Part shown: piece by piece, positions 1 to 64,000 of the stretch | Layout of the letters: each line of letters begins with the position of its first letter | How positions within the stretch are numbered: position 1 is the stretch's first letter | From: Colwellia sp. | GTDB taxonomy: Bacteria > Pseudomonadota > Gammaproteobacteria > Enterobacterales > Alteromonadaceae | DNA length: 64,000 bases | Assembly: GCA_013215465.1 (NCBI GenBank) | Contig: JABSOW010000019.1 | Location: 1-64,000, forward strand | Direction: 5' to 3' | Program-made: the position numbers and the translations under genes | The notes under the pieces: model-generated | The model's input: only the letters and a program-made list of their open reading frames with translations | What the model was told of the DNA's origin: nothing | Database searches by the model: none

Positions 1-136
1 TGAGATATTAAAATCCATTCAGCAAACTACAGACTTGTGATCAAGAGACAGACCTACGTCCTGTAGGCAAAAACACCTCGAAGATGACGGTTATAATTAA
101 ATGCTCTGTGTTATACGTTATCCCTAATGCTAACAG

Positions 137-169
137 AAAAAAGGTTAGCGCTTCGGGTTACACTAACCT
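137..169 (-). terminator. Rho-independent terminator of aroF-tyrA
   Basis: Read on the minus strand, AGGTTAG (163-169) pairs with CTAACCT (142-148), and a further wobble pair is possible. A run of six T follows (137-142). It lies about 20 bases past the tyrA stop and fits the end of the aroF-tyrA transcript. Bases 1-136 show no gene I can recognise. Confidence 0.75.
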
Positions 170-187
170 ACGCCATCAACACTAAGG

Positions 188-1321
188 CTAATGTTTTTTC
201 AACTCATTAGCCTTTAATAACATTGTTTTACTTTCTGCTAAAAAGTCATTGGCATAATCGCCAAACCAATGTGATACTTGCTTAAACATCTGTACAAAAG
301 CATCTTTATCACCCCTTTCTACATCTTCTAATAGCTCAAGAAAACGATAGGCGAAACGCTTCATCATGTTGATATTATCGGGATTAGCAAAGATAATATC
401 TGAATATAAAATAGGGTCTTGTGCAAATAACCTACCAACCATAATCAACTCTAACCGGTAAATAGGTGAACTCATATTAACCAAATTCTCAATATCAGCC
501 CCTTCTGCCATTAAATGGTAGCCGTAAGCAATGGTAGAAAAATGTCGCATGACTTGTACCATAGACATCGCCTGATCATGTTCATGAGCAGGTACTTGAT
601 AAATCTTAGCCCCCCACACTTGAAACTGCTTTAATAGCCATTGATATTGCGACTCTTCACGGCCATCACAAACAATAATTGTTTGTTTAATTAATCCAGT
701 TACATCGGGGCCAAACATCGGGTGTAAACCGACGACAGGCCCTGAATGCACTTTCATCATTTCATCTAAGGGAGACTCTTTTACACTAGTAAAGTCAGCT
801 AAAATACATTCATCCGGTAAGTTATTTAACTGATGAATAACCAATGAAGTTAAACGAATGGGTACGGCAACAATTACCAAACTGGCCTTTGCTAAGATAA
901 CATCACTATTAGGCCAATCATCTTGCTCTATAATCGCTACTTGATAATTTGAACGTTTAAATAAATCAACAAAAACGCCACCTAATTGCCCTTTACCACC
1001 AACAACCACAACTGTTTTACACTCAGGGTTAATGCATTGATAACCGCTAGCATCTTGACTGACATAAGAGTCGCGCATCAAACGGCGCAATACATCTTCA
1101 ATTAAATCACCGCTTAAACCAACCTCTTCGGCCTGTTTTCGACGTTTACTAATTAAAGCAGCTTCGCGCTCAGGCGCCAAAATAGGTACCCCTGCTACGC
1201 TTTTGAGCGCGCCAACTTTAGTTGTTACTGCTAATCGTTTAGCCAATAAGGCGACTAACTGGCTGTCAATGTCATCAATCTCATTACGTAAAATTTTAAG
1301 ATTGTCATCAAAATTACTCAT
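188..1321 (-). CDS. tyrA: Bifunctional chorismate mutase / prephenate dehydrogenase (T-protein)
   Basis: Cytosolic enzyme of tyrosine synthesis. It rearranges chorismate to prephenate and oxidises prephenate with NAD to 4-hydroxyphenylpyruvate. Residues 1 to about 90 look like an AroQ-type chorismate mutase (LRNEIDDIDSQLVALLAKR). From about residue 100 there is a Rossmann dehydrogenase domain with VVVVGGKGQLGG as the dinucleotide-binding loop, and GLHPMFGPD is a typical prephenate dehydrogenase motif. Length 377 aa matches the E. coli T-protein (about 373). AGAGAAA lies just upstream of the ATG. It follows aroF by 24 bp on the same strand, so the two are almost certainly one operon, as in E. 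coli, sharing the TyrR-box region in front of aroF. Confidence 0.96.
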   Translation of the reverse strand: MSNFDDNLKILRNEIDDIDSQLVALLAKRLAVTTKVGALKSVAGVPILAPEREAALISKRRKQAEEVGLSGDLIEDVLRRLMRDSYVSQDASGYQCINPECKTVVVVGGKGQLGGVFVDLFKRSNYQVAIIEQDDWPNSDVILAKASLVIVAVPIRLTSLVIHQLNNLPDECILADFTSVKESPLDEMMKVHSGPVVGLHPMFGPDVTGLIKQTIIVCDGREESQYQWLLKQFQVWGAKIYQVPAHEHDQAMSMVQVMRHFSTIAYGYHLMAEGADIENLVNMSSPIYRLELIMVGRLFAQDPILYSDIIFANPDNINMMKRFAYRFLELLEDVERGDKDAFVQMFKQVSHWFGDYANDFLAESKTMLLKANELKKH

Positions 1322-1345
1322 AGTTTCTCTTATAAAATAATATAC

Positions 1346-2428
1346 TTAGCTTATACGCTGCGGTAATGTATCACTAAGCATTGCCTCAGCTTCAATAAAT
1401 AACGCTTTGGTGCTGTCTAAATCAATACAGGCATCCGTTACCGAAACACCATATTCCATCTTATCGAACGCTAAATCACTACTTTGATTACCCGCTTTTA
1501 TATTGCTTTCTAGCATTATACCAATAATAGACTTATTGCCTTGACAAATTTGGTTAAAAACATTGGTCGCAACAAGTGGTTGACGACGATAGTCTTTATT
1601 TGAATTTCCATGACTACAATCTACCACAATACCAGGCTCTAACTTATGTTTAGCTAACACCTGCTCACATTCGTTAATGTTAACACTGTCATAGTTAGGT
1701 TGTTTACCGCCACGTAAAATAACATGACCATCAGGGTTACCGGAGGTTTTAATTAAAGACACTTGCCCTTGAAGGTTAATCCCCATAAAACGATGTGGTG
1801 ATGCCGCTGACTGCAAGGCATTAATCGCAACATCTAAACTACCATTGGTACCATTTTTAAAGCCTATCGGCATAGACAAGCCACTAGCCATTTCTCTGTG
1901 GGTTTGAGATTCGGTAGTACGTGCACCAATCGCCGACCAACTAAAGAGCTCAGCTAAATATTGTGGGCTAATCGGATCAAGTGCTTCAGTGGCAAGGGGT
2001 AAACCAAGCTCAGTTAAATAAATCAGTAATTCACGCGCTTTTCTCAAACCAGATTCAACATCAAACGAGCCATCCATATGGGGATCATTGATTAACCCTT
2101 TCCAACCAACCGTGGTGCGAGGCTTTTCAAAATACACACGCATAACAATATATAAAGAATCTTGATGTTTATCGTGGAGCTTTTTAAGTTCACGGGCATA
2201 TTCTTTCGCGGCATCAATATCATGTACAGAGCAAGGGCCACTGATAACTAATAAGCGCGGATCACGTTTATGAATAATATTAGCAATAATAGTACGGGCT
2301 GATTTAACAAACGCTCGACCTGGCTCTTTTAGTGGTAACTCATTTCTAAGTTGCTCTGGGGTGATTAGTACATGTTCTTCATTAACATGGATATCATTTA
2401 AAGTACTTTTATGGTTTATAGACGACAT
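1346..2428 (-). CDS. aroF: 3-deoxy-7-phosphoheptulonate (DAHP) synthase, AroF-like
   Basis: First step of the shikimate pathway: condenses phosphoenolpyruvate and erythrose 4-phosphate to DAHP in the cytosol. The 360-aa protein is a class I DAHP synthase along its whole length, with RLLVISGPCSVHD, RVYFEKPRTTVGWKG, GARTTESQTHREMASGLS and the metal-site region VDCSHGNSNKDYRRQP. Pairing with tyrA and overall similarity favour the tyrosine-sensitive AroF isoenzyme over AroG or AroH; feedback specificity cannot be proved from sequence. AGGAA sits 7 bases upstream of the ATG. Two TyrR boxes lie about 130-170 bp upstream of the start, matching the known tyrosine repression of aroF-tyrA in enterobacteria. 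It is divergent from pstS. Confidence 0.94.
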   Translation of the reverse strand: MSSINHKSTLNDIHVNEEHVLITPEQLRNELPLKEPGRAFVKSARTIIANIIHKRDPRLLVISGPCSVHDIDAAKEYARELKKLHDKHQDSLYIVMRVYFEKPRTTVGWKGLINDPHMDGSFDVESGLRKARELLIYLTELGLPLATEALDPISPQYLAELFSWSAIGARTTESQTHREMASGLSMPIGFKNGTNGSLDVAINALQSAASPHRFMGINLQGQVSLIKTSGNPDGHVILRGGKQPNYDSVNINECEQVLAKHKLEPGIVVDCSHGNSNKDYRRQPLVATNVFNQICQGNKSIIGIMLESNIKAGNQSSDLAFDKMEYGVSVTDACIDLDSTKALFIEAEAMLSDTLPQRIS

Positions 2429-2555
2429 GATTCATTCCTAAAAAAGCTAATTAATAAAAATGCGCAGGATAAAAAAAAGATTTGCAGAAAATATTGAAAA
2501 GTCCAAATTACAGTTTTAAAGGCCTGTAGATTGACATAAAATAAAAACACAATAT

Positions 2556-2573
2556 CGTAAAGATTTAGTTACG
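2556..2573 (-). promoter_or_regulatory. TyrR box (weak) upstream of aroF
   Basis: The 18-mer CGTAAAGATTTAGTTACG keeps the G-N14-C spacing of the TyrR consensus TGTAAA-N6-TTTACA and matches 9 of 12 defined positions. Its centre is 23 bp from the next box, the usual spacing of a weak/strong TyrR box pair. tyrR itself lies in this window. Confidence 0.55.
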
Positions 2574-2578
2574 CGATT

Positions 2579-2596
2579 TGTAAGGTTATTTTTACA
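2579..2596 (-). promoter_or_regulatory. TyrR box (strong) upstream of aroF
   Basis: TGTAAGGTTATTTTTACA matches 11 of the 12 defined positions of the TyrR consensus TGTAAA-N6-TTTACA. It lies about 150-170 bp upstream of the aroF start, next to a weaker box. The likely role is tyrosine-dependent repression of aroF-tyrA; the promoter hexamers themselves are not clear. Confidence 0.75.
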
Positions 2597-2742
2597 CATA
2601 AATTTAATGGAGTACAGTACCTTTTGTAAAAAATAAAAGAGACTGCTGGTATTATACTCACTTTAATAAAAGTTCACCGCTCATTAACGTTGGCACTTCA
2701 ACGATACTACTAGCAACCCCTTTCCTACGATAAAAATTTCAT

Positions 2743-2808
2743 TGTCACACAAGTGTCACACAAGTGTCACACAAGTGTCACAAATCGTTCACCTAACTGT
2801 CATATAAA
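2743..2808 (+). promoter_or_regulatory. Extended PhoB (Pho box) array of pstS
   Basis: Six consecutive 11-bp units start at 2743, 2754, 2765, 2776, 2787 and 2798. The first three are identical (TGTCACACAAG); then come TGTCACAAATC, a degenerate GTTCACCTAAC and TGTCATATAAA. PhoB subunits bind 11-bp direct repeats with a TGTCA core, and a standard Pho box has two. A possible -10 (TACACT, 2814-2819) follows at the distance usual for PhoB-activated promoters. The array sits about 80 bp before pstS and should drive the pst operon under phosphate limitation. The rest of 2429-2890 holds the TyrR boxes and no gene. Confidence 0.9.
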
Positions 2809-2890
2809 ATTTCTACACTGCACATAGTTAAAAAATGAGCTAACACCTAGACACAATATTCAGTCTGAAAAATTATAAATTCAATTAAAA

Positions 2891-3982
2891 ATGAGAAATC
2901 ATATGAACACTTTTACTAATAAAATGAATATGAAGAAAACAATCATCAGCCTATCGCTAGTAACAGTTGCATTAGCGAGCAGTTTTGCCAATGCTCAAGG
3001 GAGCAATCGAGATACTATTACCGCAGTTGGCTCATCAACTGTTTATCCGTTCTCAACAGTCGTTGCCGAACGTTTTGGCAAAAACACTGACTTTAAAACC
3101 CCTAAAATTGAATCTACTGGTACTGGTGGTGGCATGAAGTTGTTTTGTGCCAGTAACGCCATTAACACCCCTGATCTTTCTAATGCATCACGTCGAATGA
3201 AAAAAAGTGAATTTGATATGTGTGTTAAAAATGGTGTAACCAGTATTACTGAAGTACTCGTTGGCTATGACGGTATTGTGGTTGCGAATTCAAATACTAG
3301 CAAGCAAATGAATATTACTCGTAAAGAGCTGTTCTTAGCGCTGGCCAAAGACGTACCTGCACAAGATGGCAGTAAAACCTTAGTCGCTAATCCATATAAA
3401 TTATGGAGTGATATTAACCCGGCATTACCTGCCAATAAAATTGAAGTATTAGGCCCACCGCCTACCTCAGGAACCCGTGATGCGTTTGCCGAATTAGTAT
3501 TGGAAGGTGGCTGTAAAAAATTCTCGTGGATTAAAGCGATAAAAAAACAAAACAAAGCTAAATACAAGGAAATTTGCCACAGCGTACGTGAAGATCACGC
3601 TTATATCGAAGCAGGTGAAAACGATAACCTAATTGTACAAAAATTGTCGGCAAATCCTAAAGCTTTTGGTATTTTCGGCTTTAGCTTTTTAGACCAAAAC
3701 AGCGACAAATTACAAGGTTCAATCATTGATGGTAAAGCGCCTACTTTTGACGCAATTGCTGACGGCTCTTACCCTGTTTCACGCCCATTATACTTTTATG
3801 TGAAAAACGCACACGTAAACAAAGTTCCTGGTATTTTAGAATTTTTAAAAGAATTCACCAGTGAAGCTGCTATGGGTGAAGAAGGGTATTTAACCGATAA
3901 AGGTTTGATCCCATTAGGCACAGAGAAGCTAGCAAAAGTTCGCCAAGATGTATTATCTCTTTCGCCATTAGTGTTGAACTAA
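2891..3982 (+). CDS. pstS: Phosphate ABC transporter, periplasmic phosphate-binding protein
   Basis: Captures inorganic phosphate in the periplasm and delivers it to PstCA. After a basic start there is a hydrophobic signal peptide (IISLSLVTVALASSF) ending in ANA-Q, a good signal peptidase I site. The mature protein begins TITAVGSSTVYPFST, a PstS hallmark, and has STGTGGGMKLFC and PPPTSGTRDAFAEL, the phosphate-binding loops of this family. Length 363 aa fits the long marine gammaproteobacterial PstS group. The start is uncertain: ATGs at 2891, 2903 and 2930 are in frame, and 2903 has a GAGAA stretch just upstream. It is the first gene of pstSCAB-phoU, behind a six-unit PhoB array and separated from pstC by a hairpin. 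Confidence 0.95.
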   Translation: MRNHMNTFTNKMNMKKTIISLSLVTVALASSFANAQGSNRDTITAVGSSTVYPFSTVVAERFGKNTDFKTPKIESTGTGGGMKLFCASNAINTPDLSNASRRMKKSEFDMCVKNGVTSITEVLVGYDGIVVANSNTSKQMNITRKELFLALAKDVPAQDGSKTLVANPYKLWSDINPALPANKIEVLGPPPTSGTRDAFAELVLEGGCKKFSWIKAIKKQNKAKYKEICHSVREDHAYIEAGENDNLIVQKLSANPKAFGIFGFSFLDQNSDKLQGSIIDGKAPTFDAIADGSYPVSRPLYFYVKNAHVNKVPGILEFLKEFTSEAAMGEEGYLTDKGLIPLGTEKLAKVRQDVLSLSPLVLN

Positions 3983-4002
3983 TAACAACAGTTTAAATTA
4001 GT

Positions 4003-4037
4003 ACCCAACTTTTGTTAACAAGGGTTGGGGTTCTTTT
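4003..4037 (+). terminator. Hairpin with U-tract between pstS and pstC (attenuator)
   Basis: CCCAAC (4004-4009) pairs with GTTGGG (4024-4029), with a self-complementary TTGTTAACAA in the loop, followed by a T-rich stretch (4031-4037). It probably ends most pstS transcripts and lets some reach pstC, keeping the binding protein in excess. Confidence 0.65.
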
Positions 4038-4073
4038 CAAACATTAGTTTTTCTATAAATTAGTTTTAAAAAT

Positions 4074-5492
4074 ATGAATTCATCTTTATTATTTTTTGTT
4101 TTACTTGGCCTAACACTGTTTAGTTATTGGTTTGGTGTGCAACGTTCATTGAAAGTAGCAGGTGGCGCTGAGCATAAAAAAGAACTTACCAGCCTACCGC
4201 AACAGTTTGGTTTATTAACCGCCATGGTTTGTGGTTTACCTGCCTTGATTACTTTATTGATTTTTAATAGCGCTGAACAAATCATTGTTGAGCAGTTACT
4301 TATTTCGACACTGCCAGCAAATATTCAATCATTATCGTCTGTAGATATTGGCTTATACTTAAATAACATTCATGCAATGGCTAGCTCAGAATCAGCCACT
4401 AACCTGTTACAAGGCTCAGGCATAAGTAGTGATAACTATGTACAAACTCAATACCAAGCAGCATTTACCTTACAAGAGCTAAATCAACAAGCATCTTGGC
4501 TAAAAACCGCCTTAGTATTAATCATTGCTTGTGTCAGTGTTACTGTTTTAGTCAGAAAATTTAGCCTTACTTATCAAGCAAGGCAAAAGTCAGAAAGTAT
4601 TATCCTCGCCTTATTAGTGGCGTCATCTGCCGTTGCTATTCTAACAACCATTGGCATTATTATTTCAGTGTTGTTTGAGTCCATTCACTTTTTTAAAAGT
4701 GTTTCTCCGGTAGAATTTATGTTCGGTACCCAATGGAGTCCACAAACAGCAATGCGCGTCGACCAAGTTGGCGGCTCTGGCTCTTTTGGTGCTATTCCTT
4801 TATTTGCTGGCACCATGTTAATTACCTTCATTGCCATGCTGCTAGCAGTGCCTGTTGGGTTAATGATTGCTATTTACTTATCACAATACGCTTCAGCAAA
4901 ACTACGTGCTTTTGCTAAACCTATGCTAGAAATATTAGCGGGTATTCCCACGGTTGTTTATGGCTTTTTCGCCGCCTTAACGGTAGCGCCCGTCATTCGT
5001 AATTTTGGTGAATCATTAGGCTTAAGTGTCGCTTCTGAAAGTGCCTTAGCGGCAGGTTTAGTGATGGGCACTATGATCATTCCCTTTGTCTCATCATTAT
5101 CAGAAGATGCCATCAGCGCAGTGCCTAACTCATTAAAAGAAGCTTCTTTTGGTATGGGAGCAACAAAAAGTGAAACGGTATTAAAAGTCTTATTACCGGC
5201 AGCATTACCTGGCATTGTTGGCGCTATTTTATTAGCCGTCTCTCGTGCTATAGGTGAAACCATGATAGTGGTAATGGCCGCAGGCATGGCCGCTAATTTA
5301 ACGGCCAATCCACTAGATTCAGTAACAACAGTAACCGTACAAATAGTTACCCTACTAACCGGCGATCAAGAATTCGATAGTCCAAAAACCTTAGCGGCTT
5401 TTGCCTTAGGTTTAATGTTATTTATCACCACTCTCGGGCTGAATGTTTTAGCACTGAAAGTCGTTAGAAAATATCGAGAGCAATATGACTAA
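4074..5492 (+). CDS. pstC: Phosphate ABC transporter permease PstC (long form)
   Basis: Inner-membrane permease that forms the phosphate channel with PstA. The first 200 residues hold two or three membrane segments and a polar, probably periplasmic, region absent from E. coli PstC (319 aa against 472 here). The conserved permease core is in the C-terminal half: GSFGAIPLFAGTMLITFIAM, AGIPTVVYGFFAALTVAP and the EAA loop SLKEASFGMGATKSETVLKV. Its end overlaps the start of pstA by 8 bases, so the two are translationally coupled. Long PstC forms like this are known in Vibrio and Shewanella relatives; the role of the extension is unknown. Confidence 0.93.
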   Translation: MNSSLLFFVLLGLTLFSYWFGVQRSLKVAGGAEHKKELTSLPQQFGLLTAMVCGLPALITLLIFNSAEQIIVEQLLISTLPANIQSLSSVDIGLYLNNIHAMASSESATNLLQGSGISSDNYVQTQYQAAFTLQELNQQASWLKTALVLIIACVSVTVLVRKFSLTYQARQKSESIILALLVASSAVAILTTIGIIISVLFESIHFFKSVSPVEFMFGTQWSPQTAMRVDQVGGSGSFGAIPLFAGTMLITFIAMLLAVPVGLMIAIYLSQYASAKLRAFAKPMLEILAGIPTVVYGFFAALTVAPVIRNFGESLGLSVASESALAAGLVMGTMIIPFVSSLSEDAISAVPNSLKEASFGMGATKSETVLKVLLPAALPGIVGAILLAVSRAIGETMIVVMAAGMAANLTANPLDSVTTVTVQIVTLLTGDQEFDSPKTLAAFALGLMLFITTLGLNVLALKVVRKYREQYD

Positions 5493-6816
5493 AATAAGTA
5501 AAAACTCAACTGTAGATAGTACTAACACTAATAGTGCTCTTTCTACCACAGAAAAGGTCTCACTCAGCCTTAAAAAGCGTCACCGCAAAGAAAAGCGCTT
5601 CAAACGTATTGGGCTTTTTTCAGTACTGTTTGGCTTTCTACTTGTGGTTACCTTAATTGGCGACATTACCTCAAAAGCACTACCCGCTTTCCACCAACAT
5701 TGGGTTAAGCTTGAGGTAAACTATCAGGCATCATGGCTTAATATTGATGAAAGTACCGCACAAAGCCTTAGTGCTAAACAAATGAAAACAGCAAACTATC
5801 GCAATGTCCTGAAAAAATCACTGTATCAAATGTTTCCAGAGGTTAGTGGCCGTAAAGATAAACGGCAGTTAGCTAAGTTATTCAGTAGTAATGCTGAATT
5901 TACCCTGAAAGATAATTTAATTGCTGCCCCGCTATTGTTTGATAAACAAACACAGATATGGGTGAGACTGGATGATGACGTCGACAGTTACCTTAAAGAA
6001 GAGTTTCCGCTAGGTGAAGCTGGGCTGAGAATTAGCCAAAAACAAGCACAGTGGGTGGCACAACTTATCGCAAGTGAGCGTATTGAAAGTAGATTTAACT
6101 TTAGCTTTTTTACTGCCAGTGATTCTCGAGAGCCAGAACTTGCCGGTATTAAAGGGGCGTTAATGGGCACTATACTAACCATGTTTGTCACCCTGTTACT
6201 ATCATTCCCGTTGGGCGTTGCTGGTGCACTCTATTTAGAAGAGTTTGCTCCAAAAAATCGCTTTACCGATTTCATTGAAATAAACATCAATAATTTGGCC
6301 GCAGTACCATCAATTGTTTTTGGTCTATTGGGCTTAGCCGTGATAATCAATTTATTTGGCTTGCCCCGCTCTGCCCCTTTGGTTGGCGGCATAGTACTGA
6401 CCTTAATGACTTTACCAACCATTATAATTGCCAGTCGTGCGGCGATAAAAGCAGTTCCCCCTTCAATTAGAGAAGCGGCGCTAGGGCTAGGTGCTTCGAA
6501 AATGCAAGTGACCTTCTCCCATGTGTTGCCACAAGCAATGCCCGGCATCATCACCGGCGCGATTATTGGTGTCGCACAAGCCTTAGGTGAAACAGCGCCA
6601 TTATTAATGATAGGGATGGTGGCTTTTATTGTTGATGTACCCACCAGTATTGTCGATTCGGCCACGGTATTACCGGTACAAATATTTTTATGGGCAGATA
6701 GCCCAGAAAGAGCTTTTTTAGCAAAAACTTCCGCAGCCATCTTAGTGCTTTTATCACTATTAATGGTAATAAACCTTAGCGCCACCATGCTGCGCAGTAA
6801 ATTTGAAAAGAAATAG
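5485..6816 (+). CDS. pstA: Phosphate ABC transporter permease PstA (long form)
   Basis: Second half of the phosphate channel. A basic cytoplasmic start is followed by one membrane segment (FSVLFGFLLVVTLIGDI). A polar region of about 150 residues comes next, then the conserved permease domain from about residue 210 (AGIKGALMGTILTMFVTLLL, NNLAAVPSIVFGLLGLAVI). The EAA loop is SIREAALGLGASKMQVTFSH. At 443 aa it is about 150 residues longer than E. coli PstA (296 aa), and the extra part is the probable periplasmic loop. It overlaps pstC by 8 bases and is followed by pstB after 9 bases. Confidence 0.93.
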   Translation: MTKISKNSTVDSTNTNSALSTTEKVSLSLKKRHRKEKRFKRIGLFSVLFGFLLVVTLIGDITSKALPAFHQHWVKLEVNYQASWLNIDESTAQSLSAKQMKTANYRNVLKKSLYQMFPEVSGRKDKRQLAKLFSSNAEFTLKDNLIAAPLLFDKQTQIWVRLDDDVDSYLKEEFPLGEAGLRISQKQAQWVAQLIASERIESRFNFSFFTASDSREPELAGIKGALMGTILTMFVTLLLSFPLGVAGALYLEEFAPKNRFTDFIEININNLAAVPSIVFGLLGLAVIINLFGLPRSAPLVGGIVLTLMTLPTIIIASRAAIKAVPPSIREAALGLGASKMQVTFSHVLPQAMPGIITGAIIGVAQALGETAPLLMIGMVAFIVDVPTSIVDSATVLPVQIFLWADSPERAFLAKTSAAILVLLSLLMVINLSATMLRSKFEKK

Positions 6817-6825
6817 GAAAATAGT

Positions 6826-7686
6826 ATGAACGCTATAACTTCAGCCAAGCAAGAACAAGTAAATGTAACAACTAAAGCTAGCTTGTCGCAAATTGAGCTA
6901 ACAGAAACCGTTGGCAATATTTATGCTGATGACGCCAAAATGTCGATTAGAAATGCCAATGTTTATTATGGTGACAAACAAGCCATTGATAATATCAGTC
7001 TAGATTTAGCAAAAAATCAAGTAACCGCACTTATTGGCCCATCAGGTTGTGGTAAATCGACTTTTTTACGGTGTTTAAATCGTATGAACGATACCATAGA
7101 TATTTGTAAAATTACCGGACAGTTCACCCTCGATGATGAAGACATTTATGCTAAAAGTTTAGATCCTGTGCTACTGCGGGCACGTGTTGGTATGGTATTT
7201 CAAAAACCTAACCCTTTTCCTAAATCAATTTACGAAAATGTTGCCTACGGTGCACGCATTCACGGCTTAATTAATAACAAAGCCGAGTTGGATGAAATTG
7301 TTGAAACAAGCTTGCAAAAAGCCGGCTTATTTAACGAAGTAAAAGACCGGCTTAATGATCCAGGTACCGGTTTATCTGGCGGCCAACAACAACGTTTGTG
7401 TATTGCCAGAACCATCGCGGTAAGCCCTGAGGTTATTCTTATGGATGAGCCAGCTTCAGCACTTGACCCTATTGCTACCGCCATTATTGAAGAGCTAATT
7501 GATGAATTAAAGGAAAAATATACTATCGCTATAGTCACTCATTCAATGCAGCAAGCGGCACGTGTTTCACAGCACACCGCTTATTTTCACATGGGCAAGT
7601 TAGTTGAAATGGGTAAAACTGAAGATATTTTCACTCGTCCAAGCCACAAATTAACTGAAAATTATATCACTGGCCGCTTCGGCTAG
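6826..7686 (+). CDS. pstB: Phosphate ABC transporter ATP-binding protein
   Basis: Cytoplasmic ATPase that powers phosphate import by PstCA. Walker A is GPSGCGKST (about residue 69). The Q-loop region is [18 protein letters not shown], typical for PstB, the signature is LSGGQQQR, Walker B is [13 protein letters not shown], and the switch histidine is in IVTHSMQQA. Length 286 aa is about 30 residues longer than E. coli PstB because of a polar N-terminal extension of unknown function. AGGA lies before the ATG. It is separated from pstA by 9 bases and from phoU by only a Shine-Dalgarno spacer. Confidence 0.97.
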
Positions 7687-7698
7687 GTGGAGCAAATA

Positions 7699-8463
7699 AT
7701 GACAACACCAAAAGAAACCAACACACCATCTGGCTTCACCTCTAAATTACATTTAGACAAACACATTTCACGCCGTTTTAATGAAGAACTAGAACAGGTT
7801 AGAAATTTAGTGATGAACATGGGGGCTTTAGTTGAACAACAAGTTAACGACGGCCTAAGAGCCGTATTAAATGCCGATGAGAAACTAGCGGCAAAAGTGA
7901 TAGAGCGGGATCGTGAAGTCAATACCATGGAATTAGAAATAGACGAGTATTGCACCCAAATTTTAGCCCGTCGACAACCTGCCGCCAGTGATTTACGGTT
8001 AATTGTTAGCGTAATTAAAAGTATTACTGATCTTGAGCGTATGGGTGATGAGGCAGTAAAATTTGGTAAAAATGCAATTAAACTTGCCAAAGGTAGCTTT
8101 GCCGAAGAAGAAGGTGCTAGACCCTTAATAGAGTTAAAGCATTTAGGTAATCATGTCAGTAGCACGTTAAATCGGGCGTTGACCGCCTATGCACAAATGG
8201 ATGTCGCTGAAGCCTTAGAAATCATTAAAGACGACAGTATTATTGATGAAGAATTCGATAATATTTCACGTTTACTTGTTACCAAAATGATGGAAAATCC
8301 CCGTGAGATTAAAAATGCCTTGCGAGTAACTTGGTGTGCTCGAGCGCTTGAGCGTATTGGCGATCACACCACTAACTTATGCGAATATATTGTCTACTTA
8401 GTTGAAGGCAAAGATGTTCGCCATTCATCTATTGAACAAATTAAAGCCAGCATTTCAAAATAA
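7699..8463 (+). CDS. phoU: Phosphate signalling regulator PhoU
   Basis: Links PstSCAB transport to the PhoR/PhoB system and holds the Pho regulon off when phosphate is plentiful. The 254-aa protein is an all-helical tandem PhoU repeat. Each half carries the metal-binding E/D-rich helix: SITDLERMGDEAVKFGKNA near residue 110 and ARALERIGDHTTNLCEYIV near residue 225. A GTG at 7687 could extend the frame by four codons, but that GTG is part of AGGTGGAG, which serves as the ribosome-binding site for the ATG at 7699. It is the last pst gene; no phoB or phoR is in the window. Confidence 0.95.
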   Translation: MTTPKETNTPSGFTSKLHLDKHISRRFNEELEQVRNLVMNMGALVEQQVNDGLRAVLNADEKLAAKVIERDREVNTMELEIDEYCTQILARRQPAASDLRLIVSVIKSITDLERMGDEAVKFGKNAIKLAKGSFAEEEGARPLIELKHLGNHVSSTLNRALTAYAQMDVAEALEIIKDDSIIDEEFDNISRLLVTKMMENPREIKNALRVTWCARALERIGDHTTNLCEYIVYLVEGKDVRHSSIEQIKASISK

Positions 8464-8474
8464 AAACTGAGTGC

Positions 8475-8512
8475 TGTTGAAATGATTGCTCTACTGAGCA
8501 ATCATTTCAACA
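8475..8512 (+). terminator. Perfect 17-bp hairpin after phoU
   Basis: A perfect inverted repeat with arms 8475-8491 and 8496-8512 and a TACT loop begins 11 bases after the phoU stop. No U-tract follows, so it is either a transcript-end stabiliser or part of a terminator that does not follow the usual rule. Confidence 0.5.
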
Positions 8513-8928
8513 TACACTTGGTGTTGCTAATCAGCATTGAGTGTAAAATGCTTAAAATGTAGTAACAAGCTTAAAATGTGTTGCTTAAACTTGATCTTAC
8601 GTTTTTAAATATCAGAGCTTAACTAAATCTGACAGGCAGAAATAAGCTCATTATAGTCTGTAGGGTTTCATTTCATAACGCTAACTTCTGCCAATTGAAG
8701 ACCAAAGGTTTTAGTACCATACCGACAGCTTTAGGATAGTAAGCGGACATAAATTAAGAGACGAATCAATATATCTAGCAGTCACAATGGAGCCTTTTGC
8801 GGACATTAAGCCTTTGCAAATTAATGAGCATATTTAGGCTTTTTGTGGAGCTGGTTTAAGCTCATTGTCTTTTATACGACTTCCACTGACACTCAAGTTT
8901 AGTTTAGCATCTTTGATTTTAAATACTG
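8513..8928. other. Intergenic, no gene recognised
   Basis: About 415 bases between the phoU hairpin and the coiled-coil gene. No long open frame, RNA gene or clear terminator is visible. It marks the start of the accessory stretch that runs to about 12.9 kb. Confidence 0.5.
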
Positions 8929-9366
8929 CTATTGGCTTTTTGCAGCTTCCATTTTTTGTTCTATAAGTAGTAGCAGTTGTGAATTTAACATGACTAATTC
9001 AGACTCCATGGTTTTAGCCTTTTCATCATTACCGCTTCTACGCTCTTGTGCTATTTCTGCTGTTAATGTAGTTATTTTTTCTCGTAACTCTGCTATTTTT
9101 TCATCTAATGTCCTTTGCCCTTCACCTTCTGCCTCATTAACATCCTCCTTGCCCATTAGTTTTCTCATGGCTGCTTGATTTTTATCATCAACGCTTTTTT
9201 GACGTGCTTCTTCAGAAATATTGACTTGATCTGATTGAAAATTTACTGATAGTTTTTTTTCAGCTGATGAAGCTTGGTTTAATTCAGCTAACTTAGATGC
9301 AGAGACAGGCTCTTGATAAATAGGAATAGTAACATTGACCTGCATATTTTCGGTATAAAGTTTCAT
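8929..9366 (-). CDS. Small coiled-coil protein, paralogue of the gene at 43755-44267
   Basis: Function unknown. The 145-aa protein has no signal peptide or membrane segment. Residues about 45-60 contain DQVNISEEARQKS, and residues about 85-140 form a charged heptad-rich coiled coil (LDEKIAELREKITTLTAEI). Both blocks recur in the protein at 43755-44267, which has DQLALSEEAKTKS and LDREIRELGMEVLELTVKI in the same order. The two are clearly related although they are 35 kb apart. It is monocistronic, next to a decayed transposase. Expression cannot be judged from sequence; the even codon use and conserved paralogue argue that it is a real gene. Confidence 0.72.
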   Translation of the reverse strand: MKLYTENMQVNVTIPIYQEPVSASKLAELNQASSAEKKLSVNFQSDQVNISEEARQKSVDDKNQAAMRKLMGKEDVNEAEGEGQRTLDEKIAELREKITTLTAEIAQERRSGNDEKAKTMESELVMLNSQLLLLIEQKMEAAKSQ

Positions 9367-9942
9367 CTGATGAATACCCTTTTATTAAGCTTTCGTAGTT
9401 GTTTTTATAAGTAGTCGCTGTCTATAGTATTATCGGCAGCCATTAGAAATACTGAATATTTTTTTAATGTTAGCCACACCTTGAGTATAAGTAATATAAA
9501 CAGCCTATCCGATATAATTAACCCATAGTATGAATAAAAAAATATCTGCTTATAGCTATGACATCAAACCAAAGCCCTAATGATTGCATTTTCGGATGTA
9601 GTAGACGTTTGGTTTAAAGTCTCTATGCCTGCTTTGTTGTCTATCAGGATAAAGATATATCTACGTATTCAGAACACTATAAATAACCTAAAAAACTATT
9701 GTTGTTTATGACCGCTTAGTCGGAATCAGAAGTCATAAGAGAATCATTGATGCTAACGACCGCTTTAAGTCTTGGAACTGCCATTAGTGAGGCAGGCTCT
9801 AACTTCCGCACTGCGCACTTTGAACTAAACCGCTCACGCGGTAATGGTGTTCTTGGCTAACACTGCATTTCCTTCTAACATTTATGCTTTTTAATACTCT
9901 AACTCCTCAGGCATTTCGCCTACAACCAGAGGAGTTAATCTC
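9367..9942. other. Intergenic, no gene recognised
   Basis: About 575 bases of AT-rich sequence between the coiled-coil gene and the IS91-type remnant. No frame with a recognisable protein was found. The rightmost part may be the left side of the IS91-type element, but I could not identify its end. Confidence 0.4.
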
Positions 9943-10467
9943 ATGAACATTAGCACTTATTTCCCACCTAAATTACTTAAACGTCTTGAAGACGATGTCA
10001 CTTTGCGTAAACTCGGCTCAGGTAGTCTCGTGGCTATTGCCAATAGTCGGTTGGTTTCAATGGATAAAAGGTCAGTGAGTTTTCGCTGAAAGAATTACCG
10101 CGTTAAAGAACAATGTCGACAGCGAGTAATGCAGTTGAGCCATGATGAATTCATACGTCGGTTTCTTCTGCATGTGCTGCCATCGGGGTTTCACCGACTT
10201 CGTCATTATGGTTTAGTGGCAAATGCAGGCAGAAAGCGCAACCTGAAACAGGCTAGGCTATTACTGCATGTCCCTGTGGTTGAGCTATCACTACAGGAAG
10301 CCGCTGAAGTAACAAAGCTAGATCGTACTGATCCCTTTATCTGCCCGAAATGTCATACGCCAATGGTGATCATTGAGTTGCTTGTTGGGATAAATTATCC
10401 TCGCGCTCCGCCTGAGAAGCTCATTAACCCAGTAGAGATAATAGCGTTTAAAAAAATGACAGTATAA
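9943..10467 (+). pseudogene. IS91-family transposase remnant, interrupted by TGA
   Basis: One reading frame starts at an ATG preceded by AGAGGAG and runs to 10467, broken by a single TGA at 10087-10089. Around it the frame reads ...SVSFR-stop-KNYRVKEQ..., where IS91-type (Y2 rolling-circle) transposases have FRWKDYR, so the TGA replaces a tryptophan. Downstream, LSHDEFIRRFLLHVLP and GFHRLRHYGL are hallmark IS91/ISCR C-terminal motifs, followed by a CPKC zinc-type pair. The zinc-finger and catalytic tyrosine regions are missing: only about 30 unrelated-looking residues precede VAIANSRLVSMD, so the gene is also truncated or internally deleted. It cannot make an active transposase. Confidence 0.8.
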
Positions 10468-10534
10468 TCGTCAGGGATAGCTTTGTCTTACTGGCTGAAA
10501 AGGCGTAATCATATCAACAAAAGAAGGAGTATTT

Positions 10535-10636
10535 ATGAAGGAAAATCGCATGGTTGTGATTTACAACGGTCGAACTAGGCAAGTTAAGAGAAGAGCCACC
10601 CTACAACTACCACCCACAGAGATACATTCCCCATAG
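10535..10636 (+). CDS. Possible 33-aa peptide downstream of the IS91-type remnant
   Basis: An ATG with a strong AGAAGGAG site 6-7 bases upstream opens a 33-codon frame beginning MKENRMVVIYNGRTRQVK and ending at TAG. It is basic and has no recognised family. It may be a leftover of the mobile element's cargo or a chance frame; the good ribosome site is the only support. Confidence 0.2.
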   Translation: MKENRMVVIYNGRTRQVKRRATLQLPPTEIHSP

Positions 10637-10828
10637 GCGCTTGCTTCCCGCGATTTCTTCATTGTGGGCTTTGTCGACATCAGTTCCAAAAATCATCATC
10701 ATCACGCCTTAGAACATGACGCTGATGATCAACAAACCTTCACATTGGCCTTAATTATTAGAACAATAACCTCCACTTTTGTGTCCACTGTATTCAGGAT
10801 AGCTGCCATTGGCAGTGCTTTCTATCTC

Positions 10829-10862
10829 CCTAACGCCCCTGAGTGAGTTAGGTAGTTTTTTG
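10829..10862 (+). terminator. Terminator-like hairpin in the accessory stretch
   Basis: CCTAAC (10829-10834) pairs with GTTAGG (10847-10852), followed by a T-rich run ending near 10862. No intact gene precedes it, so it may be left from the mobile element. The rest of 10468-11120 shows no recognised gene. Confidence 0.4.
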
Positions 10863-11120
10863 CATTAGTCATTTGAATACATCCGAATTCGTATTGGTTA
10901 GTAATAAGACTCGCAGATGTTTATTAATTGTTAAAGTGCGCTGAAAATTTTCAGAATTTTATCCGACAAGAAACAGCTATCATCAAAAACAAGCTAAAGA
11001 ATATAGTTTGTTGTTAATTAAATCAAGTAAATCAAAGAGTACAGAAAAACCGTTATAGATTAAATTTTTAAAATTTCATCAAATAGCCAATATTATGAAT
11101 GAACAAGAATTACTAAACAA

Positions 11121-11677
11121 CCACCGTCTAAAGACAGTGGGTTAAAAGATCGCGGACTGAAAGTCCAGCATTTCGGCTAAAGCCGATTACTCAATATCAA
11201 AGTTGTCACTTTCCTTACGTTCAAAGTGATGCTCTAAATATTCCTTGATCATCTCTTTTGTTAATTCTCCTGCTGTTACACAAAAGTAACCTCTAGCCCA
11301 AAAGTGCTGGCCCCAATATCGTTTCTTCAATTGAGGGAATTCTTGAAATAATTTTGTCGATGTCCGCCCTTTAATTCGACGCATTATCTCTGAGGGTGAC
11401 AAACTCGGTGGTGCTGAAACGAGTAAGTGAACATGATCTTGACTCACAACTCCTCGTAGTATTTAAATTTCTAAATGCTCACAGCTTTGCCTTGCTAACT
11501 CTCTAACCCTAAGCCCTACATCACCTGTCAAAACTCGATAACGATACTTAGTTACCCAAACAAAGTGATATTCTATTTTATATTTGGTATGTGAACCATT
11601 ACGATATTTCATACCCTATATAATAAACGCAACTACTAGCTAAAAAGCTATCCCGTCTAAAGACGGGGGTTTAAACC
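11121..11677 (-). mobile_element. IS200/IS605-family element, inactive copy
   Basis: A tnpA-type gene lies between end structures typical of this single-strand transposon family. On the left are hairpins at 11121-11140 (CCAC/GTGG and GTC/GAC with TAAA loop), 11154-11166 (GGACT-GAA-AGTCC) and 11173-11186 (TCGGCT-AA-AGCCGA, directly after the tnpA stop). On the right are CCCGTC-TAAA-GACGGG at 11652-11667 and the palindrome GGTTTAAACC at 11668-11677. Exact cleavage sites cannot be set from one copy. No tnpB accompanies it. Confidence 0.75.
11187..11612 (-). pseudogene. tnpA: IS200/IS605 transposase TnpA, interrupted by TAA
   Basis: Y1 HUH transposase that would move the element as single-stranded DNA. 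The full frame (141 codons from the ATG at 11610-11612) reads MKYRNGSHTKYKIEYHFVW, then HLEI-stop-ILRGVVSQDHVHLLV. The stop is TAA at 11463-11465, where the family has a basic residue. The HUH motif (DHVHLLVSAPP), PSEIMRRIKGRTSTKL, YWGQHFWARGYFC and EYLEHHFE are intact downstream. The later part alone (from 11447) would lack the N-terminal strand. A single nonsense mutation is the only defect seen, so inactivation may be recent. Confidence 0.88.
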
Positions 11678-12146
11678 AATTCCTGCGGACGAATTAACTT
11701 CCTCTCTGGTTTAAAATCTTCAATCAACTCAATAGTTGAACATCTAGCAACTATTGAAGAGTTTCTTATGCAGAATTGTGCAATAGATAGAGGCTAAAAA
11801 TAACTATTGTGGGCAAAACTGGTTGGGTTGGTAAATAATTATTAGCTCGTTTGGATTGTAGTCAAGGTCCTAAGTGCCACTGGATTATGAAATTTATGTC
11901 AGCTTTATGATCGGAAAGTTGACGTTTGATATTTTGACGGAGCTTATTCCGCTTAGCGCACATTTAGACTTAATAAAAACCTATTTACCAAAAGTGTCAA
12001 TTCACGTTTGAGCTACTACAGCTAAGCCGGCAGTTAAAAGGTCAAATTTAGAGAAACAATAATAGTTAACTCTAACAGTATTGTTTCTATTAATTATCTA
12101 CGCATATTAACTATGCACAAAAATTGCTATTAGCTATTATAAATGG
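11678..12146. other. Intergenic, inverted repeat, no gene recognised
   Basis: About 470 bases without a recognisable gene. A 10-bp inverted repeat AGAAACAATA / TATTGTTTCT lies at 12052-12061 and 12079-12088, downstream of the DUF2237 gene's stop on its strand. It has no clear U-tract. Confidence 0.4.
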
Positions 12147-12518
12147 CTAGCTTAAATCAAGTGCGTACGGTTTTAATAATTCCATTGGTACTATTTCAAG
12201 TGCTTTAATGTGAGTTCTTCTCAAATAGATCCTTGGCGCTCTATCATTTGCTAGCGCTTCCATCCACCTAGCAGCACATAAACACCAAGTATCACCGGCT
12301 TGTAAGCCCTTAAAGTCAAACTCAGGTATTGGCGTGGAAAGATCATTACCTTTAAAGCGTGAATATTCCAAAAATTCTTTCGATGCTTCAATACACACAG
12401 TATGTGAGCCAGTATCTTGCTCACAAGTATTACACTTACCATCACGATAAAAGCCGGTAACCGGGTTGCCACCACAAATTTCTAACGGTTCACCAAAAAC
12501 ATTAACTGATTCTTCCAT
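12147..12518 (-). CDS. DUF2237 family protein
   Basis: Conserved small cytosolic protein of unknown function. The 123-aa product carries the family's cysteine-rich pattern: VFGEPLEICGGNPVTGFYRDGKCNTCEQDTGSHTVC is split between about residues 5 and 40 and is followed by RFKGNDLSTPIPEF and GDTWCLCAARW. The closing segment HIKALEIVPMELLKPYAL is also typical. I place the start at the ATG whose first base is 12518, because AGTAGGA lies 6-7 bases upstream. An earlier in-frame start at 12548 falls inside a palindromic repeat. It is isolated between mobile-element debris and the TonB2 operon. Confidence 0.85.
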   Translation of the reverse strand: MEESVNVFGEPLEICGGNPVTGFYRDGKCNTCEQDTGSHTVCIEASKEFLEYSRFKGNDLSTPIPEFDFKGLQAGDTWCLCAARWMEALANDRAPRIYLRRTHIKALEIVPMELLKPYALDLS

Positions 12519-12539
12519 TTTATTTCCTACTGCTGTAAC

Positions 12540-12594
12540 TATACCCAAACCACTTCAAGATGTTGGATTCAGCTTGAAATGATTTGGCTATATA
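12540..12594. repeat. Short palindromic repeat, TATACCC family (copy 1)
   Basis: A near-palindrome: the left arm begins TATACCCAAACCACTTCAAG and the right arm, reversed, reads TATATAGCCAAATCATTTCAAG. It shares its ends and the CTTCAAGAT core with the repeats at 19985, 27006 and 31907. Confidence 0.65.
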
Positions 12595-12977
12595 ATAAAA
12601 AACTAACTGAATAATGCCGCATAAAGCATTACTAATTCCCGCTCAAGTCCGCATATTCAACTGCAACGGCTATAGTAGCAGGAATTATCCCACGCTACAT
12701 AAAGAAGTGGTCAATGATTATGTAGGGAAAACAATGACCAACAGAAAATACCAGCGAAAATAGTTAATGGCGATGGGGATCTTCGCCTGGGTAGCGGTCA
12801 AATTTAAGCAAGCCTTATTGGCTAAAAAGAAAGTCTTTGAACACAGTAAATGTTGGTGTGGGAACTGATAAAAAGAAGTAGTAAGCGGTTAACCGTTAAC
12901 TGCTAGATTACACAAGCCCCGTGCTCCGAATGAAACGGCAGTCACGGGATCATTAACTATTTTCTTAGTTGTAATAA
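12595..12977. other. Intergenic with unassigned remnant
   Basis: On the plus strand at about 12730-12868 a broken frame contains MAMGIFAWVAVKFKQALL and ends in a CWCGN segment. It looks like a fragment of a mobile-element gene, but I cannot name the family. An inverted repeat CCCGTG / CACGGG lies at 12918-12948. Confidence 0.3.
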
Positions 12978-14300
12978 TTAGTTAAGCATGGCTAAACGTA
13001 TTTTCTGTTGCTTTTGAAAAGTTTCTTGCTCACGTTGGGTATATTTAGCCCATTGTTGCGCTGTTTTCTTTATTTTAGGATATTTTTGGGCGCTAGCAAA
13101 AGCCTGTAATGACGGTATAAAGTCTTGTAGATTATAATTGGCCATGCCTTGGGCAAGGTACATATTGCCCAGGTAAGGTGTTTTACTATCATGCTTACTT
13201 TTAGCAATAGCACTGCCAGCAAAGTTAATTGCCAGTTGCCATTGTTCATTATTTAAATATATATGCGCTAACATGGCGTCATATTTACCACCATCAACCA
13301 ATTGTGTTACTTTTTTTAATATTCTAATCGCCTGCTTATCTTCTTTGGCCGCTAAATATGCGCGGCTAAGTAGGTCTAAACTCTTCTCTTGAGCAATAAT
13401 AGTGCCTTGCTCAATGGCTTCATTCAATAAATCTGCCGCTTTAAAAGGTGCACCGTGAAATAAATAAAGTTGGGTCAATGTCATTATATCGCTTGGTTTG
13501 GTAACATAGCCCGCTTGATAAGCAGCCTCCATTACCGCCATTTGTTTATCTTCTTCACCAATTTCACCGTACATGCTCGACAATTGTAACCAATACTGTG
13601 CTTTATCGTATAAACGCACCAGTTGTTCCATCACTTTAGTGACTTGTTTAGGCTGGTCTAATTCAAAGTGAGCAGCTCGTTTTAAAATAAGCCAATTTTC
13701 TTTTGGTAATTTATTTTTTTCTTCAACTAAATAAATTGCATTTTCAATATGAATTAAAGCATCAATAAACTGTTTATCTTGATAATATATTTGCGCAAAT
13801 AACATTTCCTGATTCGCCGTCAAGGCTTTGCTATTTACATTTTTCCATAAGGTTAAATATTCAAGTGCTTGACTATATTTTTGTTGTTGCATTGATAACT
13901 GTGATAATGAGTAATATGTTGAAATTACTAAACTATCTGGAATGGTTTTTTCAGCTATGACCTGTTTAAAGCTATTAATGGCTAGAGTAATGTCGTCATT
14001 ACCATAATACATAAAGCCATAAAAATTAAATAACATTGCTCGTTCATAACTATTTAAACTATTAAGGCGAGCTTTAACGTCATCAAGTACCGAAAATCCT
14101 GCCGATTTATCACCCGCATCAGCTAACCCTTGAGCTCTCGCAAGTTGTGCATAAACACGATTTCGCATAGCGGGAACTCTTTTGGTTGCTTTATCACTTT
14201 TATGTTGTTGCTCTGCTGCTTTACTTTCGGCAAAGCTTGTATTTACACTAAATATTGCCAACAACGCTGCGACAACTAGTAAGGAATTTTTTACTTTCAT
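12978..14300 (-). CDS. TPR protein of the TonB2 operon
   Basis: Probably a periplasmic helper of the TonB2 system. The signal peptide NSLLVVAALLAIFSVNTSFA ends in SFA-E. The 440-aa protein is built of helix-turn-helix tetratricopeptide-like repeats, for example SLSQLSMQQQKYSQALEYL, FAQIYYQDKQFIDALIHIE and MLAHIYLNNEQWQLAINFA. It has no catalytic signature. It is the last gene of the minus-strand run DUF3450-TtpC-ExbB-ExbD-TonB-TPR, 99 bases after tonB, the position a TPR protein takes in Vibrio and Shewanella TonB2 clusters. A structural or scaffold role between TonB and outer-membrane partners is likely but not shown. Confidence 0.85.
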   Translation of the reverse strand: MKVKNSLLVVAALLAIFSVNTSFAESKAAEQQHKSDKATKRVPAMRNRVYAQLARAQGLADAGDKSAGFSVLDDVKARLNSLNSYERAMLFNFYGFMYYGNDDITLAINSFKQVIAEKTIPDSLVISTYYSLSQLSMQQQKYSQALEYLTLWKNVNSKALTANQEMLFAQIYYQDKQFIDALIHIENAIYLVEEKNKLPKENWLILKRAAHFELDQPKQVTKVMEQLVRLYDKAQYWLQLSSMYGEIGEEDKQMAVMEAAYQAGYVTKPSDIMTLTQLYLFHGAPFKAADLLNEAIEQGTIIAQEKSLDLLSRAYLAAKEDKQAIRILKKVTQLVDGGKYDAMLAHIYLNNEQWQLAINFAGSAIAKSKHDSKTPYLGNMYLAQGMANYNLQDFIPSLQAFASAQKYPKIKKTAQQWAKYTQREQETFQKQQKIRLAMLN

Positions 14301-14399
14301 GATCTAATCCTTATTTATCAATTATTACTTGAATTCCAATCGAGTGAACAACTAGAACCTAGCCTTTTTACCAACTTGTAATCCAATTAGCATTAACAA

Positions 14400-15032
14400 T
14401 TAGCCTTCTATTTCAAAGCTGATCTTGTTTTGCACCCCTGCCACTGCCATCGCCACTCCATCAACAACGCGTGGCTTATATTTGAATTTTGCTACCGCAT
14501 CTAAAGCAGCACGATCAAATATTCCTTCTGGCTTGGCTTTAACCACAAAGGCACTACTAACAGCCCCGGTTTTAGTAACAATAAATTCAACAATAACAAA
14601 GCCTTCTATACCACGAGATTGCGCACGTCTTGGGTAAATTGCCGCTACTTTTACAATGGGCAAATAATCACCATCATTACTGTCTAAACTTAAACCAACC
14701 GACAAACCAATATCCGCTTGAATATCAGCAGAAAAACTACTTTTAACCGCATTAGCGTTCGGATTACTTTGCTGCATAGGTGGTGTGATCATTGGTGGTG
14801 GTGGCTCTTTGGGTTTAGCTGGTTTTTGCATTTCTCGTTCTTTTTTGGCTACCGTTTCATCTTTTTTTAAACGAATAAAGTCAAGCACATTACCTTTTGC
14901 AGGCGTAGTCATCACTTCATTACCGCCGGCAATAAGTTTTTGCATGCCCCACAGTAAAATAAAGGTCATAGTTAACGCTAAGGCTCCGGCAATAGCATAA
15001 CGGGCACCACTTCTGACGATTACTGGTGACAT
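14400..15032 (-). CDS. tonB2: Energy transducer TonB (TonB2 type)
   Basis: Spans the periplasm and passes proton-motive energy from ExbB/ExbD to outer-membrane receptors. Residues about 12-32 form the single membrane anchor (ARYAIAGALALTMTFILLWG). A proline/lysine stretch follows (KPAKPKEPPPPMITPPMQQ). The C-terminal domain from about residue 125 has the TonB fold pattern YPRRAQSRGIEGFVIVEFIV and ALDAVAKFKYKPRVVDG. Length 210 aa is in the TonB2 range, shorter than classical TonB. It begins 3 bases after exbD. Candidate clients include the receptor at 20051-22741. Confidence 0.93.
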   Translation of the reverse strand: MSPVIVRSGARYAIAGALALTMTFILLWGMQKLIAGGNEVMTTPAKGNVLDFIRLKKDETVAKKEREMQKPAKPKEPPPPMITPPMQQSNPNANAVKSSFSADIQADIGLSVGLSLDSNDGDYLPIVKVAAIYPRRAQSRGIEGFVIVEFIVTKTGAVSSAFVVKAKPEGIFDRAALDAVAKFKYKPRVVDGVAMAVAGVQNKISFEIEG

Positions 15033-15035
15033 GTG

Positions 15036-15446
15036 TTAAACCTCTTTTGCCGCAATTGAAATGTCAAATACACCGGCTGCTCTAGCTGAATCCATCACCT
15101 TAATTAATATTTCCGTGGTAGATTTTTTATCCGCTTGGATGACAACCGTTCCTTGTGGGTTTTCAGCTTTCAAACGTTCTATGTTGGCTTGAACGCTACG
15201 AATGTCCACTTTGCGCTTATTGATCCAAATATCGCCTTTATCACTAATGGCAACGAGAATGTTAGCACGCTCTTTTTTCACTGCGGTCGCGGCTTCAGGG
15301 CGGTTAACATCAATACCAGCCTCTTTTACAAATGACGCGGTAACAATGAAGAAAATTAATAAAATAAACACCACATCTAACATCGGCGTCATATCAATTT
15401 CTTCTTTTTCATCTTGATCTTGTAACATTTGGTTTAAGTGACGCAT
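15036..15446 (-). CDS. exbD2: Biopolymer transport protein ExbD (TonB2 system)
   Basis: Part of the ExbB-ExbD proton channel that powers TonB. The 136-aa protein has one membrane helix near the N-terminus (PMLDVVFILLIFFIVTASF) with the essential membrane aspartate in DMTPMLDVVF. A periplasmic domain follows (ILVAISDKGDIWINKRKVD, VVIQADKKSTTEILIKVMD). I chose the ATG at 15446 because GGAG lies 6 bases upstream; the frame stays open for four more codons. It is directly followed by tonB. Confidence 0.95.
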   Translation of the reverse strand: MRHLNQMLQDQDEKEEIDMTPMLDVVFILLIFFIVTASFVKEAGIDVNRPEAATAVKKERANILVAISDKGDIWINKRKVDIRSVQANIERLKAENPQGTVVIQADKKSTTEILIKVMDSARAAGVFDISIAAKEV

Positions 15447-15531
15447 AACTAACTCCAATAATTATTCTTTTTTTGATAGCCATTGACAATAAAGTTAACT
15501 GGCTATCAACTATTAATAAAATTCTTATTTC

Positions 15532-16059
15532 TTAATGGCTAACCGATAAACTGTCCGCTAATAATTCAGCTTCTTTTTTGGCATTTCGACGTAACCAGGT
15601 AGCGGTAAAAACACCAGATAATGAGCCAACCATACCAGCCATTGTTGGAATGGTTGCTCGTGATACACCCGAAGCCATAGACCTTGCATTGCCACTACCC
15701 GATATGGCCATCACATCAAACACTTCAATCATGCCTGTTACTGTGCCAAGTAAACCTAATAACGGACATAAAACCACTAAAGACTGAATTAGTGCTAAGT
15801 TACGATTGAGCTTAGTGGTGCCACGAGAAATTAACGCATTACGTATATGTTCGCTATACCACGATGTTTGTTCTTTACGGTCTTGCCAAATACCGATTAA
15901 GTGTGTTTTAACACTGCGATAGCTGTAAAAAACAAAAACAATGCGTTCAAAAATCAATAACCACATAATGAAGATAACGGCGGCAATCACGGTTAATACC
16001 TGACCACCAGTATCCATAAATTCATTAATGGCACCATACATTTCCATTAAGGCAATCAC
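15532..16059 (-). CDS. exbB2: Biopolymer transport protein ExbB (TonB2 system)
   Basis: Inner-membrane proton-channel scaffold, MotA/TolQ/ExbB family. The 175-aa protein has a first membrane segment (VLTVIAAVIFIMWLLIFE), a cytoplasmic loop and the two-helix channel region LIQSLVVLCPLLGLLGTVTGMIEVF and ATIPTMAGMVGSLSGVFTATW. It is the small channel subunit of the operon and follows ttpC by 3 bases. Confidence 0.94.
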   Translation of the reverse strand: MIALMEMYGAINEFMDTGGQVLTVIAAVIFIMWLLIFERIVFVFYSYRSVKTHLIGIWQDRKEQTSWYSEHIRNALISRGTTKLNRNLALIQSLVVLCPLLGLLGTVTGMIEVFDVMAISGSGNARSMASGVSRATIPTMAGMVGSLSGVFTATWLRRNAKKEAELLADSLSVSH

Positions 16060-16062
16060 GAT

Positions 16063-17526
16063 TTATGCTCCTTGGGCGGCAAGTTCTGCATTTTCAGCAC
16101 GCTCGGCAATAATACCGGTACTTTCTTGCTGGAGAATATTAACAATATTACGACTACGACCATTTAAGTAAGCAAAGATAAAGACCATTGGAATGGCAAC
16201 AACTAGGCCTAACACGGTAGTCACTAATGCTTGCGAGATACCACCGGCCATTAGTTTAGGATCACCGGTACCAAATAAGGTAATGGCTTGGAAGGTGTTG
16301 ATCATGCCCGTTACCGTGCCTAATAAACCGATTAACGGTGCGACTACTGAAATGACTTTAATTAAGGTAAGACGTTTTGATAATTTCGGCACTTCACGCA
16401 GAATTGATTCTGATAATTTAAGCTCTAAGGTTGCAGTATCAAGGTTAGGATTGTTATCTTTAACCTGCATAACTCGACCAAGTGGATTATTACTTGATGC
16501 GGTAACTGATTTAAGCTGACGCTCTACTTTAGAGCCAATAAGCACCAAACTAATTAAGCGCTCTAATGCGATAAGTAAGCCCACGACACCAATAGCAATA
16601 ATGATGTAACCTACCGGACCACCTTGGTCAATACGCTCACGAAGATCCGGCGCTTGTACTAACAAACTTAAAATCGAACCACCGGTTGGGTCTAAAGCAA
16701 ATGCGGTGGTATTGCCTTTACTGCTTAGCAATTGGCTAGTTGACGCTAAATAGCGATTTGACGGTTGTCTGATCAGCTCAGCCACCGTACCGGTTTCATC
16801 AATATATTCTAAATATTTTCCATCGGCAATTAAGTTAAAGCCACCAACACGGGTTACCATCGCATTTTTACGGTCACCATTGGCCAATACGACTTCACGA
16901 TTAAAACTGGTTACTTTACCGCTTTCGGTCATTTCACGCTGTAGTTCAAACCATAAACGTTCGATTTCGGCAATAGAAGCTAGTTTTGAACTAGAGCCCA
17001 TGCTCTGGGCAAGTTCATCTAAAAATTGACCACGTCCTGATATCTGAGCAGAAATAACCGAGGTTTGAAATTTACTGCGAGTATCACCTGACACTTGCTG
17101 TAAAACACCAAACAATTCTTTTAATTCACCTAAGCGTTTATCTAAGGCGTCGGTTTTATTCGCCAATTTAATATCATTATCGGCAAAACGTTGCTCAAGT
17201 TGAACACTTAATAATAACGCATTATCACGTTGGTTATTCATCTCACTAAGCATGCTTTGCTGCTGATTAACTTTGGCTTTAAATTGTGCTTCTCTACTTT
17301 TATTTTGCTCAGTTTGTATTATTTTTCCTTGCTCAAGTTGGCTTAATAACTCATCTAAGCTCAGCGCATTTTGTGCATAACTAACACCAACACCACCAAA
17401 GGATGCCAAAGTAAATGAAAGTGCAGCAACGGTGCTGACCTTCTTACACGCTTGCTTTAATTTACCTGCGGTGTTGCTTACTGTATTAATTACGGTATTA
17501 CTTACGGTATTTAAGTAAATAGTCAT
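16063..17526 (-). CDS. ttpC: TtpC-like MotA/TolQ/ExbB proton channel family protein
   Basis: Fourth component of TonB2 systems, shown in Vibrio to be needed for TonB2 function. The 487-aa protein starts with an unusual N-terminal run of Asn-Thr-Val repeats (NTVSNTVINTVSNT), then a signal sequence (VAALSFTLASFGGVGVSYAQ). A periplasmic region rich in coiled coil follows (about residues 50-150, 190-280). The C-terminal third is an ExbB/TolQ channel domain (VVAPLIGLLGTVTGMINTFQ, ISQALVTTVLGLVVAIPMVF). It starts 6 bases after the DUF3450 gene. The asparagine repeats may mean the real start lies further in, at the signal peptide, but no better site is obvious. Confidence 0.9.
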   Translation of the reverse strand: MTIYLNTVSNTVINTVSNTAGKLKQACKKVSTVAALSFTLASFGGVGVSYAQNALSLDELLSQLEQGKIIQTEQNKSREAQFKAKVNQQQSMLSEMNNQRDNALLLSVQLEQRFADNDIKLANKTDALDKRLGELKELFGVLQQVSGDTRSKFQTSVISAQISGRGQFLDELAQSMGSSSKLASIAEIERLWFELQREMTESGKVTSFNREVVLANGDRKNAMVTRVGGFNLIADGKYLEYIDETGTVAELIRQPSNRYLASTSQLLSSKGNTTAFALDPTGGSILSLLVQAPDLRERIDQGGPVGYIIIAIGVVGLLIALERLISLVLIGSKVERQLKSVTASSNNPLGRVMQVKDNNPNLDTATLELKLSESILREVPKLSKRLTLIKVISVVAPLIGLLGTVTGMINTFQAITLFGTGDPKLMAGGISQALVTTVLGLVVAIPMVFIFAYLNGRSRNIVNILQQESTGIIAERAENAELAAQGA

Positions 17527-17532
17527 ATTTTA

Positions 17533-18336
17533 TTACTCTGCTTGGGTCGATGTTTCATTGAGTGAGACCGGCACCATAATCAAATCTGGCGCCAATTGTT
17601 TGCGGGCAATACGCAATGCTTTATTGATACCTAAACGATAATCTTGTGACAATGTTTGCCAATGCCCTTTTTGATCTGATACCTGTTTCCATTCACCTAA
17701 ACGGCTACCGTCACGAGTTTGATACACTAAACTAACCCGACCTATACGTAAAAAATCGACATCCATATCTTGGCCATCAATGGCGATAATACCGCTATAA
17801 GCCTCAATAGTACGACCATAATCCACTTCAATTTGATACGCTTCTAATACCCGACGAAATTTTTCAGACACCGCAATATCGGCACGCTTCATCATGGCTT
17901 GTAAATCATTAACGCGTTTAGCTCGCTCGGTAGGCAAAAACGGTATATCAAGAGCAACGAAGGTAACTAAAGTAGCAATCATCCGTGCCATTAACGGTGA
18001 AATTTGGCGTTCAATAACACTAACGTCTGCCATTGACTTAGCCAGTTGCGCTAATTCCGACATTTGGCTATCAAGCTGTGCTTGCATTTGTTGGTTATAA
18101 ACACTAAGACCATCAACTTCTTTGGTGACCACATTAAATTGTTGTAATTTAGTTTGTACTTTTTCAGTTAAATCATTTACTTTCTGCTGTGATTTAGCCG
18201 CTGATTGATTGATTTGCTGACCAGCATTAACAACCTCACTTAATGGATCGTTAGCATATGCTGAGGTAGCAAAGGTTAAGCTACTAGCACTGAGGCTAAG
18301 GTATAAGCTTGCTTTGGCGAGTTTAGACAACTTCAT
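17533..18336 (-). CDS. DUF3450 family periplasmic protein, TonB2 operon
   Basis: First gene of the TonB2 operon; molecular role unknown. The 267-aa protein has a signal peptide (LYLSLSASSLTFATSAYA) and a long coiled coil (about residues 35-100). A globular C-terminal part follows, with VDYGRTIEAYSGIIAIDGQD and FLRIGRVSLVYQT, typical of DUF3450. Such proteins regularly precede ttpC-exbB-exbD-tonB in Vibrio, Shewanella and relatives. They are thought to act with TtpC in the periplasm. Upstream lie a strong leader hairpin and a possible PhoB site. Confidence 0.9.
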   Translation of the reverse strand: MKLSKLAKASLYLSLSASSLTFATSAYANDPLSEVVNAGQQINQSAAKSQQKVNDLTEKVQTKLQQFNVVTKEVDGLSVYNQQMQAQLDSQMSELAQLAKSMADVSVIERQISPLMARMIATLVTFVALDIPFLPTERAKRVNDLQAMMKRADIAVSEKFRRVLEAYQIEVDYGRTIEAYSGIIAIDGQDMDVDFLRIGRVSLVYQTRDGSRLGEWKQVSDQKGHWQTLSQDYRLGINKALRIARKQLAPDLIMVPVSLNETSTQAE

Positions 18337-18376
18337 CGATTTACCCTTTCTCTTTTATAAGAGGTCATAAATTATA

Positions 18377-18414
18377 AATACCAAGCAAAATATAAATTTA
18401 TTATGCTTGGTATT
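18377..18414 (-). promoter_or_regulatory. Leader hairpin of the TonB2 operon
   Basis: A perfect 11-bp inverted repeat, AATACCAAGCA (18377-18387) and TGCTTGGTATT (18404-18414), with a 16-base loop. It lies about 40 bases upstream of the DUF3450 start, between that start and the possible PhoB site, so it would be in the 5' leader. It could be an attenuator, an mRNA-stability element or a protein site. Confidence 0.5.
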
Positions 18415-18440
18415 AAAAGAATTAGACAAATGGTACCTAG

Positions 18441-18473
18441 TCTATATGACAGTTGAATTTAGGAATTATGACG
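18441..18473 (-). promoter_or_regulatory. Possible PhoB site of the TonB2 operon
   Basis: On the minus strand three in-phase 11-mers read CGTCATAATTC, CTAAATTCAAC and TGTCATATAGA. The outer two have GTCATA cores; the middle one is degenerate. Weaker than the sites before pstS and the lipoprotein gene, but on the same 11-bp grid. Confidence 0.4.
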
Positions 18474-18735
18474 TTTTTGTTGCGCTAATATTGCAATTTA
18501 CTGACGAATTCATAGTGACCAGAAATTTTCATAAAGCCTTTAAACGCTAGACCGACATGACACCAAACACCATGCGAACACAAGTAAACTATTAAGAGCA
18601 AAGACCAACAGCTAAATAGATACACTTAGCTAGCGCTAATGGTATTATAGCGAGAACTTGTTATATAACCTCAGCTTAAAATCTTCTTGAACCGAATTGA
18701 GGTTATGTAAAATAATTTACTCATTGGAGGTTATC

Positions 18736-19914
18736 ATGTCGTTAGGAACACCTTTTTCTAGCGCGGCTAAACGTGTACTGTTATGTGGTGGTGGCGAGTT
18801 AGGTAAAGAAGTGGTTATCGAGCTTAAACGCCTTGGCGTGGAAGTAATAGTGTTAGATCGTTATCAAAATTCACCGGCAATGCAAGTAGCCGATCGCAGC
18901 TATGTGGTTTCTATGCTTGATGGTGATGCCTTGCGTACTATTATTGAAAAAGAACAGCCACATTTAATTGTCCCTGAAATTGAGGCCATTGCTACCGATA
19001 CGCTAGTTGCCTTGGAGAACGAAGGTTTTACCGTTATTCCGTCAGCTAAAGCGACGCAACTAACCATGAACCGTGAAGGCATTCGACGACTTGCGGCCGA
19101 AGAATTAGCCATTCCAACCTCTAACTATCAGTTTGCCAGCACGGAAGCTGCATACCAACAAGCAATAGCAACTATTGGTTTTCCTTGTGTGATCAAACCC
19201 ATAATGAGCTCTTCAGGTAAAGGCCAAAGTGTGGTAAAAAGTGCCGCTGACATTGATGGCGCTTGGCAATACGCCCAAGAAGGTGGTCGCTCTGGCGCTG
19301 GTAAAGTGATTATTGAAGGTTTTGTTGATTTTGATTATGAAATCACCTTATTAACCATACGTCATAAAGATGGTACCAGCTTTTGTCAGCCTATTGGCCA
19401 TGTTCAAGAAAATGGCGATTATCAGCAAAGTTGGCAGCCGCAAGCGATGAACCCTAAGGCATTAGCGACCTCAAAAGATATTGCCACCAAAGTTACTGAC
19501 GCTTTAGGGGGCTTGGGTTTATTTGGTGTTGAACTATTTATTAAGGGTGATGAGGTTTATTTTAGTGAAGTATCACCTAGACCGCATGACACTGGCATGG
19601 TTACTATGATCTCGCAAGATTTAAGTGAGTTTGCCTTACATGCCAGAGCCATTTTAGGCTTGCCTATTCCTAACATTCACTTTCATGGTCCTTCGGCATC
19701 AAGTGTTATTTTAGTCACTGGTGAATCAAGAAAAGTACAATTTGGTAATTTAGCCGAAGCCTTAAGTGACCCTGATACTGATTTACGTTTATTTGGTAAG
19801 CCTGAAGTTACAGGTACTCGTAGAATGGGAGTAACATTAGCAAGAGCGGCAAACGTAGAGCTAGCAATTAAAAAAGCGGTTAAGGCTGCTGCAAGTATCA
19901 CCGTTGAACTCTAG
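18736..19914 (+). CDS. purT: Formate-dependent phosphoribosylglycinamide formyltransferase
   Basis: Purine synthesis: uses formate and ATP to formylate GAR, an alternative to folate-dependent PurN. ATP-grasp enzyme of 392 aa, with [20 protein letters not shown] at the N-terminus, central [20 protein letters not shown] and the ATP-grasp metal site [18 protein letters not shown]. The ATG at 18736 is preceded by TTGGAGG at ideal spacing; an earlier in-frame start (18697) has no such site. It is divergent from the TonB2 operon and monocistronic. Confidence 0.96.
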
Positions 19915-19944
19915 TAAAAAACAGCTTTAAACCCGTAAAAAAGT

Positions 19945-19974
19945 CGCTTGAATTTATTTCAAGCGCCTTTCTTT
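19945..19974 (+). terminator. purT terminator
   Basis: CGCTTGAA (19945-19952) pairs with TTCAAGCG (19958-19965), followed by CCTTTCTTT. It begins about 30 bases after the purT stop. Confidence 0.7.
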
Positions 19975-19984
19975 CAAGTTTAGT

Positions 19985-20043
19985 TATACCCATGATACTT
20001 CAAGATACGAGTTTCAGGCATCTTGAGGTAACATGGATATATA
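19985..20043. repeat. Short palindromic repeat, TATACCC family (copy 2)
   Basis: Left arm TATACCCATGATACTTCAAG; right arm reversed reads TATATCCATGTTACCTCAAG. About 59 bp with only a few loop bases. It has the same ends as the long copy at 27006-27270. It sits between the convergent ends of purT and the receptor gene. Confidence 0.75.
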
Positions 20044-20050
20044 TTAGTAG

Positions 20051-22741
20051 CTAAAATTCGTAGCTGTAGTTTAGGCTAACAACCATACCTACTTCTTTAG
20101 AACGGACGATAATATCTGCTTGAGTCACTTCTTGATCTTCATTTAATATATTTTTAACTTTTAATTTCAACGTTGAAGCAAACGTAGGATAGTAAGTATA
20201 AACCATATCTAGCGAATGAAATGGTTGTTCAAAGGCATCTTCACGGCCACCAACACCAGACGCAAGGATCCGCTCACCAAAGACATTATATAACAGCGAG
20301 GCGCTGTGATTACCATTATCAGAATCGTAACCTAATTGTAAATTTACCACGTATTGCGAATGACCATTCATCCGTTTAACGGTATTGGTTAAATTACCCG
20401 CATAAGCGGGATCAATAGATACTTCTGAGTCACTTAAGGTAATATTACCCGAAGTAAATAAGCCGCTAGTTAGCCAGGTTAAGTTTTTTAGCCATTCAAA
20501 TTCAACACCATACACTTCGGCTGTTTCGCCATTAACAAAAGTCATGGTGTAGTCTTCATCACCAACTGACAATATATTTTCAATAGGTGATTGAATATCT
20601 TTATAAAAAGCTGCAATGGTATAGTTATCGCCATTTTGCCCATAATACTCAAAACGTGCATCGTAATTTTTCAGAGGGCTACTTTTGAGGCCTGATTTGC
20701 CAATAGTACGAATATCAGTTAGCGGATCATAATAAGCCACGGGTACCACTTCTCTAATATCTGGACGTACTACTGTTTCTCCATAACCAAGACGGAGTTG
20801 ATAGTCACTTTCACTAATATAAGTAAACGAAAGCGCTGGATAAAAATCATCTTCTATAATAGTACCTTGTTCTATTTTATCTGGTGAATAAAATATATCT
20901 AATTCACTTTTACCAAAAATCAAACTTGAGGTACCAATAGAGACTTGTTTAAATTCTTCATAACGAACGCCACCACTAATACGCCATTTATTATTATAAA
21001 AGACATCAAATTCACCATAAAAGGCATCGGTTTTTTGTGCCGCTAAATAATCATCAGCATCAGGAGGCGTTGGCTCATTAAAATCAACCAATATTGAGTT
21101 GGCGTCTAATAACGTATCGTGCAAATAATTAGTGATAGTGAGTACATCATCGATATTATTATTTACCGGTATAAAAACACCCGTTTCATTATTGACACCA
21201 AATGTTGAGGTATTATACAAACGAGCTTTGTCGGTGAAATCGTAGCCGCCTTTAAATTCCATTTCAAAATTACCAACATAAACTGGTAAAACAATATTAC
21301 CCCCATACGATTTAACATTATCTTCTAGGTCAATAAATGAATAAATAACACGATTATCATCACCTGATATTTCAGACTTACTGTATTTTCCATCAATATA
21401 GCTGTCGTCAAACTTATAACTAGCATCAAGAGGAATATCAGTTTTTGCTGTCGATTCAGTATATTGCCAGTCAAAACCTAAACCACCATAATCTAAAAAG
21501 GTATGCTGACCAATAATTTGTGTAATACGTAACTCACGGTCTTCGTAACTAAATTTATGACTTCTATCGGCTTGACCATTACCAGAAATAGTATTTACCG
21601 TACTACCATTAGGACTTTGTAAGGTCGACACTTCGGTTTCATCTTCTGAATCTGTTAAATAAATTTCTGATAACGAGACACTATGGCTGCCAAGACGATA
21701 GCCTAGGTTAAATACCAAGTTTGTTTTTTCATTTTCGGTGGTAACTAAAGATTCTTTCACTGTATTAAAGCACGAATTAGTAATATCGTCCTTATTGAGT
21801 AATTCTGTACTACAGTTTTCTGAAAAATTTTCACTAAGCACCGCTTGAAATCGCGCCGAACTTTGCCACTCGTTTTTATATGAGCCGGCCAGTAAGAAGC
21901 CAATTTGCCCGCCAAGCCACGGTTCATCAAAATTATTACCAATATGAGCTTTAACATCATAATTGGGATCTAATGATTCATCCCTCATAACCATATTACG
22001 CGGTAAGGTTTTTAATAATTCACTATTAATCGCACGGGCTTGAACCGCTCTATCATCACCGACTAAATGCTTATTATTAATAATACTACGTAAGCTAAAG
22101 TCACCTTTATATTTTACTATCGCTTGCCTTAATTCAGTAGAGATACCATTATCATTACGATTATAGGTATATCCTGAGCCTGAATTGGAGTTATAGCCCA
22201 CACCTAAGTCAACGCCCGCGGTAAATTCTTTTGGCACAGCTTTGGTACGAATATCAATATTACCGCCACCAAAGGTTGCCGGCATCGAAGGAGAGTAAAC
22301 TTTTTGTACCGCAAGGCTTTCAATAATACTGGCTGGAAAAATATCTAGCGGTACCACATTGCGTGTTAAGTCTGGGCTTGGAATACTAGCACCATTTAAG
22401 CGGGCGCTGGAATAGCGTTCACCTAAACCACGTACATAAATAAACTTACCATCAACCAAGGTTAAACCAGTAACACGGCGTAATGCCGAGGCGGCATCGC
22501 TATCACCGGTTCTAGCTAATTGTTCAGCACCTAGAATATCGGCAACAAATGCTTGGTTTTTTCTTTCTGCTATTACTGCTGCCGCACTACCTTGCAAACG
22601 AGTAGCAACCACAACAACTTCTTCCATGGCTTCTTGTTGGGCTTGTCTATCTTGCTGCTCGGCAGCTAGATTACTGGTATATGATAACAATCCTAAGCTG
22701 ACCGCAAATGTCAATTTCTTGAGTTTATGTTGAGTTTTCAT
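20051..22741 (-). CDS. TonB-dependent outer-membrane receptor
   Basis: Outer-membrane active transporter; ligand unknown. The signal peptide LTFAVSLGLLSYTSNLAAE is followed by a TonB-box-like EEVVVVATR at about residue 42. A plug domain comes next (GDSDAASALRRVTGLTLVDG, FIYVRGLGERYSSARLNGAS), then a long beta-rich barrel ending in an aromatic residue (SLNYSYEF). At 896 aa it is a typical large receptor. It lies 118 bases downstream of a lipoprotein gene whose promoter region carries a PhoB-like array, separated by a hairpin with a U-tract. The DUF3450-TtpC-ExbBD-TonB operon is 1.7 kb away. A phosphorus-containing ligand taken up under phosphate starvation is my inference. Confidence 0.92.
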   Translation of the reverse strand: MKTQHKLKKLTFAVSLGLLSYTSNLAAEQQDRQAQQEAMEEVVVVATRLQGSAAAVIAERKNQAFVADILGAEQLARTGDSDAASALRRVTGLTLVDGKFIYVRGLGERYSSARLNGASIPSPDLTRNVVPLDIFPASIIESLAVQKVYSPSMPATFGGGNIDIRTKAVPKEFTAGVDLGVGYNSNSGSGYTYNRNDNGISTELRQAIVKYKGDFSLRSIINNKHLVGDDRAVQARAINSELLKTLPRNMVMRDESLDPNYDVKAHIGNNFDEPWLGGQIGFLLAGSYKNEWQSSARFQAVLSENFSENCSTELLNKDDITNSCFNTVKESLVTTENEKTNLVFNLGYRLGSHSVSLSEIYLTDSEDETEVSTLQSPNGSTVNTISGNGQADRSHKFSYEDRELRITQIIGQHTFLDYGGLGFDWQYTESTAKTDIPLDASYKFDDSYIDGKYSKSEISGDDNRVIYSFIDLEDNVKSYGGNIVLPVYVGNFEMEFKGGYDFTDKARLYNTSTFGVNNETGVFIPVNNNIDDVLTITNYLHDTLLDANSILVDFNEPTPPDADDYLAAQKTDAFYGEFDVFYNNKWRISGGVRYEEFKQVSIGTSSLIFGKSELDIFYSPDKIEQGTIIEDDFYPALSFTYISESDYQLRLGYGETVVRPDIREVVPVAYYDPLTDIRTIGKSGLKSSPLKNYDARFEYYGQNGDNYTIAAFYKDIQSPIENILSVGDEDYTMTFVNGETAEVYGVEFEWLKNLTWLTSGLFTSGNITLSDSEVSIDPAYAGNLTNTVKRMNGHSQYVVNLQLGYDSDNGNHSASLLYNVFGERILASGVGGREDAFEQPFHSLDMVYTYYPTFASTLKLKVKNILNEDQEVTQADIIVRSKEVGMVVSLNYSYEF

Positions 22742-22759
22742 CTGGAAATTTTATCCTCA

Positions 22760-22794
22760 AATAAAAAATAGGCACATTACAAAAGCGCCTATTT
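22760..22794 (-). terminator. Hairpin with U-tract between lipoprotein and receptor genes
   Basis: Read on the minus strand, AAATAGGC (22787-22794) pairs with GCCTATTT (22766-22773) and a T-rich run follows. It lies in the 118-base gap and probably causes partial termination. More lipoprotein than receptor would result, the same layout as pstS/pstC. Confidence 0.65.
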
Positions 22795-22859
22795 CTACAA
22801 TCTATTCTTTATAAAAATTAACTAAATCACTTTTATAAAGGAATCTAAAGGAACTGAAA

Positions 22860-24503
22860 TTAATCTTGCTCAGCGGCAGCAATAGCGGCTTCTGCCCACT
22901 TATACCAATTTGAGCCAGTATCTTGAGCAGAGACTGCACCTATATAATTTACCGTCTCAAAAAAGCTATCATTTAAAGACGTTAAGTCATTCGCTGTTAC
23001 CGTAATGTCTGTCGAAGCTGTATCAGTTGCAAAACCATTAGCAGCAAGTACTGAAGCATTACCACCTATACGTTCATTGGCACCGCCATTATCAAACCAG
23101 TCAGCTTTAGCTGTGGTTTGTAATGCTGCTGGCGCTTTATCACCAAAAACACTATCGCCTTTAAATTCATTGATACATGCCATAGCTGAGCTAGTAAAAG
23201 AAAGTTTATCTGCGTTTTTCTCGCCATCGCTTTTAAATTGCACACAATCAGTACCGTTAGTACCATCAGCTTTAACCATTAGCACATTATAGTAAGCACC
23301 TTGAATTGCATCATCAAATTTAAATGCTTGTGAAGGGTCGCCGTCACGCACAGAGGCGCCATCGGTAGTGATCACTGTTACATTAGCAATAGTAGGATTA
23401 GAGGCTGGCGCTTGGCTATAATCTGCACCAGAGTTTTTCTCGCCATCGGTTTCAAAACCATTGTTACCCATAAAAACGGCTGTTCCGGCTGGAATAGTAT
23501 TACCGTCAACGACCACATCTTTTTTAGTGTTAACAGTACCGTGTTTAACCAAGATGTATTGAGCCTTACCTTGCCAGCCACCATCAATATCAATACCATC
23601 ATCTTGGGTATCAGTTACCACAATATGTTTAAGAGTTGATGCCCCGCCGAAAAACTCGATACCATCATCAAAGCCTTGATGAATATGGATATAATCAAAG
23701 GAAGAGCCAGAGCCAACACCATTTAATGTTAATGAGTTAAGATCATCACCAGCGCCACCTGTTTTAGGACCAGAGCCAGCGTACCAAATTTTAGCGTATT
23801 GAATGGTGCCACTATTATCAGTATTGTCGTTACCACCAAAATGGCTTAACACCCCTTCAGTTGGCGCATTACAAGTAGCAGCATCACGTTGTGCATCGGT
23901 ACATTGGTTAGTAATACCAAAACCGTTAATGATAATACCACCCCAATCGGCGAATTGTGCCCCATCACCAACAACATCTAAGCGAGAGTAAGCATTAGCC
24001 GAGGTAAAATTAATAGGCTTTTCTAACGTGCCGATGGCATTTATTTTTGCGCCACGGGCAACACGAATAATAGCTTCGCCAGAATCAAATGCTAAATTAG
24101 CACCCGCTTCAACCGTTAAAGTAGGACCATTAGCGACCACAGTACAAGCCGTAGTAGTATCGCAATTTTTACCAATTAATAACGCACCATTAAAAACATG
24201 CACACCGTCGCTAGCAAGCTCAGCAAAAGTAAGATCTTCAGTAATTTCTACATTTTTGCTGGCAAAAGCAGCACTATAAAGACAATCTTGACCGTCATAA
24301 GCACCTTGTAAATCACCACGTGTGGCACACGGGTTAGAATCTGTAGTTGGTATAGTGGTGGTATTACCTGAATTATTAGTGCTGTTATCAACACTTTTAT
24401 CATTTACTGTTGGCGTGATATTGATATCTCCACCACAACCAGCCAACGCTAATGCACCTGCAACTATACTTACTTGAAAAATATTTTTAAATTTTATTTG
24501 CAT
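22860..24503 (-). CDS. Predicted surface or periplasmic lipoprotein, beta-helix-like
   Basis: Function unknown. The ATG at 24503 starts a lipoprotein signal (FKNIFQVSIVAGALALAGC) with lipobox LAGC; an earlier in-frame start at 24560 would spoil it. After an Asn/Thr-rich linker, the 547-aa product has repeats of the type LTVEAGANLAFDSGEAIIRV, suggesting a parallel beta-helix. It also has Asp/Gly-rich loops (HQGFDDGIEFFGG, TDTQDDGIDIDGG) that could bind metal. Cysteines occur in pairs (CDTTTAC, CTDAQRDAATC), fitting disulfides outside the cytoplasm. It precedes a TonB-dependent receptor on the same strand and follows an eight-unit PhoB-like array. A ligand-capturing partner of the receptor is a reasonable guess. 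Confidence 0.85.
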   Translation of the reverse strand: MQIKFKNIFQVSIVAGALALAGCGGDINITPTVNDKSVDNSTNNSGNTTTIPTTDSNPCATRGDLQGAYDGQDCLYSAAFASKNVEITEDLTFAELASDGVHVFNGALLIGKNCDTTTACTVVANGPTLTVEAGANLAFDSGEAIIRVARGAKINAIGTLEKPINFTSANAYSRLDVVGDGAQFADWGGIIINGFGITNQCTDAQRDAATCNAPTEGVLSHFGGNDNTDNSGTIQYAKIWYAGSGPKTGGAGDDLNSLTLNGVGSGSSFDYIHIHQGFDDGIEFFGGASTLKHIVVTDTQDDGIDIDGGWQGKAQYILVKHGTVNTKKDVVVDGNTIPAGTAVFMGNNGFETDGEKNSGADYSQAPASNPTIANVTVITTDGASVRDGDPSQAFKFDDAIQGAYYNVLMVKADGTNGTDCVQFKSDGEKNADKLSFTSSAMACINEFKGDSVFGDKAPAALQTTAKADWFDNGGANERIGGNASVLAANGFATDTASTDITVTANDLTSLNDSFFETVNYIGAVSAQDTGSNWYKWAEAAIAAAEQD

Positions 24504-24576
24504 TTTATCTCTGCTCCGCAGAATTGTTGTAGACCAAGTAATACCATTAATTGGTATCAAGATTAATTTGGCTTAA

Positions 24577-24582
24577 ATACTA
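24577..24582 (-). promoter_or_regulatory. Possible -10 element of the lipoprotein-receptor operon
   Basis: TAGTAT on the minus strand lies just downstream of the last 11-bp unit of the PhoB-like array, at the position expected for a PhoB-dependent promoter that lacks a normal -35. Confidence 0.45.
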
Positions 24583-24589
24583 CAAGAGA

Positions 24590-24677
24590 AAAATGACAGA
24601 AATATTTTAGAAATATGACTTTTTATTGACAGTAATATGTCACTTAAATAACACTTAAATAACACTTAAATGATAAC
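24590..24677 (-). promoter_or_regulatory. Eight-unit 11-bp PhoB-like array
   Basis: Plus-strand units of exactly 11 bases begin at 24590, 24601, 24612, 24623, 24634, 24645, 24656 and 24667. Examples are AAAATGACAGA, AATATGACTTT, TTATTGACAGT, AATATGTCACT and TAAATAACACT (twice). On the minus strand several carry a TGTCA or AGTCA core; CTGTCAATAAAAAGTCAT closely matches a two-unit Pho box. This is the upstream region of the lipoprotein-receptor pair. Confidence 0.75.
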
Positions 24678-24708
24678 AAGGTGTTAACTTTAATGAACAA
24701 TCAAAACG

Positions 24709-24732
24709 AAAAAAGCGCCTTTCGGCGCTTTT
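24709..24732 (-). terminator. acs terminator
   Basis: AAAAGCGCC (24711-24719) pairs with GGCGCTTTT (24724-24732) with a TTTC loop. On the minus strand a run of six T follows. It lies about 30 bases past the acs stop. Confidence 0.85.
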
Positions 24733-24763
24733 AATAAATGATTAACTTTGTCGAACTATTCGA

Positions 24764-26710
24764 TTAACTGCCGTGAATAATACGTTTGGCAATCAAATCT
24801 TCAACCACACTAGGGTCGGCAAGTGTTGACGTATCGCCTAAGCTATCGACATCGTTCTCAGCAATTTTACGTAATATACGACGCATAATTTTACCTGAAC
24901 GAGTTTTAGGTAACCCCGGCGCCCACTGTAAGTAATCAGGCTTAGCAAAACGACCTAGCTCTTTGGCAACAAACTCTTTAAGCTCTTTGTTAAGTTCATC
25001 GGATTCTTCGGCATTCGCCATCAAGGTAACGTAACAGTATACGCCTTGACCTTTGATCTCATGCGGGTAACCAACAACTGCAGCTTCAGCAACTGCCGGA
25101 TGATGTACTAGCGCACTTTCAATTTCAGCAGTACCAAGACGGTGACCAGATACGTTTAATACGTCATCAACACGGCCAGTGATCCAGTAGAAACCATCTT
25201 CATCACGCTTAGCGCCATCACCCGTAAAGTAGTTACCTGGGTATTGACCTAAATAAGTTTGATAGAAACGATCATGATCGTTATATACAGTACGTAGCTG
25301 TCCTGGCCAACTAGCAGTCATCACTAATAAACCTTGGTTTTCACCTTCAAGGGTATTACCGTCTTTATCAAATAAAGCCGGTTGTACACCAAAGAAAGGC
25401 TTACCCGCACAACCCGGCTTCATATCAACCGCACCAGGTAAAGAGGTAATTAAAATACCACCTGTTTCAGTTTGCCACCAAGTATCAACAATTGGACAGT
25501 TGCTCTTACCAACAACTTCATAATACCATTGCCATGCTTCAGGGTTAATAGGCTCGCCTACGGTGCCTAATAATCGCAATGAAGAAAGATCAGATTTTTC
25601 AACAAGTTCATTACCGACACTCATTAAAGCACGAATCGCCGTAGGGGCAGTATAAAATACATTTACTTTATGCTTTTCACATACTTGCCAAAAACGTCCA
25701 GCATCAGGGTATGTTGGTACACCTTCAAATATTAAGGTGGTTGCACCATTCGCTAACGGGCCGTAAACAATATAAGAGTGACCAGTGATCCAACCTGCAT
25801 CAGCAGTACACCAGTATATTTCGCCTTCTTTATAATCGAAAACATATTTATGGGTCATGGCAGCATACAAAATATAACCACCACAAGTATGCACAACGCC
25901 TTTAGGTGTGCCCGTTGAACCTGAGGTATATAAAATAAATAATGGATCTTCAGCATCCATAATTTCAGGTTCACATATTGCTGGTTGCTTAGCTACCGCA
26001 TCAGCGTACTTAATATCAATACTATCATTCCAAGCAACATCACCACCTGTTCGCTCTACCACGATAACAGAATGCACATTAGGGCAGTCTGCCACAGCAG
26101 CATCAACATTAGCTTTAAGTGGGATACGCTTACCGCCACGTAAAGATTGGTCTGCGGTAATAATCACTTTACAGTCGGCGTCAAGAACACGCGCTTTAAT
26201 TGATTCGGTAGAGAAACCACCAAAAATAACAGAATGTATTGCGCCAATACGGGCACAAGCTAACATCGCATAACTAATTTCTGGGATCATTGGCATATAA
26301 AGACAAACACGATCGCCCTTTTTAACGCCACGTTCTTTTAGCAAGTTAGCTAAACGACAAACATTGTCATGAAGCTCTTGATAAGTAACTTTTAAATCAT
26401 CATTAGGATCATCACCTTCAAAAATAATAGCAGTGTTATTTGCCTTGGTTGCTAGGTGGCGATCAATACAGTTATAACTGACGTTTAATTTAGCACCTGA
26501 AAACCAGTTGATTTCAGAGTTTTTTAAATCGACTTTACTAACGCTATCCCAAGGTTTGTACCAATCAATAAATTCTTTCGCTTGCTCACCCCAGAAAACA
26601 TCTGGCTGCTCAATAGATTTCTTGTACATAGCATCATAAGTCGCGCTGTCGATATGGGTATGCGCCTTAGCTTTTTCTGATACCGGATAGCGAAGTTTCA
26701 ATTCATTCAT
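24764..26710 (-). CDS. acs: Acetyl-CoA synthetase (AMP-forming)
   Basis: Activates acetate to acetyl-CoA through acetyl-AMP in the cytosol. The 648-aa protein matches the family's usual length of about 650. It has the adenylate-forming motif [27 protein letters not shown] in the acetate/AMP pocket, [20 protein letters not shown] at the hinge, and the C-terminal [11 protein letters not shown] with the lysine regulated by acetylation in other bacteria. No actP or acetate regulator is adjacent. The gene ends in a strong terminator. Confidence 0.97.
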
Positions 26711-27005
26711 GCGTTATTCCTTCAGGTTTATTTATACTCAATTATAGTATTTTTATTTTTAAAAATTAGATTAGCTTAATCCTAAAATTTTTGTGGTTAT
26801 TTTTATATACGCCTTTAGTCTTATTTTACTATAGGTCTTTAGTACTAACGTAAGCTTAACAACCTCAGCATAATGTTTTTTAGCCACCAACTAGTAACGA
26901 TTTATAGGGAGCTATACCGCTTCCTACAAGGTTTTACCTTAACATTGAAAGCAAGCTATGACAACGCTGTCATTGTTTGTTCATAATTTTTGTGAATAGC
27001 AAGTA
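26711..27005. other. acs upstream region
   Basis: About 295 bases before the long repeat. It should hold the acs promoter on the minus strand, but I could not pick hexamers with confidence. No gene is seen. Confidence 0.4.
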
Positions 27006-27270
27006 TATACCCATAATACTTCAAGATGCGAGTTTCAGGATGCTTGAGCGATTCATGATCAAGACACATCTTTTTATTAATGGCGTTCCCTTAAGAAAAG
27101 ATGTAACGAAGAACATGGTTTGCTCAAACATCCCCGTGGGCTGGTTTAGAAACGCTTTATGCTACGTTATTGATTTCGACAAGGGAACAACCATTCTCTT
27201 CAAGCAATCCTTGTCTAAAGACGTTTCTAATTCCAGCTGAATCCTGTATCTTGAGGTAACATGAGTATAT
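27006..27270. repeat. Long MITE-like repeat, TATACCC family (copy 3)
   Basis: 265 bp with terminal inverted repeats: left TATACCCATAATACTTCAAG, right reversed TATACTCATGTTACCTCAAG. Inside are blocks shared with the copy at 31907-32172: GCTTGAGCGATT, a CGTTATTGATT-type block, GGAACAACCATTC, and CCTTG-CTAAA followed by TAATTCC. It encodes no protein; an 87-codon open frame across it is an artefact of the repeat. It sits between acs and amtB, downstream of amtB. Confidence 0.8.
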
Positions 27271-27294
27271 ATAGATTGACTAGCAAGCGAGATC

Positions 27295-27318
27295 AAAAAA
27301 AGCATCCGAAGACGCTTT
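27295..27318 (-). terminator. amtB terminator
   Basis: On the minus strand AAGCGTC-TTCG-GATGCTT forms a stem with a UUCG tetraloop, followed by seven T. About 30 bases beyond the amtB stop. Confidence 0.8.
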
Positions 27319-27344
27319 AACATAAGGTATTTAAACAGTCAGAA

Positions 27345-28646
27345 TTATAAATTATAACCGGACTCTTCATGCTCAACTTGATCTAAGCCATTAGACTCTT
27401 GTTCTTCATCAACCCGTAAACCATTGGTCATCATTCCAACAAGTTTTAATAAAACATAAGTTACTACCCCAGTGTAAACCAAGGTTGAAACAATACCAAT
27501 AAGTTGTACACCAACTTGCTCTGCCATGGTCGTAATACCTTCAGCAAAACCGAAACCACTAAATACACCTAACGTGGTCGCTGAAAATATCCCTGCCAAC
27601 AATGTACCTAAAATACCACCGACGCCATGAACAGGAAAAACATCTAGTGAATCATCTATTTTCAATTTCTGTTTGATATATACCGTTGCATAGAAACAAA
27701 CAAAGCCAGCGCTAATACCAATAATAAGTGCTCCGCCAGGGCCAACGAAACCGGATGCTGGTGTAATAGTACCCAAGCCTGCAACCATACCAGTAACGGC
27801 TCCTAATACACTCGCTTTACCAAATTTTTTCCATTCAATAGCTGCCCAAGTTAACGTGCCTGCTGCTGCTGAGATATGAGTTACTAGCATCGCCATAGAT
27901 GCATCGCCATTTGCTGCTAAGGCACTACCGCCATTAAAACCAAACCAACCAACCCATAACATACCGGCACCAGTAACTGACATAGTTAAATTATGGGGTA
28001 ACATCGGTGTTCTTGGAAAGCCGCGTCTTGGTCCTACAACCATAGCGGCCACAAGCGCAGCGGTACCTGCAGTTATATGGACAACGATACCACCGGCAAA
28101 ATCATAAACGCCCATTTGACTTAACCAACCACCACCCCACACCCAATGGGTAACAGGTGCATATACTGCTAATAACCATAAACCACTAAATAGTAACACT
28201 GCTGAAAATTTCATCCGCTCAGCAAAGCCACCTATAATAAGGGCAGGCGTTATTATCGCAAAGGTCATTTGAAAGAGCATAAATAAACTTTCAGGAATAT
28301 CGCCTGAGAGTACATCTTTACCAATGCCATGCATCATCACTTTGGAAAAATCACCAATAAAGCCATTACCTTCACCAAAAGCTAGGCTATAACCAACTAC
28401 AAGCCACAAGATAGAAGAAATCGCACCGATAGAAAAACACTGCATCAATATAGACAGCACATTTTTTTTACGGACCAGGCCGCCGTAGAAAAGTGCCAAA
28501 CCAGGTAACGTCATCAGCAAAACTAAGGCTGTTGAGGTTAGAACCCAAGCGGTATTAGCCCCATTAAGCTCACCTTCATCAGCAAAAGCAAATGTTGGCA
28601 TTAATAGCAGTACAATGGTGAATATAAATGAAAGTGTTCTTGACAT
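27345..28646 (-). CDS. amtB: Ammonium transporter (Amt/MEP/Rh family)
   Basis: Inner-membrane ammonium channel. The 433-aa product has an N-terminal signal-like segment (FIFTIVLLLMPTFAFADEG) followed by eleven predicted helices. Family markers are TLPGLALFYGGLVRKKNVLS, the pore histidine in HITAGTAALVAAMVVGP, and the second histidine in FPVHGVGGILGTLLAGIF. In many proteobacteria glnK (PII) is immediately upstream; no PII gene is next to this copy. It is divergent from nhaD across 400 bases. Confidence 0.95.
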   Translation of the reverse strand: MSRTLSFIFTIVLLLMPTFAFADEGELNGANTAWVLTSTALVLLMTLPGLALFYGGLVRKKNVLSILMQCFSIGAISSILWLVVGYSLAFGEGNGFIGDFSKVMMHGIGKDVLSGDIPESLFMLFQMTFAIITPALIIGGFAERMKFSAVLLFSGLWLLAVYAPVTHWVWGGGWLSQMGVYDFAGGIVVHITAGTAALVAAMVVGPRRGFPRTPMLPHNLTMSVTGAGMLWVGWFGFNGGSALAANGDASMAMLVTHISAAAGTLTWAAIEWKKFGKASVLGAVTGMVAGLGTITPASGFVGPGGALIIGISAGFVCFYATVYIKQKLKIDDSLDVFPVHGVGGILGTLLAGIFSATTLGVFSGFGFAEGITTMAEQVGVQLIGIVSTLVYTGVVTYVLLKLVGMMTNGLRVDEEQESNGLDQVEHEESGYNL

Positions 28647-29046
28647 CTTTTAGTTCCAAGTTGTTTTATCGAATATTTGATTTAATTGGTGCAACACAAA
28701 TTAATCAAAACTCGCTTTATTTTATTTTGCACTAAGTATGCACAAAACAAGCCACTAAACTTTCAGATTAAAAAACAACAACATATAAAAAACACGTTCG
28801 AAAACAGTGCCCTTCCCTGCACAAAATAAGTGAATCTAACTTTGTGGCGCACCAATTTGGAGCGTAAAAAGATATCAATACAAACTATCTTATTCAAATG
28901 TGCTATACAGCAAATCTATAACTAATATCATAAATATCAATTAAATTAATGGCCTTTGTTATCACTTAGCTATATCATTTTTTCGAGGTTTTGCTAAAAT
29001 CTTGGAAAATTAAAATAAGCTCTTCCATCACAACTAGAGACCTGAC
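28647..29046. other. Divergent promoter region of amtB and nhaD
   Basis: 400 bases with no gene. It holds the promoters of both flanking genes. GCACCAATTTGGAGC (about 28847-28862) loosely resembles an NtrC dyad, but the spacing is one base short and no sigma-54 -24/-12 pair is seen. AGAGACC precedes the nhaD ATG. Confidence 0.4.
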
Positions 29047-30444
29047 ATGAAACAACTTTTATTCATAATACTAGCAATGCTAGTACCTAGTATTGCATTT
29101 GCATCTGATGCTGTGCATCAAACTGTCGACTTAACAGCCCATTGGGTTGGTTACGCTGCCATTGCTATTTTTGTTTTAGCATACACCTTAGTTATTTTAG
29201 AAGAGCAACTGCACTTAAGAAAATCTAAACCGGTATTGCTTGCTGCTGGCCTGATCTGGATACTTATTGCTGCTTATTATACTTCCCATGGCATGCCACA
29301 TGCCGCAGAAGTCGCTATTCGCCATAACTTCTTGGAATACACCGAGTTATTTTTCTTTTTACTTGTTGCCATGACCTATATAAATGCGATGTTAGAGCGA
29401 GATGTTTTTAATGCGCTTCGAGATTGGTTAGTTATTAAAGGCTTCAGTTACAAAGCCCTATTTTGGTTAACTGGTATTCTGGCTTTCTTTATCTCCCCTA
29501 TTGCTGACAACTTAACAACAGCATTAATTATGTGTGCGGTGGTACTTGCGGTCGGTAAAGATGAACCGAAATTTATTGCGTTAAGTTGTATTAATATCGT
29601 TGTTGGCGCAAATGCTGGTGGTGCATTTAGTCCATTTGGCGATATCACTACCCTAATGGTTTGGCAAAAAGGTATTGTACAATTTAGTGAGTTTTTCCAC
29701 TTATTTATTCCATCTGTTGTTAATTTTATTATTCCTGCATTTATTATGCAATTTGCTATCCCTTCAGGAAAGCCTAAAGCACAGTCAGGTAAAATGACCC
29801 CAATTAAACACGGTGGTTTAGTTATTGTTGGCTTATTCATTCTAACTATTATTACTGCGGTTTCTTTCCATAACTTCTTACACTTACCACCAGTATTTGG
29901 CATGATGTTAGGTTTAGCGTATTTGAAATTTTTTGGTTACTACATTCGTAAATCTGGCCAAGGTGAAATTGATAAATCAGATATTCCAACGGGCCACCAA
30001 ATTGCAGATGACTTTGATATTTTTGACAAAATAGCAAAAGCCGAGTGGGATACCTTATTCTTCTTCTATGGTGTTATTTTAGCCGTAGGTGGTTTAGGAT
30101 TTATCGGTTACTTAGGTATGGCCTCTGAATTTATGTATGGTGAGTTAGGCGCAACTAACGCGAATATACTAGTTGGTGTTCTTTCTGCTATTGTTGATAA
30201 CATCCCGGTCATGTTTGCAGTATTAACCATGAACCCTGATATGTCACATGCACAATGGTTATTAGTAACCTTAACTGCAGGTGTTGGCGGTAGTTTACTA
30301 TCTGTTGGCTCTGCCGCAGGTGTCGCGTTAATGGGGCAAGCACGTGGTTACTATACCTTCTTTAGTCACTTAAAATGGACTCCTGTGATCGCCTTAGGTT
30401 ATGCTGCCAGCATCTATGTTCACTTACTGATTAATGGTACTTAA
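29047..30444 (+). CDS. nhaD: Sodium:proton antiporter NhaD
   Basis: Inner-membrane Na+/H+ exchange in the IT superfamily, important for salt and pH control in marine bacteria. The 465-aa protein begins with a short leader (LLFIILAMLVPSIAFASDA), then 11-12 membrane segments. Conserved motifs are ISPIADNLTTALIMCAVV and NIVVGANAGGAFSPFGDITTLMVW in the first half, and VGVLSAIVDNIPVMFAVLTM with VGGSLLSVGSAAGVALMG in the second. It is followed by dsbB after a terminator; an antiporter next to dsbB is a recurring gammaproteobacterial arrangement (nhaB-dsbB in E. coli). Confidence 0.94.
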   Translation: MKQLLFIILAMLVPSIAFASDAVHQTVDLTAHWVGYAAIAIFVLAYTLVILEEQLHLRKSKPVLLAAGLIWILIAAYYTSHGMPHAAEVAIRHNFLEYTELFFFLLVAMTYINAMLERDVFNALRDWLVIKGFSYKALFWLTGILAFFISPIADNLTTALIMCAVVLAVGKDEPKFIALSCINIVVGANAGGAFSPFGDITTLMVWQKGIVQFSEFFHLFIPSVVNFIIPAFIMQFAIPSGKPKAQSGKMTPIKHGGLVIVGLFILTIITAVSFHNFLHLPPVFGMMLGLAYLKFFGYYIRKSGQGEIDKSDIPTGHQIADDFDIFDKIAKAEWDTLFFFYGVILAVGGLGFIGYLGMASEFMYGELGATNANILVGVLSAIVDNIPVMFAVLTMNPDMSHAQWLLVTLTAGVGGSLLSVGSAAGVALMGQARGYYTFFSHLKWTPVIALGYAASIYVHLLINGT

Positions 30445-30500
30445 TTGGTAACAATTTCGAATAACTAAATTGTTAATAACAACATTTTATTTGTTATGAT

Positions 30501-30534
30501 AAAAAGCTTCTAAATAACTTTAGAAGCTTTTTTT
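30501..30534 (+). terminator. nhaD terminator
   Basis: A 14-bp stem, AAAAAGCTTCTAAA (30501-30514) with TTTAGAAGCTTTTT (30519-30532), TAAC loop and more T after it. It separates nhaD from dsbB. Confidence 0.88.
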
Positions 30535-30565
30535 ATATCCACTCTGATCAACACATAGGAAAAAA

Positions 30566-31084
30566 ATGAAAGTTTTAAGTAACTTAACAACCAACAATAA
30601 ACCTTGGCTATTACTCGCCTTATCAGCCTTAGGGCTAGAGTTGTGCGCATTATTTTTTCAATATGCGATGAACTTAGCGCCATGTATTATGTGCGTGTAT
30701 CAACGTGTTGCTATTTGCACCATTATACTTGCTGGCCTTATTGGTTTTTGGGGTTGCCAGTTTTTAGTCGCCCGAGTTATTGCTTATGGTTTATGGGCAA
30801 CAGGGGCCATTTGGGGACTAGTTATTGCTGTAGAGCATGTAGAGATGCAAGAGAATTCCGGTTCATTGTTTTTTAGTTGTGAGTTTATTCCTAACTTTCC
30901 AAGTTGGGCCCCCTTACACGAGTGGCTGCCAGCATTGTTTGAAGCAACAGGAGATTGTGGTGAAATTAGTTGGCAGGTTTTAGGTTATAGCATGCCACAG
31001 TGGATGATTATGGTATATGGGGCTTATGTTGCAGTATTTGTCTTAATATTATTGAATAGATTAATTCATGCAAAAAGTTTTTAA
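30566..31084 (+). CDS. dsbB: Disulfide bond formation protein B
   Basis: Inner-membrane oxidase that re-oxidises DsbA and passes electrons to quinone. The 172-aa protein has four membrane helices. The first cysteine pair is in [11 protein letters not shown] (CxxC) and the second pair is in [11 protein letters not shown] and [10 protein letters not shown], matching the DsbB layout; the arginine after the CxxC is conserved. AGGAAAAA precedes the ATG. It is convergent with the TetR-family gene and shares a two-way terminator with it. Confidence 0.95.
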
Positions 31085-31114
31085 AAAACGCAGGCTAAAA
31101 ACTATTAGCCTGCG
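31083..31114 (-). terminator. Shared terminator between dsbB and the TetR-family gene
   Basis: CGCAGGCTA (31089-31097) pairs with TAGCCTGCG (31106-31114). On the minus strand six T follow, so it ends the regulator transcript well. On the plus strand it can also act on dsbB. Confidence 0.82.
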
Positions 31115-31126
31115 AGTTTATAGCAG

Positions 31127-31753
31127 TTATCTAACAATAGGTGCGGCAACCCCAGCTGCCACATAGGGAATAACTTGCTTAATGACGCCAGCAATATCCA
31201 CTTGGCGATCAAAATCATTTTGAGCAATATCAATTAAAGCATCACTAGACGACATGGTAAAAACAATGGTGCCCATAGTGAAATGTAAACGCCAAAACAT
31301 TTCTTCCGCGTTTAATTCAGGATAAGCTCTCTGAACCGCTTGCGTAAAGTTAGTAAAAACACCTGGGTATTGGGTAGTAAGGAACCAACGTAAAAACCCC
31401 TGACTATCGGTATAGCCTCGGCCAAGCAACTGTAAAAAGGTACTAGTACCATTGTCTTTAAAGCTATTTAGGTGTAATAACGGCTCAAGAAAAGCAGAAA
31501 ATACATCTATCAACGTCGGCTGTACTTCATTAATACAAAGTACATTCAGTGCTGACTCTAATCGTGGCGATAGCTCATTCATGTAACGAGACATAACCGC
31601 TTTGATTAATTCTTTTTTTGAACCAAAATGATAATTAACCGCGGCTAAATTTACCTCAGCTTGACTAGTTATCTCTCTTAACGATGTGCCGTTAAAGCCT
31701 TTATCAGCAAAAAGAACTTCTGCTGCATCTAAAATTTTACTCTTTGTACTCAT
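31127..31753 (-). CDS. psrA: TetR/AcrR family regulator, PsrA-like
   Basis: DNA-binding repressor, probably responding to long-chain acyl groups. The 208-aa protein has an N-terminal helix-turn-helix (ILDAAEVLFADKGFNGTSLR, VNLAAVNYHFGSKKELIKAV) that resembles Pseudomonas PsrA, which controls beta-oxidation and rpoS. The C-terminal ligand domain (residues about 80-200) also fits. Support comes from the promoter: CAAAC-ACCT-GTTTA, a match to the PsrA operator type, lies just upstream, suggesting autoregulation. The symbol is given by similarity and operator only; other CerR-type regulators cannot be excluded. Confidence 0.72.
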   Translation of the reverse strand: MSTKSKILDAAEVLFADKGFNGTSLREITSQAEVNLAAVNYHFGSKKELIKAVMSRYMNELSPRLESALNVLCINEVQPTLIDVFSAFLEPLLHLNSFKDNGTSTFLQLLGRGYTDSQGFLRWFLTTQYPGVFTNFTQAVQRAYPELNAEEMFWRLHFTMGTIVFTMSSSDALIDIAQNDFDRQVDIAGVIKQVIPYVAAGVAAPIVR

Positions 31754-31778
31754 ACTATCTCTTACATATACCTTAATT

Positions 31779-31792
31779 CAAACACCTGTTTA
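31779..31792. promoter_or_regulatory. Possible PsrA-type operator
   Basis: CAAACACCTGTTTA fits the PsrA operator type [G/C]AAAC-N2-4-GTTT[G/C] except the last base. It is about 25 bases upstream of the regulator's start codon, the position of an autoregulatory site. Confidence 0.5.
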
Positions 31793-31906
31793 AAATAGCT
31801 TACTTACTGTGATTAGGTCAAGAGTAATCCACTTAAGGTGTAGATTATTTTTTTTCTAAACAAAATTTGAACTATTTTTCATGAAAAACCTCAAAGTTTA
31901 GGTACA

Positions 31907-32172
31907 TATACCCGTTACCATTCAAGATGCAGGCTTCAGAGTGCTTGAGCGATTTCAATTCAAGGCGCTGTGATGTAATAATGGTTACTCCCTTATAAAT
32001 TTCATAGCAACGATGAGTGATATTGCTCAAGCCCTTCTTTGATGGGTTTAAAAGTCATTTAAGCTGCGTTATTAAATTAAAGAATGGAACAACCATTCTA
32101 TAAACTTAATGCCTTGCCTAAATGGCTTTTAATTCCCACTGAAATCACGCACTTTGAATGATAACGGGTATA
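31907..32172. repeat. Long MITE-like repeat, TATACCC family (copy 4)
   Basis: 266 bp, almost the same length as the copy at 27006. Terminal inverted repeats are TATACCCGTTACCATTCAAG on the left and, reversed on the right, TATACCCGTTATCATTCAAA. Internal blocks match copy 3 (GCTTGAGCGATT, GGAACAACCATTC, GCCTTGCCTAAATGG). No protein is encoded. It lies between the TetR-family gene and the M2 peptidase. Confidence 0.82.
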
Positions 32173-32184
32173 CATGTACTTCCT

Positions 32185-32228
32185 GACTCAGTGGCCTGAT
32201 CTGTCAATCTGCTCTGAGTCTTTTTTTT
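32185..32228 (+). terminator. Orphan terminator downstream of the long repeat
   Basis: GACTCAG (32185-32191) pairs with CTGAGTC (32214-32220), followed by eight T. No plus-strand gene precedes it within 1 kb: the nearest gene is on the other strand and the long repeat lies between. A small RNA or a transcript across the repeat could end here. The rest of 32229-32494 shows no gene and should hold the peptidase promoter. Confidence 0.6.
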
Positions 32229-32494
32229 GGCTTAAAAGGGGTAAAAAAATCTTGTTTAATTCCCATAACAATACAAACTGTTACGGTTTCTATACAGTTA
32301 AAAACACCTCTTCAGGCTATTATAGTTTCACTCTCAAAGGTTAAGAGCGCCTAGCAAATTAGCTTAGAAGGTAACATTTATCTTTGAATGAGCCTTTTTA
32401 CGCTAATAGCCACCTTTACAATAGCCATTGCAATACTGACATCTTTCAATATACTGACTTACCTTATAAGATATAAAATATAACTGGTTCGTAT

Positions 32495-34342
32495 ATGAAA
32501 AAATTTAACAAGACCTTCAAGCTTACAACACTTGCGATCGTTGTAGCGACCTCATTGTTTTCTTGTGCTCAGACAAACAAGAATGAAGAAAATACTGCTC
32601 AAGACTTACCCAAAACTTTAACCAGTCAAGATGCACAATCATTTTTAGATAAAGTTGCTACAGAAGCAGTCGATTTATCAGTATCAAATGCTCGAGCTGA
32701 GTGGATTTATTCAAATTTTATCACTGAAGATACATCGGCATTAGCTGCAGAAGCTAATCAAAAATCAACCGAAGCAAGTGTTAGGTTTGCCATGCAAGCA
32801 GCTGAATTTGATGCGATTGATGTCAACCCAACTCAGCGCCGCCAACTTGATTTCTTAAAACAATCAATCGTTATGCCAGCACCACAAGATTCAGAAAAAT
32901 CAGCAGAGCTTGCAAAAATTGGTGCGGATCTGAATAGCCTTTACGGTAAGGGGAGTTATACCACTAAAGCAGGCATAAAACTAAGTCTTGGTAATATGAC
33001 TTCAATCATGGCTGAATCTCGTGATTACAATGAGTTATTAGAGATGTGGCAAGGTTGGCGTGAAATCAGTCCACCTATGAAAGCGCTATATACTCGACAA
33101 GCAGAATTAGCCAATGAAGGTGCTAACGATTTAGGTTATAACGATTTAGGCGCAATGTGGCGATCAAACTATGATATGCCTGCCGATGAGTTTGCTAAAG
33201 AGTTGGATAGATTGTGGGGGCAAGTAAAGCCGCTATATGATGATTTACATTGTTATGTTCGTAGCGAACTTGGTAAGCATTATGGAGAAGATAAGGTTCC
33301 ACAAGACCAACCGATTCCTGCTCATTTATTAGGTAATATGTGGGCACAAAGCTGGGGGAATATTTATCCTCTAGTCGCACCTGAAAATGCCGATCCAGGT
33401 TATGATATCACTAAGCAATTAGCCGCCCATAACTATGATGAAATAACAATGGTCAAAGGTGCTGAGAAGTTTTTCACCTCATTGGGATTTGATGCCTTAC
33501 CAGAGACCTTTTGGACTCGTTCTTTATTTACCAACCCCGCAGACAGGGACGTAATTTGTCACGCTTCTGCATGGAATTTAGATGCCAAAGATGACTTACG
33601 TATTAAAATGTGTATTCAAAAAACAGGGGAAGAATTCTCAGTTATTCATCATGAGTTAGGTCATAACTTCTACCAGCGTGCCTATAAAGATCAACCGATA
33701 TTCTTTCAAAATAGTGCCAACGATGGCTTTCATGAAGCCATTGGTGACACCATTGCCTTGTCAGTAACACCTAAGTATTTAAAAAAAATAGGCTTAATTG
33801 ATAATATTCCTGATGAATCAAAAGATATTGGACTATTGATGAAGAAAGCCCTAGACAAGGTAGCTTTTATTCCATTTGGTTTACTGGTTGATCAATGGCG
33901 CTGGAAAGTTTACTCCGGTGAAATAACACCTGAAAACTATAATGAGGCTTGGTGGGAATTACGTGAGAAGTACCAAGGTGTTGCCGCACCGGTAGCGCGT
34001 GATGCTAATGCTTTTGATCCTGGAGCAAAATATCATGTTCCTGGGGGCGTTCCCTATAGCCGCTATTTCTTAGCACATATTCAACAGTTTGAATTCCATC
34101 GTGCACTTTGTGAAATATCAGGTAATACCGACTCAATTCACCGTTGTTCTATTTACAATAACAAAGATGCCGGTAAAGCGCTAAACACTATGTTAGCAAT
34201 GGGCTCTAGCCAGCCTTGGCAGCAAGCTTATAAGGTACTTACTGGTAATGAACAAATGGATGCTACCGCTATTTTAGATTACTTTGCACCATTGCAAACT
34301 TGGTTAAAAAATAAAAACCAAGGTAAACAATGTGGTTTTTAA
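32495..34342 (+). CDS. M2 family dipeptidyl carboxypeptidase (ACE homologue), lipoprotein
   Basis: Zinc metallopeptidase that removes C-terminal dipeptides; probably outer-membrane anchored on the periplasmic side. The signal LTTLAIVVATSLFSC ends in a lipobox (LFSC). The 615-aa product has the zinc site HHELGH in FSVIHHELGHNFYQRAY, with the third ligand in NDGFHEAIGDTIALS about 25 residues later. These are the defining M2 motifs, as in human ACE and bacterial homologues in Shewanella and Xanthomonas. WELREKYQGV and YHVPGGVPYSRYFLAHI near the C-terminus are also family-typical. It is a single gene with its own terminator. Confidence 0.92.
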   Translation: MKKFNKTFKLTTLAIVVATSLFSCAQTNKNEENTAQDLPKTLTSQDAQSFLDKVATEAVDLSVSNARAEWIYSNFITEDTSALAAEANQKSTEASVRFAMQAAEFDAIDVNPTQRRQLDFLKQSIVMPAPQDSEKSAELAKIGADLNSLYGKGSYTTKAGIKLSLGNMTSIMAESRDYNELLEMWQGWREISPPMKALYTRQAELANEGANDLGYNDLGAMWRSNYDMPADEFAKELDRLWGQVKPLYDDLHCYVRSELGKHYGEDKVPQDQPIPAHLLGNMWAQSWGNIYPLVAPENADPGYDITKQLAAHNYDEITMVKGAEKFFTSLGFDALPETFWTRSLFTNPADRDVICHASAWNLDAKDDLRIKMCIQKTGEEFSVIHHELGHNFYQRAYKDQPIFFQNSANDGFHEAIGDTIALSVTPKYLKKIGLIDNIPDESKDIGLLMKKALDKVAFIPFGLLVDQWRWKVYSGEITPENYNEAWWELREKYQGVAAPVARDANAFDPGAKYHVPGGVPYSRYFLAHIQQFEFHRALCEISGNTDSIHRCSIYNNKDAGKALNTMLAMGSSQPWQQAYKVLTGNEQMDATAILDYFAPLQTWLKNKNQGKQCGF

Positions 34343-34380
34343 TGCCAACCAAGGTTAACGTACGACGAAATTAACCCACA

Positions 34381-34413
34381 AAAGCCCTAACATTATTGAT
34401 GTTAGGGCTTTTT
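34381..34413 (+). terminator. Terminator of the M2 peptidase gene
   Basis: AAAGCCCTAACAT (34381-34393) pairs with ATGTTAGGGCTTT (34399-34411), followed by more T. The remaining 220 bases before ppk1 show no gene; no convincing Pho box was found there. Confidence 0.88.
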
Positions 34414-34636
34414 AATTAATTCAATTGGTATAAGTCAGTTCCAATAACAGTAGTGTGATCAACAATTCGTTACTTACCAAAAATTTTTAGTGACTCTCCA
34501 GTGCTTTGCCTGCCAAATAAAAAACAGCTACAACATCAATGATGTGTGCTCTCTACAAAATTTTAATAAAACTGCAACAAAGTGAAGGTATAGTTTTAGA
34601 CTGCACTAAAAGATAATAACAAGGAATAAAGCTTAC

Positions 34637-36739
34637 ATGCATTTTCTCGAAAAAGAACTTAGTTGGTTGTCTTTTAATCATAGAGTTTTACAAGAAGCAC
34701 AAGATGAAAGTGTACCATTACTAGAGCGTTTACGATTCTTAGGCATCTATTCAAGTAATATGGACGAATTCTATCGAGTCAGGGTAGCTAGCGTACGTCG
34801 GAAAATATTATTATCGAATAATAAAAAGCAAAATAAACAGGCCTTAAATTTATTTAGTAAAATTCAAAACAAAGTAATTTCCTTGCAAATAATTTTTGAC
34901 GAAACTTATCAATTACTATTACAGCAATTAGACGTAAACAACATCCACCTTATCAATGAAATACAACTATCAAATACACAAAAATCATGGTTAGAGCAGT
35001 ATTTTAAAGATAAACTACGTCGTCATATTTTTCCGTTGATTTTAAACGATCAAACAACTTTAGCCGATCATATTAACGACGATGCTACCTATTTAATGGT
35101 ATCTATGCGTAAAGAGCAACAGTATCAATATGCATTAGTTGAAGTACCCAGTAATAACGTGCCCCGCTTTGTTATATTGCCAAGCAGTAAGAGTGATGAA
35201 ACTAAAAACGTCAGTATTATTTTACTCGACAATATTATTCGTCACTGTTTAACACAAATATTTAGTGGTTTTTTTGACTTTGACAGCATTAATGCCTATT
35301 CAATGAAGCTCACCCGTGATGCCGAATTTGATCTCAGTAATGAATTTAACCAAAGCTTATCAGAGCAGATGTCATCAAGCTTAAAGCAACGGATAAATGC
35401 TGAGCCGGTACGCTTAGTTTATGATAAAAAAATGCCACAAAACATGTTAGATACACTGAAGAAGCAATTTGCTATCACCTCCAATGAGGGCTTAATTTCA
35501 GGTGGACGCTACCATAGTTTTAAAGACTTTATTGAGTTTCCAAGTATTGGTGATAAGTCATTGGAGCATGAGAAGTTACCTTCGTTAGAGCAAGTTTACT
35601 TTACCCATTACAGCAATACTTTCACCGCCATAAAACAACGGGATATTCTGCTTTATTATCCCTATCATAAATTTTCTCATTTTACCGAATGGTTACGCCA
35701 AGCCGCTTATGATCCTAAGGTCAGTAAAATTGAAATATCACTTTATCGTGTTGCCAAAAAATCGCGGGTAATAGCCGCGCTTATTGAAGCGGTAAAGAAT
35801 GGTAAAGAAGTCTCGGTAAATATTGAATTACGTGCCCGTTTTGATGAACAAGCTAACGTAAGCTGGGCCGAAGTACTGTCTAATGCAGGCGCCAATGTTA
35901 CTTTTGGTATTTCAAGTTTAAAAGTACATGCGAAAATATGCTTAATCAGCCGAAAGGAAGACGGTAACTTAGTACGCTATGCTCATATTGGCACAGGAAA
36001 TTTCCATGAAAAAAATGCCAAAATATATACTGATTTCAGTTTATTTACTTGCCAAAATGAAATTACCGAAGAAGTAGCACAAGTGTTTGAATTTATTAAA
36101 TTCCCTTATATACAATTCACCTTTAAACACCTAATTGTTTCACCCATTAACACTCGTAGTGCGATAGAATATTTGATAGATCAGGAAATAAAGGCAGCCC
36201 AGCAGCAACAACGCAGTGGTATTACCCTCAAAGTAAATAATTTAGTTGATCATGGTTTGATCAATAAGCTTTATCAAGCAAGTAATGCCGGTGTACCAAT
36301 AAAATTAATAATACGCGGCATTTGTTCATTAGTGACGGGTATTAGTAATCAAAGTGAGAATATAACAGCCATCAGCATAGTTGATCGTTATTTAGAGCAT
36401 CCAAGAGTCACTATTTTTGAAAATAATGGTCAACCAAAGGTTTATATTTCCTCTGCCGATTGGATGAGCCGAAATTTAGAGCAACGGGTTGAGGTTACTT
36501 GCCCTATTTATGACCCCGCGGTAAAACAAAGTATTATTGATATTATTGATATTCAATTAAGTGATAATACTAAAGCAAGAACGCTAGATACCACACAAAC
36601 GAACCAGTACCAATTTAGTCTGCACATTCCAAAAACACGTGCACAAGTTGCTATTTATCATTACCTTAAAAAACAACAACTGACAAAGATAACAGCATTT
36701 AGTCAGACTGAAAAAAAATTACAAATATGCCATGGATAA
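34637..36739 (+). CDS. ppk1: Polyphosphate kinase 1
   Basis: Makes polyphosphate from ATP, reversibly. The 700-aa protein starts FLEKELSWLSFNHRVLQEA (N domain) and has the head domain with LGIYSSNMDEFYRVR. Two phospholipase-D-like catalytic domains follow. The autophosphorylated histidine is in SSLKVHAKICLIS, and YAHIGTGNFHEKNAKIYTDF and EQRVEVTCPIYDP are further markers. Its end overlaps ppx by 8 bases, so synthesis and breakdown enzymes are translationally coupled, as in E. coli. With pstSCAB in the same window it belongs to phosphate storage, but its own promoter shows no clear PhoB site. Confidence 0.96.
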   Translation: MHFLEKELSWLSFNHRVLQEAQDESVPLLERLRFLGIYSSNMDEFYRVRVASVRRKILLSNNKKQNKQALNLFSKIQNKVISLQIIFDETYQLLLQQLDVNNIHLINEIQLSNTQKSWLEQYFKDKLRRHIFPLILNDQTTLADHINDDATYLMVSMRKEQQYQYALVEVPSNNVPRFVILPSSKSDETKNVSIILLDNIIRHCLTQIFSGFFDFDSINAYSMKLTRDAEFDLSNEFNQSLSEQMSSSLKQRINAEPVRLVYDKKMPQNMLDTLKKQFAITSNEGLISGGRYHSFKDFIEFPSIGDKSLEHEKLPSLEQVYFTHYSNTFTAIKQRDILLYYPYHKFSHFTEWLRQAAYDPKVSKIEISLYRVAKKSRVIAALIEAVKNGKEVSVNIELRARFDEQANVSWAEVLSNAGANVTFGISSLKVHAKICLISRKEDGNLVRYAHIGTGNFHEKNAKIYTDFSLFTCQNEITEEVAQVFEFIKFPYIQFTFKHLIVSPINTRSAIEYLIDQEIKAAQQQQRSGITLKVNNLVDHGLINKLYQASNAGVPIKLIIRGICSLVTGISNQSENITAISIVDRYLEHPRVTIFENNGQPKVYISSADWMSRNLEQRVEVTCPIYDPAVKQSIIDIIDIQLSDNTKARTLDTTQTNQYQFSLHIPKTRAQVAIYHYLKKQQLTKITAFSQTEKKLQICHG

Positions 36740-38252
36740 ATATACCCCAACCAAAACCAATCATTTAGTTGCCATTGATTTAGGCTCGAATAGCTTTCAT
36801 TTAATTATTGCCCGCGAACAAGATGGCTGTTTACAAATAGTACACCGACAAAAGCAAGCGGTTGGTCTGGCTAAAGGTTTAGACAAACTTAATTATTTGA
36901 GCACGCCAGCAATAACAAAGGCGATAGCGTGTTTACATGAATTTAATTTATCACTCGCTAATATTCCTAATAGTGCCATTCGTATTGTGGCAACTCAAGC
37001 GTTGCGCCAAGCCAATAATAGTCAACAATTTATTAACTTAGCAAAAAAAGTATTGCCCTATCCCATTGAGATAATTTCAGGAAAATTAGAAGCTGAACTT
37101 ATCTATAAGGGCGTCGCCCATACTCAACCCCTACGAGGTAGTACCTTTATTATTGATATTGGTGGCGGTAGTACGGAATTAGTTGTCGGTGATAATTTTT
37201 CTACCTCACTTGTTGACAGTTTAACGATGGGCTGTATCAGCCTGCAACAAAAATTCTTTCTCAATGGTGAGATCACCGCGACCGCCATGCATGATGCGAA
37301 AAATTTTGCCATTAAACAACTAAGCGGTATTGCTGACCGTTATAGAGAATCAAACAGTAAAACCTTACTGGGTACTTCTGGCTCGATTAAAACCATAAGT
37401 CAGGTAATGCTTGAGCTATATGGTGATGATAAAATAACGGCAAAGCGCTTAAAAAGGTTAGTTAAACAACTCATTGGCTGGCAACATTGTAATAATATTC
37501 CACTGCGCTCTTTAGAAGACCCTAGGCGACCATTATTAGCAAGCGCAGTAGCGATATTATCCAGTTGCTTTAGCCAACTTGGCATTAAACACATGAAATT
37601 TAGCGCCGGTGGCCTACGAGAAGGCGTGTTATATGATTTAAGCCAATCACGTACAGATATCGATACCAGAGAAAGAACCATTCATAATTTAATGCGCTTA
37701 CATCATATAGACCAAGCCTTTAGCCAACGAGTTCTGCAACAACTCACCTTAATAAATAAACAGCTAAAAAATACCACAGTTCAATTAAGTCGAGCTGAAT
37801 TTATGCAGTTATGCTGGGCAGCACAACTGCATGAAATAGGGATAGCAATCAATTCGAAAAAACGCCAACATCACGGTGGCTATATTATTGAACACAGTGA
37901 TATGCCAGGTTTTAGCGAGAGCGAGAAAAAGACTATTGTTTTATTAGTACGTAATCACCGCGCCCAAATTAAACTAAATGCCGGCGAACAAAGTCATTTA
38001 ATTGCAACTAATCAGCGTACTCACTTATTGATACAACTATTACGTCTTGCCATTATCTTTACTCAGGGCCGTTTGCAGCCACAGAACACTCAAGTACAGC
38101 TATATCACCAGCATAACGCGCTGATCATTGCGCTAACAGGGCAACCTGAATTACAAAATAAGCTTAATAATGAAGTTGAAAAACAAGCTAGCGCTGGCTT
38201 AACGCTAACAATTGTAACAAACAACGAAGCACTGCCCGTTAACGTGATTTAA
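36732..38252 (+). CDS. ppx: Exopolyphosphatase (Ppx/GppA family)
   Basis: Removes terminal phosphate from polyphosphate and may also hydrolyse pppGpp. The 506-aa product has the ASKHA phosphate loops VAIDLGSNSFHLIIA (residues about 13-27) and FIIDIGGGSTELVVGD (about 140). An HD-like C-terminal region follows (WAAQLHEIGIAINSKKRQHH), as in full-length Ppx/GppA. The overlap with ppk1 and full length favour Ppx over GppA. It converges on tyrR with 48 bases between, where I see no strong terminator. Confidence 0.93.
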   Translation: MDKYTPTKTNHLVAIDLGSNSFHLIIAREQDGCLQIVHRQKQAVGLAKGLDKLNYLSTPAITKAIACLHEFNLSLANIPNSAIRIVATQALRQANNSQQFINLAKKVLPYPIEIISGKLEAELIYKGVAHTQPLRGSTFIIDIGGGSTELVVGDNFSTSLVDSLTMGCISLQQKFFLNGEITATAMHDAKNFAIKQLSGIADRYRESNSKTLLGTSGSIKTISQVMLELYGDDKITAKRLKRLVKQLIGWQHCNNIPLRSLEDPRRPLLASAVAILSSCFSQLGIKHMKFSAGGLREGVLYDLSQSRTDIDTRERTIHNLMRLHHIDQAFSQRVLQQLTLINKQLKNTTVQLSRAEFMQLCWAAQLHEIGIAINSKKRQHHGGYIIEHSDMPGFSESEKKTIVLLVRNHRAQIKLNAGEQSHLIATNQRTHLLIQLLRLAIIFTQGRLQPQNTQVQLYHQHNALIIALTGQPELQNKLNNEVEKQASAGLTLTIVTNNEALPVNVI

Positions 38253-38300
38253 AGTACGACAAAGTGGTTAATTAAATCCGGAGTAAACTACCTAGGCATG

Positions 38301-39884
38301 TTATTTTATCTGACTAGCAATGTGATATTTTCTCAACTTCATCGCTATTTTGTTATGAGAAACCTTCAACCGTTGGGCGAGTTTACGCGTAGTTGGAAAT
38401 AAAGGATAAAGCTGTGACAACAATTGTTTTTCAAAACCAGCTTGGGCGCTAGACCAATCTTTAATTGTTTGCTCTGTACTTACATCAATAGATGTTTCAC
38501 TGTGTGCAGCAGTACTCACTTGAGAAAATTTTGTTAATGCTTGCTCAATTTCCTGCGCGTCAATAACCTCGGATGTATTTAATGCCACTACTGAAAACAA
38601 CACATTTTGTAGCTGCCGAATATTGCCCGGCCAATGATAAGCTTGTAATAATAATAGCGCATCTGCTGTTAGCTTAAGTTGATCAATAGCTGGTTCAACA
38701 ACTTGCTTAACCTGCTTTACTGCATTGTTGATAAAATAGCTAGCTAATAGCTGAATATCTCCTGTTCGCTCTCTTAACGCCGGCAAAGCTAAATTAAGTA
38801 CGTTTACTCGATAGTATAGATCTTCTCTAAATAGTTTTTCGGTTATCAACTGTGCTAGGTTTTGATGACTTGCGCTAATAATTCTCACATTTGCATGTAA
38901 CTCTTTGGTTCCTCCCACCCGACGATAAGAGAAGTCTTGTAAAAAACGCAGTAGTTTCGCTTGTAAATAAGTCGACATTTCGGCAATTTCGTCAAGAAAA
39001 ATACTACCGCCTTCAGCCAACTCAATTAACCCAGGTTTTCCTGATTTTTTAGCCCCAGTAAAAGCACCAGCACTATAACCAAATAACTCACTCTCCAATA
39101 AGCTTTCAGGTAAAGCCGCGCAGTTAATCGCTAAAAAAGGCGCCTTAGCGCGATTACTCAATTGATGTAATGCTCTAGCGATGAGCTCTTTACCGGTGCC
39201 GGTTTCACCACTAATCAACACCGGTAAATCTAACTTAGCAAAACGAGCACTTTGCTCCTTCACCAACACAATGCTGGCTGAGTTACCAATTATGTTATCA
39301 AGACCTTGCTCTTGATGGGTTTGCATCAACGATAATTGCCGGCCAATCGCTTTCATAGAGCGTAAGGTGATCATAGCGCCCGTTACTTGCTTATGTTCAC
39401 TAACAACAGGGGTAATATCGGCTAAATAGGTTTTACCGTTGAAAACCAATGAATGAGTGGTTGCTTTATCTGATAGTAGATTTTGATACTTTTGTTCAAT
39501 AAACTTCTCAATGGGTAAGCCGGTAATAACATGTTCGTTGTTATTTTTCTGAATGAGTTTATGCGTTGCCGAGTTAACCGCAAGAATAATGCCTTGATTG
39601 CTGATATCAATGATGGGATCAGGTATGCGGTTGAGTAACGCCTGTAAATGATTTTCTCTTTGCTCTATTGGCAATAAAGCCACTTCGGTAATACTAATAA
39701 TGCCTATAACGGCTCGTAAACTGTCACTAATATCTTGCAATGACAAAGAGTCATGATCTAAGTGTACAAAAGTATAACAAGCACTTACCTCAACCGCTTT
39801 TAAATTCCAAGACTGCTTGGCAAAGGCTGATAATATTTCTTGGCTGATCCCTATTCGATCAGTCGATTTAATTTCTAAACGCAT
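38301..39884 (-). CDS. tyrR: Aromatic amino acid regulator TyrR
   Basis: Controls aromatic amino acid synthesis and transport genes. The 527-aa protein has an N-terminal ACT domain (MRLEIKSTDRIGISQEILSA), a PAS domain (LLNRIPDPIIDISNQGIILA), an AAA+ domain and a C-terminal helix-turn-helix (TRKLAQRLKVSHNKIAMKLR). Walker A is LISGETGTGKE. I moved the start to the ATG at 39884, which has AAGGTG upstream and begins exactly like E. coli TyrR; the open frame extends 37 codons further. Unlike E. coli TyrR, the AAA+ domain keeps an intact GAFTGA (GYSAGAFTGAKKSG), the sigma-54 contact motif. Two TyrR-box-like sites lie 28-65 bases upstream, suggesting autoregulation. Confidence 0.93.
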   Translation of the reverse strand: MRLEIKSTDRIGISQEILSAFAKQSWNLKAVEVSACYTFVHLDHDSLSLQDISDSLRAVIGIISITEVALLPIEQRENHLQALLNRIPDPIIDISNQGIILAVNSATHKLIQKNNNEHVITGLPIEKFIEQKYQNLLSDKATTHSLVFNGKTYLADITPVVSEHKQVTGAMITLRSMKAIGRQLSLMQTHQEQGLDNIIGNSASIVLVKEQSARFAKLDLPVLISGETGTGKELIARALHQLSNRAKAPFLAINCAALPESLLESELFGYSAGAFTGAKKSGKPGLIELAEGGSIFLDEIAEMSTYLQAKLLRFLQDFSYRRVGGTKELHANVRIISASHQNLAQLITEKLFREDLYYRVNVLNLALPALRERTGDIQLLASYFINNAVKQVKQVVEPAIDQLKLTADALLLLQAYHWPGNIRQLQNVLFSVVALNTSEVIDAQEIEQALTKFSQVSTAAHSETSIDVSTEQTIKDWSSAQAGFEKQLLSQLYPLFPTTRKLAQRLKVSHNKIAMKLRKYHIASQIK

Positions 39885-39912
39885 ACAACACCTTATTAAC
39901 GATAACAGTATT

Positions 39913-39930
39913 TGTAATAATAATAGTACA
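39913..39930. promoter_or_regulatory. TyrR-box-like site A (tyrR-mgl intergenic)
   Basis: TGTAATAATAATAGTACA keeps the G-N14-C core of the TyrR consensus and matches 9 of 12 defined positions. It abuts site B directly and lies 28 bases upstream of the tyrR ATG. Confidence 0.5.
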
Positions 39931-39948
39931 TGTAATAATAATGATACA
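39931..39948. promoter_or_regulatory. TyrR-box-like site B (tyrR-mgl intergenic)
   Basis: TGTAATAATAATGATACA is a tandem near-copy of site A with the same G-N14-C spacing. Two abutting boxes would place two dimers on the same helix face only if DNA bends, so the pair may be a cooperative strong/weak site. Confidence 0.45.
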
Positions 39949-40067
39949 ATACCAATAAAATACCCGTTAAAACAAGTATTAAATGTGATTATCACTAGCC
40001 TATAAGGTTAACAGCATTAATAGTAAACATTACTTTCACTAACAAATATTACTATTCAAGATCTTTT

Positions 40068-40085
40068 TGTAATAAAAACAGTACA
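40068..40085. promoter_or_regulatory. TyrR-box-like site C (upstream of methionine gamma-lyase)
   Basis: TGTAATAAAAACAGTACA has the same half-sites as site A. It lies 122 bases before the methionine gamma-lyase start, between the two divergent genes. The rest of 39885-40207 shows no gene. Confidence 0.45.
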
Positions 40086-40207
40086 ACCAACAAACCCTAC
40101 ACAGCGAAAAAAACAGCTACTCATTGATATTGTTAAGATTAAAAATAATGGCCGTCAAATTGCAGTAGTTTATGACACGTGTCTATCAATAATAGTAGAG
40201 AGAACAA

Positions 40208-41458
40208 ATGTCTAACAATAAAAACAACACTCAACGTCAATCAATAGAAACACAAGCCATTCATGCGGGTCGCATTAATGATGAACAGTTTGGCTCATTA
40301 GCAACGCCGCTTTATCAAACATCTACCTTCATCTTTGATAGTGCTGAGCAAGGTGCTGAGCGTTTTGCTGGTGAAAGTGAAGGCTATATTTATACGCGCT
40401 TAGGCAATCCAACCACACGCCAATTAGAAATGCGTGTCGCGGCAATGGAATGCACAGAAGATGCCGCCGCAACAGCGACAGGCATGGCTGCGGTGTCGGC
40501 GGCCTTATTAACCAATTTACAAGCGGGCGATCATATGATCTCTTCCAAAGCGGTTTATGGCTGTTCGTTTGCTTTAATGAATCATATGCTGAAGAAATTT
40601 GCCATTGAAGTGACCTTTGTTGACATGACCAAACCAGAAAATATCACTGCTGCTATTAAAGAAAATACTAAGTTGATTTTTTTAGAAACCCCTATTAACC
40701 CTAACTTAGTGGTACTTGATTTAGCGAAAATCTGTGCTATAGCCAAAAAACACCAATTGCTGTCAGTGGTTGATAATACCTTTTTAACACCAGTGCTACA
40801 GCAACCAGCAAAGTTTGGCGCAGATATTGTTGTACACAGCGCGACTAAGTATTTAAATGGTCATGGCGATGTTGTTGCAGGTATTGTTTGTGCTAGTAGC
40901 GAAATGATTAATGATATTAAAATGACTACCTTAAAAGACATTGGCGCGACCATAAGCCCGCATGACGCTTGGTTAATTTTACGTGGCATAAAAACCCTGC
41001 CGATTAGAATGGAACGTCATTGTAATAATGCCCAAAGCGTCGCCGAGTTTTTAGCACAGCATAAAGCCGTTACCCAAGTTTATTATCCGGGCTTAAAGTC
41101 TCATTGTGGTTATCAATTTATTGGCAAACAGATGAAAGCCGCCGGTGGCGTTATCGCTTTTGAACTCAATACCGATATAAAAGGTGGCGCTGATTTTATT
41201 AATAATATGGAATTATTTTCTATTGCGGTGAGTTTAGGCGATGCTGAATCACTGATTCAACATCCAGCTTCAATGACCCATTCACCATACACCCCTGAAG
41301 AGCGAGCTGACGCAGGAATTACTGATTCATTGATCAGAATATCGGTAGGATTAGAACATGTTGACGATATTATTGCCGATTTATCACAAGCACTAGCTAA
41401 AGTGTCGTTATCAACAATAAAAAAACTAGCAATGAAAAATTCTGATCATGCGGCTTAA
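40208..41458 (+). CDS. mdeA: Methionine gamma-lyase (PLP-dependent)
   Basis: Splits methionine to methanethiol, ammonia and 2-oxobutyrate. The 416-aa protein is a Cys/Met-metabolism PLP enzyme. The PLP lysine is in VVHSATKYLNGHGDVVAG and the YTRLGNPTTRQLE loop is present. The tyrosine-cysteine pair of gamma-lyases is in KAVYGCSFALMNHML, corresponding to the Cys116 region of Pseudomonas MGL. ISPHDAWLILRG and ESLIQHPASMTHSPYTPEER also match MGL closely. O-succinylhomoserine sulfhydrylase (MetZ) and cystathionine gamma-lyases are the alternatives; the cysteine makes MGL the better call. AGAGAG precedes the ATG. Confidence 0.82.
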   Translation: MSNNKNNTQRQSIETQAIHAGRINDEQFGSLATPLYQTSTFIFDSAEQGAERFAGESEGYIYTRLGNPTTRQLEMRVAAMECTEDAAATATGMAAVSAALLTNLQAGDHMISSKAVYGCSFALMNHMLKKFAIEVTFVDMTKPENITAAIKENTKLIFLETPINPNLVVLDLAKICAIAKKHQLLSVVDNTFLTPVLQQPAKFGADIVVHSATKYLNGHGDVVAGIVCASSEMINDIKMTTLKDIGATISPHDAWLILRGIKTLPIRMERHCNNAQSVAEFLAQHKAVTQVYYPGLKSHCGYQFIGKQMKAAGGVIAFELNTDIKGGADFINNMELFSIAVSLGDAESLIQHPASMTHSPYTPEERADAGITDSLIRISVGLEHVDDIIADLSQALAKVSLSTIKKLAMKNSDHAA

Positions 41459-41497
41459 CGGTTAATATCAATACGCATAAATAGGAGAACGCTAGTA

Positions 41498-42382
41498 TCA
41501 TGTCTTTAGTTTACGGTTTTTTAGGGTGAAATAATATTTACCTAAAACCACCATTAATATACCACTAAGCACTACGGTAGCAGAAATAACCAGACGAATG
41601 GTAATTATTTCAGAGACAAAGACAACGCCACCTATTGCAGCAATTACCGGTACCGATAACTGAATAACTGCTGCTTGTGTTGAAGATAGGCCGCCAAGGG
41701 CGATATACCAGATTGTATAACCTACACCGGATGTTATCGCCCCTGATATTAACGCTAATACTATCCCTTCTGTTGAATAGCTGATGTTTTGCATACTAAA
41801 AACAGCTAATAGCGCAACAAAGGGGATGGTTCTTAAAAAGTTATACGTGGTGTCCATAAGCGGATTTTTGGAACTACGCCCTTTTAAGGTATAAATGCCC
41901 CATGATATTCCAGCGACTGTCATCAAGATGAAACCGTTAATTGAAGGCGTGGTAATATTTGGCAGCATGAGATAAATAAACCCGGTGAAAGCAATGAAAA
42001 CTCCTGACCACTCAATAAGATGTAATCGCGTACCAGAAATCAGTGACAGCATAATCATGGTAATTTGAACAGAGCCAAATAGAATAAGTGCACCGGTACC
42101 AGTATCGACAGAAAGGTAAGCATAAGAAAATGTTATGGCATAGAGGAACAACATTAAACCTGCGGTCCAGCTGCCTTTAGATGATACCCCTTGGTTACTT
42201 CCTTTGATGCTTAAAATAATAAAAAGCGCAATAGCACCTGATACGAGTCGAATTACGGTAAAGCTTGACGCATCAATGGCGCCATTACCTAACGCTAAAC
42301 GGCATAGTACCGAGTTGGCCGCGAAGGCAATTAACGCCAAACCGGTAAGTAAGCTTGTTTTTAATAAATACTTATTGTTCAT
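41498..42382 (-). CDS. EamA/DMT family exporter
   Basis: Inner-membrane metabolite exporter of unknown substrate. The 294-aa product has ten predicted membrane helices in two five-helix EamA halves: AANSVLCRLALGNGAIDASS opens the first, ISWGIYTLKGRSSKNPLM opens the second, and the last helix is VVLSGILMVVLGKYYF. I use the ATG at 42382. The frame reaches back to a GTG at 42421, but homologues begin close to the first helix. It converges with the methionine gamma-lyase gene with 39 bases between, so a role linked to methionine or amino-acid overflow is possible but unproved. Confidence 0.85.
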   Translation of the reverse strand: MNNKYLLKTSLLTGLALIAFAANSVLCRLALGNGAIDASSFTVIRLVSGAIALFIILSIKGSNQGVSSKGSWTAGLMLFLYAITFSYAYLSVDTGTGALILFGSVQITMIMLSLISGTRLHLIEWSGVFIAFTGFIYLMLPNITTPSINGFILMTVAGISWGIYTLKGRSSKNPLMDTTYNFLRTIPFVALLAVFSMQNISYSTEGIVLALISGAITSGVGYTIWYIALGGLSSTQAAVIQLSVPVIAAIGGVVFVSEIITIRLVISATVVLSGILMVVLGKYYFTLKNRKLKT

Positions 42383-42701
42383 ATATGCCCATTTAAACTT
42401 AACGATATACTGGTTATTCACTATAATATTCGAGTGATTGAAGACAATAATTTACCTTTACACTTGATGGGTGTACAGCTTTATTTGTAGTACATATATC
42501 GTGTTTTTTTAGACGGTTTTTTGCTGAAACATGGTCGATAATGCCACAAAACGGACATTAACTGGTAAAGTCTGCACATTAATTCCGATTAGATTTTGTA
42601 TTGATAACCCCTAAGTAAACAGACAAAAATAGTTGACTAAAATTAGCATCGAAAAAGTACAAGTCAACTATTTAGGGCCCGTTTAAGCTACTTGCTAAGC
42701 T
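42383..42701. other. Intergenic, no gene recognised
   Basis: About 320 bases between the exporter promoter side and the beta-lactamase stop. AT-rich, with no terminator I can define and no gene. Confidence 0.4.
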
Positions 42702-43586
42702 TTATTCACTATAGACGGTGAAAATTTCCTTTCCTATATTCGCAATTGCTTTATTACGTTGAGCAAATGGTGCTTCGGTCTGAGTTAAATAAATACTTAT
42801 AATTAGAGGTGTTCGTTTATCAGACCAAACAACAGCCGTAATTCCTCTAGAGCCATAACCACCAGAACCAGAACGGTCAGCAATCGACCAGTTTTCAGGA
42901 AGTACTTTTCGTAATAACTTACCTGTGACTTTATTATCTATCATCCATTGTTTTAATTGAGTCTTTGAAGCTTGAGATAATACATCACCAAATAATAATG
43001 TATGTAAACTTTTCACCATCGCATTGGGGGTCGTGGTATCTCTCTTATCGCCATCAAGTGCTTCATTTAAATCAGGTTCAATTCGATCCAATCGAGTAAC
43101 CTCATCGCCAATAGAGCGCATAAACTGAGTTAAAGCTTTTGGTCCTTTGATTCCATTAAGCACTATATTGCTCGCCGTATTATCACTCATGATCATAGCC
43201 GCAGAGCATGCTTGCTTTAAGGACATTTTTTCACCAACGAGTTTTTTAGTTATCGGCGACCAATTAATAAGCGAATTTGTCGTTATAACCGTATAAGTAT
43301 CAAAAGATTGAAGCCCTTTTTCAACATCAGCAAGTAACTTTGCACAGGCTAGTACTTTAAAAGTACTCATCAAAGGAAAGCTAGTATTGCCGTTATAGCT
43401 CCATAGTTTATTATCTGTGACATCATAAATAGATACGCCTATACGAGCACCAAGCTGATGTTCTTGTTCTTCAATTTTTTTTATTATCGTATTAGCATCC
43501 ACACTAAAAACTAAGCTGATATTAATGAGTAAAGCTAACAGTAGAAAATGGTACTTAAAAGGGTAGGTTTTAAAACTAAATTTCAT
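42702..43586 (-). CDS. Class A beta-lactamase, CARB/PSE-like
   Basis: Periplasmic serine beta-lactamase. The 294-aa product has a signal peptide (HFLLLALLINISLVFSVDA), the active-site STFK in FPLMSTFKVLACAKLL, the SDN loop in MIMSDNTASNIVLNG, the omega-loop glutamate in RIEPDLNEALDGDKRDTTTP, and the third box as RSG in IADRSGSGGYGSRG. Arginine in place of lysine in box three, followed by TAVVW, is characteristic of the CARB (carbenicillin-hydrolysing) group. I chose the ATG at 43586, which opens directly into the signal peptide; an earlier start would be TTG. No ampR, integron or insertion sequence adjoins it, suggesting a chromosomal gene. Substrate range cannot be told from sequence. Confidence 0.92.
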   Translation of the reverse strand: MKFSFKTYPFKYHFLLLALLINISLVFSVDANTIIKKIEEQEHQLGARIGVSIYDVTDNKLWSYNGNTSFPLMSTFKVLACAKLLADVEKGLQSFDTYTVITTNSLINWSPITKKLVGEKMSLKQACSAAMIMSDNTASNIVLNGIKGPKALTQFMRSIGDEVTRLDRIEPDLNEALDGDKRDTTTPNAMVKSLHTLLFGDVLSQASKTQLKQWMIDNKVTGKLLRKVLPENWSIADRSGSGGYGSRGITAVVWSDKRTPLIISIYLTQTEAPFAQRNKAIANIGKEIFTVYSE

Positions 43587-43754
43587 CAAAATATCATATT
43601 CATTTTTGATTGGTAAGGTTAACAGCTTCAAAGTAAATTTTTAAAGCTAATAAGTGGCTCTGTTTCATACGTTGAATAACTATTCCAGTTTGGCACTAAC
43701 TATGCCACCCATAGTAACTATTACAGATGGCCTAACAAAAATATCAAATGAGGG

Positions 43755-44267
43755 TCAGTCCATTCCTGCCTGTTTTAATTTTCTCTTTATAGCGGCATCA
43801 AGTTGACCTTTTGTGATAGCTAAGTCCACTTCTAATGCTCGTCGCTCTTTTACTGACTCTTTATCTTCTTTGTCTTGCAGCAGTTGAATTTTGACAGTTA
43901 GCTCGAGAACCTCCATGCCTAATTCACGAATTTCTCTATCTAAATCACTTTCATTGGTTTTATCTGAAGCGGCGGCTTCTTCTGCAGTTTTAACACCGTT
44001 TAAGCGACTGGCATCTATGCTTGTTTTGTCTTCATCTTTTTCTTTCGTTCCCGCTTCAGCTTCAGCTGATTTGGTTTTAGCTTCTTCAGACAAAGCAAGT
44101 TGGTCTGGTTGTAATTGTTTACTTTTGTCCGGAATAGTCGGTTGAACTTGTTGTGGGGTATCAACCATTGATGTGTTAGTGATTGGCACTGTCGTTGTTT
44201 GCGCTGAATGTAGAGTATCCGTGGCAGAAAATTGTATTGCTGTAACTGAAGTGTTTATGCTGTCCAT
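43755..44267 (-). CDS. Coiled-coil protein, paralogue of the gene at 8929-9366
   Basis: Function unknown. The 170-aa protein has no signal or membrane segment. A low-complexity Thr/Gln/Pro N-terminus precedes DQLALSEEAKTKS (about residue 55). A charged stretch follows, then a coiled coil from about 105 to 160 (LDREIRELGMEVLELTVKI, RRALEVDLAITKGQLDAAI). The same two blocks in the same order occur in the 145-aa protein at 8929-9366. It is acidic in the middle and basic at the end. It is not obviously co-transcribed with its neighbours: a beta-lactamase downstream and a histidine-kinase fragment upstream. Confidence 0.75.
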   Translation of the reverse strand: MDSINTSVTAIQFSATDTLHSAQTTTVPITNTSMVDTPQQVQPTIPDKSKQLQPDQLALSEEAKTKSAEAEAGTKEKDEDKTSIDASRLNGVKTAEEAAASDKTNESDLDREIRELGMEVLELTVKIQLLQDKEDKESVKERRALEVDLAITKGQLDAAIKRKLKQAGMD

Positions 44268-44494
44268 GGTGACTTCCTTTGAGACCGAATACTAAATAAT
44301 AATGGCTAATTGAAGCCTAATTATATCTTTAGATGCTCTTGTTCCCAAGTATTTTATAAGGGATTAAATACTATTAATTTTTTAGCTCACTTAGCGTATT
44401 ATAATACTTCGTCGTAGGGTCGCTATCTCTTTTTTACCCTTTGTAGTGGCTTTATTTTCAGCTCAGCGAATACCTATTAAAATAAATGCTATCG

Positions 44495-44712
44495 TTAAAA
44501 TGTTAAACTAAGCATCGCACCACCCTGGTTATTATTACGCACAGCCACTTTGATGTTATGAGCCAACATCACTTGCCTTGTCAGTACTAAACCCACACCA
44601 GAGCCTTCTTTTTTTGTGGTAAAAAAAGGTACAAGGGTTTGTGTTATATTTTTATCTCCAATGCCTTTGTCATTATCGGCAACGTCAATAACTACATGAT
44701 CTGAACATCCTA
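44495..44712 (-). pseudogene. Histidine kinase C-terminal fragment (HATPase domain)
   Basis: A frame with no start codon, opened by a stop at its upstream end, encodes about 70 residues: DHVVIDVADNDKGIGDKN, then FFTTKKEGSGVGLVLTRQV and a closing GGAMLSLTF before TAA. These are the N, F and G2 boxes of a sensor histidine kinase ATPase domain. The N box reads DNDKGI instead of the usual DNGxGI. Sensor, dimerisation and phospho-acceptor parts are absent. It is a decayed remnant. Bases 44268-44494 show no gene. Confidence 0.8.
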
Positions 44713-44813
44713 ATTATAGGTTTATTCAGACGAATAGGACTATATTCCCATCTCAGATGTATGTCATTCTACATCAATTAAATTTTTTGTAGTTAGAGCG
44801 GATTCATCAATGG

Positions 44814-45159
44814 TTAAAATAGCGGCAATTTTTTCGCCATTGCACGGGCTAAATTAAGCATTCCTATGAAAACAAAACAGGCATGTAAAGTAACAAAATA
44901 AAAAATAACCACCATCGCTGACAAAGCAAATTTCTCAGAATACAAGATATAAAAAATGGGTACTCCCCCTAGAATTACCCCCGCTAAAGCTGAAAGTTGA
45001 ATACTTCTAATTAAGTGAATTATATTGAAGTTAGTGAGTCGCTTATCTTGATATAAAAAAAACAAGCAGTATAAAGCTAACGATCGGGATTAATAATAAA
45101 TTAGCGAGATAAAGTGATTGATAAATAATAGCAGGCTTATTTTGTTGATTAGATTTCAT
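44814..45159 (-). pseudogene. Small membrane protein of the nor accessory cluster, frameshifted at an A8/T8 tract
   Basis: An ATG at 45157-45159, with TAGGTAG upstream, starts MKSNQQNKPAIIYQSLYLAN and a first membrane helix (LLLIPIVSFILLVF). At a run of eight T (45055-45062, A8 on the plus strand) the frame runs into a stop. Removing one T joins it to LYQDKRLTNFNIIHLIRSIQ and two or three more helices, ending at 44814. With seven T the product would be about 114 aa. This may be a real frameshift, phase variation at the homopolymer, or a sequencing error. It follows norF by 33 bases. No known function. Confidence 0.65.
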
Positions 45160-45192
45160 GTTAATCTACCTACTGCAGTTACAAAAACGTGA

Positions 45193-45456
45193 TTACAAAA
45201 TATAAATAAAACCAATTACAAGTGGCAGCAACGTGACATAACCGAGTAATAAACGTCGCCAAAATTTAGGTGCTTGTGCAAGCTCCATAAAGATATCAAT
45301 AATTTGCTGCCCCTTTAAAAAAACAATAAATAAAACACTAGCAATAAATAATGCTTTATTGTTAATAACTAGACCAATAAATGTAGAAATAACCGTTAAC
45401 ACCATCAGCCATAACCAGCTTAACGTGTTTTTCTTATTTGAGTTAATAATTTGCAT
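45193..45456 (-). CDS. norF: Cytochrome c oxidase subunit IV-like protein (NorF-like)
   Basis: Small membrane protein of 87 aa with three predicted helices (LSWLWLMVLTVISTFIGLVI, ALFIASVLFIVFLKGQQIID, LLLGYVTLLPLVIGFIYIL). The second helix ending KGQQIIDIFMEL is typical of bacterial COX4/NorF-type proteins. I placed the start at the ATG 5 bases after the norE stop; an upstream frame overlaps norE by 58 bases and is unlikely. In denitrifiers norE-norF encode accessory proteins of nitric oxide reductase maturation; here norCB are absent from the neighbourhood. Confidence 0.72.
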   Translation of the reverse strand: MQIINSNKKNTLSWLWLMVLTVISTFIGLVINNKALFIASVLFIVFLKGQQIIDIFMELAQAPKFWRRLLLGYVTLLPLVIGFIYIL

Positions 45457-45461
45457 AAATG

Positions 45462-46079
45462 TTAAATCACATAAATAAGTGGAAAGAGAATAATCCAAAG
45501 CATATCGACCATATGCCAATAACTAGCACCTGCTTCAAACCCTGTTATATTACTCGCGTTATATTCGTTTTTATTCGCTTTCACAGCAATAAAAGTAAGA
45601 ATAACCATCCCTAACAATATATGCATTAAGTGAAAAAAGGTGATCATAAAATACAATGTAAAAAAAGTATTAGTTTCAATATCAATATTTTGTTCAAATA
45701 ATGACATGTACTCCCACACTTTTACTGCAATATAAACACAGGCAACAAGTTTAGCTACTACCAATAATTTTGCTGACTTTTTACCATCGCCTGCATGCAT
45801 TGCGTTTAGCGCTAAGGCAACAAAAAAACTACTGGTGATCAAGGTTAAGGTATTAATCAAGCCCAACATTTGATGTAGTTTAGCTTTTCCTTCAATAAAT
45901 ATTGCTGAATTTAATTGCTCTGATACGGCAAAGCCAATAAATAAAATGGCAAATACAGTTAACTCAGCTAAAATAAAAAACCACATGGCTAAATCGCCAG
46001 GTAAGCGTTTTTCTAATGTTTTTTCATTAGTTATGCCGATCAAAGTCAACTCTGCTTCACTATGTATTGAATGATTCAA
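45462..46079 (-). CDS. norE: Cytochrome c oxidase subunit III-like protein NorE
   Basis: Inner-membrane protein of the COX3 superfamily, 205 aa with five helices. LPGDLAMWFFILAELTVFAI is the family's first helix. FFHLMHILLGMVILTF carries the conserved histidines, and ASYWHMVDMLWIILFPLIY is the closing helix. The short five-helix form and its place directly after norQ point to NorE, not a true oxidase subunit. Gap to norQ is 4 bases. Likely role: assembly or function of nitric oxide reductase. Confidence 0.85.
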   Translation of the reverse strand: MNHSIHSEAELTLIGITNEKTLEKRLPGDLAMWFFILAELTVFAILFIGFAVSEQLNSAIFIEGKAKLHQMLGLINTLTLITSSFFVALALNAMHAGDGKKSAKLLVVAKLVACVYIAVKVWEYMSLFEQNIDIETNTFFTLYFMITFFHLMHILLGMVILTFIAVKANKNEYNASNITGFEAGASYWHMVDMLWIILFPLIYVI

Positions 46080-46083
46080 TTAT

Positions 46084-46869
46084 TTACTCATCAAAATAAA
46101 TTCTAGCTACATCCATTAACGCGTTAACTGTTTGTGGATCATCTGATAATGGCTCTGCTAAACAACAACGACACACATCTAATACATTCACACCTGAGCC
46201 AATCATCCGGGCTGCATAAATAAGTAATCGCGTTGAAGCAACTTCATCTAAATCATTTTGTTCCAGTTTACGTAACGCCCCTGCTAGCTCAACCAATTTA
46301 AAGGCTAAATGCGCATCTGCGCCAGCTTCTTTAATTAATATTTGCTGTTCAATTTCGGCACTAGGGTAGTCAAAACGTAAAGCAATAAAGCGTTGTCTAG
46401 TACTGGGTTTCATACCCTTTAATAAGTTTTGGTAACCTGGGTTATAAGAAACTACCAACATAAAACCAGGCGCTGCTTCAAGTAATTCACCCGTTCGTTC
46501 TAGGGGAAGAATACGTCTATCATCAGCTAGGGGGTGTAAAACAACGGTAGTATCTTTACGTGCTTCAACTACCTCATCTAAATAACAAATCCCCCCTTCT
46601 CTTACGGCTTTAGTTAATGGGCCATCTTGCCAATAAGTCCCTTGTGGTCCAATTAAATGTCGGCCAACTAAGTCAGCTGCAGTTAAATCATCATGACAGG
46701 AAACGGTATATAAAGGTTTATTTAACTTTTGAGCCATATAGGCAATAAAACGCGTTTTGCCACATCCCGTTGGGCCTTTTATTAAAACCGGTAATTGATG
46801 CTCAAAGGCATAATTGAACAAAGATACTTCATTATTTTGTTCTTGATAAAAAATTTCATTTGTTGACAT
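46084..46869 (-). CDS. norQ: MoxR-type AAA+ ATPase NorQ/CbbQ family
   Basis: Chaperone-like ATPase that activates a metalloenzyme, in this family nitric oxide reductase (NorQ) or Rubisco (CbbQ). The 261-aa product has Walker A GPTGCGKTRF (about residue 32), DLTAADLVGRHLIGPQGTYW, Walker B ICYLDEVVEARKD and sensor VSYNPGYQNLLKGMKPSTRQRF. norE and norF downstream favour NorQ. The usual partner norD and the reductase norCB are not found on either side. An FNR-type site lies 85 bases upstream. Confidence 0.88.
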   Translation of the reverse strand: MSTNEIFYQEQNNEVSLFNYAFEHQLPVLIKGPTGCGKTRFIAYMAQKLNKPLYTVSCHDDLTAADLVGRHLIGPQGTYWQDGPLTKAVREGGICYLDEVVEARKDTTVVLHPLADDRRILPLERTGELLEAAPGFMLVVSYNPGYQNLLKGMKPSTRQRFIALRFDYPSAEIEQQILIKEAGADAHLAFKLVELAGALRKLEQNDLDEVASTRLLIYAARMIGSGVNVLDVCRCCLAEPLSDDPQTVNALMDVARIYFDE

Positions 46870-46953
46870 GCTAACTTACTTAAATCCTATAAATTTCCTT
46901 GTGGATAAAATACCTTGCTAACAAGAAGAGTACAAACAACAAAGACCCTTTGT

Positions 46954-46967
46954 TTGATGAAGATCAT
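46954..46967. promoter_or_regulatory. FNR/DNR-type site upstream of norQ
   Basis: TTGATGAAGATCAT matches TTGAT-N4-ATCAA at 9 of 10 defined bases. It lies 85 bases before norQ and 144 before yciB on the other strand. It fits control by FNR or a nitric-oxide-responding CRP-family regulator. Confidence 0.55.
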
Positions 46968-47110
46968 TGAAAAGTGCTAAGTAATTTTTATCTTATAAAT
47001 TATTTCATTTGGTATTACTTAGCTTTTTACTATTAAAGTAGAATAACTTTAGTTAAAATTAAATTATATCCAATATTAACTATTTCTAGCTTTATCAATT
47101 AAGGTTAAAT

Positions 47111-47722
47111 ATGCACGCAGTTTTTGAATACATCCCATTAATTATTTTCTTTGTAGTAAATAAATTTGCTGACATTTATTGGGCTACAGGCTCTTTAATA
47201 GCGACCTCTGCTTTACAAATTTTATATTACCTTATCAAAAAAGAAAAAGTACCGACCCGAAATTGGATATTTTTCGGCTTAATTGCCGTATTTGGTGGTC
47301 TTACAATATTTTTGCATGATGATGCTTTTATAAAGTGGAAAGTAACCATTATCAATGAATTATTTGCGATAGCGCTTATCGTGAGTTATTACGGCTTTAA
47401 GAAAAATTTAATTAAGCAATTTCTATCTGAATCATTAACCTTACCTGAGCCTGTTTGGGTTAAATTAAACCTTGCTTGGGCAGCTCTTTTTGCACTATTA
47501 GGAGTACTTAACTTATATGTTGCTTTTAATTATGATTTAGAAACCTGGGTTAACTTTAAAGTTTTTGGCTTAACTGGTTTAACACTCGTTTTTGCTATTG
47601 GCTCTATTTTTTCCTTATATAAATATCTTCCTCAAGAAACTGACGATGTAGCGGAGGTACTTGAAGACAGCATTGAAATTACCTCAAGTGTGATGACTGA
47701 GTCACCTGAAGATAAAAAATAA
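47111..47722 (+). CDS. yciB: Inner membrane protein YciB / septation protein IspZ
   Basis: Membrane protein linked to cell-envelope and septum function. The 203-aa product has five or six helices. The N-terminus FEYIPLIIFFVVNKFADIYW, WIFFGLIAVFGGLTIFLHDD, and PVWVKLNLAWAALFALLGVL with LYVAFNYDLETWVNFKVFG are strong family markers. A charged C-terminal tail of about 25 residues is extra compared with E. coli YciB (179 aa). It is followed by yciI after 56 bases, a usual pairing in this order. Confidence 0.94.
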   Translation: MHAVFEYIPLIIFFVVNKFADIYWATGSLIATSALQILYYLIKKEKVPTRNWIFFGLIAVFGGLTIFLHDDAFIKWKVTIINELFAIALIVSYYGFKKNLIKQFLSESLTLPEPVWVKLNLAWAALFALLGVLNLYVAFNYDLETWVNFKVFGLTGLTLVFAIGSIFSLYKYLPQETDDVAEVLEDSIEITSSVMTESPEDKK

Positions 47723-47778
47723 TACTTTAGATGCCACCTTAAATAATACCTCAAATAATAATTGAAATAGGAAAATCC

Positions 47779-48081
47779 ATGTTCTACCTAATTTATAGTG
47801 AAGATATTGATAACAGTTTAGAAAAACGTTTAGCCGTACGCGAACAACATTTAGCCCGTTTAACAAACTTACAAGATCAAGGGCGTTTATTAGTTGCAGG
47901 TCCTTGCCCTGCCATCGATAGTAATGATCCCGGCGCTGCCGGATTTACCGGCTCATTAATTATTGCTGAATTTGACAGCTTAACACAAGCACAAGCATGG
48001 GCTGATGTAGATCCCTATATTGCCGCAGGTGTTTATAAAAAAGTAACGGTTAAACCTTACAAAAAAGTACTACCTGCTTAG
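47779..48081 (+). CDS. yciI: YciI family protein
   Basis: Small cytosolic alpha/beta ferredoxin-fold protein; function uncertain (some relatives are dehalogenase- or muconolactone-isomerase-like). The 100-aa product matches E. coli Yci[41 protein letters not shown], and [40 protein letters not shown]. The conserved His and Asp of the putative active site are present. AGGAAAA precedes the ATG. Confidence 0.94.
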
Positions 48082-48157
48082 TCTTTTTAAGGTAAGTTGT
48101 TCAGCTAAGCTATTAATAATTTGAAATAACGTTACGAGTAAAATTAGATATAAAAAT

Positions 48158-48562
48158 ATGATAAAAAAAAACCTCTCTTTAACTGTATTTATTGTTAGCC
48201 AATTTTTACTGTCTGCACCCTCTTATGCACTAAAAACATTAGATAAATGTGTAAAGACAGAACAAACAACTGCTGAACTTTCTCGTTGTTTAGATGCTGT
48301 TAAAAATGTTGTCGATAGAGAGCTGCAAACTTGGGTTAATAATCATATTTTTAATCTTGAAGAAAAAGCGCTCATTACCGGGCGTTATTCCACATTAAAA
48401 ATGTTTAAACGTTCACAAAGTAATTTTATTACTTTTCGAGATAATGACTGCCGTTGGCAGTACCTTGCCATTTCTCCAGATAAAGGCGCAGGTAATGCCT
48501 ATAAAAAGTGTTATATACTATTAAGTAAATATCGCATAAAAGAGCTGAGCCAAATACAGTAA
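48158..48562 (+). CDS. LprI-like periplasmic protein (DUF1311)
   Basis: A secreted 134-aa protein with a signal peptide (LSLTVFIVSQFLLSAPSYA). The mature part has four cysteines in the arrangement of the LprI N-terminal family: LDKCVKTEQTTAELSRCLD, then FITFRDNDCRWQYLA and KKCYILL. Members include lysozyme-inhibitor-like proteins of other bacteria; an inhibitor role here is only a family-level guess. It converges with the AI-2E family gene with 2 bases between the stops. Confidence 0.72.
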   Translation: MIKKNLSLTVFIVSQFLLSAPSYALKTLDKCVKTEQTTAELSRCLDAVKNVVDRELQTWVNNHIFNLEEKALITGRYSTLKMFKRSQSNFITFRDNDCRWQYLAISPDKGAGNAYKKCYILLSKYRIKELSQIQ

Positions 48563-48564
48563 CG

Positions 48565-49644
48565 TTAAGCTGACTGCGCTTGTTCGGCTTCTTTTACTAC
48601 AGTGTCTTCATCACTTAATAATACTGCCAACCAACGTCCCTCTGGTGAGTTTTCAAAAGCAATTTTTAAAATCATCGTTAAAGGTACACTTAATAACATC
48701 CCTACTGTACCCAATAACCATCCCCAGAATATCAAAGATAAAAACACCACTAAGGTTGATAGACCTAAACCTTTACCTAAGTATCTGGGCTCAATCATAT
48801 TACCCATCACCATATTGATAGCGACATAGCCTAAACCAATAAAACCTGCTTCACCTAAACCTAATTGCAATGCGGCTAACGTCACCGCAGGAATAGCAGC
48901 AATAATAGAGCCAATGTTAGGAATATAATTAAGTAAAAAAGCAAAAACTCCCCATAAAAGGAAGGAGTCTAAACCAAACGCCCATAACATTATCGACACC
49001 ACAATACCGGTAGCAATACTAACCATAGTTTTAATGGCAATATAGTGATTCACCGACTCGAGAAAACGCTCAATTTGTTTCAGGCGCATTTCAGGATCAT
49101 CTAAGGCAAAATGCAGCTTTAAAGGAAAAGACGACGCTTCAAATAACATAAAAACTACCGTCAATATGATCAAGAACAAATTGGCCATAACGGAGCCAAA
49201 GCCACTAAGCATATTTGCCGCCATTCCCATGGCGACAGCCGGATCAAAGTATTCCAATAAGATAGTGGAAGATATTTTTATATTATAACCAGATAAAAAA
49301 GTAGTTAGCCAAGTAAACTGCTCTTGTAATTGTAATCGGTATTGCGGAATTAATTGCGATAATTCATTTAACGAATTACCAACGAGCCCTGCTAAAGATA
49401 ACGCTATGGTGACAAAAATACCGATGACTAAAATAACAGATATCGCTTTAGGAATTTTATACTCACTCGCTTTAGCCACCAGCGGATTACAGATAATAGC
49501 GATAAATAAAGACAACAAAAATGGCACCAGTATATTTGCGGCAGTTTTTATCCCTGCAAAAATGATAAAAATAGCCGCAATAGTCACAAAAACTTTGACT
49601 GTACTTGTTGTTTTAGCCGAAACGCCCATAAATGAAAGGTCCAT
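48565..49644 (-). CDS. AI-2E family transporter (PerM/TqsA type)
   Basis: Inner-membrane permease of broad and unsettled role (quorum-signal export or ion transport in relatives). The 359-aa product has seven or eight helices: NILVPFLLSLFIAIICNPLV near the start, then FLLNYIPNIGSIIAAIPAV and NMIEPRYLGKGLGLSTLVV, the family signature. It ends LLSVPLTMILKIAFEN. Overall it resembles TqsA/YdgG more than PerM. Start placed at the ATG at 49644; another at 49629 is possible. Confidence 0.88.
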   Translation of the reverse strand: MDLSFMGVSAKTTSTVKVFVTIAAIFIIFAGIKTAANILVPFLLSLFIAIICNPLVAKASEYKIPKAISVILVIGIFVTIALSLAGLVGNSLNELSQLIPQYRLQLQEQFTWLTTFLSGYNIKISSTILLEYFDPAVAMGMAANMLSGFGSVMANLFLIILTVVFMLFEASSFPLKLHFALDDPEMRLKQIERFLESVNHYIAIKTMVSIATGIVVSIMLWAFGLDSFLLWGVFAFLLNYIPNIGSIIAAIPAVTLAALQLGLGEAGFIGLGYVAINMVMGNMIEPRYLGKGLGLSTLVVFLSLIFWGWLLGTVGMLLSVPLTMILKIAFENSPEGRWLAVLLSDEDTVVKEAEQAQSA

Positions 49645-49708
49645 AATTAAGTAATAGTTAATTTTCCAAGATTCCCACTTAAAACACAACAGGAATAAGC
49701 ATTTTAGA

Positions 49709-52327
49709 TTACATAGTTCGCCGAATTAAAGTAACACTCGACATATTTAGTAAACGCCAACAACTGAGCAAACCCACTATACCAACAAAACTTGCACCCG
49801 CAATAATACCTAATAACCAATACTCTAGATGAAAACTTGTTGGCATCTTAAATAAGTGACTTTGTAGCAAGTAAACGGTCAACTCCATGGCAACACTGGC
49901 CATTAATCCGGCAATAGCGCCTAAAGCAACAAACTCTAATAAAATACTATTACGTAACAATGCGCCCTTTGCGCCAATAGTTCTTAATATGGCAATTTCT
50001 CGTTCACGCTCTTCCATACTTGCTTGTACTTGGGCAACCAGTACTAAACAACTGGCAAAAACTACCAATACTAAAATAAACTCCACTGCTTTTGAGACTT
50101 GTTCGATAACTTTACGCAGTTGCGCGATCATGGCATCAACATCAATAACACTGATGGTTGGATATGCACTGAGAAATTGTTGTAACTTAATTTTTTTATC
50201 CACTGGCACATATAAAGATGAAATATAACTCGTGGGATAATCAGCCAACACTTGCGGGTTAAAAATCATATAGAAGTTAGGTTGCATCGATTGCCAATTA
50301 ACTTCGCGGATACTGGTCACAGCAACAGTAATTATTTCACTGCCTAGCTGAAAAGTTAAACTGTCGCCTAGCTTTATGTCTAAACGTTTAGCGAGCGTTT
50401 TTTCAATCGATACTTGCGGTTTATTCGCATTCGCTAAATCATTTTGCCACCACTTACCTTGTACCACAGTATTTTCTTTAGGTATGTGCTCTCGCCAAGT
50501 TAGGTTTAGCTCTCGTCCAACCCCTTGACGGCCATTATCACTACCATCAGTTTGTTCTTTAGACACCTGCTTAGCTATTTTATCACTATTAATAGCGGTT
50601 AACCGACCACGAATTACGGCATAAAGATCGCTAGCCGCAATACCTTGTTGTTCAACAAATTGTTCAACACTGTTAACTTGGTTTTGGGCAATGTTAACTA
50701 AAAACAAGTTAGGGGTTTGATCGGGTAATTGCGCTTGCCATTCACTCAATAAAGCACTTCTAATGACAATAATCATCAAGAGTAACTTTATCGCAATAGT
50801 AAAACTAACCAATTGTACGCTGTTTGCTTGCGCCCTACGTTGTAAATTGGCTAATGCTAAATGCCATGATGCTCCCGCTTTAGTACCTATATTACGACTA
50901 AACGCCATCAATAAACGGCCAAAAACTAATAATACAGCCGCCACTATAATACCGCCAATGAGTAAGCTAACACTTAACATCAAATCGCCACTAAAAACGA
51001 ATAACAATAACAGCAGTGCTAATAATGGTAGCAAAAATTGACCGACACGCCCCCTAAATGTTTGCTTGCTTAATTGTAGATCCCCCCCTCTAATAACCAC
51101 TAACGCAGAGGTAGCTATCAATTCTTTTAACGGATTGATAGCAAAAGCTAGTGCACAAAGTAAACCGGTAAAAACCGCAATAATCAATGGGTAAAAGCCT
51201 AATGCTATTAACCCTAAAAAGCCAGTATCACTGGCGGGATCTATAGATAATTGTACAGGTAAATAATCTTTTATCGCATAAAACCCCAACTGCGCCAGTA
51301 TATAACCAACAAGTAAGCCTAGTGCTATGCTAAAAACACTTAACAATGACCAATGTAAATAATACATTTTCCTAATATGGCTTAACGAGGCACCCATGGC
51401 TTTATATACCCCAACACTGCTTTGATGACGCTGAGCATAGCGCCTACTAGCAACTGAAACGGCAACTGCAGCCAAAATTATCCCTAACAAACTAGCAAGA
51501 GAGAGGTATTTTTCAGCTTTATTTAGCGCATTAGCCAATGGTGATTGCTTAGATTGAATATCATACCAACGCTGGCTATCATGCAGTTTTGGTGTAAGCC
51601 AAGCAGTTAACCCTTTAATTGCATCAACATCACCGGCAAATAAATATTTGTAAGTGAGCCTACTGCCTGGTTGCACTAGCTGAGTTTTATCAAGATCGGC
51701 AATATTAATAATTACCTTAGCGCCAGAGGTAAAAACACTAAAAGAAGCATCCGGAATTTGTTTGGCTATGGCTTTAATAACAAAACTACTTTCACCAATG
51801 TCAATAACATCGCCAATAGTTACCTTAAGTAAAGATAAAACCTTTTCTTCAATAAACACCGTGCCTACTTCAGGGGCATTTACCGCTGCTAACTCATTGG
51901 TATTGCTTGAGTAACTAACCAACAACTCCCCTCTTAATGGATAAGCATTGGACACTGCTTGAATTTCAACTAACGCCATCACATCACCGGCAAACACCAT
52001 AGATGACATTAAAACTTGTTGAGCTTGCTTAATATTTAGCTGTTGGCTTTTTTTCGTTATCTCATCACGCGACAAGGCTGTTGCTGCAGTTGTTTGTGGT
52101 TGAAAAGCTATTTTTCTACTCGTCTGTAAAACACGATCAGCGGCAATAAAGCTGGTACTTTCGTTGAGCAGTGCTTGTTTAATTTTACCTGAAAAACCCG
52201 CTAAAGAAAAAACACTGGCAACACCCAGTACTATGGCTAACACTATGATAGTGAGTTCACCACGTTTTAGTTCATGTTTTAATAATCGTATTGACTGTTT
52301 TGCCCAGTTAGCGATAGAAAAATTCAT
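49709..52327 (-). CDS. ybbP: ABC transporter permease YbbP
   Basis: Large FtsX-type permease partnered with YbbA. The 872-aa product has an N-terminal helix (LTIIVLAIVLGVASVFSLAG), a periplasmic domain, a central block of helices (YLSLASLLGIILAAVAVSVA and following) and a second periplasmic domain. The C-terminal three-helix FtsX unit is VEFILVLVVFASCLVLVAQV through GIIAGASFVGIVGLLSCW, with cytoplasmic ILRTIGAKGALLRNSILLEF. It overlaps ybbA by 4 bases (ATGA). Substrate unknown; a lipid or lipoprotein-related role is suggested by the family and by tesA next door. Confidence 0.92.
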   Translation of the reverse strand: MNFSIANWAKQSIRLLKHELKRGELTIIVLAIVLGVASVFSLAGFSGKIKQALLNESTSFIAADRVLQTSRKIAFQPQTTAATALSRDEITKKSQQLNIKQAQQVLMSSMVFAGDVMALVEIQAVSNAYPLRGELLVSYSSNTNELAAVNAPEVGTVFIEEKVLSLLKVTIGDVIDIGESSFVIKAIAKQIPDASFSVFTSGAKVIINIADLDKTQLVQPGSRLTYKYLFAGDVDAIKGLTAWLTPKLHDSQRWYDIQSKQSPLANALNKAEKYLSLASLLGIILAAVAVSVASRRYAQRHQSSVGVYKAMGASLSHIRKMYYLHWSLLSVFSIALGLLVGYILAQLGFYAIKDYLPVQLSIDPASDTGFLGLIALGFYPLIIAVFTGLLCALAFAINPLKELIATSALVVIRGGDLQLSKQTFRGRVGQFLLPLLALLLLLFVFSGDLMLSVSLLIGGIIVAAVLLVFGRLLMAFSRNIGTKAGASWHLALANLQRRAQANSVQLVSFTIAIKLLLMIIVIRSALLSEWQAQLPDQTPNLFLVNIAQNQVNSVEQFVEQQGIAASDLYAVIRGRLTAINSDKIAKQVSKEQTDGSDNGRQGVGRELNLTWREHIPKENTVVQGKWWQNDLANANKPQVSIEKTLAKRLDIKLGDSLTFQLGSEIITVAVTSIREVNWQSMQPNFYMIFNPQVLADYPTSYISSLYVPVDKKIKLQQFLSAYPTISVIDVDAMIAQLRKVIEQVSKAVEFILVLVVFASCLVLVAQVQASMEEREREIAILRTIGAKGALLRNSILLEFVALGAIAGLMASVAMELTVYLLQSHLFKMPTSFHLEYWLLGIIAGASFVGIVGLLSCWRLLNMSSVTLIRRTM

Positions 52328-53076
52328 ATTGTCTCTGCTTGCGCTATTTTCGTATCAGCACTTAATTGTTCAGTATTAGCATCGCACCAGTAGTGGTCAT
52401 TGATTAATCGACCACCTTGCATTTCCACCTGGCGTTGGCAACGTTGAGCTAATGTTAAATCATGGGTAACTAGCACCAAGGTGGTGCCAAATTGCTTATT
52501 TAGATCAAACAATAAATCAGCAATATGGGTTGAGGTCTTGTTGTCTAAATTTCCGGTCGGCTCATCAGCAAATAAAACATCGGGTTTAGTAATAAAGGCG
52601 CGAGCAATCGCTACCCTTTGTTGTTCGCCGCCAGATAGCTGTGCAGGAAAATGGTTAGCACGCTCAGTTAATCCTACTTGTGCTAATAAATCTAATGCCA
52701 ATTGTTTAGCGTTATCATCATTGGCTAGCTCTGCAGGTAACATCACGTTTTCTAATGCCGTTAAACTACTGATCAACAGAAACTGCTGAAAAATAAAACC
52801 AACATGATCTGCCCTTACTTGGCTTCGTTGCTCTTCATTTAATTGATGCAAGGGTTTGTTTTTCAGATAAACTTCACCACTAGAAGGTAAATCTAAACCT
52901 GCTAAGATAGACAGCAAGGTAGTTTTGCCTGAGCCTGATGAGCCAACTATTGCAATGGTTTGTCCTTTTGATACCGCTAAATTTATGTCTTGTAGTAAAG
53001 TTAACTGCTTATTTTCCAGCATAACAACTTTTGCAAGTGATTGGGTTTTAAGAATAATTTCGGAATTTAATTTCAT
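52324..53076 (-). CDS. ybbA: ABC transporter ATP-binding protein YbbA
   Basis: ATPase subunit for YbbP, LolD-like. The 250-aa product has Walker A VGSSGSGKTT, Q-loop VGFIFQQFLLISSLTALENV, signature LSGGEQQRVAIARA, Walker B DVLFADEPTGNLD and the switch LVLVTHDLTLAQR. The open frame runs 29 codons further upstream, but the start at 53076 (MKLNSEIILKTQSLAKV) aligns with E. coli YbbA. That ATG overlaps the divergent tesA ATG in the palindrome CATG (53074-53077), so no intergenic DNA separates the two genes. Confidence 0.95.
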   Translation of the reverse strand: MKLNSEIILKTQSLAKVVMLENKQLTLLQDINLAVSKGQTIAIVGSSGSGKTTLLSILAGLDLPSSGEVYLKNKPLHQLNEEQRSQVRADHVGFIFQQFLLISSLTALENVMLPAELANDDNAKQLALDLLAQVGLTERANHFPAQLSGGEQQRVAIARAFITKPDVLFADEPTGNLDNKTSTHIADLLFDLNKQFGTTLVLVTHDLTLAQRCQRQVEMQGGRLINDHYWCDANTEQLSADTKIAQAETI

Positions 53077-53740
53077 GATAAAAAAGTCGTTCTTTCGTTT
53101 ATTGATGCTGATTATAACTAGCATTGGGTTGTTTTTTACATATTCAAGCCAAGCCAGTGACAATCAGATCAGTGAGCCGCGCTCTATTTTAATACTAGGT
53201 GATAGCCTAAGTGCAAGCTTTGGTATGAAAGAAAATCAAGGTTGGGTATACCAACTAAATCAACAGTTACAACAACAAAAATCGCCTTACACCTTGATTA
53301 ATGCCAGTATCAGCGGTGAGACTACAGCTGGCGGTTTAACTCGCTTACCGCGAGTTTTAGCTAAACAAAATATTGATTATTTATTAATAGAATTAGGCGG
53401 AAATGATGGTTTGCGAGGCTTTCCTCCGGCACTAATTGAAAACAACTTGTTACAAATTATTCAATTAGCACAGCAAAAAGGTATCAAGGTATTATTAATG
53501 GATATAAAAATTCCCCCTAACTACGGTACGCGGTATAATAAGCTTTTTAATCAGACATTTACTAAAGTAGCTACCCTAAAAAACATTCGTTTATTACCCT
53601 TTTTTATGGAGCCTATTGCAATAAAACCTGAGTTGATGCAAGTAGACGGTATCCATCCCAATATTACTGCACAACCACTTATCGTCACATTTATGAAACA
53701 ACAACTAGATTTATTAATAACATTACCGTTAAATCAATAA
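53075..53740 (+). CDS. tesA: Acyl-CoA thioesterase I / lysophospholipase L1
   Basis: Periplasmic SGNH/GDSL hydrolase acting on acyl-CoA, lysophospholipids and esters. The 221-aa product has a signal peptide (LLMLIITSIGLFFTYSSQAS). Block I is ILGDSLSASFGM with the catalytic serine, block II the glycine in SISGETTAGG, block III the asparagine in LGGNDGLRG, and block V the Asp-His pair in VDGIHPN. The frame is open for 50 codons further upstream inside ybbA, but only the start at 53075 places the signal peptide at the N-terminus. Confidence 0.94.
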   Translation: MIKKSFFRLLMLIITSIGLFFTYSSQASDNQISEPRSILILGDSLSASFGMKENQGWVYQLNQQLQQQKSPYTLINASISGETTAGGLTRLPRVLAKQNIDYLLIELGGNDGLRGFPPALIENNLLQIIQLAQQKGIKVLLMDIKIPPNYGTRYNKLFNQTFTKVATLKNIRLLPFFMEPIAIKPELMQVDGIHPNITAQPLIVTFMKQQLDLLITLPLNQ

Positions 53741-53776
53741 AGAAAATCTTTTAGTCAGAGGAAAATTAACACTATT

Positions 53777-55351
53777 ATGGAATTTACTTGGGTTTTTTTC
53801 GCTTTTATCTGTGGCCTTGGTGCCAAAACCATTAATCTCCCCCCTTCTATCGGATTCTTAATTGCAGGTTTTGCCTTAAATTTTTTAGGTTATCAAGCCG
53901 ATGACAGCCTAACTACCCTCAGTAATTTAGGTATAACATTAATGTTATTCACCATTGGTTTAAAGCTTAATGTAAAAAGCTTATTTAAAAATGAAGTTTG
54001 GCTAGCAAGTTCATTACATACCATACTCTGGCTAGTTATTACGGTTGCTATTACCAAATTATTTGCCCTGTTAGCGATTAGCTATTTCACAGAGCTAGAT
54101 TTAATAACAGCGACACTAATTGCCTTTGCTTTAAGCTTTAGTAGCACGGTCTGTGTAATAAAATTACTAGAAGAAAGCGGCGAAATGCGAACCCGTCATG
54201 GAAAAATAGCGGTGGGTATACTTGTCATTCAAGATATCGTTGCCGTAACATTTTTGGTTTTTGCTACTGGTAAGGTTCCGTCCGTTTGGGCATTTGCTTT
54301 ACTGGCATTATTTTTGATTAAACCACTCATTAACAAAATAATTGACCAAGTAGGGCATGGTGAGTTAATTCCTCTTATGGGATTTTTTATCGCCCTTGGC
54401 AGCTATGAGTTATTTGAATTAGTTAATATTAAAGGTGATTTAGGTGCCTTGTTAATGGGCATGTTTTTATCCTCTAACCCTAAATCTACCGAAATAAACA
54501 AATCATTAATGAGTTTTAAAGACTTATTTTTAATTGGTTTCTTTTTATCGATTGGCTTTAGCGCGATTCCAACACTACAGATGTTAGGGCTAGCGGTTTT
54601 ATTAGTGCTAATTATACCGTTCAAATTTGTGCTGTTTTATGCGTTATTAAGCTTATTAAAGATCCGCTGTAGAACGGCTTACTTAAGCGCGTTAGCGTTG
54701 AGTAATTTTAGTGAATTTGGCTTAATCGTCGCTGCTATCAGTGTTGCTAATGGCTGGTTGAGTAATGAATGGTTAGTGATTTTAGCGCTAGCGGTCTCCA
54801 TGTCGTTCGTTATTACTAATGTACTGTATCGCTTTGCTCATAGTTACTTTGCTCAACATAAGGCCGTTTTTCATCGTTTTGAGCGTAAAGAAATTTTAGC
54901 TGAAGATACTTTCTGTCAACCAAGTCAGTCTCCTATCGTTATTATAGGTCTGGGCCGTGTTGGTATGGGCGCATACAGAGCTATAAGCGAGCACGGTAAT
55001 AAGCTCGCTTGGGGATTAGATGTAGAGGCTGAAAAAGTCGCTTGGTTGAGAGAACAAGGTGTGCACGCCTATTATGGTGATGCCGAAGATGCCTTTTTTT
55101 GGGAAAGAATAGACATGTCTAAGCTAGAGCTGGTGTTACTGGCACTACCCAATGTTATCGACAGTATGAGTATTACTGAACAATTAAGAAGCGCAAACTA
55201 TCAAGGAAAAATAGCCGCAATTGCTCGCTATGATGATGAACGCACTCAGCTAGAAAAATTAGGGGTTGATAAAGTGTTCAACTTTTACAGTGAAGCGGGT
55301 GTTGGTTTTGCTGATGAAAGTATGGCGTTAATTGAAGTAAAAAATACATAA
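53777..55351 (+). CDS. CPA2 family cation:proton antiporter with NAD-binding (RCK) domain
   Basis: Inner-membrane monovalent cation/proton antiporter of the Kef/YbaL group. The 524-aa product has twelve or so helices (INLPPSIGFLIAGFALNFLG, LSFSSTVCVIKLLEESGEMR, NIKGDLGALLMGMFLSSNP) in the first 360 residues. A TrkA-N type Rossmann domain follows from about 390 (PIVIIGLGRVGMGAYRAISE, GVHAYYGDAEDAFFWE). It lacks the second TrkA-C part of some Kef proteins. Potassium or sodium efflux under stress is likely; the gating ligand cannot be told. It ends in a double hairpin and terminator. Confidence 0.9.
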   Translation: MEFTWVFFAFICGLGAKTINLPPSIGFLIAGFALNFLGYQADDSLTTLSNLGITLMLFTIGLKLNVKSLFKNEVWLASSLHTILWLVITVAITKLFALLAISYFTELDLITATLIAFALSFSSTVCVIKLLEESGEMRTRHGKIAVGILVIQDIVAVTFLVFATGKVPSVWAFALLALFLIKPLINKIIDQVGHGELIPLMGFFIALGSYELFELVNIKGDLGALLMGMFLSSNPKSTEINKSLMSFKDLFLIGFFLSIGFSAIPTLQMLGLAVLLVLIIPFKFVLFYALLSLLKIRCRTAYLSALALSNFSEFGLIVAAISVANGWLSNEWLVILALAVSMSFVITNVLYRFAHSYFAQHKAVFHRFERKEILAEDTFCQPSQSPIVIIGLGRVGMGAYRAISEHGNKLAWGLDVEAEKVAWLREQGVHAYYGDAEDAFFWERIDMSKLELVLLALPNVIDSMSITEQLRSANYQGKIAAIARYDDERTQLEKLGVDKVFNFYSEAGVGFADESMALIEVKNT

Positions 55352-55452
55352 ATAATTTTGAAATCAAACCGATAAAAAAGCTCTGTGAATAATTCGCATT
55401 TATAAAAACTTGCACTACACTTACTGCAAGAAACAAAATGGTGATTATCACC

Positions 55453-55547
55453 TTGGCGTTTCTCTCTCTATAGCAATATAGAAAATGCTCGCAGTGTTTT
55501 GATATATTAACAGCGCACGGCTCAAACCCCTTTGAGCCTTCCTTTGG
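55453..55547 (+). ncRNA. Possible small RNA upstream of the terminator at 55548
   Basis: TTGGCG (55453-55458) and TATAGA (55477-55482) are 18 bases apart, a plausible promoter. Just upstream is a GGTGATTATCACC palindrome. Downstream is a hairpin GGCTCAA / TTGAGCC (55519-55538), then a strong terminator. Together they could give a transcript of about 90 bases between the antiporter and tatD. It may equally be just the antiporter's 3' end. Confidence 0.25.
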
Positions 55548-55577
55548 GCCCAAACCTATGTGTTTGGGCTTTTTTTA
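55548..55577 (+). terminator. Terminator after the CPA2 antiporter gene
   Basis: GCCCAAAC (55548-55555) pairs with GTTTGGGC (55562-55569), followed by seven T. It lies about 200 bases after the antiporter stop, which is far for a simple operon end. Confidence 0.85.
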
Positions 55578-55600
55578 TTGGGTAATTTAAAACAACTTAC

Positions 55601-56368
55601 TTATAAACTAAAAAGTCGATTAAAATTGTCGGTAGACAATTTAGCAATAGTGTCAATAGACTGCCCACGAATGCTCGCTAAATGTTTAGCAACTTCAACA
55701 ACATAAGCCGGTTGATTTTCTTTACCTCGATGTGGCACTGGCGCAAGATATGGCGCGTCAGTTTCAATAAGAAATTTATCATCAGGAACGAGTTTAGCGA
55801 CTTCTCTTAATGCGCTAGCATTTTTAAAAGTAACAATACCAGAAAAGGAAATATAGAAACCTAAATCAATTGCTTGTTTTGCCATATCCCAACTTTCAGT
55901 AAAACAATGTAAAATTCCACCCACAGCATCAGCACCTTCCGAGCGCAACATAGCTAAAGTATCTTCTTGGGCATCTCGGGTATGAATAATTAACGGCTTA
56001 TTCAGTTCTTTGGCAACAACAATGTGCTTTTTAAACGAGTCTAACTGTAGGCTCTTTGTTTCAGGCGCATAATAATAATCCAAACCAGTTTCACCAATAG
56101 CAATTACTGATGGATTGTCTGACAACAACCTTAGCTGCTCGATGTTTACTTCATCTTCTTGATTAAGAGGATGCATGCCACATGAAAGTAGAACATTCTT
56201 AAAACTTTTAGTTTTCTCCACCATGGCCGGAAAATCTTGCAAGGTTACACTAACACACAAAAGTTTATCTACTTTTGCATCACTTGCCGCTTGCACCACA
56301 TTAGCTAAATCATCGTTATAAAGGGATAAATTTAATCGATCTAAATGGCAATGAGAATCAATAAACAA
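55601..56368 (-). CDS. tatD: TatD family metal-dependent hydrolase
   Basis: TIM-barrel DNase/hydrolase with two metals. The 255-aa product has FIDSHCHLDRLNL (first metal site), AIGETGLDYYY, KPLIIHTRDAQEDTL, GGILHCFTESWDMAKQAIDL and LIETDAPYLAPVPHRGKENQ, the full TatD signature set. The context (tmk-holB-pilZ-tatD) matches YcfH/TatD-like genes in this conserved cluster, so it may be the YcfH paralogue and not TatD proper. Confidence 0.92.
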   Translation of the reverse strand: MFIDSHCHLDRLNLSLYNDDLANVVQAASDAKVDKLLCVSVTLQDFPAMVEKTKSFKNVLLSCGMHPLNQEDEVNIEQLRLLSDNPSVIAIGETGLDYYYAPETKSLQLDSFKKHIVVAKELNKPLIIHTRDAQEDTLAMLRSEGADAVGGILHCFTESWDMAKQAIDLGFYISFSGIVTFKNASALREVAKLVPDDKFLIETDAPYLAPVPHRGKENQPAYVVEVAKHLASIRGQSIDTIAKLSTDNFNRLFSL

Positions 56369-56445
56369 CAGAAAACTCCACAGGTAAGTTGAAATATAAG
56401 AAAAGGATAGTCAAAGCACAAAAAGAGCGCGTTGACTGAATAAGA

Positions 56446-56772
56446 TCACATCGTTAATGTCGGCTCAGATGAGCTTAATTGCCGAGCAATAGCTTGTTCG
56501 ATTTGATGGCGTATTTTATCTGGATCATCAATAAAGCTAACACCAATACCAGCAGGCGTTCCATTTTGAGCGCCCGTTGGCGTGATCCAACACACTTCTC
56601 CTTTGATAATTGATGGCTCTAAAGAATCAGGCAGCAATACATTTAGCTCAACTTCTGAGCCTAAGTCATAGGGCTCAGCAGTTCGAATAAACAGACCCCC
56701 CTCTTTTAAAAAAGGCATATAGGAGACATATAAATCATGCTCAGACTGAAATTCGATATTAATGGGGATCAA
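56446..56772 (-). CDS. pilZ: PilZ domain protein
   Basis: Type IV pilus biogenesis protein of the PilZ family. The 108-aa product starts with TTG, preceded by AGGAG at 7 bases. It keeps the fold pattern (ELNVLLPDSLEPSIIKGEV, GIGVSFIDD) but lacks the RxxxR cyclic-di-GMP motif, as original PilZ proteins do. It lies between holB and tatD as in Pseudomonas and Shewanella. Confidence 0.92.
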   Translation of the reverse strand: MIPINIEFQSEHDLYVSYMPFLKEGGLFIRTAEPYDLGSEVELNVLLPDSLEPSIIKGEVCWITPTGAQNGTPAGIGVSFIDDPDKIRHQIEQAIARQLSSSEPTLTM

Positions 56773-56813
56773 GCTGACTCTCCTGCTCTCGATCTAATAC
56801 AAAGCTGATACTA

Positions 56814-57815
56814 CTAAACTGAAAGATAACCATTCACTTCAATTTGATTTTGCTCAACCACATCACTCATTGACATTATAAGCTGTTCGCAAACAAATTG
56901 TTTATTTGCCTGCGTATAAGATTTTATTACTTTACACGCATTAATGATAACTTTATAGAGATTATTAAGCAGCTGTGTATTTAGTGTTTGTTTGTGTTCG
57001 TTATCATTACTACCAAGGAAATGTTGACGGAGTAAACTGACAGTAATTTGTTCTAACCATCGCAGTGCATGTTCATTATTGAGCAAGTATTGTAATAACT
57101 GAGATTCCCCTTGCTGATAACAAAGGTAATTTATATAGCAGTCTTTAAAAGCTTGAAACGCTTCATTAATTGCTTCATTAGTTAGCTCAGGTAATTGGGT
57201 TAAATTAACAAAAGCTTCATTATTTAAAAAACGAGGGCCAACATTAAGTGTTTGTCTCTGTATACCTTGTTCTTTTAATTGTGAGACTAACGCCTCACCA
57301 ACGGCAGGTCTAATGTTAAGGACGCGACAACGACTAATGATGGTTGGTAGTAACATTTCTATATCATTTGTTAATAAAATAATAACGCTATTATCACTAG
57401 GCTCTTCCAAGGTTTTAAGTAACGCGTTCATCGCTGCTTGAGTCATGGTTTGAGCATGTTCAATTAAGACGGTTTTAAATTGCCCTAAATAGGCAGTTTT
57501 TTGTAAAAAGCTATTTGCATGACGAATTTCATCAACACCTAAGCTATGTTTTTCAGCAACAAGATTAAGGTGATCGGGGTAAGTATTACTCTTTAGTAAT
57601 AAGCATGATTTACAATTACCACAACCTCGCCTGCTCACCACTTTATTTTCAACTGATTGAACCGGCTGTTTACACGTCAGTAACTTTACTAGCCATTGCG
57701 CTAATTCAAGTTTTCCGGAGCCAGCAACACCACTAATTAAAATAGCGTGCGGCAAGGTAGCATTGTTAAATTGTTGGCTGAGTAGCTGTTGATGTGCGAA
57801 TAACCATGATTTCAT
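56814..57815 (-). CDS. holB: DNA polymerase III subunit delta prime
   Basis: Clamp-loader subunit. The 333-aa product has ATPase-like fold remnants: ILISGVAGSGKLELAQWLV, the zinc module RRGCGNCKSCLLLKSNTYPD, LLKTLEEPSDNSVIILLTN and the SRC motif LLPTIISRCRVLNIRP. These are diagnostic for HolB. It follows tmk by 30 bases. Confidence 0.94.
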   Translation of the reverse strand: MKSWLFAHQQLLSQQFNNATLPHAILISGVAGSGKLELAQWLVKLLTCKQPVQSVENKVVSRRGCGNCKSCLLLKSNTYPDHLNLVAEKHSLGVDEIRHANSFLQKTAYLGQFKTVLIEHAQTMTQAAMNALLKTLEEPSDNSVIILLTNDIEMLLPTIISRCRVLNIRPAVGEALVSQLKEQGIQRQTLNVGPRFLNNEAFVNLTQLPELTNEAINEAFQAFKDCYINYLCYQQGESQLLQYLLNNEHALRWLEQITVSLLRQHFLGSNDNEHKQTLNTQLLNNLYKVIINACKVIKSYTQANKQFVCEQLIMSMSDVVEQNQIEVNGYLSV

Positions 57816-57845
57816 GTTAAGCCTGTATTTCCTGTTATTGCAGTT

Positions 57846-58484
57846 TTAAGTCAACTGACTTTCAAGTAATGAATCAATAATGTTAATCACATCAGACAAA
57901 ACATCTTCTTTAGATTGTGCGGCGTCAATGATCTCAAACTTTTCTGGACACTGCTCTGCTTGTTTTAAATAACCCTCTCTCGCTTTTGCTAAGAAGTCAG
58001 ATTTTTCATCTTCTAAACGGTCAAGTCCTTCACCTCGGCTGATAACTCTTTTTAGTCCTTCTTCGGGATCTAAATCTAAAATAATATTTTTATCCGCTGT
58101 AAATCCGTCAAGCGCTAAATCATTTATTTTCACTATTGTATCTAAATCAATACCTCTAGCAAAATGTTGAAAGCTAAAAGTTGCCGCATCAAATCTGTCT
58201 GAAATAACAATTTTACCTTGTGCTAAAGCAGGGATTATTTTTTCTTTAACGTGTTGAGCACGCCCTGCCCCAAACAGCATTAACTCAGTCATGTAACACA
58301 TTTCAGGCGTCGAGGCATCTAAAATTACCTCTCTTATTTTTTCACCAATAGGCGTACCTCCAGGCTCTCTTGTTAACAGAACATCAAAACCTTTCAAGGT
58401 CAGGTATTTTTCAACGCTCTTAATAACCGTTGTTTTGCCAGCACCATTGCTACCGTCAAAAACAAGCATAAAACCTTTTTTCAT
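57846..58484 (-). CDS. tmk: Thymidylate kinase
   Basis: Phosphorylates dTMP to dTDP. The 212-aa product has the P-loop FDGSNGAGKTTVIKSVEKYL, the DRX motif in IVISDRFDAATFSFQHFARG, LTREPGGTPIGEKIREVIL, and the lid region ISRGEGLDRLEDEKSDFLAK. It sits between mltG and holB as in most gammaproteobacteria. Confidence 0.96.
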   Translation of the reverse strand: MKKGFMLVFDGSNGAGKTTVIKSVEKYLTLKGFDVLLTREPGGTPIGEKIREVILDASTPEMCYMTELMLFGAGRAQHVKEKIIPALAQGKIVISDRFDAATFSFQHFARGIDLDTIVKINDLALDGFTADKNIILDLDPEEGLKRVISRGEGLDRLEDEKSDFLAKAREGYLKQAEQCPEKFEIIDAAQSKEDVLSDVINIIDSLLESQLT

Positions 58485-58521
58485 ATTATCTCTCGTTATT
58501 CTAATCTATGAATATAAATAA

Positions 58522-59556
58522 TTATTTTTTATTTCTTTGTCTTGCCAAAAATTTCCTCACGGCAATATTGTGTTCAGTGAGCGTTTTGCTAAATACATGT
58601 TTGCCATTACCTTGACTAACAAAATAGAAATAGTCACTCGTTGCTGGGTTTAATGCCGCTTTGATAGCAGATATTCCCGGCATTGCAATAGGTGTGGGGG
58701 GTAATCCATTTATTCGATAAGTATTGTAAGCCGTTTTTTCTCGTAGATGGGCGCGGGTAATATCCCCTTGGTAACGATCACCTAAACCATAAATTACCGT
58801 TGGATCCGTTTGCAAACGCATTTTTTTCGCCAGTCGGTTAATAAAAACCGAAGCGATTAATGGTTGTTCAGCTAAGTAACTGGTTTCTTTTTCTATTATT
58901 GACGCCATGATTAACGCTTGGTAGGCGTTTTTATAGGGTAATCCTTTCGCTCTTTGTTGCCATAACGGTGCGAGTTTCTGTTGCATAACGGCATGAGCAC
59001 GCGTTAATAAGTCAATATCTAAGGTGCCCTGAGTAAAAGCGTACGTTTCTGGAAAAAACCAACCTTCTGGATTATTTGCTTTGATATTTAAGCGTTGGCT
59101 TATTTCCTCAACGGTTAGTGTCGACAAGCTATGGGATAAACGCGGCTGTTGTTGTATTTTTTCTAACCAGTCCTTAAAAGTTGAGCCCTCAATAAAAGTC
59201 ATGCTAAATTGGTATTCTTTGCCAGTAGAAACATGTTCAAGTAAAGCCCTTAACGTAATATCTGGCGTTAATTGATACGTTCCGGCTTTTATTTTTACTT
59301 TGTCAGGGTTTAAACGAGCGTAACTTTTTAACCAAAACCTATTGGCTAACCAACCTTTATTAACTAATATTTTTGCAAATGAAGCAACCGAAGTACCTTT
59401 TTTAACTGTCAGTAGCTGTGCATTTTGCAACGGTAATTTTTTATTCAACTGCTTTTCAAGCAAAGCAAAGAAAGTGATAATAATGATTAAGCAACAAAGA
59501 AAAAAACTAACCAGTACTTTTTTAAATAGACTTATTTTAGCTAGGTTACTACTCAT
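58522..59556 (-). CDS. mltG: Endolytic murein transglycosylase MltG
   Basis: Cleaves nascent glycan strands in the periplasm. The 344-aa product has one N-terminal membrane helix ([20 protein letters not shown]), a LysM-like part ([20 protein letters not shown]) and the YceG catalytic domain. The catalytic glutamate is in [20 protein letters not shown], and [20 protein letters not shown] and [18 protein letters not shown] are family signatures. It overlaps pabC by 4 bases. Confidence 0.95.
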
Positions 59557-60365
59557 GATGCCGCTGTTACTTTTGGAATAATCACGTTACGTAGGCGCTG
59601 AGGTAGGATTATTGATAAATTTTGACCATTATAACTTTTAACCGGCATCACTCCCATCACACAATTACAAATAAACATCGCTGGCGAACTTGCCAACTCA
59701 GTTAATGTTACTTTTTTAATTAAGGTATCCGGATATTTTTGTAAAATAGTTTGTCGCATAATGCCATTAACACCACTACTGGTTATCTCAGGTGTACAAA
59801 GCTTGCCATTAAGCCAAAAAAACAAATTAGCGCTAGTCGCTTCAATTACTTCATCATTAAGATTGGTGACCACTAAATCATCTTCTTTGGTGTTAGCAAG
59901 TTCCTGGCGCAAAAGCACTTGTTCAAGGCGGTTAAGGTGTTTTAATCCACTAAGCATAGGATTGATGCCAATTTGTTGTTTACTATTTCCTAGTGTAATC
60001 CCCGCTCTAGCAAGTTCATCATAATGCTTAGGGTAATCATACACCATAATGATAAGGTCACTCTTTGGCTCAGTAGAGCGAGCATAACCTCGTCCACCAG
60101 TACTAGCAGTGATGATAACTTTGAGTACCGCTAAATTATATTGCTTAGCAACTTGGCTTAATTGCTCAGTTAATTCAACCTTGTTTGGCGCAAATAAAGC
60201 TAACTTTTTACAACCTAAAAGTAAACGTTGAATATGTAAGGATAAATACTGCACCCTGCCATCAAAAATTTTAGCGGTAGTAAATAAACCATCGCCATAG
60301 GCTAGACCACGATTTTCAATATCGATTTGATTCTGTTCTATGCCATTAACCAAGCAAAATTTCAT
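59553..60365 (-). CDS. pabC: Aminodeoxychorismate lyase
   Basis: PLP fold-IV enzyme giving 4-aminobenzoate for folate. The 270-aa product has [20 protein letters not shown] at the start, [19 protein letters not shown], then [16 protein letters not shown] (PLP lysine region), [20 protein letters not shown] and [12 protein letters not shown]. Its place between fabF and mltG is the conserved one. Confidence 0.94.
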
Positions 60366-60451
60366 ATATTGAAAGTTACCTTAAAAAACTAGCTCTTTGC
60401 CATCAGGACAATTTCTCCTGCATTGTCTAACAAGTTACATCGCTGTAACGA

Positions 60452-60537
60452 CATGGCACCACGACATACCGTTCGTCCTGAACATACACGCTCTTTGCCA
60501 TCCATGGCACCGCGACATACCGTTCGTCCTGAACATA
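60452..60537. repeat. 35-bp direct repeats, two copies
   Basis: CATGGCACC-CGACATACCG-TTCGTCCTGAACATA occurs at 60452-60486 and 60503-60537 with one mismatch, 51 bases apart. A shorter flanking piece (GCTCTTTGCCATC) is also doubled at 60392-60404 and 60490-60502. No protein is encoded. It lies between fabF and pabC. Confidence 0.7.
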
Positions 60538-60578
60538 AAAGCCTGAACACTTTGCAAAGATGCTAAATATTCAGGCTT
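60537..60578 (-). terminator. Terminator-like hairpin after fabF
   Basis: AAGCCTGAA (60539-60547) pairs with TTCAGGCTT (60570-60578) with a 22-base loop; on the minus strand a short T-rich run follows. It separates fabF from pabC in the cluster. Confidence 0.5.
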
Positions 60579-60612
60579 AATCAATTGATTTCAAGTTTTT
60601 AATAGTGACTAA

Positions 60613-61848
60613 TTAAACTTTTTTGAAGATTAGTGAACCATTAGTGCCACCAAAACCAAATGAATTACATAGCACATAATCTAATTTTACATCACGAGCA
60701 GTACCGGCAATATAATCTAAGTCACAGCCTTCATCAGGGTTATCCAAGTTTATAGTGGGAGGAACAACACCATGTATCAATGATTGAATACTAAAGATAC
60801 TTTCAATAGCACCCGCAGCACCTAATAAGTGACCTGTCATTGATTTTGTTGAGCCCATTAACACTTTATATGCATCATCACCAAAAACAGATTTCACTGC
60901 ATTGGTTTCAGCAATATCACCCGCAGGGGTCGATGTTCCGTGAGCATTAATATAACCAACTTTACTCACATCAATTTTTGCATCATTAAATGCATTGACC
61001 ATAGCACGCGCTGCACCCGCACCATCTGCTGGTGGTGAGGTCATATGATAAGCATCGCCACTCATACCAAAGCCAATTAACTCAGCATAAATTTTTGCGC
61101 CTCGAGCTTTAGCATGTTCATATTCTTCAACCACGACTACACCCGCACCATCACCCAGAACAAAACCATCACGGTCTTTATCCCATGGACGAGAAGCCGC
61201 TTGAGGGTCATCATTTCGTCTTGATAATGCTCTAGCAGCTCCAAAGCCGCCCATACCTAGCGTAGTTGACGCTTTTTCTGCTCCACCGGCTAACATAACG
61301 TCTGCATCGCCGTAAGCAATCATACGCGCAGCATGACCAATATTATGCACACCACTAGTACAAGCGGTTGTAATAGCTATGTTTGGTCCTTGTAAGCCAA
61401 ACATAATTGATAAATGACCAGAAATCATATTAATAATGGTTGAAGGCACAAAAAATGGAGATAGTTTTCTTGGGCTCGATGCTTTGAGCATTTTATCGTA
61501 ATTGTGCTCAATTAAGCCTAAGCCGCCAATGCCTGAACCGACTGCAACACCTATTCGAGGAGCATTTTCATCAGTAACTTCTATGCCGGAGTCTTTAATG
61601 GCTTGTACACCCGCAGCAACACCGTATTGAATAAAAAGATCCATTTTTTTGGCTTCTTTTCTTTCCATATAATCTTGTGCGTCGAAATTTTTAACTAAAC
61701 CGGCAAATTTAGTGGTGTACTCTGAAGTATCAAAATGTTCAATATTACTGATACCGCTTTTACCAAGCAGTAAATTATCCCAAGTTGTCTCTGGTGTATT
61801 GCCTAATGGGCTAAGCATACCAAGGCCGGTAACTACAACTCGTCTCAT
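60613..61848 (-). CDS. fabF: 3-oxoacyl-ACP synthase II
   Basis: Condensing enzyme of fatty-acid elongation, with a role in temperature-adjusted unsaturated fatty acid content in cold-adapted bacteria. The 411-aa product has [20 protein letters not shown], the catalytic cysteine in [19 protein letters not shown], and the histidines in [19 protein letters not shown] and [20 protein letters not shown] use the ATG at 61848 with AAGGTAG upstream; the frame runs 12 codons further. Between acpP and fabF is a strong hairpin. Confidence 0.97.
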
Positions 61849-61882
61849 CGTTTTTCTACCTTTTAAAATAAAATAGGGATAC

Positions 61883-61922
61883 AAAAAAAGCGGTTACTTA
61901 ATTAGTAAGTACACCGCTTTTT
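61883..61922 (-). terminator. Hairpin with U-tract between acpP and fabF
   Basis: AAAGCGGT (61887-61894) pairs with ACCGCTTT (61913-61920), extended by TACTT / AAGTA inside; on the minus strand a run of seven T follows. It would end much of the acpP transcript before fabF and keep acyl carrier protein in excess. A second GCGCG / CGCGC hairpin sits at about 61935-61952. Confidence 0.8.
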
Positions 61923-61959
61923 AATTTTATTCATGCGCGCTTTAAAACGCGCTTAACAA

Positions 61960-62193
61960 TTACTGGTTAGCAGTAACGTAGTCAACTGCAGCTTGAACTG
62001 TAGTGATTTTTTCAGCTTCTTCGTCAGGAATTTCGGTATCAAATTCTTCTTCTAACGCCATTACTAGTTCTACTGTATCTAATGAATCAGCACCTAAGTC
62101 ATCAACAAATGATGAATTAATTTTAACTTCTGCTTCACTAACACCTAATTGTTCAATAGTGATTTTTTTTACGCGTTCTTCGATAGTACTCAT
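61960..62193 (-). CDS. acpP: Acyl carrier protein
   Basis: Carries the growing acyl chain on phosphopantetheine. The 77-aa product is acidic, with the attachment serine in [20 protein letters not shown]. Length and sequence are close to E. coli AcpP. It has its own promoter 50-80 bases upstream. Confidence 0.98.
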
Positions 62194-62239
62194 TATTTTT
62201 CCTTTACTTACTGAAAGTGCAATTTTTCAAATTGTGTGT

Positions 62240-62268
62240 AGTGTATTCGCCAACAGCTTTCCATGCAA
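62240..62268 (-). promoter_or_regulatory. acpP promoter
   Basis: On the minus strand a -35 TTGCAT (62263-62268) and a -10 TACACT (62240-62245) are exactly 17 bases apart, in the 163-base gap before acpP. Transcription from here would let acpP be made in excess of fabD and fabG. Confidence 0.65.
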
Positions 62269-62356
62269 GCCTATAGCTTTACTTTTTTTTGTGGTCTAAC
62301 CTGTTGACGCGATAAAATTTATAAAAAAAACATCGTAAACCCTTTAAAATTAAGAC

Positions 62357-63103
62357 TTACACCATATACATACCACCGTTAACATGAATTGTTTCTCCAG
62401 TGATATAAGCGGCTGCATCTGACGCTAAAAAGGCAACTGTACTGGCAATTTCTTCTGGTTTACCTAAACGGTTAGCAGGAACTTGTGCGAAAATACCTTC
62501 TTTTTGTTCATCCGTTAACATTTGAGTCATATCAGTATCAATAAAACCAGGAGCAACAGTATTAACGGTAATGCCACGAGAGCCAATTTCACGTGCTAGT
62601 GATTTGGTAAAACCTAATAAACCCGCTTTTGCCGTAGCGTAGTTAACCTGACCGGCATTTCCCATTGAACCAACAACAGAGCCAATATTAATAATTCGGC
62701 CATAACGTTTTTTCATCATAGGACGAATGACTGCTTTACTTACCTTAAAAACAGAGGTTAAGTTAGTATTAATAATATCTTGCCATTCATCGTCTTTCAT
62801 TCGCATAAACAAGTTATCACGGGTAATACCCGCATTGTTAACCAAGATATCAATAGCGCCATGAACTTCTTTAATTGCCACAAACATTGCCGCGATAGAA
62901 TCATCACTGGTGACATTTAATACTAAACCCATACCTTTTACCGGACCAGAGGCTAAATGTTCTGAAATTTTATCTGCGCCATGCTCTGAAGTAGCAGTAC
63001 CAATAACCGTAGCACCTAAAGCTTGTAATTGTGTCGCAATCGCTTTACCAATACCACGACTTGCACCAGTAACTAATGCAACTTTTCCTGTTAATGAAAA
63101 CAT
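62357..63103 (-). CDS. fabG: 3-oxoacyl-ACP reductase
   Basis: NADPH-dependent reductase of fatty-acid elongation. The 248-aa short-chain dehydrogenase has the cofactor loop VALVTGASRGIGKAIATQL, NNAGITRDNLFMRM, the catalytic Ser in INIGSVVGSMGNAGQ, and YxxxK in VNYATAKAGLLGFTKSLARE. It ends in the canonical VNGGMYMV. It follows fabD by 30 bases. Confidence 0.97.
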   Translation of the reverse strand: MFSLTGKVALVTGASRGIGKAIATQLQALGATVIGTATSEHGADKISEHLASGPVKGMGLVLNVTSDDSIAAMFVAIKEVHGAIDILVNNAGITRDNLFMRMKDDEWQDIINTNLTSVFKVSKAVIRPMMKKRYGRIINIGSVVGSMGNAGQVNYATAKAGLLGFTKSLAREIGSRGITVNTVAPGFIDTDMTQMLTDEQKEGIFAQVPANRLGKPEEIASTVAFLASDAAAYITGETIHVNGGMYMV

Positions 63104-63133
63104 ATTATTTCCTATTTATTCTTAATTGTTAAC

Positions 63134-64000
63134 CTAGCTTGCTTGCGTAAGCTCTTTTGCTTTATTTAATGTGTCAGCTGAATTGAATGAAACACAAGTG
63201 ATTGCTTTATTAATGCGTTTGGCTAAACCTTGTAATACTTTACCCGGTCCCACTTCAACCATTTGAATTATCCCTTGTTCGCCAAGTGCCGTGATTGTTT
63301 CACTCCAGCGAACAGGACTGTATAATTGTTTAATTAAAGCCGCTTTGATGGCCTCACTACTTGTTTCAATACTAACGTCAACATTATTAACTACATTAAT
63401 ATTTGGTTTGTTGAATGTTATTTGTTCAAGATAGACTGCTAATTGTTGCGCGGCATCTGTCATTAACGCACAATGAGACGGTACACTCACAGGTAAAGGT
63501 AAGACACGTTTTGCACCGGCTTCTTTACAAAGCTTACCGGCACGTGCAACCGCGGCTTTATGGCCAGCAATTACGACTTGTCCGGGGGAATTAAAATTAA
63601 CCGCTGCCACCACATCATCCTTTTGGGATTTAGCACAAGCATCAATAATCGCCTGATTATCTAAGCCTATAACAGCTGCCATGGCACCAACACCAGCAGG
63701 AACACAAGCTTGCATATATTCGCCGCGTTTCTCTACTAATTTAACCCCTTGGGCTAATGTAAAGACACCCGCACAAACCAACGCTGAATATTCACCTAAA
63801 CTATGACCGGCAAAAACACTTGGTATCACATCAGATTCAGCTTGCCAAACCCGCCATAAAGCAACACTAGCGGTTAACAGTGCAGGTTGAGTAAAGTTAG
63901 TTTGATTAAGTTGCTCTGCAGGCCCTTGGCTAACTAACTGCCATAAGTCATAACCCAATGCGTCTGACGCTTCTTTAAAAGTTTGCTGAACAATATCGTT
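63134..64000 (-). CDS. fabD: Malonyl-CoA:ACP transacylase, 5' end cut by the window
   Basis: Loads malonyl groups onto ACP. The visible part is 288 residues, reading in frame to the window edge (NDIVQQTFKEASDALGYDLW at its start). About 20-25 N-terminal residues, including the GQGSQ motif, lie outside. The catalytic serine is in FAGHSLGEYSALVCAGVF and the histidine in PLPVSVPSHCALM; FNSPGQVVIAGHK and VVNNVDVSIETS are family markers. No defect is seen. Confidence 0.96.
   Translation of the reverse strand, partial: NDIVQQTFKEASDALGYDLWQLVSQGPAEQLNQTNFTQPALLTASVALWRVWQAESDVIPSVFAGHSLGEYSALVCAGVFTLAQGVKLVEKRGEYMQACVPAGVGAMAAVIGLDNQAIIDACAKSQKDDVVAAVNFNSPGQVVIAGHKAAVARAGKLCKEAGAKRVLPLPVSVPSHCALMTDAAQQLAVYLEQITFNKPNINVVNNVDVSIETSSEAIKAALIKQLYSPVRWSETITALGEQGIIQMVEVGPGKVLQGLAKRINKAITCVSFNSADTLNKAKELTQAS

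Follow-up and report, generated by a model that had tools for sequence, protein, structure and literature searches.

A putative phosphate-starvation lipoprotein-receptor pair with a Pho-associated TonB2 motor operon in Colwellia

We consider it likely that a surface-type lipoprotein, the TonB-dependent receptor (TBDT) encoded next to it and a nearby TonB2 (Ttp) motor form a PhoB-controlled, TonB-energised outer-membrane acquisition system in Colwellia sp. Such a phosphate-starvation import system was proposed in a first-pass annotation of the window (the whole stretch of 64,000 nucleotides analysed here), and it was supported overall by Pho arrays in relatives, by phoBR neighbours and by the low-phosphate response of published relatives. 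The features concerned are the following.

2742..2807, plus strand: reference PhoB-box array before the pst operon, score 49.2
2891..8463, plus strand: pstS-like, pstC-like, pstA-like and pstB-like ABC ATPase genes and phoU, presumed to be in the same regulon but outside the import system
12978..14300, minus strand: TtpD-like TPR protein (TPR matches under the Pfam cut-offs, best 26.2 bits versus 27)
14400..15032, minus strand: TonB2-like protein (PF03544, 1.5e-17)
15036..15458, minus strand: ExbD2-like protein (PF02472, 6.8e-33)
15532..16059, minus strand: ExbB2-like protein (PF01618, 1.6e-19)
16063..17526, minus strand: TtpC-like protein, named by gene order, with a MotA/ExbB domain and a long N-terminal part (PF01618, 6e-31)
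17533..18336, minus strand: TtpB-like protein (DUF3450; PF11932, 8.9e-84)
18442..18507, minus strand: weaker PhoB-box-like array of six 11-bp units before the TonB2 operon, score 21.3
20051..22741, minus strand: TBDT of 896 aa (TonB_dep_Rec_b-barrel, 5.7e-18; Plug, 4.8e-07)
22860..24503, minus strand: ElpS-like surface-type lipoprotein of 547 aa with a LAGC lipobox and a predicted right-handed beta-helix
24589..24676, minus strand: PhoB-box-like array of eight 11-bp units before the lipoprotein gene, score 48.2 (0 of 1000 shuffles as high)

Lipoprotein, receptor and motor

The lipoprotein ORF was listed from a TTG at 24560, which would leave the array 28 bp upstream; the ATG at 24503 is the likelier start, with the array 85 bp away and the lipobox downstream. 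The LAGC occupies residues 20-23 of the 547 (signal peptide read by eye), and its Cys was invariant in all 16 aligned orthologues, in which 14 acidic residues within the stretch 279-398 were invariant as well. The protein matched no family in Pfam (E 0.01) or NCBIfam and no PDB relative by sequence at E 1. Plain Foldseek with the predicted model gave E values no better than 0.017, and the right-handed beta-helix is predicted from that model and from a VIA-align re-alignment of the Foldseek hits, a step restricted to folds that Foldseek had already retrieved.

The receptor had a mean column identity of 77% over 20 sequences, its profile found no PDB relative by sequence at E 0.001, and the plug was poorly resolved in its predicted structure (mean pLDDT 62.5). 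Its gene adjoined that of the lipoprotein on the same strand in 66/66 family loci taken and in 23/23 named loci, two sets whose genomes overlap, and a lipoprotein match was present in 195 of the 246 sampled genomes of the host's family.

The TonB2 operon spans 18336-12978 and encodes a DUF3450 protein, two MotA/ExbB proteins, an ExbD, a TonB_C protein and a last TPR-type protein. Its distance of 1.7 kb from the receptor gene was confirmed, and the gap contains a purT-like gene on the opposite strand. In loci L105 and L112 the genes between receptor and motor were peptidase-like and channel-like, as read from their N-termini, and look incidental. According to PMC6957404, TtpB2 is a DUF3450 protein and TtpD2 a TPR protein closing the operon, and the order TtpB-TtpC-ExbB-ExbD-TonB-TtpD matches that of Vibrio-type TonB2 systems, the TPR of the last gene being below cut-off.

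Within the genus, the presence of the motor follows that of the lipoprotein-receptor pair: at least two strong DUF3450 operons were counted by eye in 22/24 genomes with the lipoprotein versus 0/15 without it (Fisher p 5e-9, kinship ignored). The weaker site on the 11-bp grid that had been noted before the TonB2 operon proved to be real, with 0 of 1000 shuffles as high (best 18.1) and, in a paralogue test within the genus, a site above the control threshold in 15/16 window-type ttpB operons versus 0/15 of the other type. The sole window-type operon lacking such a site (L164) is distant from both types, and the best array had six units in 12 of the 16, the window's own included.

Pho arrays in the window and across relatives

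For scoring we used an E. coli-based matrix of PhoB half-sites, not one trained on Colwellia. None of 500 shuffles (best 20.1), and then none of 1000 (best 18.3), reached the score of the array before the lipoprotein gene, and only the array upstream of pstS outscored it in window-wide listings with 2, 3, 4 and 6 units. The eight-unit 11-bp array described by the first-pass annotation therefore stands, but not its "TGTCA cores": only 2/8 are exact, 5/8 differ at one base (TGACA, AGTCA, TATCA and two copies of TGTTA), and the remaining one, TAAAA, is degenerate. Modulo 11, the seven cores with at most one mismatch are all in phase. Three other upstream regions in the window scored 6.1 (ppk), 5.1 (purT) and 2.8 (acs), values equalled or exceeded by 74/300, 80/300 and 219/300 shuffles, respectively. 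Both units carry upstream 11-bp direct repeats of the PhoB-regulon type and are, on sequence, predicted PhoB targets.

Iron control of the two units was rejected, as no Fur-box signal rose above shuffles before either of them: the best match to the Fur consensus was 13/19 in one (58/300 shuffles as good) and 11/19 before the TonB2 operon (287/300).

The pstSCAB-phoU and ppk-ppx genes reported in the window were all found, the pstS-like gene scoring 147.9 bits with TIGR02136, under its cut-off of 206.6. PhoB and PhoR are encoded in the host genome (G000:C35; TIGR02154 and TIGR02966, above cut-off). With up to two mismatches, the two-unit Pho pattern occurred at 524 places in the whole genome versus 443 in a backward control, an excess so small that single Pho pairs are weak evidence. 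Eight genomic stretches were picked from the listed places; in four of them Pho-box-like pairs or arrays accompanied phoB, a DUF47-PHO4 operon, a porin and a second TBDT, three (L274, L276 and L278) had no upstream site above 13, and one (L279) had a site of 14.7 upstream of an ORF without assigned identity.

The comparison of Pho arrays and gene order across Colwellia, Pseudoalteromonas and their relatives, suggested with the original claim, bore it out for the most part. In 59/80 loci and 38/49 genera, the lipoprotein gene or the TonB2 operon was preceded by a Pho site scoring higher than 95% of 811 control upstream regions, and in Colwellia-type relatives arrays lay at the place equivalent to that before the lipoprotein gene; on the other hand, 21/80 loci had no above-threshold site before either unit, and in many Pseudoalteromonas the sites before the lipoprotein gene were short or non-significant. 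Both phoB and phoR lay within the same 20 kb in 21/80 loci (14/49 genera), while about 0.4 loci were expected by our estimate from 20 kb of about 4.3 Mb, and a pstS-type gene joined them in 17 of those 21. These counts are not independent, since the loci share ancestry and were hand-picked. In loci L209-L241, 28/32 Pho scans exceeded the 95th percentile of random positions, a weaker control than upstream regions.

Known relatives and alternative explanations

We found no description of a gammaproteobacterial lipoprotein-receptor-TonB2 cluster in open-licence PMC papers. Nevertheless, the statement that no system of this exact make-up had been described was too strong, because the ElpS-Cc0171 pair of Caulobacter crescentus and the PUSIII and PUSIV clusters of Flavobacterium johnsoniae are of the same kind; the lipoprotein-receptor pair is a version of one already studied in freshwater Caulobacter and in flavobacteria. 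ElpS (Cc0170) is a surface-located lipoprotein paired with a TonB receptor and made under low phosphate, whereas cc0171 was reported as constitutive and a response to low iron as absent (data not shown there in both cases) (PMC2996285). The likeness comprises a surface lipoprotein with a LAGC lipobox, its pairing with a TonB-receptor gene and, on the Caulobacter side, the phosphate-starvation response. Our lipoprotein profile A1 matched lipoproteins in genomes outside the class with E values down to 1e-47, and relatives of the lipoprotein in another class of the phylum include the published Caulobacter order lipoprotein-TBDT-gsp genes. In Caulobacter and some other species type II secretion genes adjoin the pair (PMC2996285), whereas the window has none and presents instead the TtpB-TtpD motor operon with its own Pho array. 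Adjacent gsp genes are not general among the relatives either: gspD lay at most 3 kb from the TBDT gene, on the same strand, in 13/33 loci of the other class, and GspC matches were below cut-off.

PUSIII and PUSIV, likened here by description, consist of lipoproteins FI and FII with TBDTs and are induced by phosphate depletion; PUSIV sits in a phoBR cluster, FII is listed with IPR011050 (polygalacturonase-like), and identity to the Caulobacter protein is reported as 31-36% over 50-54% of the length (PMC8115612, available part). They belong to Bacteroidota, and that part of the paper does not mention a TtpB/TtpC-type motor. It also describes SusCD/PusCD systems, some of them induced by phosphate depletion, in which a surface lipoprotein and a TonB receptor work alike, although the partner there is SusD-like, whereas the window's lipoprotein is predicted to fold as a beta-helix and matches nothing in Pfam. 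Vibrio TonB2 and TonB3, by their description in the available part of PMC6957404, have the identical six-gene set with ttpB first and ttpD last, but neither a lipoprotein partner nor a Pho site is described there; the TonB3 operon starts with a receptor gene and is not used for iron. For Pseudoalteromonas tunicata, the accessible text of PMC2536512 gives Pst and PhoBR and describes no such lipoprotein-receptor pair. Compared with these relatives, the element that looks new is a dedicated six-gene motor (TtpB-TtpC-ExbB-ExbD-TonB-TtpD) preceded by a Pho array of its own.

Caulobacter also provides the grounds for an alternative without joint import, in which the lipoprotein, released from the surface, would chiefly assist or activate a secreted phosphatase and the receptor would serve signalling or a separate cargo. 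Overproducing ElpS increased the phosphatase activity of the supernatant, and the protein was released, probably by proteolysis (PMC2996285), and the gspD genes near receptors of the other class fit such a role. However, refolded and immunoprecipitated ElpS showed no activity as a phosphatase, nor did deleting the gene lower the activity in the supernatant (PMC2996285). Homologues of gspD, E and F were absent from the window and present in only one (L156) of 104 scanned sequences, and the pair is accompanied in Alteromonadaceae by a dedicated TonB motor, which speaks for energised transport. We regard this explanation as unlikely. Slightly harder to sustain is that the pair takes up a glycan or glycoconjugate (e.g. 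a phosphorylated or sulfated polysaccharide) released in phosphate stress, the true benefit being carbon. Many neighbours of the lipoprotein's predicted fold are beta-helix proteins acting on polysaccharides, the receptor bears a weak resemblance to TIGR01782 (178 bits versus a cut-off of 310), and plant glycans were also considered by the authors of PMC8115612; but fold does not reveal function, and the recurrent neighbours identified across loci were phoR, phoB and pstS, other recurrent clusters being unscreened for carbohydrate enzymes.

The TonB2 operon could also be a general energiser, for iron and other substrates, lying near a Pho-controlled pair by chance. The iron-regulated Vibrio TonB2 systems, with six like genes, do serve siderophores (PMC6957404), and ttpB and ttpC were missing from the 20 kb taken in 18/40 single-type loci. 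Against this, the window-type operon has its array in nearly all genus members and tracks the lipoprotein, while the second, paralogous Ttp operon of the host (G000:C12) has no Pho array (L182), and Fur control of the Vibrio TonB2 type was not seen at the window's operon, its best match being no better than most shuffles. We therefore consider chance proximity very improbable.

Proposed function and implications

Under the preferred reading of a PhoB-controlled acquisition system, phosphorylated PhoB would turn on both transcription units when phosphate is short; the surface lipoprotein would capture a scarce phosphorus-containing ligand and pass it to the receptor, whose plug the dedicated motor would pull using the proton-motive force, and in the periplasm phosphatases and PstS would then act on the ligand. 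That the receptor imports a phosphorus compound is our inference, and the papers on published relatives name no ligand in their available parts. Weighing against this reading, loss of elpS in Caulobacter left supernatant phosphatase activity as it was, intracellular phosphate showed no detected change, and cc0171 was reported as constitutive (PMC2996285), to which are added the loci without above-threshold Pho sites and those without a motor in the 20 kb taken. Rather than free phosphate, we favour a poorly porin-permeable ligand, namely an organophosphate that is large, polymeric or complexed with metal, since a general porin gene in the same genome has a Pho-box-like pair.

The crossing of the outer membrane by phosphate is usually viewed as passive diffusion through porins. 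Much more tentatively, many marine Gammaproteobacteria might possess a PhoB-controlled TonB machine devoted to phosphorus only, which would drive phosphate, free or in a complex, actively across this membrane; the complex could be calcium-bridged, in view of the invariant acidic residues of the lipoprotein. At the level of the family, a widespread orphan pair of the ElpS-Cc0171 type would gain a regulatory and energetic context, and the system offers clear mutants and ligands for studying how phosphorus passes the outer membrane in phosphate-poor water.

Pho arrays in the window and in related loci

The first-pass annotation had placed an array of PhoB-type repeats ahead of the lipoprotein-receptor pair and a weaker site, on the same 11-bp grid, before the TonB2 operon, and both are confirmed here as real:

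24676..24589, minus strand: PhoB-type array of eight 11-bp units, 5' of the lipoprotein gene (22860-24503)
18507..18442, minus strand: weaker Pho site of six units, 5' of the TonB2 operon

With a matrix of E. coli type, which may not be that of the host, the array scored 48.2 (0 of 1000 dinucleotide shuffles as high), and the weaker site 21.3 (0 of 1000 shuffles). Among the window-wide matches listed, only the pstS array (2742-2807, score 49.2) exceeded the lipoprotein array, and the upstream regions of ppk, purT and acs, taken as window controls, scored at chance level. The eight units stand as described, but not their TGTCA cores, since only two of the eight are exact, five being one base off and one degenerate.

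For the relatives, two genome searches supplied matches from which 80 loci were hand-picked, and the threshold was the 95th percentile of 811 upstream regions of other genes (from the 80 loci, the window and 23 named loci). This control is conservative because it includes Pho genes; its top-scoring member was the window pstS. The threshold was exceeded by 46 of the 79 lipoprotein upstream regions scored and by 33/40 of those of ttpB, the DUF3450 gene that opens the motor operon. The scan of relatives for Pho arrays, proposed in the first-pass annotation, was thus mostly passed, as one or the other site was over threshold in 59 of the 80 loci, representing 38 of the 49 genera. The named loci, some of them from the same genomes as the 80-locus set, gave 14/23 (lipoprotein) and 7/15 (ttpB). 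In Pseudoalteromonas, where the motor operon comes first and the lipoprotein follows, the sites ahead of the lipoprotein gene were short and often not significant.

Motor paralogues within the genus

The cleanest test of the arrays is the comparison of paralogues within one genus. Two DUF3450 operons occur in the window's own genome, that of the window and a second at G000:C12. When 31 such operons of the genus were compared (the window's plus 30 fetched, which are not every copy), a Pho site over threshold preceded 15 of the 16 nearer to the window type vs none of the 15 nearer to the other type, and the array of 12 of the 16 had six units as in the window. The only window-side operon with no site over threshold, L164, is distant from both types. 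The lipoprotein family was found in 24 of 39 genomes of the genus, in five of them as the window's single form, elsewhere as the longer tandem form. By an eye count, at least two strong (>200 bits) DUF3450 operons were present in 22 of these 24 genomes vs 0 of the other 15; the resulting p = 5e-9 is not to be read at face value because the genomes are related.

Gene neighbourhood of the lipoprotein

The best relative of the lipoprotein is from Colwellia (88% identity). A receptor gene lay directly 3' of the lipoprotein gene, on the same strand, in all single-type (40/40), tandem-type (20/20), further family (6/6) and named (23/23) loci; outside the family, it adjoined the lipoprotein in 9 of 14 loci, downstream in three of them. 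Both ttpB and ttpC were found within the same 20 kb in 22/40 single-type, 13/20 tandem-type, 1/6 further family and 5/14 outside-family loci, and in 15/23 named loci. The commonest other neighbour clusters were phoR and phoB, which occurred together (200-bit cut) in 21 of 80 loci and 14 of 49 genera, with a pstS-type gene as well in 17 loci. Representatives from locus L124 matched the NCBIfam PhoR, PhoB (TIGR02154) and PstS-family models above cut-off. This link is independent of the binding-site matrix.

Several further features were observed. Among the matches listed, one lipoprotein ORF per genome, single or multi-unit, was usual; L137, L138 and L139 carry lipoproteins of ~1360-1390 aa, apparently with three beta-helix units in tandem, beside the same receptor and motor. 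In L124, pstS and the lipoprotein flank a 267-aa protein (12088-12891) that matches a 2OG-Fe(II) oxygenase and has relatives in 6/80 loci, and in L113 a sulfatase-family protein (10882-12654), with a Pho-like site of 21.7, is transcribed divergently from the lipoprotein gene. An ammonium transporter gene lies 5' of the lipoprotein in relatives of Colwellia (L085, L086, L142, L143 and the window, 27345-28646, where acs sits in between). Near the lipoprotein-receptor pair, 7 of 33 loci from outside the class (L210, L216, L220, L222, L223, L227 and L230) have a gene cluster that includes a VirB4-type secretion ATPase, an identity established on L222 only.

Described systems, host Pho genes and the ligand

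The six-gene motor is of the same kind as Vibrio TonB2, in which TtpB2 is a DUF3450 protein and TtpD2 a TPR protein (PMC6957404). In the Vibrio TonB3 operon the receptor gene comes first, and the system serves no known ligand (PMC6957404); a Teredinibacter paper also calls TonB3 function unknown (PMC10734418). In Caulobacter, the order elpS (cc0170), cc0171, gspC-N (PMC2996285) is matched by the lipoprotein-TBDT-gsp order of some outside-class relatives. ElpS is a surface lipoprotein produced under phosphate starvation and repressed by phosphate salts; iron depletion is said not to induce it (data not shown by its authors), and its overproduction goes with higher phosphatase activity, ElpS itself being inactive (PMC2996285). 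Flavobacterium johnsoniae has related lipoproteins, FI, its most abundant exoprotein, and FII, in the TonB-receptor clusters PUSIII and PUSIV, both induced under phosphate depletion, PUSIV lying within a phoBR cluster (PMC8115612). The Caulobacter PhoB regulon of a 2024 study also includes various TonB receptors (PMC11208175). The arrays, the paralogue comparison and the phoBR neighbourhood support the reading as a Pho-linked import system; what was first observed is correct, and the interpretation put on it has support in all but the claim that no such system had been described, as the kind is on record in ElpS-Cc0171 and the PUS clusters. The part for which no published description was found in the literature searched is the private, Pho-array-bearing TtpB-TonB2-TtpD motor, together with its frequent phoBR-pstS company in Alteromonadaceae.

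In the own genome, a Pho-like pair accompanies phoB and phoR (L273, 19.0), and the array of a DUF47-PHO4 transporter operon is strong (L272, 35.4). A second TonB receptor of 829 aa (L275:3725-6211; G000:C12, about 440,200-442,700), which siderophore-receptor models match below cut-off, has an upstream Pho-box-like pair (18.6), and so has a general porin gene (L277:3999-4946, 14.7); such single pairs, taken alone, are weak evidence. In a relative, L095, a general porin gene (14954-15877) with a Pho-box-like site (28.4) lies near phoB. The porin of the own genome suggests that a passive route for free phosphate is already there, and we therefore favour as the ligand of the system a compound that porins would pass poorly.
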